The position numbers and the translations under genes were made by a program. This document shows positions 1-51,374 of a stretch of 51,374 nt of DNA, piece by piece (the first letter of the stretch is position 1; each line of letters starts with the position of its first letter). The stretch is from Cyclobacteriaceae bacterium. Lineage in GTDB: Bacteria > Bacteroidota > Bacteroidia > Cytophagales > Cyclobacteriaceae. The stretch is taken from assembly GCA_019638285.1 (NCBI GenBank), contig JAHBUB010000027.1, positions 1 to 51,374 of the forward strand, written 5' to 3'. Below the pieces are notes generated by a model that was not told the origin of the DNA, did not search any database, and worked only from the letters and a program-made list of their open reading frames with translations.

Positions 1-2099
1 TAATATCTCCTCCAACATCATGTCCCTCACCGGGGTTGCATTGGCAATCGGGGTAATTGTTGATAACGGAATTATCATGTCGGAGAATGCTTACAAACAC
101 CTTAGTCAACGCTACGCTGAAGAAATGGCAAAAAAATCAGGGAACGCTTAAAAAGATAACTATGAAATTTCTTAAAATATTCTCCCGCAAAAAAGAAGAA
201 CCATGGATTACCGAAGAAGAGCGTCTTGCTGTGATCGAAAAATCAAGTAAGCAGGTTTCACGGGGAGTCTTCTACTCTACGATTATCATTATCACTTCAT
301 TTCTTCCGGTATTCATGCTTACCGGACAAGAGGGTAAACTGTTTCATCCGCTCGCATATACCAAAACCTTCATTATGATCGTGGATGCAGTATTGGTTGT
401 TACCCTTGCACCCGTACTTATTTCGTTTTTTATGAAAGGGAAATTTAAAGACGAACACTCTAACCCGGTAAACAGAATACTGGAGAAGGTCTATGAACCC
501 ATTATCCGCTGGTGTATGAAATGGCGCAAGACTACAATTGGAATTAACATCGCTGCACTCGTCATCAGCATTCCCTTAATCATCAGCCTTGGTTCAGAGT
601 TTATGCCTCCGCTTGATGAGCAATCCATTCTGTTCATGCCGGTTACACTTCCGGACATATCGAACGCAGAGGCAAAAAGAATTCTGCAGGTGCAAGATAA
701 ACTGATTCACTCAGTTCCCGAAGTTGACAAAGTACTTGGGAAGGCAGGTCGGGCCAGCACTGCGACCGATAATTCACCCATCAGCATGATCGAAACAATT
801 ATCATGCTGAAGCCAAAAAGTGAATGGCGACCGGGGATAACGAAAAAAGATATCGTTAATGAATTGGATGCTAAACTCCAAATTCCCGGAGTGGTTAACG
901 GATGGACGCAACCCATTATTAACCGCATCAATATGTTGGCTACCGGAGTTCGCACCGATGTAGGTGTAAAGGTGTATGGTCAGAATCTCGATACGATCTA
1001 TGCCGTTTCGGAAAAAGTTAAACTAGCCTTGGAAGGTATTCCGGGAGTGAAAGACCTTTATGTCGAGCCCATCACGGGAGGCAAATATTTGGTCATTGAT
1101 ATCAAACGTGAAGAGATTGGACGTTACGGCCTAAACATAGATGATGTAAACATGATGGTGGAGTCTGCTATCGGGGGTACACCCATCACGCGTACCATTG
1201 AAGGCCGTCAACGGTTTTCAGTGAATGTGCGGTTAGCACAAGACTACAGGAACAGCCTGGATCAACTTAAACGCATTCCGGTGCAAACTCCGGCCTTGGG
1301 TACAATCCCATTATCAGACGTTGCAGACCTTCGGTTTGAAGATGGCCCACCGATGATCAACTCAGAAAATGCTATGTTGCGCGGTGCTGTACTTTTTAAC
1401 GTTCGCGACCGTGACCTAGGCAGCACCGTACAGGAAGCTATTGATAAACTAAACAGTGACCTCTCAAGCCTTCCCAACGGATATTATATTGAGTGGAGCG
1501 GCCAGTACGAAAATCTTATCCGAAGCAAAAAAACATTAACGTTGATTGCTCCCATTGTTTTTATCATCATATTCCTCTCGCTCTACTTCGCTTTCCATTC
1601 TATTCGCGAAGCATTCTTTAGTTTGATCACTGTACCCTTCGCGCTTATTGGAGGGGCCTACATAATTTACTTCTGGGGTGTTCACTTGTCGGTAGCCGTA
1701 GCGGTTGGATTCATTGCCCTGTTCGGTATTGCCGTAGAGACTGGTGTTGTGATGGTAATCTATCTCAACGATGCAATGAGGCAACTGGTAGAGTTAAGAG
1801 GCAACTCGCGCGAAACCATTTCAATGATTGAATTGAAAGAATTTGTAATTGCCGGAGCGGCAAAACGCCTCAGACCAAAACTGATGACTGTGTCCGTTGC
1901 TCTATTTGGCCTCGTTCCGGTGTTGTGGGCTACCGGTGTAGGCAGCGATGTAATGAAACCCATTGTGTTGCCCATGATTGGAGGCGTACTCACCTCCTCC
2001 ACGCACATCCTTTTGGTGACGCCCCTAATCTTTTTGATGACCAAAGAATATGAGCTTAGAAAATTCGGAAAACTTGAAATCCATGAAATCAAACATTAA
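1..2099 (+). CDS. cusA: CusA-type heavy-metal RND efflux permease, C-terminal part, apparent frameshift
   Basis: Inner-membrane proton-driven pump of a CusCBA/CzcCBA tripartite system moving Cu(I)/Ag(I) or similar ions outward. The gene enters from the left edge. The first ~50 codons (from base 2) contain the TM4 segment with the proton-relay Asp (VIVDNGIIMSEN) and hit TAA at 149-151. The rest of the protein continues in the next frame (+1) from about base 130, in the variable loop before the conserved WITEEERL...EKSSKQVSRG segment. An A7 run at 130-136 is the likely shift site. Later features are the NMLATG segment, the periplasmic pore domains and a C-terminal TM bundle. Of the three Met ligands of E. 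coli CusA, two have counterparts (codons 933-935 and 1353-1355); the third aligns with Pro at 1182-1184. An ATG at 163 could restart a fragment if the shift is real. The next gene overlaps the stop by 17 bases. Confidence 0.88.
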
Positions 2100-3336
2100 A
2101 ACTATAATGCTAGCCTGGCTGGCGCTTTGGAGCAGTCTCACCGCCCAGGCACAGCAACGATTAAAGTTGGACAGCATCCTCACTGTGATTCATCGGAACA
2201 ATCCCATGTTGCAGGAATATCGATACAAAGCACAAGCACTAAATGAAATCTCTAAAGGTGCGAAAAGTTGGATGGCCCCGATGGTTGGACTGGGAACTTT
2301 TATGACCCCCTATCCTGGTCAAATGGTGATGGATGAAAGGGATAAAGGATCTGTGATGATCTCCGCTGAACAATCTATCCCCAATCCGTCAAAACTAATG
2401 GCCAATCAGCAGTTACTCTCCTCAAAAGCTGCTATTGAAGAGGCCGCTGGTTCATTCACATTCAACGAACTGAGGTCGCAGGCAAAAATAGCATTTTATG
2501 ATTGGTTTGTTTTGGAAAAGAAGCTGCTGATCCTTCGCGAGAATCAGGAAATCATTCAACTCATGTTCAACATTGCCAAAGCACGGTATCCCTATAACCA
2601 AAGTCCCTTAGGCAACAGCTTCAAGGCAGAAGGACGATTGCATGAAGTCGAGAATATGATCTTTATGACAGAAAATGAAATCATTCAGAAAAACATTGCA
2701 CTCAATGCATTGATGAACCTGCCCAAAGATGTTCGCTTTGCCATCGATACCGTCTTCCGGGAGTTTGGTCCGGTAGAACTTGCTGTAGACACTACGTTAC
2801 TGGCAAACACCCGTAGCGATATCCGGCAACTCAATAACACCATTCAAACGATGCGTTATGCTGTGAAGTTGGAAGGCTATCAGGCCAAGCCGGACTTTAG
2901 AATCCGATATAACCACATGGCTCCATTGGGGCAGATGATGCCCAGCGCTTACACAATTGAGGGTATGGTTTCTATACCCATCGCTCCATGGTCTTCGAAA
3001 ATGTACAAGGCCAACGTACGAGGAATGAATCTCCAAATTGAAGCGATGAAACGTGGGCGCGAAGCTATTCTGAACGAAGCACAAGGAATGGCTGCGGGAA
3101 TGGCTTGGGAAATACAAACCACCAGAAAGCAACTGGACAACTACGAGCAAAAAATAATTCCGGCACTTGACAGAAACTACGAGACCGTAATGCTGGCATA
3201 CGAAGAGAACCGCGAGGAGTTGCCTATTGTAATTGATGCATACGAAGCCCTCATCATGGCACAAATCCAATACTTAGATGTGATGAGAAGATATTATCAG
3301 ATGATCGTGAGTTATGAAAAACAATTGGAAAAATAA
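2083..3336 (+). CDS. TolC-family outer-membrane channel (CusC-like)
   Basis: Outer-membrane factor of the metal RND pump. The N-terminus is a Sec signal (basic MKSNIK, hydrophobic core MLAWLALW, cleavage near TAQA/QQ). The 417-residue length and the long amphipathic helices with repeated Leu/Ala/Glu spacing fit the two-repeat TolC fold. The region near residues 20-60 (LDSILTVIHRNNPMLQEYRY) is the usual first helix of the family. An upstream in-frame ATG at 2050 lies inside cusA and would bury the signal peptide, so 2083 is preferred. It sits directly between the permease and two adaptors, overlapping cusA by 17 bases, which suggests co-translation. The metal specificity of the channel cannot be read from this sequence. 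Confidence 0.9.
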   Translation: MKSNIKTIMLAWLALWSSLTAQAQQRLKLDSILTVIHRNNPMLQEYRYKAQALNEISKGAKSWMAPMVGLGTFMTPYPGQMVMDERDKGSVMISAEQSIPNPSKLMANQQLLSSKAAIEEAAGSFTFNELRSQAKIAFYDWFVLEKKLLILRENQEIIQLMFNIAKARYPYNQSPLGNSFKAEGRLHEVENMIFMTENEIIQKNIALNALMNLPKDVRFAIDTVFREFGPVELAVDTTLLANTRSDIRQLNNTIQTMRYAVKLEGYQAKPDFRIRYNHMAPLGQMMPSAYTIEGMVSIPIAPWSSKMYKANVRGMNLQIEAMKRGREAILNEAQGMAAGMAWEIQTTRKQLDNYEQKIIPALDRNYETVMLAYEENREELPIVIDAYEALIMAQIQYLDVMRRYYQMIVSYEKQLEK

Positions 3337-3337
3337 T

Positions 3338-4684
3338 ATGCAACGTGCGATTGATAAAAGTCTGAAAGCATTTGCTCTCCTTATCGTAATGATGGGTTTG
3401 GTTGCAGCATGTAATTCAGAAAAGGACAAAGAGGTGCATGCTCACGATGAATACACCTGCCCCATGCATCCCCAGATTACTCAGGATAAACCGGGAACTT
3501 GCCCCATCTGCGGAATGGATTTGGTAAAGAAGTCTGGCGCAGAACAACCGGTAGCCGTATCGGAGGAAATGAAAGATCTGATCAAGCCTACGAATAGCTC
3601 TGTGGTAGCTGCTATTGAGATGATTCGGCCGGAAAGAAAAACGCTGCCAGTCAATGTCACAGCCCCGGGAGTAATCAGCTATGATACCCGTAAAACCTAC
3701 TCGGTGCCTGTGCGCTTTGGCGGACGCATTGAAAAGCTTTATCTGAAATACAACTATCAACCCGTGAGAAAAGGCCAGGTGATCATGGAGATATATAGTC
3801 CGGAATTGATTACTGCGCAACGAGAGTTACTCTACGTGGTAAGCCAGCATAAGGAACAATTCGAAATCATCGAGTCTGCAAAACAGAAACTACAATTACT
3901 GGGACTTACTAAAGATCAAATAGAGAACATCATCAAGACCGGAAAAGAATCCTTTGCGTTCCCGGTGTTCAGCCCTTACTCTGGGTACATCGTGGAGTCA
4001 AACGTGTCTCTTCCTGAAGCCAGCACGGCAAGTGGTGCATCATCAACATCCATGAGCGGAGGTGGAATGAATAAAAAATCAGGAGGCGCTATGGGTGGAG
4101 GGGTGCAGCCAAGCAATGCAATGAATTCGGCAAATTCATCACTGGCCACGGGCGGGCAATTTTCAACTCGCGAAGGTATGTATGTGTCCACAGGGCAAAG
4201 TCTCTTCAAAGTCGTAGATGGTACTCGCCTTTGGGCTGAACTGTATTTCCCCGCGAAGGAAGGTGCGCAGATCAGAAAAGGTGTGCTCATTGAACTCCAC
4301 ATTAAAGGTACACCCGAAGCGATACAGGCAAAGGTGGACTTTATTCAGCCATTTTTCAGCGAGGGCAAACAATTCCTGCAAGTTAGATCCTACATCAATG
4401 CTATCGCCACTGAAATCCGTGTTGGACAACTTTTAACGGCTCATGTTACTGAGACACATAACCAGGCACTGTGGATCCCGAAAAAGGCAATTCTTGATCT
4501 TGGAGTTCAGCAAATAGTTTTCATCAAAGAGAAGGCAACCTACATTCCCTTTAAAGTAAAAACAGGAGTAGAGACGGATGGCTGGATTGAAATTACTGAA
4601 GGGTTAGATGAGTCGATGGAGATTGCCGCCAATGCTCAATACCTGGTAGACAGCGAGAGTTTTATAAAAGTAATTAACCCATAA
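3338..4684 (+). CDS. cusB: CusB-type periplasmic adaptor lipoprotein with N-terminal heavy-metal-binding domain
   Basis: Membrane-fusion protein linking the RND permease to the TolC channel. A lipoprotein signal ends at Cys25 (LVAAC). It is followed by a heavy-metal-binding domain (HMBD) with C41-P-M-H-P and C55-P-I-C58-G-M, which may capture the ion. Next come the lipoyl/barrel-sandwich halves, a helical hairpin (about 160-210) and the beta-barrel and membrane-proximal domains. A Gly/Ser/Met-rich insert of about 55 residues (about 225-280, bases 4011-4180) interrupts the second lipoyl half; this is unusual and could be a flexible Met donor. The start is ambiguous: ATG 3314 overlaps tolC by 23 bases, while ATG 3338 starts one base after the tolC stop and gives a compact lipoprotein signal, so it is preferred. 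A second adaptor follows after 5 bases. Confidence 0.88.
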   Translation: MQRAIDKSLKAFALLIVMMGLVAACNSEKDKEVHAHDEYTCPMHPQITQDKPGTCPICGMDLVKKSGAEQPVAVSEEMKDLIKPTNSSVVAAIEMIRPERKTLPVNVTAPGVISYDTRKTYSVPVRFGGRIEKLYLKYNYQPVRKGQVIMEIYSPELITAQRELLYVVSQHKEQFEIIESAKQKLQLLGLTKDQIENIIKTGKESFAFPVFSPYSGYIVESNVSLPEASTASGASSTSMSGGGMNKKSGGAMGGGVQPSNAMNSANSSLATGGQFSTREGMYVSTGQSLFKVVDGTRLWAELYFPAKEGAQIRKGVLIELHIKGTPEAIQAKVDFIQPFFSEGKQFLQVRSYINAIATEIRVGQLLTAHVTETHNQALWIPKKAILDLGVQQIVFIKEKATYIPFKVKTGVETDGWIEITEGLDESMEIAANAQYLVDSESFIKVINP

Positions 4685-4689
4685 CAACG

Positions 4690-6393
4690 ATGAAAACTAC
4701 AATCCAATATTTAGTTGTTAGTGTCATCATACTACTGACAGGATGCAATGGAAAGAACAACAACGGTCAGTCTTCTGAAATAAAACAAACCTATACGTGC
4801 CCCATGCACCCGCAGATCGTGCAGGATAAACCCGGGACATGTCCAATCTGCGGAATGGATTTGGTGGTGGTGAATGCAGGGGGAGATAAGTCAGAGGTTA
4901 CGCTCAGCGAAAGCCAGATAGAACTTGCCAACATTACTGTGCAACGGGTGTCGGTTCAGGAGATTGGAAACAGCATACTCCTGAACGGCCGTCTCCGTGC
5001 TGACGAGACACAGACGGAAGTAGTGAGCACACGAGTTCCGGGCAGGATTGACAAACTCTTCATCAAAGAGACAGGCATTCCAATAAATCAAGGTCAACTG
5101 ATTTATGAAATTTACAGTGAACAACTGCTCACCTATCAGAATGAATATTTACTCGCTCTCGCACAATCCCAATCCATCGACAATAAACGTTACTCTTCTT
5201 ACCTGGAAGCTTCCAGGAAGAAGTTATGGCTGTATGGAATGACAGAACATCAGATTGAAGAACTGTCCAAATCGAAAGCCACTAATCCTCGAATACAATT
5301 CGTTGCTCCCGCCTCTGGCATCATTACCGAAATACCCGTAACAGAAGGACAATATGTTGCCGAAGGCGCAGCCATTTATCGCTTAGAAAAACTTAGCAAA
5401 CTCTGGGTGGAAGCGGAAATGTATCCACGGGAAGCATCGCTGATAAAATTGGGCGACCGCATAATCATTTATGTTAACGGATTCGAGAATCAACCTATTG
5501 AAAGCAAAGTCATCTTTCTCTCCCCGGAATACAGGCAGTCCAGCCAGATTTTTGTATTACGCGCTTCACTTACCAATACTGATTATCGCTTTGTGCCCGG
5601 CATGCAGGCGGAGATCGTTTTCGAGCACTCAAAAAAGAAAGCACTGACTTTACCTGCTGATGCTGTTATCCGCGAAGAGTCGGGCAATCATGTGTATAGA
5701 ATAACCGGTGTTGGCAAGTACCGTCCACAGATGATCACCACCGGACTGGAAAATTTTAACAAAGTTGAGATTACCAGTGGTGTGGAAGAAGGTGACTCAA
5801 TTGTTGTGACGGGCGCCTACTTATTGTATAGTGAGATCGTACTCAAGAAGGGAGTTAACCCAATGGCTGGCCATAAGCACGATGAGGTAGCTGTGCAAGC
5901 AAGTGATGCCAAGCAAGTTCCAAAGACGGAAACGCCAATGTCGGTAGATCAGGCATTTATACAACAACTCAACGAATTGCTGACACCTTATCTAAAAATC
6001 GAAGAGGCGTTGGTAGCATCGGACGCCAATTCCGCTTCTGCTCAAACAAGGGCTTTCAATACTGCTTTGAAAGATGTGGATATGGGTTTGGTAAAAGGAG
6101 ACGCACATGTTAAATGGATGGAGCAGTTGAAAAATCTGGAGATGGCTACCAAACTCATTTTGTCTGCCAAAGATATAGAGATTCAACGGGCAGCCTTTTC
6201 TCAACTCACTAATACTCTTTATTCATCCATTAAGACATTCGGAGTGCAGGGACTTAATGCATACTACCAGTTTTGCCCAATGGCATTCGATAACAAAGGT
6301 GCTTTCTGGATCAGTGATGTAAAGGAAATCAGCAATCCCTATTTCGGTGAGAAAATGCTGCGTTGTGGAGAAACAAAAGAGACTTTAAATTAA
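4690..6393 (+). CDS. CusB-type adaptor lipoprotein with HMBD and C-terminal DUF3347 domain
   Basis: Second adaptor of the same pump cluster, 567 residues, longer than a plain CusB (about 400-450). Order: lipoprotein signal to Cys19 (LLTGC), HMBD with C37-P-M-H-P and C51-P-I-C54-G-M, barrel-sandwich, helical hairpin (about 145-195), beta-barrel and membrane-proximal domains up to about 400, a His-containing linker (GHKHDE), then a DUF3347 domain from about 420 to the end. That domain ends with an FCPMAF motif and a conserved NPYFGEKMLRCG segment, giving Cys, Met and possibly His ligands. A stand-alone secreted DUF3347 protein lies 0.85 kb downstream. Two tandem adaptors with different tails suggest a mixed adaptor ring or different loading roles; this is inference. 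Confidence 0.9.
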   Translation: MKTTIQYLVVSVIILLTGCNGKNNNGQSSEIKQTYTCPMHPQIVQDKPGTCPICGMDLVVVNAGGDKSEVTLSESQIELANITVQRVSVQEIGNSILLNGRLRADETQTEVVSTRVPGRIDKLFIKETGIPINQGQLIYEIYSEQLLTYQNEYLLALAQSQSIDNKRYSSYLEASRKKLWLYGMTEHQIEELSKSKATNPRIQFVAPASGIITEIPVTEGQYVAEGAAIYRLEKLSKLWVEAEMYPREASLIKLGDRIIIYVNGFENQPIESKVIFLSPEYRQSSQIFVLRASLTNTDYRFVPGMQAEIVFEHSKKKALTLPADAVIREESGNHVYRITGVGKYRPQMITTGLENFNKVEITSGVEEGDSIVVTGAYLLYSEIVLKKGVNPMAGHKHDEVAVQASDAKQVPKTETPMSVDQAFIQQLNELLTPYLKIEEALVASDANSASAQTRAFNTALKDVDMGLVKGDAHVKWMEQLKNLEMATKLILSAKDIEIQRAAFSQLTNTLYSSIKTFGVQGLNAYYQFCPMAFDNKGAFWISDVKEISNPYFGEKMLRCGETKETLN

Positions 6394-6397
6394 AGTT

Positions 6398-6535
6398 ATG
6401 GCTAAACCTTGTTGCGAAAATGGCAATCCTAAGCCACCTCCAGTTTGGAGAGTATGGTCAAGACGAATAGTCTATGCTGTCCTGGTCGGAATTGTACTGT
6501 TCGTTCTTTTGAGTCAACTTATGCATAATCAATAA
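6398..6535 (+). CDS. 45-residue single-span membrane protein with N-terminal CC pair
   Basis: Small ORF starting 4 bases after the DUF3347 adaptor and ending 10 bases before the methyltransferase, so it fits the operon exactly. The product begins MAKPCCENGNPKPPPVW, followed by a basic stretch (WSRR) and one hydrophobic span (about residues 24-41), ending MHNQ. The basic patch before the span predicts a cytoplasmic N-terminus with the vicinal cysteines inside, where they could bind Cu(I), Ag(I) or another soft metal. No family is recognised. Small size makes the coding claim moderate; gap-filling position, standard ATG, clean membrane topology and the metal-operon context support it. Confidence 0.6.
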   Translation: MAKPCCENGNPKPPPVWRVWSRRIVYAVLVGIVLFVLLSQLMHNQ

Positions 6536-6545
6536 CATATAATAA

Positions 6546-7211
6546 ATGAAAGAAAACAAAAACTATATACCCGCATTAAAGTACGACTGGCTCACAAAAG
6601 TCTATGACCCCGTGTTACAGTTTACCATGCCAGAGCGGAAATTTAAGTCCGCATTGATCCGGCAAATGGAGATCAAACCAAATGACCGGATTCTTGATTT
6701 TGGTTGCGGCTCGCTTACGCTCTCAATCATGGCGGCTCAGAGACATCCGAACGCAATATTTTTTGGTGTGGACATTGATGCAAAAATTATATCCGTTGCG
6801 AGAGAGAAACTTTCAAAGACGAAACTGACCATTGATCTGCAACAGTACGATGGCAGTAAACTGCCTTACCCGGACAACTCGTTCGATCACGTGATGTCAA
6901 GCCTGGTGTTTCATCACCTCACGCTGCGCCAGAAATATTTTGCGTTGGAAGAAATCCGTAGAGTGCTTAAGCCTTCCGGAGAATTTCACATAGCAGATTT
7001 TGGTAAACCGGCTAGTGCACTACAGAGGGTAGGATTTTATGCCGTTCAACTTTTGGATGGATTTCAGACAACGACTGATAACGTTGAGAATTTGTTAGCC
7101 AAAGCCATCAAAGAAACTTTTCAAGAGGCTGAAGAGACTGCGCATTTTAAGTCGATGGTCGGCACAGTAAGACTTATCAAGGCAACAAAAAAGAACAATG
7201 CAATACTATAA
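6546..7211 (+). CDS. Class I SAM-dependent methyltransferase (copper-island paralogue 1)
   Basis: Cytosolic Rossmann-fold methyltransferase of the type 11/UbiE-like group, 221 residues. Motif I is D51-F-G-C-G-S; the acidic end of strand 2 is GVDID (about 73-77); motif II/III region is LPYPDNSFDHV followed by SSLVFHHL; EIRRVLKPSGEFHIADFG is the post-II segment. The substrate is not evident. It lies in the metal operon 10 bases after the CC peptide. A close paralogue at 11724-12400 shares the same N-terminus (YIPALK-DWLTK-YDPV), which is not a generic methyltransferase feature and suggests a dedicated function here. There is no cluster of cysteines as in ArsM, so arsenite methylation is not supported. 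Confidence 0.88.
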   Translation: MKENKNYIPALKYDWLTKVYDPVLQFTMPERKFKSALIRQMEIKPNDRILDFGCGSLTLSIMAAQRHPNAIFFGVDIDAKIISVAREKLSKTKLTIDLQQYDGSKLPYPDNSFDHVMSSLVFHHLTLRQKYFALEEIRRVLKPSGEFHIADFGKPASALQRVGFYAVQLLDGFQTTTDNVENLLAKAIKETFQEAEETAHFKSMVGTVRLIKATKKNNAIL

Positions 7212-7234
7212 TTAAACTTAAACATGTAACAATT

Positions 7235-7744
7235 ATGAAAACAAAAATGATGATGCTTATCCTGGTTCTAGGCAGCTGGGGAGCTTTTGCACAACATGAT
7301 CATGCCGGGCACGATCAGAAGAAGACTGACCAAACGATGGTCATGTTTAAAGACGCCAAACTGGGGAAAGCATATGAACATTACATTCATGTGAAGAATG
7401 CTTTGGTAGCCTCTGATAGTGAGGGAGCCAAGACTGGAGCCAATGTATTGAATAAAGCTTTGAAAGATGCCAAAGCCTCAGTAGCCTCAATTGATGCGGC
7501 AACAAAATTGGCAAGTACTTCCGATCTCGAAGAGCAACGCAAATTGTTCAGCACACTTAGTAACGAAATGGCCACATTGGTAAAGGACGGAAAGTTGTCA
7601 ATGGGTATGCTTTATCTTGAGTACTGTCCCATGGCGAACAATAACATAGGTGCCTATTGGCTCTCCAATGAAAAGGAAATTAAGAATCCTTATTTCGGAG
7701 ACAAAATGCTGAAATGCGGTAGTGTAAAAGAAATGATTCACTAA
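7235..7744 (+). CDS. Secreted DUF3347 protein, putative periplasmic copper-binding accessory
   Basis: Sec signal (MKTKMMMLILVLGSWGAFA) followed by a His-rich mature N-terminus (QHDHAGHDQKK) and one DUF3347 domain of about 125 residues. It is clearly related to the C-terminal domain of the adaptor at 4690-6393: both share ALVASD, NKALKDA/NTALKDV, a CPMA motif and NPYFGxKML(K/R)CG. The conserved Cys, Met and His residues suggest metal binding, perhaps handing ions to the adaptor, but no activity is established from sequence. It starts 23 bases after the methyltransferase and is followed by a 113-base gap with a weak hairpin before the oxidase gene. Confidence 0.87.
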   Translation: MKTKMMMLILVLGSWGAFAQHDHAGHDQKKTDQTMVMFKDAKLGKAYEHYIHVKNALVASDSEGAKTGANVLNKALKDAKASVASIDAATKLASTSDLEEQRKLFSTLSNEMATLVKDGKLSMGMLYLEYCPMANNNIGAYWLSNEKEIKNPYFGDKMLKCGSVKEMIH

Positions 7745-7789
7745 TGCGGATGGAGATGTGACGGAGTTAACGCAAGTTGAACGTCTCAC

Positions 7790-7824
7790 TCAACACGCGT
7801 ATTGTTGATCGCTTATTTTTTTTT
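7790..7824 (+). terminator. Weak hairpin plus T-run
   Basis: TCAACA (7790-7795) pairs with TGTTGA (7803-7808) around a 7-base loop; a long T-run begins 4-5 bases later. The stem is short and A/T-rich, so termination may be partial. It lies between the DUF3347 gene and the oxidase gene. Confidence 0.25.
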
Positions 7825-7857
7825 AAATCAGGACAACGCTAAAAAATATCTAAAGAA

Positions 7858-9333
7858 ATGAAACGTAGAGAATTTGTAAAACTTTCAGGAGCAGCGGCCG
7901 CCTCCGCGATCATGATTCCTCCAACACTGCAAAGTTGTATGGACAATATGAACATGAATATGAACATGGGGTCTAATGCAGTGCCCGTTAAGGAAGGAAC
8001 CTTCGCCACGTCCCTTTCTTTCCCCACAGTGATGTCAAGTAATTTTACAATGAAGGCCAAGGGGAACACGGCAAGCCTTTTAATTAATCAGAATGCCTCC
8101 GTATTCGGATACGCAGATGGCATCCTAGGCCCAACCATTAAAGTAGACACAGGTACCACGGTTGCAATTCCTTTTCAAAATCTGCTTTCCGAGGAAACCA
8201 ATATTCATTGGCATGGGCTATTAGTTCCCGCCAACATGGACGGTCATCCCAAGGATGTTATCAACAGCGGTGGTAGTTTTGATTTTTCCCTCCCCATTAA
8301 CCAACGGGCGGGCACGTATTGGTATCATCCTCACCCGCACGGGAAGACAGCCAGACAGGTATTTACTGGGCTCGCAGGTTTTTTTATTGCAAATGATGCA
8401 GAAGAGCAGGCACTGAACCTTCCTTCTGGTGACCGTGAACTTTTGCTTGTCATCCAGGATAAGCGCATTGAAAATGGTCAGCTGAATTATTCACCCTCCA
8501 TGAATGAAATCATGACGGGCTATACGGGTGAATATATTTTAGTAAACGGTGCTTATGCTCCTTTCCACAATGTTTCTACCCAGTACTACAGGATGCGTAT
8601 TTTAAATGGCTCAACGGCCAGGGTGTATAACATTAGTTTGAGCGATAACCTGGGTTTTGAAGTAATCGGTTCTGATGGTGGTTTGTTAGCCCAGCCCGTT
8701 TCTGTGAATTCCTTATTGCTAGGCCCGGGCGAGCGAGTTGATATTTTAGTAAGCTTTAAAAATTTGGCAGTTGGAAAGGAGGTTTATCTGTTGAATAAAA
8801 CTTTCGATGGTGGTGCTCAAGGCCAGCAGGAATTCAAGATCATGAAGTTTACAGTGAATCAACAAGTGAGTGATGCGTTCTCCACACCCTCTCAACTTTC
8901 TGCAATCACCCCGATGATAGAAGGTTCAGCCTCCAAAACACGCACAATGAAAATCAAGGGAATGATGGAAGGCATGAGTGGAAATATGGGAAGTGGCATG
9001 CACACCATTAACGACAAAATCTATGACCTCAACCGGATTGACGAAACGATTGATGCAGGAGCTACTGAAATCTGGGATTTTGATAACTCCGCAGGTGACG
9101 AAATTCACCCCATGCACATCCATGGCGTTCAATTTCAAATCCTATCCAGAACAGGAGGAAGAGGTTCATTGATTGCTTCGGAAAGAGGTTGGAAAGACAC
9201 TGTACTCGTGATGCCCCGAGAAAAAGTAAGAGTCATCATGAAATTCCCTCAAGATAAAGGGGTGTACGTATTTCACTGCCATAACCTTGAGCATGAAGAC
9301 GATGGTATGATGCTGAACTATGAAATCGTGTGA
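7858..9333 (+). CDS. Multicopper oxidase, Tat-exported, CueO/CopA-like
   Basis: Periplasmic laccase-type oxidase, likely oxidising Cu(I) to the less permeable Cu(II). The N-terminus has a twin-arginine signal (KRREFVKLSG) with a Cys at its end (LQSC) and a short Met-rich stretch (MDNMNMNMNM). All four copper-binding blocks are present: H117-W-H119-G, H157-P-H159-P-H161-G, H417-P-M-H420-I-H422, and H473-C474-H475...H479...M484, the Met being the probable axial type-1 ligand. A second Met-rich loop (KGMMEGMSGNMGSGM) near residues 366-382 resembles the Met-rich substrate-binding insert of CueO. Length (491) is normal for the family. It is followed by a small His-rich gene in the same direction. 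Confidence 0.94.
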   Translation: MKRREFVKLSGAAAASAIMIPPTLQSCMDNMNMNMNMGSNAVPVKEGTFATSLSFPTVMSSNFTMKAKGNTASLLINQNASVFGYADGILGPTIKVDTGTTVAIPFQNLLSEETNIHWHGLLVPANMDGHPKDVINSGGSFDFSLPINQRAGTYWYHPHPHGKTARQVFTGLAGFFIANDAEEQALNLPSGDRELLLVIQDKRIENGQLNYSPSMNEIMTGYTGEYILVNGAYAPFHNVSTQYYRMRILNGSTARVYNISLSDNLGFEVIGSDGGLLAQPVSVNSLLLGPGERVDILVSFKNLAVGKEVYLLNKTFDGGAQGQQEFKIMKFTVNQQVSDAFSTPSQLSAITPMIEGSASKTRTMKIKGMMEGMSGNMGSGMHTINDKIYDLNRIDETIDAGATEIWDFDNSAGDEIHPMHIHGVQFQILSRTGGRGSLIASERGWKDTVLVMPREKVRVIMKFPQDKGVYVFHCHNLEHEDDGMMLNYEIV

Positions 9334-9376
9334 TAAGCTTTTAGCATTTTAACGAGATGTTTGCGATTTATTTACT

Positions 9377-9391
9377 AAATTTACTTTAATA
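9377..9391 (+). promoter_or_regulatory. Candidate shared regulatory motif, copy 1
   Basis: The 15-mer AAATTTACTTTAATA lies 19 bases before the His-rich gene. The reverse complement of 10400-10414 matches it at 14 of 15 positions. AT-rich composition makes chance plausible. Confidence 0.2.
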
Positions 9392-9409
9392 ACAATGAGG
9401 TAAGAACTG

Positions 9410-9829
9410 GTGAAAATCAAGTTGTTTATATATTGTCTTGTCCTTATCGCGTATTCGCTTTCAATCGCGCATAGCCTTATTCCCCATAGTCATTTCAATT
9501 CTCTTGGTGAATTTAAATCAGCGCATACACACGATGCTGATGAAGAGGGGAATCACGAACATAATCACGAAAATGAAGGTACATCAGACAGCGGCCTGTT
9601 CTTTCTTACACATACAGCTAACATCGACTTCTTACCGTCAACTTCCGTTCCTGATAAAAAAGTAGTTAGTAAGAACTTTCAATTTAATACTGCTGCTACC
9701 CTACAAATTTCAATTTTAACCGATGTATGGTTTGTTGATAAGGTATTTCACATACCAATCAAACCTCCCAGACTAGATTACAATTTATTTTCAACCCGTC
9801 TACTGCGGGCTCCTCCCATCTTTTCCTAG
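9410..9829 (+). CDS. Small His-rich exported protein of unknown function
   Basis: 139 residues starting with GTG at 9410; the hydrophobic N-terminus (KLFIYCLVLIAYSLSIAHSL) is a signal peptide or anchor. A His/Glu-rich stretch follows (HTHDADEEGNHEHNHENEG), typical of a metal-binding or metal-buffering segment. The C-terminal half ends in an LLRAPPIFS tail. Similar short His-rich proteins accompany RND metal pumps in Bacteroidota, but I cannot name a family with certainty. Context between a multicopper oxidase and a DUF2231 gene supports a periplasmic copper role. No nearby ATG would preserve the hydrophobic start, so GTG is accepted. Confidence 0.7.
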   Translation: MKIKLFIYCLVLIAYSLSIAHSLIPHSHFNSLGEFKSAHTHDADEEGNHEHNHENEGTSDSGLFFLTHTANIDFLPSTSVPDKKVVSKNFQFNTAATLQISILTDVWFVDKVFHIPIKPPRLDYNLFSTRLLRAPPIFS

Positions 9830-9911
9830 AATATCCATTCAAGCTATTTGAATGGTTCAATGACTTATCGTCATTCAATCCTTCTATGTACAATTAATAA
9901 TCTATTGATCT

Positions 9912-10373
9912 ATGGAAAGCTTACTTCCTGAATGGGCACCCAACGTGCATCCTATGCTGGTTCATTTTCCAATTGCTGTGTTCATTACGGCCCTTTTCTT
10001 TGATTTCGTTAAATTCTTTTGGAAAAAGAATTGGTTGCACATGGTAGTGACAGCCCTTTTTGTTTTCGCTGCATTGTCAGCCCTTATTACATATTTAAGT
10101 GGCAAACAGGCCATTGACATTGTTTCTGTTCCCATGCGGGCCGAATTAACGGCTAGTAACCACGCTGACTGGGGACTTTACACACTGCTTTATTTTAGTT
10201 TGTTTGCGGCCATCCGTGCCTTTCTGTTTTGGAAAGAGTTGGATCGCAAACGCGCGGTGGCCATACTGCTTTTCTGTGGAAGCCTTGCCGGTGCAGCTTT
10301 GATTAGTAAGACAGCCGATCTTGGCGCAAAGCTGGTTTACAAGTATGGTGTTGGTGTACAAAAAGCAAAGTAA
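9912..10373 (+). CDS. DUF2231 family membrane protein
   Basis: 153 residues with about four predicted membrane spans (about 18-35, 43-62, 87-105, 113-131). The N-terminal PNVHPMLVHFPIAVFI segment is the DUF2231 hallmark, with His residues at the start of the first span that could bind haem or metal. Function is unknown; relatives are often found next to copper and cytochrome genes. It is co-directional with the surrounding copper genes, 82 bases after the His-rich gene. Confidence 0.85.
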   Translation: MESLLPEWAPNVHPMLVHFPIAVFITALFFDFVKFFWKKNWLHMVVTALFVFAALSALITYLSGKQAIDIVSVPMRAELTASNHADWGLYTLLYFSLFAAIRAFLFWKELDRKRAVAILLFCGSLAGAALISKTADLGAKLVYKYGVGVQKAK

Positions 10374-10399
10374 TGGCTATGGCTGAACCAATATTTATC

Positions 10400-10414
10400 T
10401 ACTAAAGTAAATTT
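10400..10414 (-). promoter_or_regulatory. Candidate shared regulatory motif, copy 2
   Basis: Read on the minus strand, this is AAATTTACTTTAGTA, 14/15 identical to 9377-9391. It overlaps AGTAAA-T-TTTACT (10406-10418), a perfect 6-base inverted repeat with a 1-base centre, 20 bases before the lipoprotein start. An operator is possible but unproven. Confidence 0.2.
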
Positions 10415-10438
10415 TACTCACATTAAACATTAAATCGA

Positions 10439-11182
10439 ATGAAAAATTTAAAAACCAATTTATCCATTATAACAATCCTAGTTGTTTTTCTATTCCTTGC
10501 CGGTACTATGAGCTCTTGTGGCACGAAGTCACAAAAAGAAGGAGAAGAGCAAACTGAAGAATCTGATCATCACGAACAAGATAGTTCTAACACTGAGGAT
10601 CACACCGAAGCTGGACATCACGATGAGGGAACAGATGAAAGCACCTCGGAAACGATGATGTGGATGCCGGGGGATCAGCCTTTCACAGGCATGCTCAAAT
10701 TGGAGCAGGGCAATGAGCCTTCATTAACGCCCTCCGTTACCTCCGAAAGTGATGGCTCCAAAGTTCTAAACTTAACACTCACTGGGGAAAAAGTAATTCT
10801 GCTTTTTGACGGTGCATTGGAGAATGTAGGTGCCAATCTTCAATTCAAAACCAACAGCTTTCAAGGTGAAGTAGCTGTTGTACATCACTATACCGATGTT
10901 TCCAATTACGATTATGTATCGCTGACAAGTTCTGCGATGAAATTAGGACGAGTGGAGAACGGCAAAGACAACGTGATGGACAATAAGGAAATGAAAATGC
11001 CAACTGATTGGGCTACGTTAACAGTATCGTCAGCCGGTGAGCATTACAAAGGCCTTCTCAACGAAAAGTTAATTAACCACGGGCATGCCGAAACCCGCGC
11101 TGCCGGACAAGTAGGTGTATTGCTGAGTGGAAAAGGAAAGGTGATGTTGAAAATGATGGAGGTAATGAAACTCACTGAGTAA
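10439..11182 (+). CDS. His/Glu-rich lipoprotein, unknown function
   Basis: 247 residues. A lipoprotein signal ends at Cys27 (TMSSC), then an acidic His-rich linker (EESDHHEQDSS...HTEAGHHDEG, about 40-66) and a folded C-terminal domain of about 175 residues rich in beta strands, with repeated charged loops and a GHAE segment near 216. The overall pattern resembles a laminin-G/3-keto-disaccharide-hydrolase-like jelly roll, but the match is weak and I do not assign a function. It probably sits at the inner leaflet of the outer membrane or faces the periplasm; the His-rich linker suggests metal buffering in this copper island. Confidence 0.75.
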   Translation: MKNLKTNLSIITILVVFLFLAGTMSSCGTKSQKEGEEQTEESDHHEQDSSNTEDHTEAGHHDEGTDESTSETMMWMPGDQPFTGMLKLEQGNEPSLTPSVTSESDGSKVLNLTLTGEKVILLFDGALENVGANLQFKTNSFQGEVAVVHHYTDVSNYDYVSLTSSAMKLGRVENGKDNVMDNKEMKMPTDWATLTVSSAGEHYKGLLNEKLINHGHAETRAAGQVGVLLSGKGKVMLKMMEVMKLTE

Positions 11183-11229
11183 CAAGTCAACCCAATAACT
11201 AAAACAATCTTAAACATATAAATTTTTAA

Positions 11230-11697
11230 ATGATGAAAGCACAAATCATGAAATACCTGGTAATGTCAATTTTTGTATTCGCCTACGCCTTAACCTATGG
11301 TCAGAATGTGGCTGGTGATAAGGAAGCCGTTGTAAAAACCCTGGATGCTTATAAAAAAGCATTGGAACGACTTGATGTAAAAGGCACGGAAAAACTATTT
11401 ACTGAAAGTTCTGTGGTGATCGAGTCGGGCAGTGTGGAGGGAACGTATCAGGAGTACCTCGCCCATCACATAGGGCCGGAACTGGATGATTTCAAATCTT
11501 TTCAATTTGAAAATTATAAAGTAGATGTAAATGTCACTGGTAACTACGCTTTTGCCATGGAAACCTACCTCTATACCATTGTGTTGAAAAAGGATGATAA
11601 GGAAGTCAAAAGAAAAGGAGTGGCTACCTCTTTTTTGATGAAGGAGAACGGAACATGGAAAATTGTTAACATGCACAATTCATCACGAAAACCATGA
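11230..11697 (+). CDS. Secreted NTF2-like (SnoaL/DUF4440) protein
   Basis: 155 residues with a Sec signal (cleavage near LTYGQ) and an NTF2-like cone fold: KEAVVKTLDAYKKALERLD helix, LFTESSVVIESGSVEG strand pair, and the closing FLMKENGTWKIVNMHNSS strands typical of the DUF4440 group. Enzymatic role unknown; such proteins are common as small periplasmic accessory proteins in metal clusters. The start may instead be the ATG at 11248 (MKYLVMS), which gives a more standard signal peptide. The broken methyltransferase begins 26 bases later. Confidence 0.8.
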   Translation: MMKAQIMKYLVMSIFVFAYALTYGQNVAGDKEAVVKTLDAYKKALERLDVKGTEKLFTESSVVIESGSVEGTYQEYLAHHIGPELDDFKSFQFENYKVDVNVTGNYAFAMETYLYTIVLKKDDKEVKRKGVATSFLMKENGTWKIVNMHNSSRKP

Positions 11698-11723
11698 GAT
11701 TGATTTAAAAGGATTTTAATTTT

Positions 11724-12400
11724 ATGAATACCGAATCCTATATCCCCGCGCTTAAGTTCGATTGGCTCACAAAATTGTATGATCCGGTAGTAGGTGCGTT
11801 AATGCCGGAAAAACAATTTAAAAGCGCCTTGATCGAACAGGCTAGTTTGGAGCCAGGGAGCCGGGTTCTGGATTTTGGTTGCGGATCGCTTACCCTTTCC
11901 CTCAGGCTGCTGAAAAACGTCCTGACACAAATCTTCATGCCATTGATGTGGACAAGAATATATTAACCATTGCCGAAAGGAAGCTAATGAAATCAACAGC
12001 GAAAGTCACACTACTTCACTACGATGGTCATACGCTTCCTTTTGGCGATGGTTATTTCGATAGAGTGGTATCAAGCCTTGTATTTCATCACTTAACCCGG
12101 GAGCAAAAACGGCAGGCACTGCGTGAAATTTTCCGGGTTCTAAAACCCAATGGTGAATTGCACATTGCCGATTGGGGAAAGGCTAGAAACTTGTTCATGA
12201 GGGGCGCGTTTTATTTCGTTCAGATTCTTGATGGATTTAAAACCACCACCGACAATGTAAAAGGCTTGTTGCCAGAATATATTAATCTAGCAGGGTTTGA
12301 AGATGTGACAGAAACAAAATCATTTGCAACAATGCTTGGAACATTATCTTTATATAAAGGCATCAAACCCCAAAACGATGGACCAACAACCGCTCATTAA
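11724..12400 (+). pseudogene. SAM-dependent methyltransferase paralogue 2, single-base frameshift
   Basis: Homologue of the methyltransferase at 6546-7211. The first ~60 codons (MNTESYIPALKFDWLTKLYD ... DFGCGSLTLS) read from 11724. The rest (QAAEKRPDTNLHAIDVDKN ... SSLVFHHL ... ADWGKA ... TLSLYKG) continues in the frame one base back, with the switch at about 11895-11905. Restoring one base (for example a C after TCCCTC) would give one ORF of about 225 residues, against 221 in the intact copy. Apart from the shift the sequence looks conserved, so the loss is recent or an assembly error. The stop overlaps the next gene by 23 bases. Confidence 0.82.
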
Positions 12401-13634
12401 CGAAATAATAGAAAAGTACAAACTTGACCCGGCCTCGGTTTACAACACGTGGTTCATCGGTAGTGACGAAAGGCTAAAAGCTTTTCGTGCTATCAGGCGT
12501 GGAGTATCCCAGGTGATAGATGACATTAAGACGGAAAAATTTGGCAATGATTTTAAAGGTTCATCTCTGGAATTTGTACTTACGGCTATCACAGAACAGA
12601 AGCAAGTGTTTGAAGGTGCTGCCCATCCCTTTTACTGGAAACCTAAAATGCGCATTCCCGATATCTATGAAAATCAGACTAACAAAAAGGCCTTCGGTCA
12701 GTTTTTGGAGAACTGTTACTATGCCAGCAATGAAGATCAACTGATTCGTGAGATTATAAAACTGGATGGCTTGAAAATAAAAGGATTAGGCCCTGCTGTG
12801 GCTAGTATTCTCTACTTCTTGCATCCCACCATACTTCCGCCATTCAATACAGCCATTGTCAACGGATTCAATTATCTATTTCGAGATAAGAAAAAACTAG
12901 GCAGTTGGCAAGAGTATCTCAAAATGAGGGAAATAATTATGAAAACAAATGCTGACAATAAAGATCAATTGTCAAAAGACCTTGGGGCTATCGCAGGTCT
13001 GCTTTTTGAGATTGGTTCAAGAAACATAATCATAGAAGGACAGATAATTTCGGACGAAGACAAAGTCAAACTATTAAAACAATACAACAAGCGGCATAAG
13101 GAAGTGATAGGTGAAAAACACGAAGAAGATTTGCATACTGAAATGCAATATCATCTGCTAAAAATTGGTAAAGCATTAGGGTACGATCCGATTGCTGCAA
13201 CTAATGACAGAGGCAAATGTCATGGTGAAATCAATTTCTCTTTTATTAGTCTGAATAAATTTCCTGAACTCAATGTGGACAAGGATACGCTCAACACGAT
13301 CCAACTTATTGACATCATTTGGTTTGAGAAAAACAACAACAAGGCCGTGTGTGCCTTTGAGGTTGAAAAAAGTACGTCAATCTACTCAGGCATATTAAGA
13401 TTGAGTGATCTGGCCATTTCATTTGCCGACCACAATACTTCCCTTTTTATTATCATACCCAACAGCCGCGAAAAGGATGTTGTGTTGCAACTTAGCAGGC
13501 CAGCGATTAAGAATAGCAGTGTAACTATAAAGTACATCCTATTTTCAGATTTGCGGGAACATTGCGATGCACTTTGCAAGTTTGGCGAAAGTCATAAAAT
13601 TCTAGAAAAGATCGCTAAAACCGTTAAATATTAA
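12378..13634 (+). CDS. Restriction-endonuclease-like protein with helix-hairpin-helix and PD-(D/E)xK-type C-terminus
   Basis: 418 residues. An N-terminal helical region contains a helix-hairpin-helix-like element ([17 protein letters not shown], Gly136 and Gly138). The C-terminal domain (about 265-418) has a nuclease-like core: D312 in LIDIIWFE, then AFE328-V-E-K followed by [14 protein letters not shown], a pattern seen in type II restriction-type and methylase-associated nuclease domains. Probable DNA cleavage function, but no partner DNA methyltransferase is present; the neighbouring SAM enzyme is not of a DNA-methylase type. The upstream in-frame ATG at 12324 would lie inside the methyltransferase gene, so 12378 is chosen. 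It looks like a foreign insertion in the copper island. Confidence 0.65.
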
Positions 13635-13651
13635 TTTAAACTAAACCAACT

Positions 13652-16006
13652 GTGAGACTTTCAATCCTATATATCCAGAATCTGTTTTCCTTAATAAACG
13701 GATTTTTCAAACTCAATTATATTGGGTTGTCAGCACTGTTCACACTAACCATTTCAGCAGTAAGTGCACAGCACGCCAACCACCAAACAGAAAGGAGTCT
13801 TGAACAGACGGTTAAGCATGCAAATAGAAAGCGGGTAGAATATGACCTTTATGTGAAAGACACGTTGGTAAACTACACCGGCAAAGTAAGAAAGGCCATT
13901 GCCTTGAACGGCCAAATTCCAGCTCCTATATTATTTTTTACGGAAGGTGACACCGCCATCATTCGAGTGCATAATCAAATGAAGGTAGAAACGTCCATTC
14001 ATTGGCATGGATTATTACTACCCAATGAACAAGACGGAGTACCCAACCTGACCACCGCTCCAATTGAAGCAGGCAGCACGCACACGTTTACATTTCCACT
14101 CATTCAATCGGGCACGTATTGGTATCACTCGCATACCCTGTTGCAAGAGCAATCTGGTATTTATGGCTCTATTGTGATTTATCCGCCCGAGGGAAAAGAG
14201 AAAAAGGAAAAAGTAATCATGCTTTCGGACTGGACAAACGAAAACCCTCACGAAGTGCTTCGATCACTGAAGCGGGGTTCGGATTGGTATGCCATCAAGA
14301 AAAATTCTGTTCAGAGCTGGGGAGAAGCTTTAACCAAAGGTTACTTCAAGGATCGGGCTAAAACAGAATGGGTACGTATGCCTGCTATGGATATTTCAGA
14401 TGTGTACTACAACCGATTTTTCATCAATGGTACATCGGAAGGCACATGGAACGAGGGCAAACCCGGTGATAAGGTCCGTCTCAGAATTATCAACGGTGGA
14501 TCATCATCGTATTTCTGGTTGCAATATGCGGGAGGTAAAATGAAAGTCGTTGCTGCAGATGGCCTGAACGTAGAGCCGGTGGAGGTGGATAAAATCCTAA
14601 TTGCAGTTGCTGAAACGTATGATGTGGAAGTCATAATACCCGATGATGGGATGGCCTACGAATTTCGGGCCACCGCACAGGATATTTCAGGATATGCTTC
14701 TTTGTTTTTAGGTGAAGGCATGAAAATGAATGCACCCGATCTGCCCAGGGTAAACTACTTCGAGATGATGCGCGACATGAACAACATGGGTAAGATGGGG
14801 AGTATGGATATGTCGGGGATGAAAGGAATGGACATGGGTGATATGAAGGGTATGGACATGAAGCAAATGAACATGGCCGACACAACACATCAAGGTCACA
14901 AGATGGAAAAAGATTCATCTATGGTGGATATGGAAATGGATTCCACCATGTCCATGCCGATGGACACCACCATGAAAGATATGGACATGACAGGTATGGA
15001 TATGAGCAGCATGAACATGGGCAACATGGAAGAAGTCACCCTTTCTTATGATATGCTGCGATCGCCACAACCCACTACGCTGGATCAGGATAAAACCATG
15101 CGCGAAATTAAGCTCACTCTTACTGGCAACATGATCCGCTATGTATGGTCGTTTGATAACAAGACGCTTTCGCAATCGGATAAAATTATGATTCGCAAAG
15201 GTGAAAATGTGCGAATGACGTTGGTGAACAACACCATGATGCGTCACCCTATGCACTTGCATGGCCATTTCTTCCGGTTTATCAATGAGCAGGAGGAATA
15301 TGCACCTATGAAGCACACGTTTGATATTCAGCCAATGCAAAGTGTGACCATTGAATTTTACGCCAACGAAGAGAAAGACTGGTTCTTTCACTGCCACATA
15401 CTTTATCACATGATGGCAGGAATGGCACGGGTGGTGAGCTACGAAAATTCACCATCTAATACCCAGGTTTCCGATAAAGATCAACGCAAACTCTTCAAAG
15501 AAGACAAGATGCCTTTCTTGTGGGGCCAGACAAAAGTTGCCAGTGATGCTGTCTTTGGATTTGTGAGTCTGTCCGGAAACAGGGGGATACTAGGATCCAC
15601 CTACAGGGTAAGTTATAAAAATCAATATGAGTTTCAACCCGACTACGAGCGGTTTCTTGACAAGCGACAGTTCTTCTCAGCCTATGTCGGAGCCGATATC
15701 AGAAACACAAGACAGGTAATAGAAAGTGGAAAGCTTATAAACAGACAGGTAGGGGTGTTGGGTATTCGTTATTTGTTACCAATGTTTTTGTTGACTGAGT
15801 TGAGGATTGACCACCGGGGCGATGTTCGGTTTCAGATTGCACGAAACGATATACCGATCACCAAGAGACTGCGCCTTAGCCTGGTTGCTAACACAGATAG
15901 AGAGTATAATATTGATTTTGATTACTACATACACAAATACATTGCCATACATGGTTCTTACGATTCTGATTATAAGTTTGGAACTGGAATAACTTTTCTT
16001 TGGTAA
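13652..16006 (+). CDS. CopA-like multicopper oxidase with Met-rich insert and C-terminal outer-membrane-barrel-like (CopB-like) extension
   Basis: 784 residues, longer than typical CopA (about 550-650). A hydrophobic signal-like N-terminus ends near AVSAQ (the GTG start gives a long n-region). Copper blocks: H117-W-H119-G, W-Y-H159-S-H161, H532-P-M-H535-L-H537-G, and H580-C581-H582...H586...M591. Between cupredoxin domains lies a Met-rich segment (residues 372-459) with 30 Met in 88 residues, mostly MxM/GMDM-type repeats, expected to bind Cu(I). After the oxidase ends (about 600-620) there are about 160 residues with alternating hydrophobic/polar strands, ending FGTGITFLW, an aromatic C-terminus like that of outer-membrane beta-barrels and resembling the CopB/PcoB barrel. 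This could tether the oxidase to the outer membrane. The 30-Met insert also explains His-rich reading on the opposite strand, which is not a gene. Confidence 0.92.
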   Translation: MRLSILYIQNLFSLINGFFKLNYIGLSALFTLTISAVSAQHANHQTERSLEQTVKHANRKRVEYDLYVKDTLVNYTGKVRKAIALNGQIPAPILFFTEGDTAIIRVHNQMKVETSIHWHGLLLPNEQDGVPNLTTAPIEAGSTHTFTFPLIQSGTYWYHSHTLLQEQSGIYGSIVIYPPEGKEKKEKVIMLSDWTNENPHEVLRSLKRGSDWYAIKKNSVQSWGEALTKGYFKDRAKTEWVRMPAMDISDVYYNRFFINGTSEGTWNEGKPGDKVRLRIINGGSSSYFWLQYAGGKMKVVAADGLNVEPVEVDKILIAVAETYDVEVIIPDDGMAYEFRATAQDISGYASLFLGEGMKMNAPDLPRVNYFEMMRDMNNMGKMGSMDMSGMKGMDMGDMKGMDMKQMNMADTTHQGHKMEKDSSMVDMEMDSTMSMPMDTTMKDMDMTGMDMSSMNMGNMEEVTLSYDMLRSPQPTTLDQDKTMREIKLTLTGNMIRYVWSFDNKTLSQSDKIMIRKGENVRMTLVNNTMMRHPMHLHGHFFRFINEQEEYAPMKHTFDIQPMQSVTIEFYANEEKDWFFHCHILYHMMAGMARVVSYENSPSNTQVSDKDQRKLFKEDKMPFLWGQTKVASDAVFGFVSLSGNRGILGSTYRVSYKNQYEFQPDYERFLDKRQFFSAYVGADIRNTRQVIESGKLINRQVGVLGIRYLLPMFLLTELRIDHRGDVRFQIARNDIPITKRLRLSLVANTDREYNIDFDYYIHKYIAIHGSYDSDYKFGTGITFLW

Positions 16007-16100
16007 CGCCAATGCACTAAAGACTTTACACGATGAACTTAATCGAAAATGACGTCATTGAAATCTAATAATGAAACGATTAATCCATTAACTTTGCACA

Positions 16101-16133
16101 TTGAGGGTCTAAAAAGCTAATCATCTACTTTTG
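16101..16133 (+). promoter_or_regulatory. Bacteroidota-type promoter candidate for the DUF2911 gene
   Basis: TACTTTTG (16126-16133) matches the -7 consensus TAnnTTTG; TTG at 16101-16103 is 22 bases upstream, a spacing used with this promoter class. It lies 90 bases before the gene, in a 217-base gap after the oxidase. Transcription could thus restart here. Confidence 0.35.
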
Positions 16134-16223
16134 TGAGAAATTCTTTAACTGTTACGCTCAAGAAAGGCCAACATTGGAATTAAGCCTGTAAACTTTTAAT
16201 TAACCATAACCTTAATATTGATA

Positions 16224-16847
16224 ATGATGAATATTATTTTCAGAAGCTTAATAATGGCCACTCTGTTGAGTTGTGCAAACGGGAATACAAAAAGTGATAT
16301 GCAGATTGAAGAACCAAAAACAAAAGCTATATCTCCAAAAGATGAAGAAAATATCATAGAACCGCAAAGTGAACTAGACACTTTAAAAGGCAGTATACGA
16401 GCACGCACAGACGGGATGATTGGAAATGTTAGTATGACCATTCGATACTATTCGCCAGCAGTTCGTGGCCGTGTAATCTGGGGCGGACTAGTTGCTTATG
16501 ATAATGTATGGGTAACAGGTGCGCATAAAGCCACGAGCATTGAATTTGATCACGATATTAAAATTGGTAAGACAGTGGTACCAGCGGGCAAATATGCCTT
16601 CTTTACTATTCCAAGCAAAGATCAGTGGATGATCATTCTCAACAAGAACTGGAACCAACACCTTGTAGATGATTATGCACAAGAGGAAGATGTAGTGCGT
16701 ATAAATGTAGTCCCTGAGACTCAAGTAACACATCAGGAAAGACTTCGCTACGTAATAGAACCTGAAACTGAAAAAGCAGGAGAAATAGTGATTTATTGGG
16801 AGAAGCTGGAGGTTTCAGTGCCGTTTGAAATCCTAAACCAGCAATGA
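16224..16847 (+). CDS. DUF2911 lipoprotein
   Basis: 207 residues. The N-terminus (IIFRSLIMATLLSCANG) is a lipoprotein signal with Cys near residue 18. The remainder is a DUF2911 domain: IRYYSPAVRGRVIWGGLVAYDNVWVTGAH...ATSIEF, then GKTVVPAGKYAFFTIP and IILNKNW. DUF2911 function is unknown; the proteins are usually secreted in Bacteroidota. ATG at 16224 is preferred over the in-frame TTG at 16218. The stop shares an ATGA overlap with the ABC permease, so the two are translationally coupled. Confidence 0.9.
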   Translation: MMNIIFRSLIMATLLSCANGNTKSDMQIEEPKTKAISPKDEENIIEPQSELDTLKGSIRARTDGMIGNVSMTIRYYSPAVRGRVIWGGLVAYDNVWVTGAHKATSIEFDHDIKIGKTVVPAGKYAFFTIPSKDQWMIILNKNWNQHLVDDYAQEEDVVRINVVPETQVTHQERLRYVIEPETEKAGEIVIYWEKLEVSVPFEILNQQ

Positions 16848-19201
16848 TTCGCTCTTTTTTAATATTGGGTCTCCGCAATCTCTTTAACAAAAACAGAGTA
16901 TATACTTTCGTAAATATCCTTGGGCTTGCAGTAGGGCTAGCATCCCTGTGGTTGGTGTCATTGTTTATCTATGACGAATATACTTTCGACCGGCACTACA
17001 CCAAAACCGATAGTATCTACCGTGTGATCCTAGACTTCGCCAGCGATGGCACCATAACATCCTGGGCCAAAACCAGCGCACCTATAGGCCAGTACTTGCA
17101 GGGGGCCTTTCCTGAAATAGAACAAGTTGCCCGGATTAGAAAAAACCCCGGTACTGATTTACTCTCCATTGGCGAAAGACAATTTTACGAACCACAATTA
17201 TTTTTCACGGACAGCACGTTTTTCCAAATTTTCGACATCCCATTTCAAAAAGGGAACCGAGACCTGGCCCTGGCGGATAAAAATAATATTGTACTGACGG
17301 AGGCACTTGCCCTTAAGTATTTCGGCAGCACGGATGTGATTGGAAAAACCATTCGCTATGACAATAGCATTGACCTGAAAGTAACCGGGGTAATGGAGTC
17401 CATGCATCCCAACTCTCACTTCATTGCCGATGCATTCGTTACTTTCTCTACATTACGCGATTTGTTTGGAGAAAAACGGTTGGCACACTGGGGTCAGTTT
17501 GACCACTATACCTATGTATTATTGGCTCCAGGTGCTTCAGCGATTCAGCTTGAATCCAAGCTTTCCGATTTGTTAAAGCGCAACGCACCAGAATGGGTAC
17601 AGGAAAAGGAATCTTTATTCCTTCAACCACTCACTTCCATTCACCTTCACTCTGATCGCAAGGATGAAATTTCTGCCAACAGTAATGAAAAGTTTTCTTA
17701 CATATTAGGCACCATTGCATTATTTATTCTACTCATGGCTTGCGCCAATTTCATCAATTTATCTACCGCCACTCAACTATCCCGATCAAAAGAAGTTGCC
17801 ATACAAAAAGCCTTGGGGGCCAACGCAAGTAACCTTACCTTCTATTTTTTTATAGAATCTCTGGTCATTTGCTTGACCGCTTTCATGCTCTCACTCTTAA
17901 TGACGCAACTTGCGTTGCCTTACTTTAATATGAGTACTGGCAAGCAAATTATGCTGCAGCAAAACCTTTGGTTGTTAACTCCAGCCCTGGGAGTAGTCAC
18001 TCTCATCGCTTTGTTTACTGGATTATTTCCTGCCTGGCAATCAGGAAAACTTACAACCTCATTGGTTGGTAAGCCGCAAACCGGTGGCACAAGCTCAGGA
18101 CTCAGAACCAGTTTAGCGGTTTTTCAATTCAGCATCTCCATCTTTTTAATCATCGCCACCTGGATTGTATTCAAACAACTCAATTTTTTGGAATCAAGTC
18201 AGTTTGGATTCAATAGCGAAAATGTAATTGTTGTTCCTGTAAAAGACAGGTCACAAAATAATCGCTTTCAAACGCTGACGAATGAAATTGAACAATTACC
18301 TGGCATTGAAAAAGCCTGCTTTTCCTCAAGCACCCCCGGTGCCAACAATTCACTCACGTACACCTACACAATGCTGGGATCTGAATCCGGAGAGCAGGCC
18401 CTTTCCACCTTCTTGGTTGACGACAAGTTTTTTGATCTTTACCATATTCAAATAAAAGAAGGAAGACTTCTCAATCCCAACAACATCGATACCCTTGCCG
18501 ATGTACTGCTCAACGAAGCTGCAGTAGAAACACTGCAACTCAAAGATCCTATTGGCCAACAAGTAACTGGCAAGGTGAATGGAAAAGTGGTCGGTATTGT
18601 AATGAACTTCAATCACACCTCTTTGCATGAAGCTGTGCAACCAGTCATCATGTATGCTTTCACGCCTACCTTCAGGTTCGTTTCAGTGAAGCTAAACGAT
18701 AACCAAGCTGGAATCGAGGCACTTGGTAAAAAATGGCCGGAACTCTATCATGGTTATCCATTGGAGTATGATTTTCTGAACGATCAGATCAAACAATTAT
18801 ATGGTGCTGAATTCAAATTGAAAGAAGCTTACACCTCGTTTTCTTTGATCGCGATATTGATTGCTGGAGTTGGCTTAATTGGCCTGACCACGTATTTGTT
18901 AAACAGAAAACTAAAGGAGATCAGTATCCGCAAAGTATTTGGTGGCAGTACCATTCAAATCATTAAGTGGATGTACGCCAGTTATGTTTTTATCATAATC
19001 CTCGCTTCGGTACTGGCCGGATCTGCCAGTTATTATTTTATGACGCGATGGCTCAATGAATTCAGTTATCAAATCGAATTGAATATTGTTTATTTTATCT
19101 TACCACCATTGGTCATGGCCTGCGTCCTATTTCTATCAACCGGATTTCAAACACTGCGGGCTTCCAGGGCCAATCCAATAAAATACTTAAAGGAGGATTA
19201 A
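16844..19201 (+). CDS. FtsX/MacB-type ABC transporter permease
   Basis: 785-residue inner-membrane protein of the MacB-FtsX permease family. It opens with LRNLFNKNRVYTFVNILGLAVGLAS (TM1), then a large periplasmic MacB core domain, three TM helices (about 285-310, 340-362, 378-400), a second TM (about 427-447) starting a second periplasmic domain, and three C-terminal TM helices (about 668-690, 720-740, 757-775). Motifs RSKEVAIQKALGA and KLKEISIRKVFGGS are the paired cytoplasmic coupling segments that contact the ATPase. No ATPase gene is seen in the window, so a partner elsewhere is needed. In Bacteroidota such double-length permeases are common and often act in envelope stress or export. It is coupled to DUF2911. 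Confidence 0.92.
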   Translation: MIRSFLILGLRNLFNKNRVYTFVNILGLAVGLASLWLVSLFIYDEYTFDRHYTKTDSIYRVILDFASDGTITSWAKTSAPIGQYLQGAFPEIEQVARIRKNPGTDLLSIGERQFYEPQLFFTDSTFFQIFDIPFQKGNRDLALADKNNIVLTEALALKYFGSTDVIGKTIRYDNSIDLKVTGVMESMHPNSHFIADAFVTFSTLRDLFGEKRLAHWGQFDHYTYVLLAPGASAIQLESKLSDLLKRNAPEWVQEKESLFLQPLTSIHLHSDRKDEISANSNEKFSYILGTIALFILLMACANFINLSTATQLSRSKEVAIQKALGANASNLTFYFFIESLVICLTAFMLSLLMTQLALPYFNMSTGKQIMLQQNLWLLTPALGVVTLIALFTGLFPAWQSGKLTTSLVGKPQTGGTSSGLRTSLAVFQFSISIFLIIATWIVFKQLNFLESSQFGFNSENVIVVPVKDRSQNNRFQTLTNEIEQLPGIEKACFSSSTPGANNSLTYTYTMLGSESGEQALSTFLVDDKFFDLYHIQIKEGRLLNPNNIDTLADVLLNEAAVETLQLKDPIGQQVTGKVNGKVVGIVMNFNHTSLHEAVQPVIMYAFTPTFRFVSVKLNDNQAGIEALGKKWPELYHGYPLEYDFLNDQIKQLYGAEFKLKEAYTSFSLIAILIAGVGLIGLTTYLLNRKLKEISIRKVFGGSTIQIIKWMYASYVFIIILASVLAGSASYYFMTRWLNEFSYQIELNIVYFILPPLVMACVLFLSTGFQTLRASRANPIKYLKED

Positions 19202-19268
19202 ATTCACAAAACTCACGGCTACTCGCACTCAGGTGCCATACTTAAGTAGTACATAAGACCATTTCACC

Positions 19269-19393
19269 ACAAGCCAAAGGTATGCCCGTTGCGAAAAATT
19301 TGTCAAGGGCAAGTCGAGTGACGATCTCTATCTTATTATTTTTGAATCGTCACCCTTGACAAAATTTTCGCAACATGCTCATTGGCGGCTTGT
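19269..19393. repeat. Long imperfect inverted repeat between convergent genes
   Basis: The core arm GTTGCGAAAAATTTGTCAAGG (19288-19308, 22 bases with its last G) pairs with the complement of 19353-19374, with about 20 of 22 bases matching. Inner arms TGACGAT/ATCGTCA (19319-19325/19346-19352) and outer arms ACAAGCC/GGCTTGT (19269-19275/19387-19393) extend it. The left arm carries a 9-base insertion absent from the right arm. The loop is A/T-rich. It lies 67 bases after the permease gene, in front of the convergent DUF6602 gene, so it may be a bidirectional terminator or a small palindromic (REP/MITE-like) element. Confidence 0.75.
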
Positions 19394-19488
19394 CGGTAAA
19401 AATGGCTAGGTAAATTTATTTAATAATCTGCTTTTACTTCTTATCCCGATTAGTGAAATAAAACTCATTATATCATTTGACAAATGCC

Positions 19489-20802
19489 CTACGGAAGATC
19501 AAATTTAATATGAAGCGTATTCATCATTTTTCTTCCCAGCTTCTTCTCCACCCATCTTGTTAATTTTCCAGTTTTGTCGTCACCCGCAACAAATCCGATA
19601 TTAGGTAAAGCAATACATCTGCAGTGATCGGTTAATAGCGCAAGTTGCTTATGTGAGTCGATGTAGACTAAGCCGGTATTTACTAGCTCTATGATAAATG
19701 GCTCCACATCAACTTTACTATTTATTATCTCTAGACACCAATTTATTTTTGTTAGTTTCAAAAATCCATACTTACATAAATACGCTATGACATGGTGTTG
19801 CTCTTTGGAAATACTAACCGGCTCCCAATTTTCTGGTGGTATAGGCTGAGTGAAGTAATTCCCGGGGAAATCATCATAATGGTAATTCCATCCGCGTTGT
19901 CCCATTATATTTACAATGTTACAATTCAAAAAACGATTAACGCATTCTATCTCCAAGTCGTCTCCAAATATTTGAGGATCTAATTCATATCGGTAAGATA
20001 GACGGCTCCAGATAAATTCTAATAAATGCAGAACAGGTTTGTTTGAACTTGAATTATAAAATGGCCAAGTACCATTCTCAATTGCCGATATATAAGGCAT
20101 TCCGTTTCCTTTGAGCAGACAAAACTGATCGCTCATTATTAAGTTCGGAAAATGTAGTGGACTGAATCCTGAAACAAGTCGATTTTCTTCTAAGAAACCT
20201 TTAAAACTATCTCGTAGTCCCGATTCGGATGCGTACCCACGGTAACCTATTACGATACGCAATGGCAGACATGCTTCTGCCCTTAAGCAATGCCAGATGT
20301 GTTCTGCTGTGGTACTTTGGAAATAGTTTGTAACAGGCTTACTGCTATGTTTGCCCATTTTAAATACTCCTTTATATGAATCTGTTAGGATTCTGAATGT
20401 ATAGGCGGCTGAATTTTCAAGTTCGCAAATATCATAGACGTTCTTGAGATTAAAGTATGCCTCTGACAACAAGCTTTTATTTAATGTTTTTTTTACTTGA
20501 AATACAGCTATTACCTGATCCTCTGAAACAATGTATTTCTCTGTGAAGGGAAGTTGTTTAGCTTCCCCCTCAATGAGCATTGCATCCATTTCATGACTTA
20601 ATTCTCCTTTTTTATTCTGAATAAAAGAACCGATCACGATATTAAGATTTAAACCTTCAAACACAGCTTTCTCCAAAACTGATTTGGTAAGCCCCTCATA
20701 CATGTCACCAATTGTAGGTCTGTGCAAAATTGCTGTATCGTCTATACGAGATTTCCCGACCTCGATTAAATTCTTAATAAGATCTTCAACAGTTCGAATC
20801 AT
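19489..20802 (-). CDS. DUF6602 protein, nuclease-like fold, variant catalytic motif
   Basis: 437 residues. The N-terminal half matches DUF6602: HRPTIGDMYEGLTKSVLEKA, then MDAMLIEGEAKQLPFTEKY and VIAVFQVKKTL. This has the layout of a PD-(D/E)xK endonuclease (Asp in MDAML, then the ExK pair), but the ExK position reads Q-V-K instead of the expected E-V-K, so cleavage may be lost or altered. The C-terminal half is unassigned. Function is unknown; related genes are often seen in accessory DNA, which fits this locus. It has its own promoter candidate and diverges from the RadC gene with a 187-base spacer. Confidence 0.8.
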   Translation of the reverse strand: MIRTVEDLIKNLIEVGKSRIDDTAILHRPTIGDMYEGLTKSVLEKAVFEGLNLNIVIGSFIQNKKGELSHEMDAMLIEGEAKQLPFTEKYIVSEDQVIAVFQVKKTLNKSLLSEAYFNLKNVYDICELENSAAYTFRILTDSYKGVFKMGKHSSKPVTNYFQSTTAEHIWHCLRAEACLPLRIVIGYRGYASESGLRDSFKGFLEENRLVSGFSPLHFPNLIMSDQFCLLKGNGMPYISAIENGTWPFYNSSSNKPVLHLLEFIWSRLSYRYELDPQIFGDDLEIECVNRFLNCNIVNIMGQRGWNYHYDDFPGNYFTQPIPPENWEPVSISKEQHHVIAYLCKYGFLKLTKINWCLEIINSKVDVEPFIIELVNTGLVYIDSHKQLALLTDHCRCIALPNIGFVAGDDKTGKLTRWVEKKLGRKMMNTLHIKFDLP

Positions 20803-20827
20803 AAACTCAAGTCATTAATCATTGGTA

Positions 20828-20860
20828 CAAAGTTATGCTTATGTCGGAATATGCTTGCAA
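20828..20860 (-). promoter_or_regulatory. Bacteroidota-type promoter candidate for the DUF6602 gene
   Basis: On the minus strand TAACTTTG (20835-20828) fits TAnnTTTG, and TTG (20860-20858) lies 22 bases upstream. The start codon is at 20802, giving a short leader of about 20 bases. Confidence 0.45.
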
Positions 20861-20989
20861 GGAATTTCCGGCATAAACGGTTTCCCCCTTACAGTCGTGC
20901 CTCCTTCCAGGAACCCCCAATTATTCCGTTCCTCCTTGCGCAAATTCCTTCCAAAGCCTTCGAGTGCACCATAATTAATTCTTACGATT

Positions 20990-21457
20990 ATGGAAAACAC
21001 AAAAGAAACAAGACAGTATCAGGTAGCAGAGATTCAGCTCAGCTACAAGTCAAACATCAAGCCATCGCAGCGTCCTAAGATCAACAGTTCAAGGGATGCC
21101 CACACTGTATTAAAGGAAACTTGGGATGAGACGAAGATTGAGCTTGTAGAGCAATTCAAAGTAATGCTTACGAATCGTGCAAACAAGGTTCTTGGAATTT
21201 TTGAAGTATCTACAGGAGGAATCAGCGGGACTGTAGCTGATCCAAAACTAATTTTTGCGGCCGCGATTAAAGCAGCAGCATCAGGTATCATTCTAAGTCA
21301 TAATCATCCTTCTGGCAATTTACAGCCGAGTCAGGCGGATATTGATCTGACCAGAAAGATAAGAGAAGCTGGTAGATTTTTGGAAATTCAATTACTTGAT
21401 CACATCATAATAACCACCGAAGGATATTATTCCTTCGCTGATGAAGGGCTCATATAG
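20990..21457 (+). CDS. RadC-like JAB-domain protein
   Basis: 155 residues: a short N-terminal region followed by a RadC JAB/MPN domain. The catalytic metal motif is SHNHPSGNLQPSQADIDLT (two His and an Asp about ten residues on), preceded by an upstream Glu in LGIFEVSTGG. The normal RadC helix-hairpin-helix N-terminus is missing, as is common in plasmid/ICE-borne copies. The role of such proteins is unproven; they accompany mobile and defence DNA. It begins in the spacer divergent from DUF6602 and ends inside a rho-independent terminator. Confidence 0.9.
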   Translation: MENTKETRQYQVAEIQLSYKSNIKPSQRPKINSSRDAHTVLKETWDETKIELVEQFKVMLTNRANKVLGIFEVSTGGISGTVADPKLIFAAAIKAAASGIILSHNHPSGNLQPSQADIDLTRKIREAGRFLEIQLLDHIIITTEGYYSFADEGLI

Positions 21458-21469
21458 GGCCCTTTTTTT
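21444..21469 (+). terminator. Rho-independent terminator of the RadC-like gene
   Basis: AAGGGC (21444-21449) pairs with GCCCTT (21459-21464) around a 9-base loop and is followed by a T-run to 21469. The stop codon (21455-21457) lies inside the loop. Confidence 0.75.
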
Positions 21470-21648
21470 ATTTCTTTTCAAAAGATCAGCCGTGTCATTT
21501 AGAATCAATTAGCCATATTTGACTAATATAATGAAGATGCACAGGGCACGAAACTTAGCAATTTGATTAGGCTGCCATATTAGCCAACTTTCTAAGGTCT
21601 TCAATAAAAAGGTTCGAAAATTGTACAGGGAGGACGACAATCAAAAGA

Positions 21649-21679
21649 CCTCAGGCATTGCCTGAGGTTTTGTTTTTTA
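21649..21679 (+). terminator. Strong hairpin terminator
   Basis: CCTCAGGC (21649-21656) pairs perfectly with GCCTGAGG (21660-21667) around loop ATT, then TTTTGTTTTTT. No complete gene lies directly upstream other than the RadC-like gene, which already has its own terminator. It may end an eroded gene. Confidence 0.75.
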
Positions 21680-21791
21680 TAGCCGAGCCAATTACGCTTG
21701 AGCGAGGATAGAAAATACAAAACGAAACGAATGAAATGAGTGGAGGGCTTTAGATTGGATCCCCCCCCCATTCAGGATCAACGAAGTTAAT

Positions 21792-21840
21792 CCTGCCGCC
21801 CGTACTTCGTCCGGCAGGCCAGGACTACGTCCGGCAGGCC
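21792..21840. repeat. GC-rich direct and inverted repeat cluster
   Basis: GTCCGGCAGGCC occurs at 21809-21820 and again at 21829-21840 (20-base period). The first CGGCAGG (21812-21818) also pairs with CCTGCCG at 21792-21798. The block is clearly more GC-rich than flanking DNA. Confidence 0.65.
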
Positions 21841-21850
21841 CGACAATCAA

Positions 21851-21884
21851 AAGCCTCTTCGTATCTTACGGAGAGGCTTTTTTT
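21851..21884 (+). terminator. Strong hairpin terminator before the GIY-YIG remnant
   Basis: AAGCCTCTTCGTA (21851-21863) pairs with TACGGAGAGGCTT (21867-21879), one wobble pair, loop TCT, followed by a T-run. The same 13-mer as at the other hairpin runs into its 5' arm. Confidence 0.7.
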
Positions 21885-21893
21885 ATGCTTTCA

Positions 21894-21983
21894 ATGTTTT
21901 ATACCTACACCATCGAGTCGCAAACAACTACGAAACTCTACATCGGACTGGCCAATGATATCACCACCACTTCCATAATATGA
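21894..21983 (+). pseudogene. GIY-YIG endonuclease, 5' remnant
   Basis: From ATG 21894 the reading frame gives MFYTYTIESQTTTKLYIGLA followed by ND and then drifts to TGA at 21981-21983 (29 codons). The MFYxYxIxS...LYIGLxND pattern is the beginning of the GIY-YIG nuclease domain of the small UvrC-like/YhbQ-type proteins (usual length about 85-95). Nothing resembling the remaining domain (ERRLxEHNxG) follows in any frame nearby. It is therefore a deletion remnant. Confidence 0.65.
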
Positions 21984-22094
21984 TCCAACTTATGGAAGCA
22001 CCTTATGTTTGATTTCATATTACCGAACAACTCTTTCACCTGAAATTCGGTCAACCTCACTCAGTCTCTGATTGTCACACACATTTTCTCATTT

Positions 22095-22886
22095 TTAATT
22101 GAACCGATGTACCAAACTTAACATGCCTGTTTGTCCATCAAACGAGGGCATAACAATGGTTTGACCTTCCCTTTTATTCCTGCCCCATTTATTTTGGTGC
22201 GTTAGATAAGCCAAGTTGGTTGAAAAATTACCTATGCCTGCTCCTACCAGTACATCTGATACCCAGTGACGATTATTCATTACCCGCATGGCGCCCACAG
22301 TTGTCGCCATTGAATATGCAGCAATGCTGTACCAGATGCTTTTATGGCCGTACTCCTTTGATAAGAAGGTAGCAGTGGCAAATGCCTGGGCGGTGTGACC
22401 TGATGGAAAAGAGGTTTTAGCCCCAGGGTCATCTGGTCGCGGTACAGTTGTTATTCTTTTTAATGAACAGGTCAAGGCAGCCATGATCAATTCAGACTTG
22501 ATAAGTAGTGCTGTGCGATTACCAAAGTCATTCTTGCCTTTTACTCCTATCAAATTAAGACCATACACTGCAAGAATGGGCGCGTGTTGCAAGTAATTAT
22601 CCGCATTGTGATGGAATTTAGGAACCCATTCATTTCGCTCTTCGTAAATTTCTTCTTTGCTTAGAATTTCGTTGTCGGTGAGTGAGAAGATACCTCCTGC
22701 AACAAATATTAGATGCACCTTATAGGTACTTCTTAATGTACCCTTGAATAATTGGTTACCAGAAGTAGTGATGTTTGGAATCGAAATTTTTAAGGTATCC
22801 GTTCTGGTTTGTGGATTAACTTGGGCAAAAGTTATATTGACTATAAGAAGTGCAGTCAAAAGCGGAGCCAGGAATAAGTGTTTCAT
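22095..22886 (-). CDS. PAP2-superfamily phosphatase, complete catalytic motifs
   Basis: 263 residues with an N-terminal signal/anchor and several membrane or amphipathic helices. The acid-phosphatase motifs are all present: K-R-I-T-T-V-P-R-P, then F-P-S-G-H-T-A, and R-V-M-N-N-R-H-W-V-S-D with the catalytic His. Such enzymes dephosphorylate undecaprenyl-, lipid A- or phosphatidyl-type phosphates outside the inner membrane. The substrate is not evident. It lies downstream of the PepSY-like gene and a stem-loop, and may be in the same operon as the two-component pair upstream. Confidence 0.9.
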   Translation of the reverse strand: MKHLFLAPLLTALLIVNITFAQVNPQTRTDTLKISIPNITTSGNQLFKGTLRSTYKVHLIFVAGGIFSLTDNEILSKEEIYEERNEWVPKFHHNADNYLQHAPILAVYGLNLIGVKGKNDFGNRTALLIKSELIMAALTCSLKRITTVPRPDDPGAKTSFPSGHTAQAFATATFLSKEYGHKSIWYSIAAYSMATTVGAMRVMNNRHWVSDVLVGAGIGNFSTNLAYLTHQNKWGRNKREGQTIVMPSFDGQTGMLSLVHRFN

Positions 22887-22917
22887 TTTTGCCAGGTTGA
22901 TTTTGCGAATAGCGTAA

Positions 22918-22941
22918 CCGGCAGAATTTTGGTTCTGCCGG
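22918..22941 (-). other. Perfect 9-base stem-loop upstream of the PAP2 gene
   Basis: CCGGCAGAA (22918-22926) pairs exactly with TTCTGCCGG (22933-22941) around a 6-base loop. It lies 31 bases before the PAP2 start, downstream of the PepSY-like gene on the minus strand. No T-run follows, so it may be an attenuator or mRNA-processing/stability element rather than a simple terminator. Confidence 0.6.
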
Positions 22942-23076
22942 GCTTAGGTCATGTTGACCGCACCAACCCATCTTCAACAATTGCCCTCTGCATTCGACTT
23001 CAACTTAAGCATGGATTCTGGGGAGATTCTGGAGACGGAAATCCAAATCATATTTTTTTGTTAATCTCCCTTTTCA

Positions 23077-23511
23077 CTATCTAGTGCCTTTTTTTTTGAG
23101 ATTCCCCTGGGCATCAAAAATGAGATCAAATGATTTCTTCCATTTCTTAACCTCAGCCTCATAGGATATTTGTCCGTTTGCCTCAATTACGGTAGTTTCT
23201 TTCAAGTCAAAACCATTGAAGTCACGTGTCAATGCTACCTTTACAGCGGCTGGTAACTCCTTCATCTTGATTTCCCTCTCCACTTCAAGTATTGATCCAT
23301 CTGCGTTAAATAATACAGAAACATCCTTGCCCTTTTTTTCAAAACTGGCTTCATAATTCTCTCCCTCTTTGTCCCAATCCACATCTTTGGTTTTGAATTT
23401 CTGATGCAAATTATTTTTCAAAACCTCCGGTACATCACCCTCGTTCAATTTCTGAGCATTGATTTGATAACTTGATAATGCAATGCACAATACCACCATT
23501 AATATTTTCAT
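23077..23511 (-). CDS. Secreted PepSY-like protein
   Basis: 144 residues. A Sec signal (MKILMVVLCIALSSYQINAQ) precedes two tandem PepSY-like/DUF2874 beta-alpha-beta units: VPEVLKNNLHQKFKTKDVDWDKEGENYEASFEKKG and a second copy with LPAAVKVALTRDFNGFDLKETTVIEANGQISYEAEV. Periplasmic PepSY-like proteins in Bacteroidota often sit beside two-component systems and may report envelope conditions. The start at 23511 gives the cleaner signal; an upstream in-frame ATG at 23520 exists. It lies downstream of the kinase gene with a 169-base gap. Confidence 0.88.
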   Translation of the reverse strand: MKILMVVLCIALSSYQINAQKLNEGDVPEVLKNNLHQKFKTKDVDWDKEGENYEASFEKKGKDVSVLFNADGSILEVEREIKMKELPAAVKVALTRDFNGFDLKETTVIEANGQISYEAEVKKWKKSFDLIFDAQGNLKKKGTR

Positions 23512-23680
23512 AATTATCATCTATGTTTTAATGTAACTAACGAAGACATTCTGGAGGGACCCTGAATTTTAAGTCTTCTATCCAAAAAATGTTATTTTCA
23601 AATCAACATGAGTAACCTTGCCAGGATTGGGAAGGAAGCCTCCATGATTTTTGGAGTGACCGGATCCAGCGTACTTTGTT

Positions 23681-24952
23681 CTAGAAAGATATTGAAAAGG
23701 TGTGGGTTCCTTTTCCAAATTCGTAACTCAAAGAATAATGATTGCTTTCACAAATTTTCTTCACAATTGCCAATCCTAAACCTGTACTGTTTTCTGCGAC
23801 TCCTTCTTTACTAAATCGTTCAAACATCTTGTCCTGGTTCATTTGAAGCGCTTTCCCAGTGTTTGAAATCGTCAATGTTTTACTTTCCAGTAAAATCGAA
23901 ACCTTACCCCCATTCACATTATGCCTGATCGCATTATGAATCAAGTTAGTCAATAGTATCTCCGTTAAGGTTTGATTTGCTTTGATGTGAAGAGGATTCA
24001 ACTTGACATTCCAGTTAATTTCCTCCTCCTCAGCAATGGACTTTACATTGTCAATTAACGAATTAATGAGCTTGGAAAGTTCAATATCATGCAATGCTCC
24101 GAATTGCTCATTGTCTATTTTACTGAGCAACAAAAGATTTTTATTCAATCGCGACATTCTTTGTGCAGTCTCTTCGAGCTCTGCAATCGTCATTGCGTCT
24201 GATTCTGACATTGAAGGATTTTGCATTAAGTTGTCTAATTTAGACTGAAAAATTGCCAAAGGGGTTTGCAATTCATGAGAAGCATTCTCAATAAATTCTT
24301 TCTGTTCAAGAAATATTTTCCGATTCCTTTCCATTAAATGAATGGCAGTTCTATTCAAATCGTCAAACTCCACAATATTGGTTTCTTCTGTTTGAAATGA
24401 TTCACTTTTATCCAGCTGATAGGCCTTCAGTCGTTCGAGTATTCTATAGAATGGTTTCCATAATTTTTTATTCAATGATCTGTTAATCATTAATAAGCCA
24501 GCAATCAATAACACAATAAGAAGGATTTGTACCGACCCGATCGCAAAAACCAATTCGTCATTGCCAATAAGAGACATGCGAATAGTAAGCAAATAGGGTT
24601 GACCCTTTATTTCTACACTGGATGAAAGCTGGCGAAAAGGTCGCTGCTCTTGTTCCATGCTATCATATAAATAAATGGTTTGAAACTCTTTGGTATTTAA
24701 AGTTGAATCAATGGGTTTTATTTTAATATTATAGGACAGTTGATCTAAAACAGTTAAATCCGTTTCCAGGTCATCCAGGGATTCGAATTTTTTGATGTGC
24801 TGTAAAAACTGATTGGTATGAAGCAACAGGGATTCGTCTACCTCTTCCTTTAAAATAGTTCTCACTGAGTAAAAAGAAACTGGGATGCTTATTAACACTA
24901 AGACAAATGCATATAGTAGTAAACTGCGTATACTTACCTGGAGTAATCTCAT
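23681..24952 (-). CDS. Two-component sensor histidine kinase
   Basis: 423 residues. TM1 (about 8-29) and TM2 (about 138-157) flank a periplasmic sensor of about 108 residues with no recognised domain. Next come a HAMP-like linker, the dimerisation helix with the phospho-acceptor H226 (ENAS-H-ELQTPLAIF), and the ATPase domain with N-box NLIHNAIRHN, a glycine pair at NTG (364-366, where the usual Asp is Asn) and G2 box GLGLAIVKK (391-399). The ATG overlaps the regulator stop (ATGA), indicating coupled translation. Paired regulator is at 24949-25623. Confidence 0.95.
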   Translation of the reverse strand: MRLLQVSIRSLLLYAFVLVLISIPVSFYSVRTILKEEVDESLLLHTNQFLQHIKKFESLDDLETDLTVLDQLSYNIKIKPIDSTLNTKEFQTIYLYDSMEQEQRPFRQLSSSVEIKGQPYLLTIRMSLIGNDELVFAIGSVQILLIVLLIAGLLMINRSLNKKLWKPFYRILERLKAYQLDKSESFQTEETNIVEFDDLNRTAIHLMERNRKIFLEQKEFIENASHELQTPLAIFQSKLDNLMQNPSMSESDAMTIAELEETAQRMSRLNKNLLLLSKIDNEQFGALHDIELSKLINSLIDNVKSIAEEEEINWNVKLNPLHIKANQTLTEILLTNLIHNAIRHNVNGGKVSILLESKTLTISNTGKALQMNQDKMFERFSKEGVAENSTGLGLAIVKKICESNHYSLSYEFGKGTHTFSISF

Positions 24953-25623
24953 GCTGTGAATTTATATCCTAAACCATACACCGTCTTTATATAATCTTCA
25001 CATCCAGCTTCTGTCATTTTCTTTTTCATATTTTTGATATGAGAATAGATAAAATCAAATTTATCAAGGAGCTCCGCATCATCACCTGATAAATGTTCTG
25101 CAATAGCATTTTTGGAGACCACCCGGTTTTTGTTGGCCATTAGAAAAATCAATAAATCGTATTCCTTTCTGGTTAAATCTACCGGCTTATCTTTAACAGA
25201 AACAGTTTTCCCCAACAAATCAACAGCAATTTCATTACAAACTAATTTATTATTTCCGTCAAATCTTTTTCTCCGTACCACCGCTGATATCCGTGCGCTA
25301 AGCTCCGGTAGATAAAAGGGTTTGGGCAAATAATCATCAGCGCCAAGATTCAAACCTTTGATCTTGTCGTCCATTGAGTTTTTAGCCGTAATAATAATTA
25401 CACCATCTGTTTTATTATTTTCCTTTAGTTTCTGCAAAATCTTGAGACCATTTCCGTCAGGCAACGAAATATCCAGTAAAATACAGTCGTAATCGAAAAT
25501 CAATATTTTCTCATTGGCTTCTCTCTCTGTGTAAGCTACTTCACAAACATAACTCTCCTGTCTGAGAAACTGCACCATGCTTTTTACCAGTTCTTTTTCA
25601 TCTTCGACAATAAGTATTTTCAT
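24949..25623 (-). CDS. OmpR-family response regulator
   Basis: 224 residues: receiver domain with acidic pair E7/D8, phospho-acceptor Asp51 (LLDISLPDGNG) and Lys near 101 (DDYLPKPF), followed by a winged-helix DNA-binding domain (LTRKEYDLLIFLMAN ... FDFIYSHIKNMKKKM ... VYGLGYKF). It likely controls this envelope module, and its order (transferase, PAP2, regulator, kinase) resembles PmrAB-type loci that modify lipid A. Targets are not shown by the sequence. Confidence 0.96.
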   Translation of the reverse strand: MKILIVEDEKELVKSMVQFLRQESYVCEVAYTEREANEKILIFDYDCILLDISLPDGNGLKILQKLKENNKTDGVIIITAKNSMDDKIKGLNLGADDYLPKPFYLPELSARISAVVRRKRFDGNNKLVCNEIAVDLLGKTVSVKDKPVDLTRKEYDLLIFLMANKNRVVSKNAIAEHLSGDDAELLDKFDFIYSHIKNMKKKMTEAGCEDYIKTVYGLGYKFTA

Positions 25624-25650
25624 TGTGTTGCCTTTACCTGCTTTTAAAAA

Positions 25651-26598
25651 TCAATGAATCCCCGGACCAATCAATCTGTTTAGTTTTACTGTGGCTTTGC
25701 CCGTTACATAGCCCAAGCCCAATGCCAATGGGTAGTCCCCCGCCCAGTGCACTTCATTGTTAATCATTGCAAAACAGACAATCCCCATTAGTCCATATGC
25801 CACTGGCTTTATCCATTTCTTTTCCGGGTAATTCTCCAACAAAACAATTGTAGTTGCCATCATCGTTCCCAAATGCCCGGATGGAAATGCATCAAATCTC
25901 GAAACATTATTTTGATAAAACGATGGACTTGTCAACGGGCTCCACACTCCCCCTGGGGCCGTTCTCCGGAATGGGCTTTCCCTCCCCGAAATGCGTTTAA
26001 TGATTTGAGTGGTTAGTCCCAGTACCAACTGTGCTTGCATAATCTGACCAGCCACTTGTAAAGCTCGGTAATCATTTTTTATTTTACCAAAGGCGAATAA
26101 GCCACCTGAGATCAAGATACTTGTTGATCCCTCCCCAATAGAATAAAGAATACTATTCAGGTTTTGAGGCGCTTCATATACTTTAATAGCGGTGGAGCCC
26201 AGATTGAATCCAATTAACGTCCTGTAATCTCTTGTAGGATTAAGATTGATGGCGTCAGAAATATTTCGCACGCCATCCAAAATCTGCTGATCTAATGCTA
26301 TTAGCACTACACTAGTGCCTACAATAAGAGAAAGGGCTGGAATACTTTCCTTTCGGAAAGTCAATTTGGTTGCCGATTGATAGGTTCTTGGAATTTGCGT
26401 GAAGAACCCGAAAGGTCTGGGTTTTGAATAAATATAAAGTTGATCTCCTTGAGGGTAAACCATAACTTTTCTGGATGCCGTTTGCCCCTGATTTGTAATT
26501 ATTGAGTCATACCTTTCTTGTGCCATTATTTCTAACGTCAATAAAAGCAAGGCAATACTTAAAAGAAGCAGTTTCTTGCGCTGGCCAGGATTCAGCAT
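25651..26598 (-). CDS. PAP2-superfamily protein, divergent Arg positions
   Basis: 315 residues, signal-anchor then a PAP2-like domain. The Pro-Ser-Gly-His motif is present (FPSGHLGTMMA) and so is the late His-x3-Asp (H-W-A-G-D). In the first motif, GRESP replaces the usual GRxRP, and at six residues before the late His the common Arg is Met (AMINNEVHW). Several Bacteroidota PAP2 proteins share GRESP, so this is a known-looking subfamily rather than damage, but activity towards the normal substrates may differ. It is 11 bases from the sulfatase-like gene and 27 bases from the regulator, so an operon is likely. Confidence 0.85.
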   Translation of the reverse strand: MLNPGQRKKLLLLSIALLLLTLEIMAQERYDSIITNQGQTASRKVMVYPQGDQLYIYSKPRPFGFFTQIPRTYQSATKLTFRKESIPALSLIVGTSVVLIALDQQILDGVRNISDAINLNPTRDYRTLIGFNLGSTAIKVYEAPQNLNSILYSIGEGSTSILISGGLFAFGKIKNDYRALQVAGQIMQAQLVLGLTTQIIKRISGRESPFRRTAPGGVWSPLTSPSFYQNNVSRFDAFPSGHLGTMMATTIVLLENYPEKKWIKPVAYGLMGIVCFAMINNEVHWAGDYPLALGLGYVTGKATVKLNRLIGPGIH

Positions 26599-26609
26599 AT
26601 TAATAGGGG

Positions 26610-28556
26610 CTATTTACCAATTGCATTTGAATTGCGATTGGTATTTTTCATAAGGCCATTGCTGAACATATAACTTGCGTATTGATACCATGAAATTGCT
26701 TCCTTAACGATTTGATCATTTGAGATGCTGTCATTGTTAACCATCCCATTCTCTTTAAGTACCACAACTTCTGATTCCTTTTGCGGAGATAATATGACCA
26801 TCAACCCGTCTTTGATGAATCCCAATTTCTGATACGTACTTATAAATGCTCTTTCACGGCCTTCTTCAAGTTTAAACATATCGTAACCAAAAAATTTGCT
26901 TGTGTATGAAAAATTTAACATCCCCAACAGAGTTGGCCCAATGTCGATCTGACTCATGAGTCGTTTCATCTCACCGGGTTTTACATGAGCTGGAGAATAG
27001 ATGAGCATGGGTATGTGGTATTTCTCAATTGGCAATTCGGTTTTACCGGCACTGGACGCGCAATGATCTGCCACGATGACAAAAATTGTCTTGGAAAACC
27101 ATGGTTTTAATCTCGCATCACGTATAAATTTTCCAATGGCATAATCCGTATACTTAACAGCCCCTTCTCGTCCTGTGTGTGAGGGTATATCAATTCTCCC
27201 TTCGGGGTATGTATAAGGACGATGATTGCTGGTGGTCATGATTTGAGCAAAAACAGGTTTGTTTTGATTGGTCGTTTTATCTATCTCTTTCATGGCCAAA
27301 CTAAACAAGTTTTCATCCGCCACTCCCCAAATATTTTCGTGATCAATATCTTCATCTTTTAGAGCCGTTCGGTCTACTACCTCATACCCATTGTTTTCAA
27401 AGAAATAGTTCATGTTATCAAAGTATCCATATCCACCATATATGTACTTGCTTTCATAACCCTTTCCGCCAAACACTTCCCCCAGGGAAAAAAGATTTTC
27501 ATTATTCGGCCTTCTTACAATGGATTGACCTGGAGTGGGTGGCACGCACAATGACAATGCCTCCAGGCCCCTTACCGTTCTGGTTCCGGTGGCATACAAA
27601 TTTGTAAATAGCAGGCTGTACTTTGAAAGCGAATCCAAGTGAGGTGTGAGGTTTTTAGTATTTCCGAATGCCCCCATAAAATCAGCACTAAAACTTTCAA
27701 TGCTGATCATTATAACATTTAATTGTTCTTCTGCACCTTCATTGGCAATTCTTCTTTCAATGATAGACTTCGCATCTTCATTAAATGTTGCTTCTCTTGT
27801 TTTTATTTCTCTTCTAAGGATATCGGAAGCTTCCTCATCCGGAATTTTAGCATAGAATTGATCGTAGTTTAATTCGTTATTTCTATAGGCCGCAAACAGC
27901 TCGTACAATCCATTACCCGCTAGTTCATTTACGTAGGTGTTGTCACTGAACTTATGCAAGTTAATTGATACTGTATTGAAAATGAGCACCAACAGTACAA
28001 TATACAATACCATATATTTAGAACGCTGCTTAAAGGAAACAGGAATCTGTATACTACTTTTGATCGAACTCTTTAATAGGTAAGTAGAAACCAAGGCGAC
28101 TGCCAATACCCCGGCAATAATCCACTCCATGGGATAAGATTGTCGCACGTTGCCAATGACTTCGGTGGAATAAACCAGGTAATCAACAGCAATAAAGTTG
28201 AATCGAGTGCTGAATTCGTCCCAAAAAAACCATTCCGAAACAGCATTGAAGATCAAAAAAGAAATAAAAAATAGAAATTGGGCATAAAGAATGAACCGGT
28301 GCCAGGGCTTGGTAAAAACCCGGGTAGGAACCAACCAAAGATAAATTGAAAATGGTATTATGAAGTAAGCAGCATTGACCAGATCATAAAACCAGCCTAT
28401 CAGAAATACATATACTAAATTTAGTATTGTAAAATCTACCTCCTGGCTGGATTTGATCAAAAAGGATATCCTGGTAAGAGTTGAAATTATCACCAGAATA
28501 AGCGAAATCAGCACTAAGAGACCAAGCCTGGACTGTAAGACTTTGAAGTTTTTCAT
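26610..28556 (-). CDS. LtaS/OpgB-like sulfatase-fold phospho-transferase
   Basis: 648 residues from ATG 28556; an extension to 28622 exists but adds a non-signal leader. Five N-terminal TM helices (about 10-32, 42-62, 63-80, 90-108, 143-161, with another near 183-200) are followed by an extracellular sulfatase-fold domain: SIESFSADFMG with metal ligand Glu287, the TGTRTVRGLEA segment with candidate catalytic Thr327, and VADH near the C-terminal third. Members transfer phosphoglycerol or phosphoethanolamine to lipoteichoic acid, lipid A or periplasmic glucans. The acceptor is unknown here. First gene of an operon with PAP2 and a two-component pair. Confidence 0.9.
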   Translation of the reverse strand: MKNFKVLQSRLGLLVLISLILVIISTLTRISFLIKSSQEVDFTILNLVYVFLIGWFYDLVNAAYFIIPFSIYLWLVPTRVFTKPWHRFILYAQFLFFISFLIFNAVSEWFFWDEFSTRFNFIAVDYLVYSTEVIGNVRQSYPMEWIIAGVLAVALVSTYLLKSSIKSSIQIPVSFKQRSKYMVLYIVLLVLIFNTVSINLHKFSDNTYVNELAGNGLYELFAAYRNNELNYDQFYAKIPDEEASDILRREIKTREATFNEDAKSIIERRIANEGAEEQLNVIMISIESFSADFMGAFGNTKNLTPHLDSLSKYSLLFTNLYATGTRTVRGLEALSLCVPPTPGQSIVRRPNNENLFSLGEVFGGKGYESKYIYGGYGYFDNMNYFFENNGYEVVDRTALKDEDIDHENIWGVADENLFSLAMKEIDKTTNQNKPVFAQIMTTSNHRPYTYPEGRIDIPSHTGREGAVKYTDYAIGKFIRDARLKPWFSKTIFVIVADHCASSAGKTELPIEKYHIPMLIYSPAHVKPGEMKRLMSQIDIGPTLLGMLNFSYTSKFFGYDMFKLEEGRERAFISTYQKLGFIKDGLMVILSPQKESEVVVLKENGMVNNDSISNDQIVKEAISWYQYASYMFSNGLMKNTNRNSNAIGK

Positions 28557-28834
28557 TGGGCACAATGAACCGGATAATTCTGGAGAAATTCTGTAGCCTT
28601 TTTTATGTAACGCTATTTCCACAAAATCAATAACCAGCCAGAATTAAGCCCAAGGTTACTTTATGAACGTCTCTTAGCCAAAAATTCATCCCTAGCATGG
28701 GCTATGCGAAAGGTAAGAATTCAGAATTTATCCAGAATTGGATTAGAATATTCGGAAATGAAGAAACTGGTATTTGTCTATTCTACAAAGTCACACCACA
28801 TCCCATTTTCATCGAAAAATAAAATTAATATTTT

Positions 28835-29869
28835 ATGAAAAGCACAATTCAAATATGGCTATTGATTTCTTCTATTTCATTGGCCACCTCCTGTCAAGTA
28901 ATGGGGCAGGCCAATTATACTTTAATCAGAAAAACAATTATCGGTGGTGAGGGGGGTTGGGACTACTTAACTGTAGATGCAGAAGGCAGGCGCTTATTCG
29001 TTTCTCATGGAAATCAAGTAGAGGTTTTGGACATTAAATCGCACAAAAAATTAGGCGCGATTACAGACACCCCTGGTATTCATGGAATAGCCATTGTCTC
29101 CAAAGCAGGAAGAGGAGTCGTCACCAATGGAAAGACAAACACAGCTACTCTATTTGATCTAAAGACATTGGCTAAAATTGCAGAGTTACCCACCGGTAAA
29201 AATCCGGATGCGCTGTTGTACGATACCTTCTCCGATAAAGTTTTCGTATTTAATCACAGTGGCGGAAGTGCTACCGCAATCGATGTTACTTCTGCGAAGG
29301 TGACAGGTACCATCGAGCTTGGAGGCGAAGGTGTAGAAGCAGGTGTGTCTGATGGAAAAGGAACCCTATTTGTTAATCTGGAAGACACCCATGAAATAGT
29401 GGCTTTTGACGCCAAAACCCTAGTGATTAAACACCGGTGGTCCATTGCCCCAGGTGAAGCGCCAACCGGCCTGGCTTATAACCCCAAAACCAATCGACTG
29501 TTTAGCGTCTGTCATAATGAGCTGATGATGGTGATTGATTCCAATACGGGTGAGATAATTGCTAAAGTACCCATCGGCAAACGCGTGGATGGTGCTGTTT
29601 TTGATCCTGTTTCAAAGCGGATATTTAGCTCTAATGGAGAGGGTTCTATTTCAGTAGTTGAGGAAATTTCCGAGAATGAATATCGTTTGGTGCAAACCAT
29701 AGAAACAGTGAGAGGTGCTCGCACCATTGCGATAGACCCTAAGACACATCATGTATTCTTGTCAACGGCTGAATATGGACCTGCACCCGCGGCTACTGCT
29801 GATAACCCTAATCCAAGACCTACAATTGTTCCAGGCACCTTTATGATTTTAGAATATGGTCAAAAATAG
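28835..29869 (+). CDS. YncE-like secreted beta-propeller protein
   Basis: 344 residues. N-terminal signal (a Cys near 20 in LATSC also allows a lipoprotein), followed by repeated blades such as GGWDYLTVDAEGRRLFVSHG, IAIVSKAGRGVVTNGKTNTATLFDLKT and GLAYNPKTNRLFSVCHN. The family (YncE/YVTN repeats) has uncertain roles in binding or sensing. It is divergent from the sulfatase-like gene (about 278 bases apart) and co-directional with the RND exporter after a short repeat patch. Confidence 0.88.
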   Translation: MKSTIQIWLLISSISLATSCQVMGQANYTLIRKTIIGGEGGWDYLTVDAEGRRLFVSHGNQVEVLDIKSHKKLGAITDTPGIHGIAIVSKAGRGVVTNGKTNTATLFDLKTLAKIAELPTGKNPDALLYDTFSDKVFVFNHSGGSATAIDVTSAKVTGTIELGGEGVEAGVSDGKGTLFVNLEDTHEIVAFDAKTLVIKHRWSIAPGEAPTGLAYNPKTNRLFSVCHNELMMVIDSNTGEIIAKVPIGKRVDGAVFDPVSKRIFSSNGEGSISVVEEISENEYRLVQTIETVRGARTIAIDPKTHHVFLSTAEYGPAPAATADNPNPRPTIVPGTFMILEYGQK

Positions 29870-29897
29870 TATATGCGTTTGTTCTATATCCGTTTTG

Positions 29898-29965
29898 TCA
29901 GGTCGGAAGACCTGACTGCACTATGAGGCCGGAAGAGCTGACTGCACTACGCACTGACTGCACTA
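29898..29965. repeat. 26-base tandem repeat with a perfect hairpin
   Basis: Two 26-base units (29900-29925, 29926-29951) share AGG-CGGAAGA-CTGACTGCACTA and a third partial copy of CTGACTGCACTA is at 29954-29965. Unit 1 also forms a perfect 7-base stem TCAGGTC/GACCTGA around GGAA (29898-29915). No T-run follows. It lies between the YncE-like gene and the TolC gene. Confidence 0.75.
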
Positions 29966-30003
29966 TTCACTATTAATAGGCTATTGATCCAATCGTATAA
30001 CGC

Positions 30004-31287
30004 ATGAAGGTACTCTTACTCATTTTCTTCCTGATAAAAGGATTTGCCGCCTCCCTTGAGGCGCAGGACCTTACCTTTTACATCGAGCAGGCAAAGCTGA
30101 ATAGTCCACTCATTCAGGATTACAAAAATCAGAGTGAGGCCGCACGTCTGGAAGCTGAGCGTCTGAAAGCACTTTTTACAAAAGCACAAGTGAGCCTTAC
30201 TGGCAGTTACTTGATTTCACCCATCATTGACAGGGACCAGGGAAGAACCAAACTTGATCTTAATCCATCAGGTACCTCCGAAAAATATTCCGGTTTTGAC
30301 CTGGCGACAAGCAATGGAGGTGTGTATCAGGGCTTGCTTACTATCAATCAACCATTGTTTAACGGAATGCGGTATGAGACCGCGGCTGAACAAACTCTTA
30401 TTGGCGCTCAACTCAATCAGAATTCCGTTCAGCTTACCTCACATGATTTGGAAAAATTTATTACGGATCAATATATTCTGTGCTTGCAAGATTATAAGCA
30501 GACTGAGTACCTCACAGACCTGATTGCAATCATCCACGATCAGGAACGAGTAGTTTCAAGGTTGGTAGAAAGTGGAATCGCCAAACAATCGGATCTTTCA
30601 TTGCTGATCATCGAAAATAAAAATCAGCAGACTTCGCTGGCCACTTATAAGGCTGCTTACAGAAGAAACTTAATGGACTTGCGTGTACTTTGTGGCGTTA
30701 CAGACACTACCTATCAGGTGCTGGAGGATATCGATTTGCCATTGACCACCGATGTAGAGGCGTCCCAGTTTACCGAAAAATACAGATTGGATAGCCTCAA
30801 TCTGGTAGCGGCTCAAAAGATGTTTGAATTGAAATATAAGCCTACTGTAGGGTTGTTTGCCAACACAGGTTTGAATGCCGTGTATGCCCCTACCCTGGCC
30901 GATCGATTTGGGATGAGTGCAGGCGTAAATTTTACATTGAACCTCACCGATGGCAAGCAACGTAAAATTAGCCAACAACGAACGGCTGTTTTATTAAAAT
31001 CCACCAGTTCATATAAAACTTTCTTCTATCATCAAAATCGGATGCGCAAAGGTAAGATACTGGTCGAATTACGATCCATCAATGAAAGACTCACGCTCAT
31101 GGATGACCAACTTACAGAGTATCAGAAGCTGTTGGAGTTTTATAAACAGGAGCTAATGATGGGGCAGATATCTGTAATCAACTACATCAATATTTTAAAA
31201 AACAGGGCGACTACCCAGCGAGATTATGTATTACAGAAAACAAATCAGGAATTGCTTATTAATCTATACAACTACTGGAATTGGTAA
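30004..31287 (+). CDS. TolC-family outer-membrane channel of RND exporter 2
   Basis: 427 residues with a Sec signal (KVLLLIFFLIKGFAASLEAQ) and the TolC two-repeat layout: LTFYIEQAKLNSPLIQDYKNQ first helix, long coiled-coil-like helices, and a conserved-type second repeat around residues 230-420. The 3-base gap to the adaptor and co-direction show an operon. Substrate unknown. Confidence 0.88.
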   Translation: MKVLLLIFFLIKGFAASLEAQDLTFYIEQAKLNSPLIQDYKNQSEAARLEAERLKALFTKAQVSLTGSYLISPIIDRDQGRTKLDLNPSGTSEKYSGFDLATSNGGVYQGLLTINQPLFNGMRYETAAEQTLIGAQLNQNSVQLTSHDLEKFITDQYILCLQDYKQTEYLTDLIAIIHDQERVVSRLVESGIAKQSDLSLLIIENKNQQTSLATYKAAYRRNLMDLRVLCGVTDTTYQVLEDIDLPLTTDVEASQFTEKYRLDSLNLVAAQKMFELKYKPTVGLFANTGLNAVYAPTLADRFGMSAGVNFTLNLTDGKQRKISQQRTAVLLKSTSSYKTFFYHQNRMRKGKILVELRSINERLTLMDDQLTEYQKLLEFYKQELMMGQISVINYINILKNRATTQRDYVLQKTNQELLINLYNYWNW

Positions 31288-31290
31288 ACC

Positions 31291-32205
31291 ATGCACATAA
31301 AACTTAATTTGATAATCATTCTCTTATTTACCCTGGGTGCCTGCAAACCCCCTGTAGTGGGGGAACCCCGCATCCAAGTCAAAGTTCCTGTTAAAATAAT
31401 TGAACTTTCGCACGGTACCGTAAGAGATGAACTCACCTTTTTTGCGAATACACAATACCTAAAGCGCAATGTCGTATCCTCACCCATCCCTTCATTCATA
31501 ACAAGTGTATCAGTGAAACTGGGTGATCCCGTGAAGGAAGGACAGATTTTATATACGCTAGAAACAAAAGAGCGAAGAGCCCTTGGGTCAGAAGCAGTGA
31601 TGCCCGATTCAACGACAACGTCTTTTGGTAGAATCACGATAAAGGCACCTGCATCAGGGATTATCAGTACGTTGGATAAGCAACAAATTGGAGACTATGT
31701 TTTGGAAGGCGCACAACTCTGTACTATTTCAGAAAGCAATGCGCTGGCATTTGCGGTCAATGTGCCCTTCGAGTATAGTTCATACGCTAAAACGGGGATG
31801 AATTGCATGATTGTGTTGCCTGATGATTCGCGTTATATGGCAAAATTTATTACTCCACTTTCTACCATGAATGCGTTGGCACAAACCCAGACCATATTGG
31901 CAAAATCCTTTGACCGCATTGTTCTTCCGGAGAATCTCATTGTGAAGGTAGTAGTCAACAAGAACACTGGGGGAAATCAGCAGGTACTACCCAAAGAGGC
32001 GGTGCTAAGCGATGAGATGATGGAGAACTTTTGGGTAATGAAACTACTCAATGATAGCATGGCTATCAAAGTAATCATCACTCCCGGAGCAATGAGTGCG
32101 GAATCGATTACGATCACTTCACCCTTGTTCAAGCCAAACGACAAGTTTCTGATCTCGGGAAATTATGGACTGCCAGACACCGCAGTAGTTAAAGTGGTCC
32201 ACTAA
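31291..32205 (+). CDS. RND periplasmic adaptor (HlyD-type lipoprotein)
   Basis: 304 residues, lipoprotein signal to Cys18 (LGAC), then barrel-sandwich halves (SVKLGDPVKEGQILYTLET and APASGIISTLDKQQIGDYVLEGAQL) and beta-barrel/membrane-proximal domains. The helical hairpin between the lipoyl halves is almost absent (only about 25 residues), so the adaptor is short and would reach TolC differently from CusB. No HMBD is present, arguing against metal export. Immediately followed by the permease gene (3 bases). Confidence 0.87.
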   Translation: MHIKLNLIIILLFTLGACKPPVVGEPRIQVKVPVKIIELSHGTVRDELTFFANTQYLKRNVVSSPIPSFITSVSVKLGDPVKEGQILYTLETKERRALGSEAVMPDSTTTSFGRITIKAPASGIISTLDKQQIGDYVLEGAQLCTISESNALAFAVNVPFEYSSYAKTGMNCMIVLPDDSRYMAKFITPLSTMNALAQTQTILAKSFDRIVLPENLIVKVVVNKNTGGNQQVLPKEAVLSDEMMENFWVMKLLNDSMAIKVIITPGAMSAESITITSPLFKPNDKFLISGNYGLPDTAVVKVVH

Positions 32206-32208
32206 GAG

Positions 32209-35200
32209 ATGATTTCAAAGAACTATCATCAGGTTTTTACCAATCCCATATTATTTGTAGGCATCCTGCTGTTGGTTGCTGGTGCGTTTTCATTCACACG
32301 AATGCAAACCAACCTCTTCCCAGAAGTGCTTTTCCCACGCATCACCATCATAGCCGATGCGGGCCAGCTACCGATCGACCGGATGATGATTACCGTAACG
32401 AAGCCGCTGGAGAGTGCCGTAAAAAGAGTGCAGGGAGTTACCGTGGTGAAAAGCAGCACCAATCGTGGTGTATGTACCATCGATGTATTTTTTGATTGGG
32501 GACTGGATACCTATGCCAAGCGAATCCAGATTGAAAGCCGAATCAATGAGATCAAGAATTTTCTTCCGCAGGGAGTTAACCTTTCCATTGAAGCCATGAA
32601 TCAATCTTTGTTCCCGGTGTATGGCTTTACACTGGAGAGCAAAGAACATAGCCAGGTGGCGATGCGCGATCAGGCCAATCTGGTGTTGCGACCAATCTTC
32701 TCTCAGGTAAGCGGCATCTCTAACGTAGTAGTAAGGGGGGGAAGGGCAAAGGATTTTGTTATCATCCCTGATCCCACAAAATTAACTTCATTGGGCCTCA
32801 CTCCGAGCACTTTCATAGCGGCTTTCAACAACACCAATTTTGTGTTGTCCAATGGATTTGTCTCAGATTACCGCAGGCTATATCTATCCCTCACGGATAC
32901 GCGTGTAGAAGACATTGAGTCGCTGCGTAATATTATTTTGAAAAATGATGGCAGCCGGATAGTTCGTGTGAAAGATGTTGCCACCATTGAAATACAGGAG
33001 CAACAAGAGTTTGTCATTATTAACGCCAACGGGAGCAATGCTGTGCTAGTCGACCTGGTGAAGCAACCCGGAATAAACTTAATCGATTTTGCAAAGGAGG
33101 TCGAAGTAAAAGCCAATGAAGCCAGAAAACTTTTACCTAAAGGGTATGAATTAAAACCATACTACGACCAAAGCGCTTTCGTGGGCGATAGTATTGATAG
33201 CGTAGTAAAAACAATTTATGAAGGGCTGGTGCTCGCACTCCTTGTGATGATAATTTTCCTTCGTTCCTGGCGATCGAGCCTGGTGGTCATGTTTACAATA
33301 CCGGTAACGCTCGCCTTTACCATTTTGGTACTTTACCTGGTGGGCATCACCATCAACATCATGTCATTGGGCGCGATAGCCGCTTCCATCGGATTGATCA
33401 TTGATGATGCGATAGTTATCATAGAACAAATTTACAGAGGCCATGAAGACCATCCAGAAAAAGATCGGTTCACGGTCGTGAAGGAAGCCATCCATGGGTT
33501 GTTTCCAGCCATGGTTGGCTCTTCATTGGCCACCATTGTAATCCATTTTCCATTTCGTCTGATGAGTGGTTTGGCCGGAAGTTTTTTCAGAGAATTATCA
33601 GATACCATGCAACTAACGATGGTGACATCATTTTTGGTCACCTGGTTGCTGTTGCCAGTGCTTCATCTACTGATCGGGTATAAAGCTTCACTCAAACCGC
33701 GTGATCATAGTGTATCCCATTCTGTAAATCGCCTTCGATGGCTTACCTGGACTTTCAACAAACCCATTGTTGCCATTCTTTTATTGGTTGGATTGGTTGT
33801 GTCCGCCTGGTGGGCAGCCGGTAAACTGCAAACCGGGTTTCTTCCCGAACTGGATGAAGGCACCATTGTATTGGACTACATTTCGCCAGCGGGCACTTCC
33901 CTTGAAGAGACCGATGCGATTTGCAAAGAAATCGAAAAAATTATTGAAGTGCATCCGGATGTGGAATCATATTCACGAAGAACGGGAATTCACATGGCCT
34001 TCAAAAGCGACCCGTCCAACATTGGGGATTATTCTATTCAGTTGAAAAGGAATAGAACAAAAACAACGGATGAAGTCATCAATGAACTTCGGAAGGAGAT
34101 TGAAAGCAAGGTAGTGGCCATGGAGGAAATTTCGTTTGGGCAGCGCATCTCTGATTTGTTGGGCGATTTGATGAGTACCCCATCGCCCATACAGATAAAA
34201 ATATTTGGAGATGACTATGATCGCTTGAAAGTGCTGGCCGGAAAAACCGATACACTTTTACAGGAAATCCCTGGCATTGCAGATATCAACAGCGGCTTGG
34301 TTACGGCAGGGCCCTCTATCATTTTCATTCCCAACAGGGAGAAGTTGAGTCTTTATAAAATTCCATTAACAGATTTCCAAACGCAACTTACTGCGTACAC
34401 CGCAGGCGTTCCCTTGGGGCTCAATTCAAATGTACCTACCCCATCGCCCTTTCAGGCAGCGATGACGGGAGGATTGCAGATTGGACAACTTCAGGATGGA
34501 GAACAAATGCGCAGAATACTTTTGCGTTTCACCAATTTTAAAGACAATGGCCTGGACGTATTAAAAAAACAAATGATCTTTTTGCCCGATGGTACTACAC
34601 GCCCGCTTACTTTTTTTTGTGATATAAAAGTTGTTCCTGGAGAGATCGAATACACAAGAGAGGACCTAAAGTCAGCGGTGATTATTACTGCCCGTTTGGA
34701 AAATCGCGATCTTGGAAGTGCGGTTGCAGATATTAAGAGGAAACTTGAATCTACACTTCCCTTGCCGCAAGGATATACCATCGTATATGGAGGCGCCTAT
34801 GCCGAACAGCAAAAATCATTTAACGAATTGCTAACGATCCTGGCCATGGCCATGTTATTAGTTTTTGCTGTGATCATGTTTTTATTTAAGGAATGGCGGA
34901 TATCGTTATTGATATTGTTGATTTCAGTCGCTGCCCTTAGCGGTTGCATACTCGCGCTCTTCATTGTGGGTATTCCTCTTAATGTAAGCAGTTATACAGG
35001 TATCATCATGATCGTGGGTATTGTAGCAGAGAATGCCATCTTTACCGTTAATCAGTATCGACAAAATATGATAATATCTAATGATGTGGATCAATCCATC
35101 AACTATGCGATAGCCCTAAGAATTCGTCCAAAATTGATGACGGCCATCGGAGCAATACTTGCATTGATGCCTTTGGCTTTGGGAATAGGAATTGGTGCCC

Positions 35201-35304
35201 AAATGCAACAGCCACTTGCTATAGCAGTCATTGGTGGATTTCTCGCTGGCCTTCCTTTATTATTATTGGTTCTACCAAGTTTTATGAGGGTGTTGTATAA
35301 ATGA
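32209..35304 (+). CDS. RND permease of HAE/AcrB type
   Basis: 1031 residues with two TM bundles and two large periplasmic loops. TM4 has the paired proton-relay aspartates D399-D400 (GLIIDDAIVIIEQ), characteristic of proton-driven hydrophobe/multidrug RND pumps; the pairing differs from the single Asp of the metal-type CusA upstream. N-terminal pore segment FPEVLFPRITIIADAGQLP and second-half FLPELDEGTIVLDYISPAGTS fit. It completes a TolC-adaptor-permease set in one operon. Substrate not evident; a role in detergent or lipid export is possible. Confidence 0.93.
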   Translation: MISKNYHQVFTNPILFVGILLLVAGAFSFTRMQTNLFPEVLFPRITIIADAGQLPIDRMMITVTKPLESAVKRVQGVTVVKSSTNRGVCTIDVFFDWGLDTYAKRIQIESRINEIKNFLPQGVNLSIEAMNQSLFPVYGFTLESKEHSQVAMRDQANLVLRPIFSQVSGISNVVVRGGRAKDFVIIPDPTKLTSLGLTPSTFIAAFNNTNFVLSNGFVSDYRRLYLSLTDTRVEDIESLRNIILKNDGSRIVRVKDVATIEIQEQQEFVIINANGSNAVLVDLVKQPGINLIDFAKEVEVKANEARKLLPKGYELKPYYDQSAFVGDSIDSVVKTIYEGLVLALLVMIIFLRSWRSSLVVMFTIPVTLAFTILVLYLVGITINIMSLGAIAASIGLIIDDAIVIIEQIYRGHEDHPEKDRFTVVKEAIHGLFPAMVGSSLATIVIHFPFRLMSGLAGSFFRELSDTMQLTMVTSFLVTWLLLPVLHLLIGYKASLKPRDHSVSHSVNRLRWLTWTFNKPIVAILLLVGLVVSAWWAAGKLQTGFLPELDEGTIVLDYISPAGTSLEETDAICKEIEKIIEVHPDVESYSRRTGIHMAFKSDPSNIGDYSIQLKRNRTKTTDEVINELRKEIESKVVAMEEISFGQRISDLLGDLMSTPSPIQIKIFGDDYDRLKVLAGKTDTLLQEIPGIADINSGLVTAGPSIIFIPNREKLSLYKIPLTDFQTQLTAYTAGVPLGLNSNVPTPSPFQAAMTGGLQIGQLQDGEQMRRILLRFTNFKDNGLDVLKKQMIFLPDGTTRPLTFFCDIKVVPGEIEYTREDLKSAVIITARLENRDLGSAVADIKRKLESTLPLPQGYTIVYGGAYAEQQKSFNELLTILAMAMLLVFAVIMFLFKEWRISLLILLISVAALSGCILALFIVGIPLNVSSYTGIIMIVGIVAENAIFTVNQYRQNMIISNDVDQSINYAIALRIRPKLMTAIGAILALMPLALGIGIGAQMQQPLAIAVIGGFLAGLPLLLLVLPSFMRVLYK

Positions 35305-35416
35305 ATTATTAAAGTGACTACAATTTGAAAGGCTTACAGTGACTGGAGAGAGTTAATAAAGTAATGCTGGTTACTACTAATATCTAATCAAACCTCAAGA
35401 AATAAGTATCACACCA

Positions 35417-35581
35417 ATGCGCACTATTCGAGAGACATGTTCATTAGCAAATGCATTCAATTTAGTTATCATGATAAAGGCAGCTTCTGCAAAATCAAAG
35501 ATCACTCAAGAAAAACGTATTGTAACACACTTACCAAAGCATCAGGGGTTACCTGACAAGGAAATTATCAATTGGGTTTGA
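35417..35581 (+). CDS. Possible 54-residue ORF, function unknown
   Basis: ATG 35417 to TGA 35579-35581. The product is basic, starts MRTIRETCSLANAF and has no signal peptide, motif or recognised family. There is no convincing ribosome site, and it may be chance or a remnant of a longer gene. Nothing in the neighbourhood supports coding. Confidence 0.15.
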   Translation: MRTIRETCSLANAFNLVIMIKAASAKSKITQEKRIVTHLPKHQGLPDKEIINWV

Positions 35582-35625
35582 TCGTACTGTTCATTACAAA
35601 CTGAATTCTTAGGGGTCTAATCGTT

Positions 35626-35642
35626 CTGAGTTGCACACTCAG
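35626..35642. other. Short perfect stem-loop between convergent genes
   Basis: CTGAGT (35626-35631) pairs with ACTCAG (35637-35642) around TGCAC, 12 bases past the end of the minus-strand gene. No T-run on either side; a weak bidirectional terminator is possible. Confidence 0.35.
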
Positions 35643-35653
35643 GGCAGTGATCA

Positions 35654-38600
35654 TTATGCAATGATTCGAACATGGTGTTCCGCCCCATCGTCTACGAGTA
35701 CAATCCAATTATCGTTTTGCTCCACATCGTCTACCGCCATACTTGTTTCGTCTGCGTTCTTCTTTTGAGTGACTTCAATATCATAAACCGTTTCTTTATA
35801 TCGATATTGTACTTTGAATGACTTCCATTCCTCAGGAATGCAGGGATTCACTTTCAATTTATCTCCCTGCTGTTCCAACCCAAGAAATGATTCTATAATA
35901 AGGCGATACAACCATGCTGCTGATCCCGTATACCACGTCCACCCACCGCGTCCTGCATGTTGTGTACCTGCATATACATCGGCTGCCAGTACGTAGGGTT
36001 CTACTTTATAAGTCGCTATCGCTTCCGGTGTGTTGCCATGGTTGATCGGGTTGATCATATTCAGCAATTCCCATACCCGTTTGTTATCGCCCAATTTTGC
36101 AAAGGCCATGATCAACCAAACTGCAGCATGCGTGTATTGTCCCCCGTTTTCCCTTACTCCCGGTACGTATCCTTTAATGTAACCGGGGTTTAGCGCAGAC
36201 TTGTCAAATGGAGGCGCCAATAATTTAATGATCCCCACGTCTTTTTGAACAAGGTGCTGATAGGCCGATTCCATTGCCTCATGTTCACGGCTTGAATCAG
36301 CGGCTTCTGACAGTACCGACCAGCTTTGTGCAATGGAGTCAATTTTACATTCTTCATTTACAGCGGAGCCCAACGGGGTGCCATTGTCAAACCAGGCGCG
36401 CTTATACCATTTTCCATCCCAGGCATTCTTATCTATATTTTCCTTTAGTTGCTTTGCCTGATGATTGCATTCCTCGGCAAATGCCGAATCATTATTTAGA
36501 CGGGCAGTCTCTTCAAACTGTATGAGTATCTCATAAAGAAAAAATCCCATCCAAACGCTTTCCCCCTTGCCATGGTTTCCTACCTTATCATAGCCATCGT
36601 TCCAATCACCTGTTCCAATGAGAGGAAGGCCATTTTCTCCAAATCGCCATGCATGTTTGATTGCTCGTACACAATGATCATAAAGCGAGGTAGATGTACC
36701 TGAGGTAAATGGAAGGTCAAAATAAGACTCTTCATCCGGATTGAGCGGACGCCCTTCCAGAAAGGGTACTGTCTCATTAAGTACCTCTGTATCTCCGGTG
36801 TGTAATACATAGCGAGCAGTTACCAAGGGCAGCCATAGGAAATCATCTGATATTCGGGTGCGCACCCCTCTTCCCACCGGTGGATGCCACCAGTGCTGCA
36901 CATCTCCTTCTTTAAATTGGCGGGATGCACTCAATAAAATTTGCTTGCGGGCAAGTTGAGGTGCTGCATAGAGAAGGGACAACACATCCTGCAATTGATC
37001 TCTGAAGCCAAAAGCACCTCCCGATTGATAAAATCCACTGCGTCCCCAAAGTCGTGATGACAGCGTTTGGTAGGTAAGCCATCCATTGGCCAATATATTA
37101 ACAGCCAGATCGGGCGTTTCTATTTGCAAGGTTCCTACCGTTTGCTTCCAGTATTTTTTTACTTTCTCCAATGATTCGTCAGCGGCCTCGCTTCCACGAA
37201 ATTGGTGTACGATTCGGCTCGCCTCGTTGGCATCTTTTCCGGCACCCAGTCTGAAAATAATTCTTTGTTCCTCCCCGTCCATCAGTTCAATCGGAACCTG
37301 AATGGCTGCACAAGGATCCAGGGCCAAGCCTGTTTTTCCTGAAAGTTTTTTTCGCAATAGGCCATCCGGACGCTGCAATGTTCCGTTTCGTCCCAAGAAT
37401 TCTGTGCGATCAGCTGTAATGGATTTTTTTAATTGATCCACATCAAAAAATGCAACCCGCTTATTGAATTCAATATTATAGGGGTTTTTCGCAAAGAGTG
37501 CTCCGCTATCCGGATCCACCTCAGTGCGAATGTGCATTATCGATTTTGACCGATTGTTATCAAGCACCCATTCGGCATATCCAGTAGCAGATACCTTACG
37601 CGGTCGCCCGGACTCATTGCGAATTTTTATTACAGTGAATTTAACCGCTGCTTCCAGGTCTACATACACTACCATTTCAGAATAAATACCATCTTCACGG
37701 TGTTCAAATACACTATACCCAAAACCGTGGCGTACGACATAGGGTGTGTTTCCCCCTGCAGGAAGAAGGGATGTGGACCAAAAATGTCCACTCACCTCAT
37801 CGCGGAGATAAAATGCTTCTCCACTGGTATCACTAATAGAATCATTCCTCCATGGAGTAAGTCGAAACTCATGGGCATTTTCGGTCCATGTATAGGCTGA
37901 TCCATTTTCAGAAATAACCGATCCGAAATCCGGGTTGGCGATTACATTTACCCAAGGGACCGGTGTTTTTGTTTTATTGTCCACGAGCATCACATACTCA
38001 TTGCCCTGCTTATTGAAGCCCCCTACCCCATTGAAAAATGTCAAATCTTTAGGTGGTGAAATTGGCGTTGCCAGAGTTTTAATTTTCTGGCCTGATGAGA
38101 AGTAGGAGATTTCAGCTTTAGCAGGCAGGGTCCGATTGACCTGATCAGTCAAGGTTCCACCGTTATCCGAAATGCAAATACGCGCTGTCGTTTGAAATAA
38201 TATCTGATCTTCATAGGATACTTGTTCCGATGCCCTTACGAAAATTCCTCCAGGCCGATCTCTTAGTTCGTCAGGAATTAAGGCCTGTATCTCATTTTGA
38301 AACACCTGTCGGTACCCATAATGTCCCTCGTGCCAAATCACCAGATCAACCATGAGCCCTTTTGTTCTCCAGTAAGAATGTGCCTTTACCAATTGTTTGG
38401 CTAATTGCATATTGCTTTGTTTCTCAATTCTCAGCAAAACAATAGGAAGATCACCAGAGACAGAATAAGCCCACAGTTCGGATTGTTGCCTGTGGTTGTT
38501 GATAAGAACAGATGGGTCTGCACGGAAAGAGGTGTTGTTGTAAAGTATCGAACTGGCCAGTCGCCCATACAGTTGTGCATCTGCTTCTGTGGCATTGATC

Positions 38601-40684
38601 TGACGCAGGACTACCTGACTGTGTGTCCATGCCAACTCAAAGACACGATCTGAATGATGTTTGTCCTGGTATTTACCAATCAAATTCTGACAGATCTCCT
38701 TCGTATCACCCACTCCAGTCACCATATCAAACGTTACTGTTTCTCCAGGATCAAGTATGACGACATATCGGATGGCGACTATCGGATCCAATACAGCACC
38801 TTGATTGCCTGCGAGTGGTCCCCCTGACTTCATTGCTCTCGGATTCACAGCAGTATTGCCACGACCAATAAATTCCATCCGGTCCGTTTCATAGGATATT
38901 TCTTCCGTCACTTTTTCTTGCAGTGTCATTAGATGAAACATCACCGGTGTTGGTTCCTCTACAGACCGCGGCCTCCGTTTGCAAAGAATGGCATGTTGCT
39001 GGGGAAGAACCTCCGTTTGTACAAAGAGATTGTTGAACAGGGGTTGCATGATATCAGATGCTGCCGGTGCTAACACGACTTCTGCATAGCTCGTCACTTC
39101 AATTTCTCTGCGTGCAGAAGAATTGTTTGACACCCGCATTCTCCGCATTTCAATATCGTCTTCGGGCGACACCACCATTTCTGTATGCGTTTCGATTTCA
39201 TTGTGTGTGGAATGAAAATCTGCACGTCCCACGGAAAACACCGCCTCGTATTTTTCTTCTTTGGTCAGTGTGGGTTGATGCGTATTCGACCAATAGGTGT
39301 TGCTTTCTACATCTCTTATATAACAAAATGCGCCCCAGTTATCGCGGGTGCCATCTTCACGCCAACGTGTTACTGCCAGGTCTTTCCAGCGGCTGTAACC
39401 ACCTCCTGCATTGGTTATCATTACATGGTAGCGGCCGTTTGATAATAGCTGCACTTCCGGTATGGGGGTGTTGGGTGTATCGATCTCTCTTGATTCGGTA
39501 CCCTTTGCGACATATCCCACATCCGCAATGTCGGTGGTGTGTGCATAAAAGACTGTGGCACGTGGGATGCGTTCCTGCAAAAGCAACAAGGCCGACTCAA
39601 ATTGAGGTTCTGCTTCAAATAGTTTTTGCATGGGTTTGTCATGTAGTAAATAGGCTACAGACAACAAACTCATTCCCTGGTGGTGCGACATATAGGAATA
39701 GATAATGGCACTGGTTTGTCCTCGTTGCAAGCGTGAAGGGGTATAGTCTACCGCTTCGTAAAATCCGTAGCGTCCTTCTAATCCTTCTTTGCGAAGTAGC
39801 TTCAGGTTTTCATATGCTTCTTTGGGCGCTATCATTAATGCAAGCGCTGACGCATACGGAGCAATCACTGAATCTTCTTCGAGACCCCGTTTCAAACCAA
39901 GGCCGGGCGCACCAAATGCTCGGTATTGATAATGGGAACTGGCATTGATCATATTATAGCCAGATTCTGAAATGCCCCATGGTTTGCCCGTTTTCTTTCC
40001 GTAATGAATCTGCCATTCCACCGCTGCCTTGCACGTCTGGTCAAGTAACGTGTTCTCGAAAGTAGGCATGATCAACAGCGGCATCAGGTATTCAAACATT
40101 GAGCCGCTCCAGGAGAGAAGAATTGGATCACCCTCCACATTGGTGAGCAGTCGACCCAGCGCAAACCAGTTTTCAACCGGCACTTTCCCTTGGGCAATGC
40201 AGACAAAGCTTCCTAACCGCGCTTCGGAAGCAAGCAGATCGTAATACCCTGCATCCAATCTGCGGTCCTTCACATTGAAACCAATTGCAAATAAATTGTT
40301 GGATCGGTTATACAAAAAGTCCCATTTTATGTCCGCCAATTCACTGCATTGTTTTGCCAGAATTTTGGTCAATGCAATTTGCTTGTCCACGTGTTCTATT
40401 GATCTTGCAATGGCCATTTCCAGTTTTTCAATCCAATCGTCTTCTGCAATTGATCTCCTGGTTGCCCGATATTTTCTCACTTCTTCCAGCCATTCTTCTG
40501 TGGTTGACCTCCATTGGCTTAAAGCAGTGTTCGGCTTTACTGCACCAAGTGCTGCAAGTTCCGGAGGCACAGTTTTCAATAAGGACCAGGGCATGAAAAT
40601 CTCCCATTCCTCCCTTAAAGAAGCCATCTGATTTTTGAATGCACTCCTCCAATAGTGCGTTTCATTGTTTGAGTCCGTCTCCAA
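35654..40684 (-). CDS. ndvB: Cyclic beta-1,2-glucan synthase, C-terminal subunit (cyclisation half-domain plus GH94 module)
   Basis: 1676 residues. From about 1-80 there is a helical linker, then the second half of the glycoamylase-like cyclisation domain (NLFAIGFNVKDRRLDAGYYD, LLSWSGSMFEYLMP, PWGISESGYN, SHHQGMSLLS). Two GH94-associated beta-sandwich segments follow (about 420-700 and 920-1130), and finally the GH94 phosphorylase domain with GDWNDG at 1359-1364 and its conserved Asp pair. The start is TTG at 40684, 17 bases after the upstream stop; the reading frame shifts and a TAG lies in its own frame upstream, so it cannot be read straight through. Together with the 1207-residue upstream product the total (2883) equals the usual NdvB length. 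GH94 activity would set glucan length by phosphorolysis. Confidence 0.9.
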   Translation of the reverse strand: METDSNNETHYWRSAFKNQMASLREEWEIFMPWSLLKTVPPELAALGAVKPNTALSQWRSTTEEWLEEVRKYRATRRSIAEDDWIEKLEMAIARSIEHVDKQIALTKILAKQCSELADIKWDFLYNRSNNLFAIGFNVKDRRLDAGYYDLLASEARLGSFVCIAQGKVPVENWFALGRLLTNVEGDPILLSWSGSMFEYLMPLLIMPTFENTLLDQTCKAAVEWQIHYGKKTGKPWGISESGYNMINASSHYQYRAFGAPGLGLKRGLEEDSVIAPYASALALMIAPKEAYENLKLLRKEGLEGRYGFYEAVDYTPSRLQRGQTSAIIYSYMSHHQGMSLLSVAYLLHDKPMQKLFEAEPQFESALLLLQERIPRATVFYAHTTDIADVGYVAKGTESREIDTPNTPIPEVQLLSNGRYHVMITNAGGGYSRWKDLAVTRWREDGTRDNWGAFCYIRDVESNTYWSNTHQPTLTKEEKYEAVFSVGRADFHSTHNEIETHTEMVVSPEDDIEMRRMRVSNNSSARREIEVTSYAEVVLAPAASDIMQPLFNNLFVQTEVLPQQHAILCKRRPRSVEEPTPVMFHLMTLQEKVTEEISYETDRMEFIGRGNTAVNPRAMKSGGPLAGNQGAVLDPIVAIRYVVILDPGETVTFDMVTGVGDTKEICQNLIGKYQDKHHSDRVFELAWTHSQVVLRQINATEADAQLYGRLASSILYNNTSFRADPSVLINNHRQQSELWAYSVSGDLPIVLLRIEKQSNMQLAKQLVKAHSYWRTKGLMVDLVIWHEGHYGYRQVFQNEIQALIPDELRDRPGGIFVRASEQVSYEDQILFQTTARICISDNGGTLTDQVNRTLPAKAEISYFSSGQKIKTLATPISPPKDLTFFNGVGGFNKQGNEYVMLVDNKTKTPVPWVNVIANPDFGSVISENGSAYTWTENAHEFRLTPWRNDSISDTSGEAFYLRDEVSGHFWSTSLLPAGGNTPYVVRHGFGYSVFEHREDGIYSEMVVYVDLEAAVKFTVIKIRNESGRPRKVSATGYAEWVLDNNRSKSIMHIRTEVDPDSGALFAKNPYNIEFNKRVAFFDVDQLKKSITADRTEFLGRNGTLQRPDGLLRKKLSGKTGLALDPCAAIQVPIELMDGEEQRIIFRLGAGKDANEASRIVHQFRGSEAADESLEKVKKYWKQTVGTLQIETPDLAVNILANGWLTYQTLSSRLWGRSGFYQSGGAFGFRDQLQDVLSLLYAAPQLARKQILLSASRQFKEGDVQHWWHPPVGRGVRTRISDDFLWLPLVTARYVLHTGDTEVLNETVPFLEGRPLNPDEESYFDLPFTSGTSTSLYDHCVRAIKHAWRFGENGLPLIGTGDWNDGYDKVGNHGKGESVWMGFFLYEILIQFEETARLNNDSAFAEECNHQAKQLKENIDKNAWDGKWYKRAWFDNGTPLGSAVNEECKIDSIAQSWSVLSEAADSSREHEAMESAYQHLVQKDVGIIKLLAPPFDKSALNPGYIKGYVPGVRENGGQYTHAAVWLIMAFAKLGDNKRVWELLNMINPINHGNTPEAIATYKVEPYVLAADVYAGTQHAGRGGWTWYTGSAAWLYRLIIESFLGLEQQGDKLKVNPCIPEEWKSFKVQYRYKETVYDIEVTQKKNADETSMAVDDVEQNDNWIVLVDDGAEHHVRIIA

Positions 40685-40701
40685 GGCTTGAAAAAACTAT
40701 T

Positions 40702-43700
40702 TCAAAACTCTTTTTCTGTGGCTTCCAAATATGCCATTATTGCTACATAGGTAAGGTCCTCTGTATCACACGCAGTTTCGAGAGTGATTTTACATTGTTT
40801 TAGCACTGCGCTATTTTTTTCCTCTAAGGTGTCACTGAGTACCCTCCATGTGTCGCGCAAGCCATGGAATGACTTTGGACTCAGTATTGAATGATGCGGT
40901 ATGGCCAAAAGTTCCTGCTTGAGAATAAGTAAGTGTCCCACCAGGTTTCCACTGTCTACCACAGAAATATATTTAGGCAATAGCGGTTCAAGAGATTGTA
41001 TGTCGTACCAGTTGTAAAAATGTCCATTGAATCTTTCCATGCGCTGCAGTGTGCTCATGGTTTTGGCTGTTCGATCAATAAATTGACTGGTGGTTATATA
41101 TCCAAAATCACGGGCGGTTATATTGGAGAGCAAAGAGAGTCCAATATTAGTTGGTGAAGTGCGGTAGGCCACCATTGCTACCGGCTGTTCCTGTATGTTA
41201 TCAGGGGGTAACCAGTGGCCATTTGCTATCACAAGCTCTTCAAAAAAGCCCCAGGTTTTACGCGCCATTTTTCTCAGGAACATCTTTTTCTCAGGTGTGA
41301 GTTTGAATGCCTGTTTTTTCAGTGGTTGGCTGGTCCACCAAATAACGATGGGCGCTGCAATCCAAAACAAAAGAATGGGGCCAGCAATAAATAATTTTTT
41401 CGGATAAAGAAGGATGATCTCGGCAAGTACCACAACAGCGAGCAGCAACTCCATCCACATAAAAGAATAGGTACCCATCAAACTAATTTGACTGGCCTTC
41501 AACTGAGTGTTTGACACGTTCCATTGGAGCAAATTTTTTCGGCTGACCAACAGTCTCCAAAGTGTAAGCCCTATTGTCATTGCATTTGCACACGCCTCGT
41601 AGGGCAAGCTAATCAGCCTGAATGAGGTCATCACAAAAACTTCCTTAATGCTATGAACAGAGTTTTTAATGTGATGAATTAAGACAACATCTTTCGGTTT
41701 TCGAATGGTCTCCCACATGGAAGTAATGATGATTGGCACCAGGATAATTGAAGACACCGTCATGGTCCAGAATAAGGCAGAGGACAATGCCGTCCATCCT
41801 ATTATGATTAGCGTGGTAAGGGCTATGGGAACAAGGCTCCGTCTGATATTGTCGAATATTTTCCAGCGTGATAGTGCAGAAATCACATTTTTATGCCAAT
41901 GTCTATCTGCACCGGGGACAATTGGGAAAATCCATGGGAGAATCTGCCAGTCCCCCCGAATCCAGCGGGATACCCTTTTCATATCCTCCCGGTAACTGTT
42001 GGGGTACTCCTCGTACAATTGAACGTCACTCAACAATCCAGATCGCACGTGAGCACCTTCCAGAAGGTCATGGCTTAATATTCTGTTCTCTGGAAATCTT
42101 TCTCCTAATACTTTTATAAAAATATCTACCTCATAAATTCCTTTGCCTATGAATGACCCCTCTGCAAACAGATCCTGATACACATCTGATGAGGCACGGG
42201 TGTATGGATCAATTCCGGGTTCATCTCCATGCAAGCGCCTGTACAGCGAGCCATTTTCATTTGACAAGCTTACTGATACTCTGGGCTGAAGAATCCCGTA
42301 CCCTTTTGTTATTCGTTTCTTTCTCTCATCATACCATGCATGATTTAATGGATGCGCCATTGCTCCCACCAATTTCCATGCTGATCCCAACGGCAGTTTG
42401 GTATCCGCATCCAGGGTAATTATATATTTTATTTGCGGAAAAACAGAAGGGTTACCCACAATGAGAGAAAAGCGGTCTTTTGCACCGCCTCGCAATAGTG
42501 CATTTAACTCCAGAAGCTTTCCTCGTTTTCGTTCATAGCCCATCCAACAGTTTTCATTCGGATTCCAAAGTCGCGGGCGATGGAAGAGATAAAACAAGTC
42601 GTTGTTCTTTCTCTTATATTTTTTATTCAGTTCTTCTATTCTTTTTTGGGCCAAATCAACCAGGGGCTGGTCTTCGGGAAGGGATTGTTGTGCTGCGTCT
42701 GTAAAATCGGTCAATAAGCCAAAATGTAAATTGTCATTTCTGTTTGCCAGAAATCGTACTTCCAATGCATCCAATAAGTTTTCAATTTCTTTTTCATTGC
42801 TCAGCATGACTGGAATCACCACCAGTGTGCGAAATTTTGCAGGGATGCTTTTAGAAAAATCCAGGCGGGGCAGCAGGCGAGGTTTAACGAATAAGGTAGA
42901 TAAAAAGTTAACCAAAGAAATAGCGAGCTGACTTACACTTAGGAGGGTTAAAAAAACAATCAATCCAAGAAACCATTTATTGTCTACTTCTAAGCCGGCA
43001 TTTATTAAAATAGCTGCACTCACAAAAACCGTGATTAAGAAAATAAGGGATAGGTATGCCTGAAAAGAAAATCGTTGCAACAAATACCTAAACCTTTTAA
43101 GGGCAGGTTCGCGTGCTTTTGCTTGCGCTTTTGTTTCAATCACTCCACGGCCTATCAGGTAATAACCTACGTGGGATGTACGGATGTCTCCTTTTTTAAG
43201 TACATTTTTTCGAGCCAATGCGATGGCGATTCGCGCTACCCCCACTTCTGATTGTTCGCTAATTTTTGCAATGCGTTCCACCACATGTCGGTACCTGTCG
43301 CGGGTGGAGAAATCCATTGATTCATATACTCCCCCGTGGTCCTGACGAAGGGTCTGTTCCACCACACTGTGCGCCTCCACAAAATTAGTCCAATCCATTA
43401 ACCCCAATTCTCTGAGGCTATTGATGCTGTTGCTGATGGAAACCTGATCTGTTGCCTGTGTTTGATTTTCAGCATTTACCAACTCTCCACTCGTCAAACC
43501 ACTCTTTGACAATTGTTGTTCAATCCAATTAAGCACCATGGCCAAGTCCGGTCCCTTGCCCCGAAGCTGCCGTATCAGTTCAGAAACAAATGCCGCGCTC
43601 ATGGGAGGGTTTGAGCGGGCCATTTCTGCGATCACAAGAATAAGGTCTGTGGATTCTACCTCGATAATTTCAAACATCTTCTTGGCCCAATGATCGGCCA

Positions 43701-44325
43701 GATTTCTGTCGACCCTATCAATGGCTACGCGTGCAGAGACACGCCTTATGTTTTCGATCAATCCAAGTCGAAGCATGATCGGGATGGCCCATAGTTCTCC
43801 CAACTTTAAATAAGTGACCGACTGATACGCTTCAATAAAGTCGCCCAAACGATCAATGTCTATTCTCCCATCGCTGTGTGCTATTTTCTGTAATGTGATG
43901 TCATAAATCCTGGTACTCCCTTCTAATGAATCCCCAGCAAGTTGTGGAAGGTCTTCACTGTACCCCTTTGGAAAATGGATCTTAGCATTTCGAATGTGTT
44001 CCTCCAGGAGATAGAAATTGTCGAGCAACCATTCGCCTGCCGGAGTGATGATGTGATTGCTCTTTACAGAATCGGTAAGAAGTTGACGCACGTTGTGCAA
44101 AATGGACTCATTGCTTTCCAGTCTTTTGAGTAAATATTCCTTTGCCGGTTCTTTGCTTAGTCGATGTGTTTCGGCCAGTGTTTTCCCGAAACGCTTCAAC
44201 TGATCCGCATTGAACAGTTCTGCTCTTAAAGGTTCTTCATTTATGTAATTTTGATTGGAGCCTTTGTCATGAAAAAGGCTCTTCATTTCTGCTATAAGTT
44301 CGTGTGCTGCCGGTCTCAATTTCAT
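40702..44325 (-). CDS. ndvB: Cyclic beta-1,2-glucan synthase, N-terminal subunit (GT84 glucosyltransferase)
   Basis: 1207 residues, membrane-embedded. After a long N-terminal helical region come TM helices (about 415-435, 443-470), the GT84 catalytic domain with D639-A-D641 (UDP-glucose/metal site) and R787-W-I-R-G-D-W-Q794 in the QxxRW-type region, further TM helices (about 810-860, 920-1000), and the first half of the glycoamylase-like cyclisation domain (TSPTNIGLSLLSNITARDFG, FYNWYD, VDSGNLVGHLL). The protein ends KEF at TGA 40702-40704, in the helical linker of that domain. It makes linear then cyclic beta-1,2-glucan from UDP-glucose and exports it to the periplasm. Start overlaps the pgm stop (ATGA). 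Confidence 0.92.
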   Translation of the reverse strand: MKLRPAAHELIAEMKSLFHDKGSNQNYINEEPLRAELFNADQLKRFGKTLAETHRLSKEPAKEYLLKRLESNESILHNVRQLLTDSVKSNHIITPAGEWLLDNFYLLEEHIRNAKIHFPKGYSEDLPQLAGDSLEGSTRIYDITLQKIAHSDGRIDIDRLGDFIEAYQSVTYLKLGELWAIPIMLRLGLIENIRRVSARVAIDRVDRNLADHWAKKMFEIIEVESTDLILVIAEMARSNPPMSAAFVSELIRQLRGKGPDLAMVLNWIEQQLSKSGLTSGELVNAENQTQATDQVSISNSINSLRELGLMDWTNFVEAHSVVEQTLRQDHGGVYESMDFSTRDRYRHVVERIAKISEQSEVGVARIAIALARKNVLKKGDIRTSHVGYYLIGRGVIETKAQAKAREPALKRFRYLLQRFSFQAYLSLIFLITVFVSAAILINAGLEVDNKWFLGLIVFLTLLSVSQLAISLVNFLSTLFVKPRLLPRLDFSKSIPAKFRTLVVIPVMLSNEKEIENLLDALEVRFLANRNDNLHFGLLTDFTDAAQQSLPEDQPLVDLAQKRIEELNKKYKRKNNDLFYLFHRPRLWNPNENCWMGYERKRGKLLELNALLRGGAKDRFSLIVGNPSVFPQIKYIITLDADTKLPLGSAWKLVGAMAHPLNHAWYDERKKRITKGYGILQPRVSVSLSNENGSLYRRLHGDEPGIDPYTRASSDVYQDLFAEGSFIGKGIYEVDIFIKVLGERFPENRILSHDLLEGAHVRSGLLSDVQLYEEYPNSYREDMKRVSRWIRGDWQILPWIFPIVPGADRHWHKNVISALSRWKIFDNIRRSLVPIALTTLIIIGWTALSSALFWTMTVSSIILVPIIITSMWETIRKPKDVVLIHHIKNSVHSIKEVFVMTSFRLISLPYEACANAMTIGLTLWRLLVSRKNLLQWNVSNTQLKASQISLMGTYSFMWMELLLAVVVLAEIILLYPKKLFIAGPILLFWIAAPIVIWWTSQPLKKQAFKLTPEKKMFLRKMARKTWGFFEELVIANGHWLPPDNIQEQPVAMVAYRTSPTNIGLSLLSNITARDFGYITTSQFIDRTAKTMSTLQRMERFNGHFYNWYDIQSLEPLLPKYISVVDSGNLVGHLLILKQELLAIPHHSILSPKSFHGLRDTWRVLSDTLEEKNSAVLKQCKITLETACDTEDLTYVAIMAYLEATEKEF

Positions 44326-45980
44326 GGATTACTTTCCTTTACTTCCAACGCCTCGCTGAGAATGCTTTGCGCTTCTTCCACGATTCGATTCATGTGCTCC
44401 TCGCTCAAAAAACTTTCAGCGTAGATTTTTTGAATGGGCTCCGTACCCGAAGGTCTTGCCGCAAACCACCCGTTCTTTGTACTTACTTTAAGGCCACCTA
44501 TTGGTGCATTATTTGCCGGTGCATGGGAGATGATGTGTTCAATTTTTTCTCCGGCCAAGTTTTCCCTGCTTATCTGTAAGATAGCAATATTTTTCAACTT
44601 CTCTTTTTGTTCTGGCGTACTTTTCGCTTCTACGCGTTGATAAAATGATTCTCCCAATTCTTGCGTGAGTTCGTGGTACAATGTACCGGGATCGCGTCCA
44701 GTTTTGGCTGTAATCTCTGCTGAGAGCAATGCAGGAATAAATCCATCCTTATCGGTGGTCCACAACTCCCCATTCATTCGTGAAAATGTTGCACCTGCAC
44801 TTTCTTCCCCGCCAAAGCAAAGCGTGCCGTCCATCAAACCATCCACAAACCACTTGAAGCCGACAGGAACTTCGTAAAGTGGTCGCTTCATTTTTGCCGC
44901 TATGCGATCGATGTGTTGTGTAGTCACTACAGTTTTCCCAATCGCTGCTGTTTTGTTCCACCCAGGTCGGTGCTGCAACAGATATTGAATGGCCACTGCT
45001 AAATACTGATTTGGATTTAAGAGACCCGCACTTTTAGTAACAATTCCATGTCGGTCATAATCGGTGTCACACGCAAACGATATATCAAACCGATCTTTCA
45101 TCGCGATCAATCGCTGCATGGCGTAAGGAGATGAGGGATCCATACGGATTTGTCCGTCCCAATCCACCGACATAAAACCAAAGGTTGGGTCAATAATTTT
45201 GTTAACCATCGTTAAGTCAAGATGATAACGTTCTGCCATTGGCTCCCAGTAGTGAATGCCGGCTCCTCCCAAAGGGTCTACCCCCATCTTAATTCCAGAA
45301 TTGCGAATCACCTCCATGTCGACAATACTCCCCAAATCATTGATGTATGTGTTGAGATAATCGTGACGATGGACATGAGAAGTACTCAGCGCCTTGTTCA
45401 GCGGAATTCTTTTTATACCCCTGAGTTTGTCTTTCAGCAGTTCATTTGCCTTTGCCTCAATCCATTGCGTCACTTCCGTTCCGGCAGGCCCTCCATGCGG
45501 AGGATTGTATTTAAATCCACCATTGTCAGGAGGGTTGTGTGAAGGTGTAATCACAATGCCATCTGCCCTGCTCGTTTTTCGCCCCTGATTGTATTTCAAA
45601 ATGGCGTGTGAAATAACGGGAGTAGGTGTATACTCATCCTTGATAGAAATCATCACATCTACCTCATTGGCCACCAAGACCTCCATGGTAGTAGCAAAAG
45701 CAGGTGCAGAAAGCGCATGTGTATCAAATCCCAGAAATAAGGGACCGTTGATTTTGCGCTCCTTGCGATACATGCAAATGGCTTGTGAGATTGTCAGAAT
45801 ATGATTTTCATTAAAAGCGTCTTTCAAAGAAGACCCACGGTGACCTGAAGTTCCAAAAGCAACCCGTTGCTCGCGTTCGAAAGGATCGGGCGTACCCGTA
45901 TAATAGGCTGTAATGAGCCTTGGGATGTTTACGAATATTTCCTGCTCTGCAGGCTTTCCAGCAAGAGAAGATATGTTCAT
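44322..45980 (-). CDS. pgm: Phosphoglucomutase
   Basis: 552 residues of the alpha-D-phosphohexomutase family converting glucose-6-phosphate and glucose-1-phosphate. Active-site Ser147 in TPSHNPP, Mg-binding DTDYDRHG, sugar-binding GGEESAG, and the phosphate-binding RPSGTEPIQKIYAES near the end are all present; length fits the Pgm type rather than PgcA. It links the pentose phosphate/hexose genes with glucan synthesis because glucose-1-phosphate is the UDP-glucose precursor; no UDP-glucose pyrophosphorylase is in the window. Coupled by an ATGA overlap to the glucan synthase gene. Confidence 0.95.
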   Translation of the reverse strand: MNISSLAGKPAEQEIFVNIPRLITAYYTGTPDPFEREQRVAFGTSGHRGSSLKDAFNENHILTISQAICMYRKERKINGPLFLGFDTHALSAPAFATTMEVLVANEVDVMISIKDEYTPTPVISHAILKYNQGRKTSRADGIVITPSHNPPDNGGFKYNPPHGGPAGTEVTQWIEAKANELLKDKLRGIKRIPLNKALSTSHVHRHDYLNTYINDLGSIVDMEVIRNSGIKMGVDPLGGAGIHYWEPMAERYHLDLTMVNKIIDPTFGFMSVDWDGQIRMDPSSPYAMQRLIAMKDRFDISFACDTDYDRHGIVTKSAGLLNPNQYLAVAIQYLLQHRPGWNKTAAIGKTVVTTQHIDRIAAKMKRPLYEVPVGFKWFVDGLMDGTLCFGGEESAGATFSRMNGELWTTDKDGFIPALLSAEITAKTGRDPGTLYHELTQELGESFYQRVEAKSTPEQKEKLKNIAILQISRENLAGEKIEHIISHAPANNAPIGGLKVSTKNGWFAARPSGTEPIQKIYAESFLSEEHMNRIVEEAQSILSEALEVKESNP

Positions 45981-46016
45981 TTCAACCTTGTTAAGTTAAA
46001 TACTCATTTATAAAAA

Positions 46017-47090
46017 CTACGCCACACCAATTTTCTTTTCCAAATACACATCCTGTATGGCGTGTAGCAATTCAACACCGTCTTTCAATGGTTTCTGAAA
46101 TGATTTTCTTCCCGAGATTACACCCATGCCTCCTGCACGCTTATTAATAATTGCAGTGCGAACAATTTCCTTCAGGTCTTTTTTTCCCAGTGAGGGTCCT
46201 CCTGAGTTGATAAGGCCCGCTCTTCCCATAAAGCAATTCGCAACCTGATAGCGGCACAGGTCAATGGGATGGTCGGTAGTCAATTTTGTGTACATGCGCT
46301 CGTCTATTTTTCCGTAGTGAACTCCATCCACATTAAGCGCTTTGTACCCGCCATTATTCTCAGGAAGCTTTTGCTTAATAATATCTGCCTGAATGGTTAC
46401 TCCGAGATAATTCGCCTGACCTGTCAGATCCGCAGATGCATGATAGTCTACCTTCTCTTTTTTAAACGCACTGTTGCGCAAATAGCACCATAAAACAGTG
46501 GCCATCCCTAATGAATGGGCCTCTTCAAACACTTTCGAGACTTCTATAATTTGTCTATCCGACTCTTGCGATCCAAAATAGATGGTGGCCCCAATGGCCG
46601 CAGCTCCCAGGTTCCATGCGTCCCGCACTGACCCAAACATAATCTGGTCAAATTTATTTGGATAGGTGAGCAATTCATTGTGATTGACTTTTACGATGAA
46701 AGGAATCTTATGGGCATATTTTCTCGCCACTATTCCCAAACCGCCAATGGTACTGGCTACTGCATTGCAACCCCCTTCCATGGCCAACTTTACAATATTT
46801 TCAGGGTCGAAATATATTGGATTCACGCTGAACGATGCCCCTGCACTGTGTTCTACACCCTGATCGACCGGTAAAATAGAGAGATAGCCCGTTCCGGAGA
46901 GTCTCCCTGTATTAAAAATCAAATCCAGGTTGCGAAGTGTTTGGGTGTTTCTATTCGAATTCACCATCATGCGATCAATGAAATCAGGTCCCGGAAGATG
47001 CAGATTCTGTTTTGGGATTGTTTTACATTGATGTGAAAAAAGAGATTCTTCCTCTTTTCCTATTAGATCAATAATTTCCTGGTATTTCAT
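46017..47090 (-). CDS. fbaB: Class I fructose-bisphosphate aldolase (DhnA/FbaB type)
   Basis: 357 residues. The DhnA-type TIM barrel is seen in [39 protein letters not shown] and [13 protein letters not shown]. It cleaves fructose-1,6-bisphosphate to two trioses or runs in reverse. The exact Schiff-base lysine is not assigned here. Located 36 bases before pgm and 19 bases after pgi in one operon. C-terminus ...KIGVA is intact. Confidence 0.93.
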
Positions 47091-47109
47091 TTCTAATTAT
47101 TGTTTTCAA

Positions 47110-48756
47110 TTAATTGCGCCATTTTTTGTAAGCGTTGATCAGTCCGTTTGTAGAAGCGTCATGTGTCGAAACTTTTGTGTCACCCTTCAATTCGTCCAAA
47201 ATTTTTATGGCCAATTGTTTTCCGAGTTCCACACCCCATTGATCGAAACTGAAAATATTCCAGATGACACCCTGAACGAAAATTTTATGTTCATACAGTG
47301 CAATCAATGATCCCAGAGAAAATGGAGTGATTTCCTTTAGTAAAAAGGAATTGGTAGGATAGTTGCCCTTAAAAACCTTAAATGGTATCACTTTTTCCTT
47401 ACGCGCTTCTTTATCATCCTTCATCTCATTGGCTACCTCCTCTTTGCTCTTCCCATTCATCAATGCTTCCGTTTGCGCAAAATAATTGGCTAGTAGGATC
47501 GCATGATGGTCCCCTATTGGGTTATGAGAGATCGCAGGGGCAATAAAGTCACATGGAATTAAATGTGTGCCCTGGTGAATGAGTTGATAGAAAGCATGTT
47601 GCCCATTGGTACCTGGCTCGCCCCACACGATAGGGCCGGTTCTATAATCCACATCTATACCATTTCTATCGGTATGTTTGCCATTGCTCTCCATGTTGCC
47701 CTGTTGAAAATACGCAGCAAAGCGATGCATGTACTGATCATAAGGAAAGATTGCTTCTGTTTCAGAACCAAAAAAATTGGTATACCATATCCCTATCAGC
47801 GCCATGATCACAGGGATGTTGTTTTCAAAAGCAGTATGTCTAAAATGCAGATCGCTCTCGTGTGCCCCTCTCAGTAAGCTATCAAAATTATCGTAGCCAA
47901 TGGTAAGTGCTATGGAAAGGCCGATGCTGCTCCACAAACTATACCGACCCCCTACCCAATCCCAAAAAACAAATCTGTTTTCAGGAGCAATACCAAATTC
48001 TGCTACTTTCTCTTTGTTCGCGGATAACGCCACAAAGTGAAGTGCAATGTATTTCTCCTCTTTTGCTGATTCTAAAAACCATTTCCTGGCAGATTGTGCG
48101 TTGGTCATGGTCTCCAGCGTAGTAAATGTTTTTGAAGCAATGAGAAAAAGAGTCTCTTCTGCTTTCAGGTCTTTCAACACTTCCACCATCTGGGTTCCGT
48201 CAATATTTGAAATAAAGTGTGCCTGAATGCCTTCCACCCAATAGGAACGCAATGCTTCTGTCACCATCACCGGGCCCAGGTCACTGCCACCAATACCAAT
48301 ATTTACGATGTGTTTTATTTTTTTTCCTGAGTAGCCTCTCCACTTACCTCCGTGTACCTTCTCACAGAATATTTTCATTTGCAGTAATACTCTATTTATT
48401 TCCGGCATTATGTCCAAACCATCCAATACAACAGGCATATCGGAACAATTTCTTAATGCGGTATGAAGTACTGCCCTATTTTCCGTTTCGTTTATTTTCT
48501 CTCCGTTAAACATCGCTTCGATGGCCTCTTTCAACTTGCAATCGTTCGCCAGTTCGAGAAGGTGCTTTTTCGTTTCATCCGTAACAATGTTTTTTGAGTA
48601 GTCAAAAATAATTTCATTGAATGTGATACTCATCTTTTCAAACCGGGTGGCGTCCTCATCAAAAAAGGATTTCATGCGTTTATTTTTGATCTCTAGGTAG
48701 TGCGCCAAAAGTCTGTTCCACGCTGGCGTAGTGGTTGGATTTATTTTAGGAAGCAT
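47110..48756 (-). CDS. pgi: Glucose-6-phosphate isomerase
   Basis: 548 residues, normal length. Signatures are [19 protein letters not shown] (phosphate binding), [15 protein letters not shown], and [14 protein letters not shown] with the conserved Glu and His. It interconverts glucose-6-phosphate and fructose-6-phosphate, here between the pentose phosphate and glucan branches. It is 43 bases from pgl and in the same operon. Confidence 0.96.
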
Positions 48757-48799
48757 AGTAGTTTGTCATTTATCATCGTAAACCAAAACAGATTCTCTT

Positions 48800-49552
48800 T
48801 CAGGTTTGTCTTTCTTCTTTTAAAAGTGAGGCAGCCTCTTCGTCCAAATACCAGTGCAGGCTGTTGTGCGCTGGTTGTATCAACTGAGCCGGATATTGCT
48901 CCGGGTTGTATTCGTCTTCCAGCACATGACGCACCGCTTCCGCTTTTGATTTACCATATACCAGAAATACAATGTGTCGTGCCTGATTGATCAATGGGGC
49001 AGTCATGGTAATGCGATGGGTATTCACCTCCTTTAAAAAAACAGACTGAACCGTGGCCGAGGTATCGTGCAGTACTGCAGTGTGGGGAAATAGAGAGGCG
49101 GTATGTGCATTGCTTCCCAATCCCAAAAGAATCAAATCAAAAATCGGTTCGCGTCCTTTGAAATGTGAATTAATCCGAAATGTATAATCCCTGGCCGCTT
49201 CCACTGGTGAAAGCGAAGTGTCGACCGAAAAAATATTTGATTCGTGTATATACAATTCATCAAGAAACAATGTTCTTGCCATGTGGCTGTTGTTCTCTGG
49301 GTCGTCCGCAGGCACATCGCGTTCGTCTCCAAAGAAAAATTTGACTTTATCCCACGGTATCTTATTTCTGTAATCAGGTGATGCGAGGGCCTCGTACAGT
49401 TTCTGAGGAGAACTCCCTCCCGATAATACTAAGTTACATTCGCCACGTTTGGCAATCGCATCACGTACGTTTGCCATCATGTCATCGGCCAATGCTGTGA
49501 TTAATTCAGGTATTGATTGATAAACACGAATGGTTGCGTTATTTCTTTTCAT
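48800..49552 (-). CDS. pgl: 6-phosphogluconolactonase
   Basis: 250 residues of the DevB/Pgl family related to glucosamine-6-phosphate isomerase. Signatures are NLVLSGGSSPQKLYEAL, FFGDERDVPADDPENNSH and ILLGLGSNAHTASLFPH. It hydrolyses the lactone made by Zwf. The gene starts 14 bases inside zwf, indicating translational coupling. Confidence 0.95.
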   Translation of the reverse strand: MKRNNATIRVYQSIPELITALADDMMANVRDAIAKRGECNLVLSGGSSPQKLYEALASPDYRNKIPWDKVKFFFGDERDVPADDPENNSHMARTLFLDELYIHESNIFSVDTSLSPVEAARDYTFRINSHFKGREPIFDLILLGLGSNAHTASLFPHTAVLHDTSATVQSVFLKEVNTHRITMTAPLINQARHIVFLVYGKSKAEAVRHVLEDEYNPEQYPAQLIQPAHNSLHWYLDEEAASLLKEERQT

Positions 49553-51056
49553 TTTTTATTGGAGGAGTAATCCAATGAAAACCGTCCTGGGCTATTAAGG
49601 CTTCTGCCGTTTCCGGCCCCCATGAGCCCACTCTGTAGTTGGGGAAGTTGACACTCATTTTCGATTGCCATGAATTGAGTATCGGCATGAGAATTTTCCA
49701 CGCTGCCTCTACCTGATCGGCACGCATAAAAAGCGTCTGATCGCCCATCATGGTATCTAGCAGCAAAGTTTCATATGCTTCGGGGGTTTCCACCGTATAG
49801 TTGCCCGCATAATCAAATAGTAAGTCCACCGTATTTAAGATCATATCCAACCCCGGCTTTTTCATTTGCAACTGCAGACGAATGCTCATCTCCGGTTGAA
49901 TGCTGATAATCAGTCTGTTTTGCTGCCAGTTGTCAGTCGCTGAGGACGGAAACACCACATGCGGAACATCACGAAATTGAATGGTGATGATGGAAGACGA
50001 TTGAAGAAGGCGTTTCCCTGTGCGTACATAAAACGGTACGCCTTGCCAACGCCAATTGTCAATGAAAAATTTTATAGCCACAAATGTTTCCGTGTTGGAT
50101 TGTGGGTCTACGTTGGCTTCCTCCCTATAGCCTGCTACTTGCTTGCCTTCTATCCATCCTTTCTCATATTGGCCTCTGACAGCTTGCTTGCGAATGGCAT
50201 CTGGCTCGAATTTTCGTAAGGATCGCAACACATCTACCTTGCGGTTGCGCACCTCGTCTGCATCAAAAGAAATAGGAGTTTCCATTGTGATCAGGCAAAG
50301 CAATTGCAGGACATGGTTCTGTACCATATCGCGCAAAGCCCCAGCGCTTTCGTAGTAATTTCCCCGGTCCTCCACCCCTATTTGCTCGGAGACTGAGATT
50401 TGCACATGTTCAATAAAATTGCGGCTCCATATCGGCTCCAGAATAGAGTTGGCAAAACGAAATGCCATTATGTTTTGAACTGCCTCTTTCCCCAGGTAAT
50501 GATCTATGCGATAGATTTGTTTCTCATCAAAGATGCTTCCCAAAAGTTCATTCAATGATTTGGCCGACTCAAGATCACGACCAAAAGGCTTTTCAATAAC
50601 AATCCGTGTGGTGTCTGGATTGCCTGTTAATTTATTCTTGGCAATATTTTTTGCAATAATGGGGAAGAAATTAGGCGCCACAGCCAGGTAATAAATTACA
50701 CAAGGCTCTTTCTTCCATTCCTTGGTGTGATCAAGAATCGCTTTCCCAAATTTTGCATATTCCTTTTCATCATTGAGATCAGACACTTGATAGAATACAT
50801 GAGCTGCAAAATCAGACCATTCGCTATCTTTTGATTTTCCTTTTCTTGAAAATTGATCGATGCCTTCTCTTAACTTGCTGCGAAACTTATCTTCCGTTAA
50901 AGGAGTACGCGCTGTACCTATAATGGAGAATTGGTTGGGCAGCCAATCATCCAAAAATAAATTATAAAGAGCCGGAGTAATTTTGCGCCAGTTTAAATCA
51001 CCGGTTCCCCCAAAGATGAAGAATATTATTGGCTGGTCTTTTGTATTGGCTGGCAT
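49539..51056 (-). CDS. zwf: Glucose-6-phosphate 1-dehydrogenase
   Basis: 505 residues. The NADP site is FGGTGDLNWRK (residues 15-25), and the substrate site R183-I-D-H-Y-L-G-K190 plus GNYYESAGALRDMVQNH are intact. It feeds glucose-6-phosphate into the oxidative pentose phosphate branch. The upstream gene gndA ends 47 bases before its start, and the stop lies within pgl by 14 bases. Confidence 0.97.
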   Translation of the reverse strand: MPANTKDQPIIFFIFGGTGDLNWRKITPALYNLFLDDWLPNQFSIIGTARTPLTEDKFRSKLREGIDQFSRKGKSKDSEWSDFAAHVFYQVSDLNDEKEYAKFGKAILDHTKEWKKEPCVIYYLAVAPNFFPIIAKNIAKNKLTGNPDTTRIVIEKPFGRDLESAKSLNELLGSIFDEKQIYRIDHYLGKEAVQNIMAFRFANSILEPIWSRNFIEHVQISVSEQIGVEDRGNYYESAGALRDMVQNHVLQLLCLITMETPISFDADEVRNRKVDVLRSLRKFEPDAIRKQAVRGQYEKGWIEGKQVAGYREEANVDPQSNTETFVAIKFFIDNWRWQGVPFYVRTGKRLLQSSSIITIQFRDVPHVVFPSSATDNWQQNRLIISIQPEMSIRLQLQMKKPGLDMILNTVDLLFDYAGNYTVETPEAYETLLLDTMMGDQTLFMRADQVEAAWKILMPILNSWQSKMSVNFPNYRVGSWGPETAEALIAQDGFHWITPPIKNEKK

Positions 51057-51103
51057 ACCTTTTAATTTTCAATTTTTAATGAACTGTACCTGCGCTACTG
51101 CTG

Positions 51104-51374
51104 TCAAGCTTTTATGGCCTTATTCCATTCCGTGTGAAAAAATCCTTCTTTACCAATTAACTCATAGGTATGCGCACCAAAGAAATCGCGTTGCGCTTGA
51201 ATAAGATTAGAGGGCATGGATTCGCTGCGAAATGCATCAAAATAACTTAGCGATGCGGCATAAGCCGGTAGGGCCAATCCAAACTCAGTAGCATCCGAAA
51301 CAACGGTGCGAATACTAGGCACACTCTTTTTCACTTTTACCTGAACCGCTTCATCCAACAACAAGTGTTCTAGT
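51104..51374 (-). CDS. gndA: 6-phosphogluconate dehydrogenase, decarboxylating, C-terminal part
   Basis: The last ~89 residues of a gene cut by the right window edge. Tail motif ALPAYAASLSYFDAFRSES ... PSNLIQAQRDFFGAHTYE is the well-conserved C-terminus of Gnd, including the Arg and His substrate residues in RDFFGAH. It starts the gndA-zwf-pgl-pgi block, all on the minus strand. The reading frame is open to the window edge, so the real start lies outside. Confidence 0.93.
   Translation of the reverse strand, partial: LEHLLLDEAVQVKVKKSVPSIRTVVSDATEFGLALPAYAASLSYFDAFRSESMPSNLIQAQRDFFGAHTYELIGKEGFFHTEWNKAIKA

What the first reader, a model, noticed from the sequence alone, without database searches (positions are those of the whole stretch)
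40684..40704. Cyclic beta-1,2-glucan synthase split into two genes inside its cyclisation domain
The NdvB-type synthase is normally one protein of about 2800 residues. Here the first gene (1207 aa) stops with TGA in the middle of the glycoamylase-like cyclisation domain: TSPTNIGL...VDSGNLVGHLL is in gene 1, and NLFAIGFNVKDRRLD...SHHQGMSLLS is in gene 2. Gene 2 restarts at TTG, 17 bases later and in another frame, with a TAG in its own frame upstream. Neither half has internal stops and lengths sum to 2883. Either a true two-subunit enzyme that must reassemble the domain, or a recent break. The linker helix at the break makes functional fission plausible.
Basis: partly seen in the sequence, partly recalled or inferred. 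Interest (0 to 1): 0.75.

Follow-up and report, generated by a model that had tools for sequence, protein, structure and literature searches.

The report
Sugar-ring enzyme gene broken in two
In this one genome the large enzyme gene that makes ring-shaped glucose chains is cut into two reading frames at a spot that other enzymes of the family can do without, so it may still work as two pieces, may be freshly broken, or may be a local sequence error.

Summary
[quoted passage not shown] Gene 1 ends at TGA 40704-40702; gene 2's frame opens only after TAG 40699-40697. The TGA precedes the TAG, so no single frameshift joins them. The closest relative found (85/89% aa) is one intact 2890-aa gene, and 83 of 83 loci covering both sides of this spot have one frame there, so the split is private among what was searched. 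Against that relative there is a net two-base difference within about 15 bp and no other uncompensated frame change inside 8.67 kb. The break lies at a helix end in the helical insert of the GH189 cyclisation domain, a poorly conserved segment nearly absent from some intact CGSs. The GH189 catalytic residues checked remain, and both halves show purifying selection like their neighbours. No other gene in about 71 kb compared is frame-split, so general assembly error is unlikely; a local error is not excluded without reads. Most likely a real private break at a permissive site, possibly still a two-piece enzyme; recent loss of function is nearly as likely.

The parts
40702..44325 (-). Gene 1 (1207 aa): N-terminal region, GT84 glucosyltransferase with membrane part, and the first part of the GH189 cyclisation domain
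   Evidence: matches Agrobacterium Cgs 8rf0 23-1117 (E 3.6e-211) and TiCGS cyclisation domain 8wy1 10-164
35654..40684 (-). Gene 2 (1676 aa): rest of the GH189 cyclisation domain and the GH94 phosphorylase part
   Evidence: Glycoamylase PF10091 147-357, two GH94_b-supersand stretches, Glyco_hydro_94 1178-1602; matches 8rf0 1264-2817 and 8wy1 282-574
40702..40704 (-). TGA stop of gene 1
40697..40699 (-). TAG in the frame of gene 2, upstream of its first start-like codon
40682..40684 (-). TTG, first start-like codon of gene 2; aligned with a leucine CTG codon in the nearest intact relative, so probably not an ancestral start; ATGs follow at 40627 and 40594
40693..40712 (-). Stretch with a net two-base length difference from the nearest intact relative, aligned as two single-base differences 12 nt apart; the alignment is not unique
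40705..40941 (-). Gene 1 part of the helical insert (79 residues after VDSGNL)
40295..40684 (-). Gene 2 part of the helical insert (130 residues before LFAIGF)
39965..40225 (-). Span of the catalytic-residue equivalents E154, E198 and E240 of gene 2 (TiCGS E1356, E1400, E1442)
   Evidence: spacing from the HH pair; alignment; residue roles
44322..45980 (-). pgm, phosphoglucomutase; its stop overlaps the gene 1 start (ATGA)
46017..47090 (-). class I fructose-bisphosphate aldolase
47110..48756 (-). pgi, glucose-6-phosphate isomerase
48800..49552 (-). pgl, Glucosamine_iso/6-phosphogluconolactonase family
49539..51056 (-). zwf, glucose-6-phosphate dehydrogenase

Best explanation
An ordinary single-chain CGS gene, last in a zwf-pgl-pgi-fba-pgm-cgs run of genes, suffered a small length-changing mutation in this lineage alone, inside the helical insert of its GH189 cyclisation domain. 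Ribosomes stop at TGA 40704 and part of them re-initiate 17 to 107 nt further on (TTG 40684, or ATG 40627 or 40594). That gives a GT84 + first-barrel-part polypeptide and a second-barrel-part + GH94 polypeptide, which associate through the helical insert and the other contacts of the parent enzyme, so that some glucan is still made. Shown: the split, its absence from the relatives searched, the place of the break, intact GH189 catalytic residues, and purifying selection over the time since the nearest relative diverged. Inferred: translation of gene 2, association and activity.
For: Net two-base difference within about 15 bp and no other uncompensated frame change inside 8.67 kb against the nearest relative; by my arithmetic two independent random indels would lie this close in about 0.3% of cases. 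Both halves have dN/dS 0.086 and 0.073 against that relative; five neighbouring genes 0.044-0.187. At 99 columns conserved in at least 90% of 71 relatives, the window deviates at 1 (relatives: median 3, maximum 11). TiCGS catalytic E1356 and E1442 and helper residues are present. The break is at a helix end in the insert (AF2 model of the intact relative, pLDDT 92.9; best PDB match 8wy1). The insert between two anchors is 45-50 residues in two loci and 152-253 in the rest of 50 frames. In Agrobacterium Cgs a stretch of around 120 residues protrudes as a 4-helix motif (passages of PMC10901819), and in TiCGS additional helices in the middle region are unique to CGSs (passages of PMC10834661); that these are this insert is inferred from position.
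Against: No relative shows it: 83 of 83 covering loci in one frame, and 22 further genomes of the phylum have the match inside open frames of 2398-3106 aa (frame length only). dN/dS covers the whole time since the relative diverged, so it cannot show selection after a recent break. The cyclisation domain gained more changes on this lineage than on the sister lineage (37 vs 15; rest 67 vs 61; Fisher p 0.03, limits chosen after a first look; ML branch lengths 0.138 vs 0.089 there and 0.064 vs 0.060 elsewhere), as relaxed constraint would give; but unbroken pgm leans the same way (27 vs 15, p 0.09). No conserved start codon for gene 2. In Agrobacterium, Cgs truncated before the C-terminal part is inactive, so gene 1 alone should not suffice.
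Confidence: 0.4

Rival explanations
1. A recent loss-of-function mutation: the gene is an early pseudogene, no full enzyme is made, and decay has not yet become visible elsewhere.
For: Not seen in any relative searched, with the nearest relative intact at 85/89% aa identity. No second copy in the genome: the two GH94_b-supersand matches are both in gene 2. CGS is accessory in the genus: gene 1 has a match in 12 of 62 genomes, the window's own included and one weak, so absence is tolerated. Mild excess of lineage changes in the cyclisation domain. Frame breaks at other places of the gene are seen in draft relatives L023, L038, L050 and L096.
Against: Only one lesion cluster in 8.67 kb, lying in the one segment of the domain that some relatives mostly lack; conserved residues intact.
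Confidence: 0.35
2. A local sequencing or assembly error in a homopolymer-rich AT stretch; the real gene is one frame.
For: The stretch is rich in A and T runs, both length differences lie in it, everything else is intact, and the genome is an unnamed draft in 85 contigs without reads.
Against: 0 of 60 other G029 genes matched at 60% identity or more (about 71 kb aligned) are frame-split in this assembly (1.25 of 3.98 Mb of this genome sampled). Two errors, or one two-base error, would be needed here, and the stretch also holds ordinary base differences.
Confidence: 0.24
3. Programmed recoding joins the two frames.
For: A T-TTT-TTC run (slippery motif recalled, no call) lies between the TAG and the TTG.
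Against: It lies after the gene 1 TGA, so ribosomes would first have to pass the stop. No single shift avoids both TGA and TAG. Relatives read this spot in one frame.
Confidence: 0.01

Closest known systems
Agrobacterium tumefaciens Cgs/ChvB (PDB 8rf0, 8rf9)
   Same: Same domain order and homology over both halves. The break falls between the two matched stretches (8rf0 1117 and 1264); that this is the ~120-residue 4-helix motif of the paper's passages is inferred, as they gave no residue numbers
   Different: One polypeptide of about 2800 residues
Thermoanaerobacter italicus CGS cyclisation domain (GH189, PDB 8wy1)
   Same: Best fold match of the intact relative's domain (TM 0.90-0.91); catalytic residues conserved in gene 2
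   Different: Barrel on one chain; here the barrel is divided between two genes
   Same: 85/89% aa identity, same pgm-cgs neighbourhood
   Different: One intact gene of 2890 aa
Clostridia/Tissierellia CGSs with a short cyclisation domain (e.g. L099, L072, L077)
   Same: Both window genes matched in order within one frame
   Different: Cyclisation domain about 420 aa against 588 in L022, lacking most of the insert in which the window gene breaks (length between anchors measured for L099 and L079 only)

Membership tests
[quoted passage not shown]
   all three regions found in order, over two genes (gene 1 by match to solved Cgs chains, not by Pfam)
[quoted passage not shown]
   two frames; relatives with complete genes have about 2.7-3.3 kaa in one frame
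GH189 | Catalytic Glu pair (TiCGS E1356, E1442) with E1400, H1536 and H1537 | tested here: met
   gene 2 E154, E240, E198, H334, H335, placed by spacing; alignment
GH189 | Continuous (alpha/alpha)6 barrel on one chain | tested here: not met
   Barrel residues divided between gene 1 (from about 1010) and gene 2 (to about 375)
[quoted passage not shown]
   Needs expression and assay
[quoted passage not shown]
   Only the GH189 residues were mapped
Conserved two-gene (fission) CGS | Same split in independent relatives | tested here: not met
   0 of 83 covering loci; none seen by open-frame length in 22 further phylum genomes

The most novel reading that the evidence does not exclude
A natural two-polypeptide CGS in which an (alpha/alpha)6 barrel is cut within its outward helical insert and reassembles from two chains, separating the glucosyltransferase from both cyclisation catalysts and the phosphorylase; the break became tolerable because it lies in a segment that the family can lose.
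Probability: 0.3. Interest if true: 0.55.

Novelty: new variant of a known kind. Interest (0 to 1): 0.32.

Why it matters
If both pieces are made and work together, this is a natural split version of a very large membrane enzyme. It would allow separate expression of synthase and cyclisation/phosphorylase parts and a direct test of what the CGS-specific helical insert does. If not, it is an ordinary private gene break or a local sequence error.

Tried and rejected
A single frameshift or one-base error: rejected, because the stop order TGA then TAG excludes one switch. General indel-rich assembly: not supported. First versions of that control listed other 'splits'. Those looked up (L133/L140, L160/L215, L179/L224, L161/L158) lie inside longer ORFs on the opposite strand. 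By their coordinates the window/L181 one is antisense to zwf, and the 217-residue window frame at 39051-39702 (query of one G029 'split') is antisense to gene 2; neither was looked up, nor was one short G029 ORF listed as truncated in the reverse comparison (L246 against L200). The cleaned version leaves only cgs. The control against G080 gave only 16 matched ORFs and was dropped as too small. A shared two-gene form in relatives: not found. Decay of conserved positions in the cyclisation domain: not found. Papers: the listings (20 of 110 papers; 20 of 46) showed no title or abstract start on a split CGS; of the papers, only passages of PMC10901819 and PMC10834661 were read. I make no wider claim about what is in print.

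Full report
What is there. On the minus strand, 40702-44325 encodes 1207 aa and 35654-40684 encodes 1676 aa, with 17 bases between the TGA and the first TTG in gene 2's frame. Three-frame translation shows gene 1's frame closing at TGA 40704-40702 and gene 2's frame opening only after TAG 40699-40697.

Identity. Gene 2 carries the Glycoamylase (147-357), two GH94 supersandwich and GH94 catalytic domains. Gene 1 has no Pfam match at 0.001, but matches solved Agrobacterium Cgs over 31-1137. Both halves match the same chains in order. The Thermoanaerobacter GH189 domain 8wy1 is matched at 10-164 by gene 1 and at 282-574 by gene 2. By spacing from the conserved HH pair, the TiCGS catalytic residues E1356 and E1442 and helpers E1400, H1536 and H1537 (roles from passages of PMC10834661) are E154, E240, E198, H334 and H335 of gene 2. 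GT84 and GH94 catalytic residues were not mapped. The genome has no second copy by the GH94_b-supersand family: its two matches are both in gene 2.

Relatives. In the genus, 12 of 62 genomes (the window's own included, one match weak) have a match to gene 1. Six relatives have frames of 2889-2918 aa: G029 2890, G003 2903, G080 2906, G027 2915, G020 2889 and G063 2918. Of 90 fetched loci with a match (80 of them, which kept the best 80 of 179; L014 left out as the same contig as L022), 83 cover both sides of the junction and all 83 have one frame across it; 7 do not cover one side (L021, L029, L040, L068, L086, L098, L110). Frame breaks at other places of the gene occur in L023, L038, L050 and L096. 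In 395 genomes drawn from the phylum, 25 have a match to the gene 2 part of the cyclisation domain. Besides the window, 21 of these have it inside open frames of 2874-3106 aa and G385 inside one of 2398 aa; G416 is in two pieces whose matches begin at positions 3 and 6 of their contigs; G451 is a weak hit in a 493-aa frame. These were judged by frame length only.

The lesion. In an alignment of the whole 8.67-kb span with the intact relative (83.3% identity), the length differences inside the gene other than those at the junction cancel out within a few bases or make whole codons (two more at the very 3' end are at the end of the alignment); at the junction the window is two bases longer, aligned as two single-base differences 12 nt apart. 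The placement is not unique. If two independent indels fell at random, they would lie this close in about 0.3% of cases (my arithmetic), so one complex event, a local error, or selection keeping the rest intact is more likely.

Where the break falls in the fold. Between the anchors VDSGN and LFxIG the segment has 45-253 residues in the 50 frames (49 distinct loci, L014 and L022 being the same contig) in which a simple pattern found both anchors; the shortest are L099 (45) and L079 (50), the next 152. The window has 79 + 130. Eleven Clostridia/Tissierellia domains, L079 and L099 among them, are 418-430 aa long against 588 in L022. An AF2 model of the intact relative's domain (71 sequences, mean pLDDT 92.9) puts the last gene 1 residue near the end of helix 192-212 and the gene 2 TTG position in the turn before helix 219-242. 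Foldseek's best matches are the two chains of 8wy1 (TM 0.90-0.91). In Agrobacterium Cgs the CY domain has a stretch of around 120 residues forming an outward 4-helix motif that takes part in a dimer contact (passages of PMC10901819); that this is the segment broken here is inferred from position.

Selection. Against G029, dN/dS is 0.086 for gene 1 and 0.073 for gene 2; neighbours are zwf 0.044, fba 0.066 (283 codons compared), pgi 0.076, pgm 0.080 and pgl 0.187. At 99 columns conserved in at least 90% of 71 relatives the window deviates once. Against my leading reading, changes polarised with G003 give 37 on the window's lineage and 15 on G029's in the cyclisation domain, against 67 and 61 elsewhere (Fisher p 0.03; domain limits set after a first look), and ML branch lengths agree (0.138 and 0.089 against 0.064 and 0.060). 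pgm, which is unbroken, gives 27 against 15 (p 0.09), and silent changes also favour the window's lineage in all three genes (48/36, 106/82, 150/112), so this is weak evidence of relaxed constraint.

Assembly quality. Of 336 non-overlapping G029 ORFs from 0.46 Mb, 61 have a best match of at least 60% identity in 1.25 Mb of this genome (31% of it). One of the 61 is frame-split: cgs. Frame errors are therefore not common here, but nothing tests this place itself.

Context. The gene is last in a run zwf-pgl-pgi-fba-pgm-cgs; pgm and gene 1 overlap by ATGA. The same genes lie in G029 over two contigs (85% and 81% DNA identity in the matched pieces), whereas the first 20 kb of the window match G029 only in pieces at 68-77%. 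The run supplies glucose phosphates and, through pgm, glucose-1-phosphate for UDP-glucose (pathway knowledge). Coupled translation makes a restart for gene 2 plausible, but this is inferred.

Verdict. I give 0.40 to a real break whose two products are still made and associate, 0.35 to recent loss and 0.24 to a local sequence error.

Noticed in passing
window 44322-51056: CGS is the last of a zwf-pgl-pgi-fba-pgm-cgs run shared with G029. The genome has a second match to the aldolase at G000:C34:91609-92464, so the run may be a separate sugar-phosphate supply set for glucan making.
   Followed up: partly
window 35654-51056, compared with 62 genomes of the genus: CGS is patchy in the genus (12 of 62 genomes match gene 1, one weakly), and the run is more similar to G029 (85% DNA) than the first 20 kb of the window (68-77% in pieces); transfer between lineages is possible.
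   Followed up: partly
L072, L073, L075, L077, L079-L083, L085, L099: Clostridia/Tissierellia CGSs with a cyclisation domain of 418-430 residues, apparently lacking most of the helical insert (length between anchors measured only for L099 and L079).
   Followed up: partly
L023, L038, L050, L096: CGS genes of four draft relatives have frame breaks at other positions.
   Followed up: no
window 57-16006: Metal-efflux type genes (AcrB family, OEP, two HlyD with heavy-metal-binding domains) and a multicopper oxidase.
   Followed up: no
window 11879-12400: Methyltransferase-like ORF whose best domain matches begin at profile positions 16-17 near a TTG start; its N-terminus may lie elsewhere.
   Followed up: no
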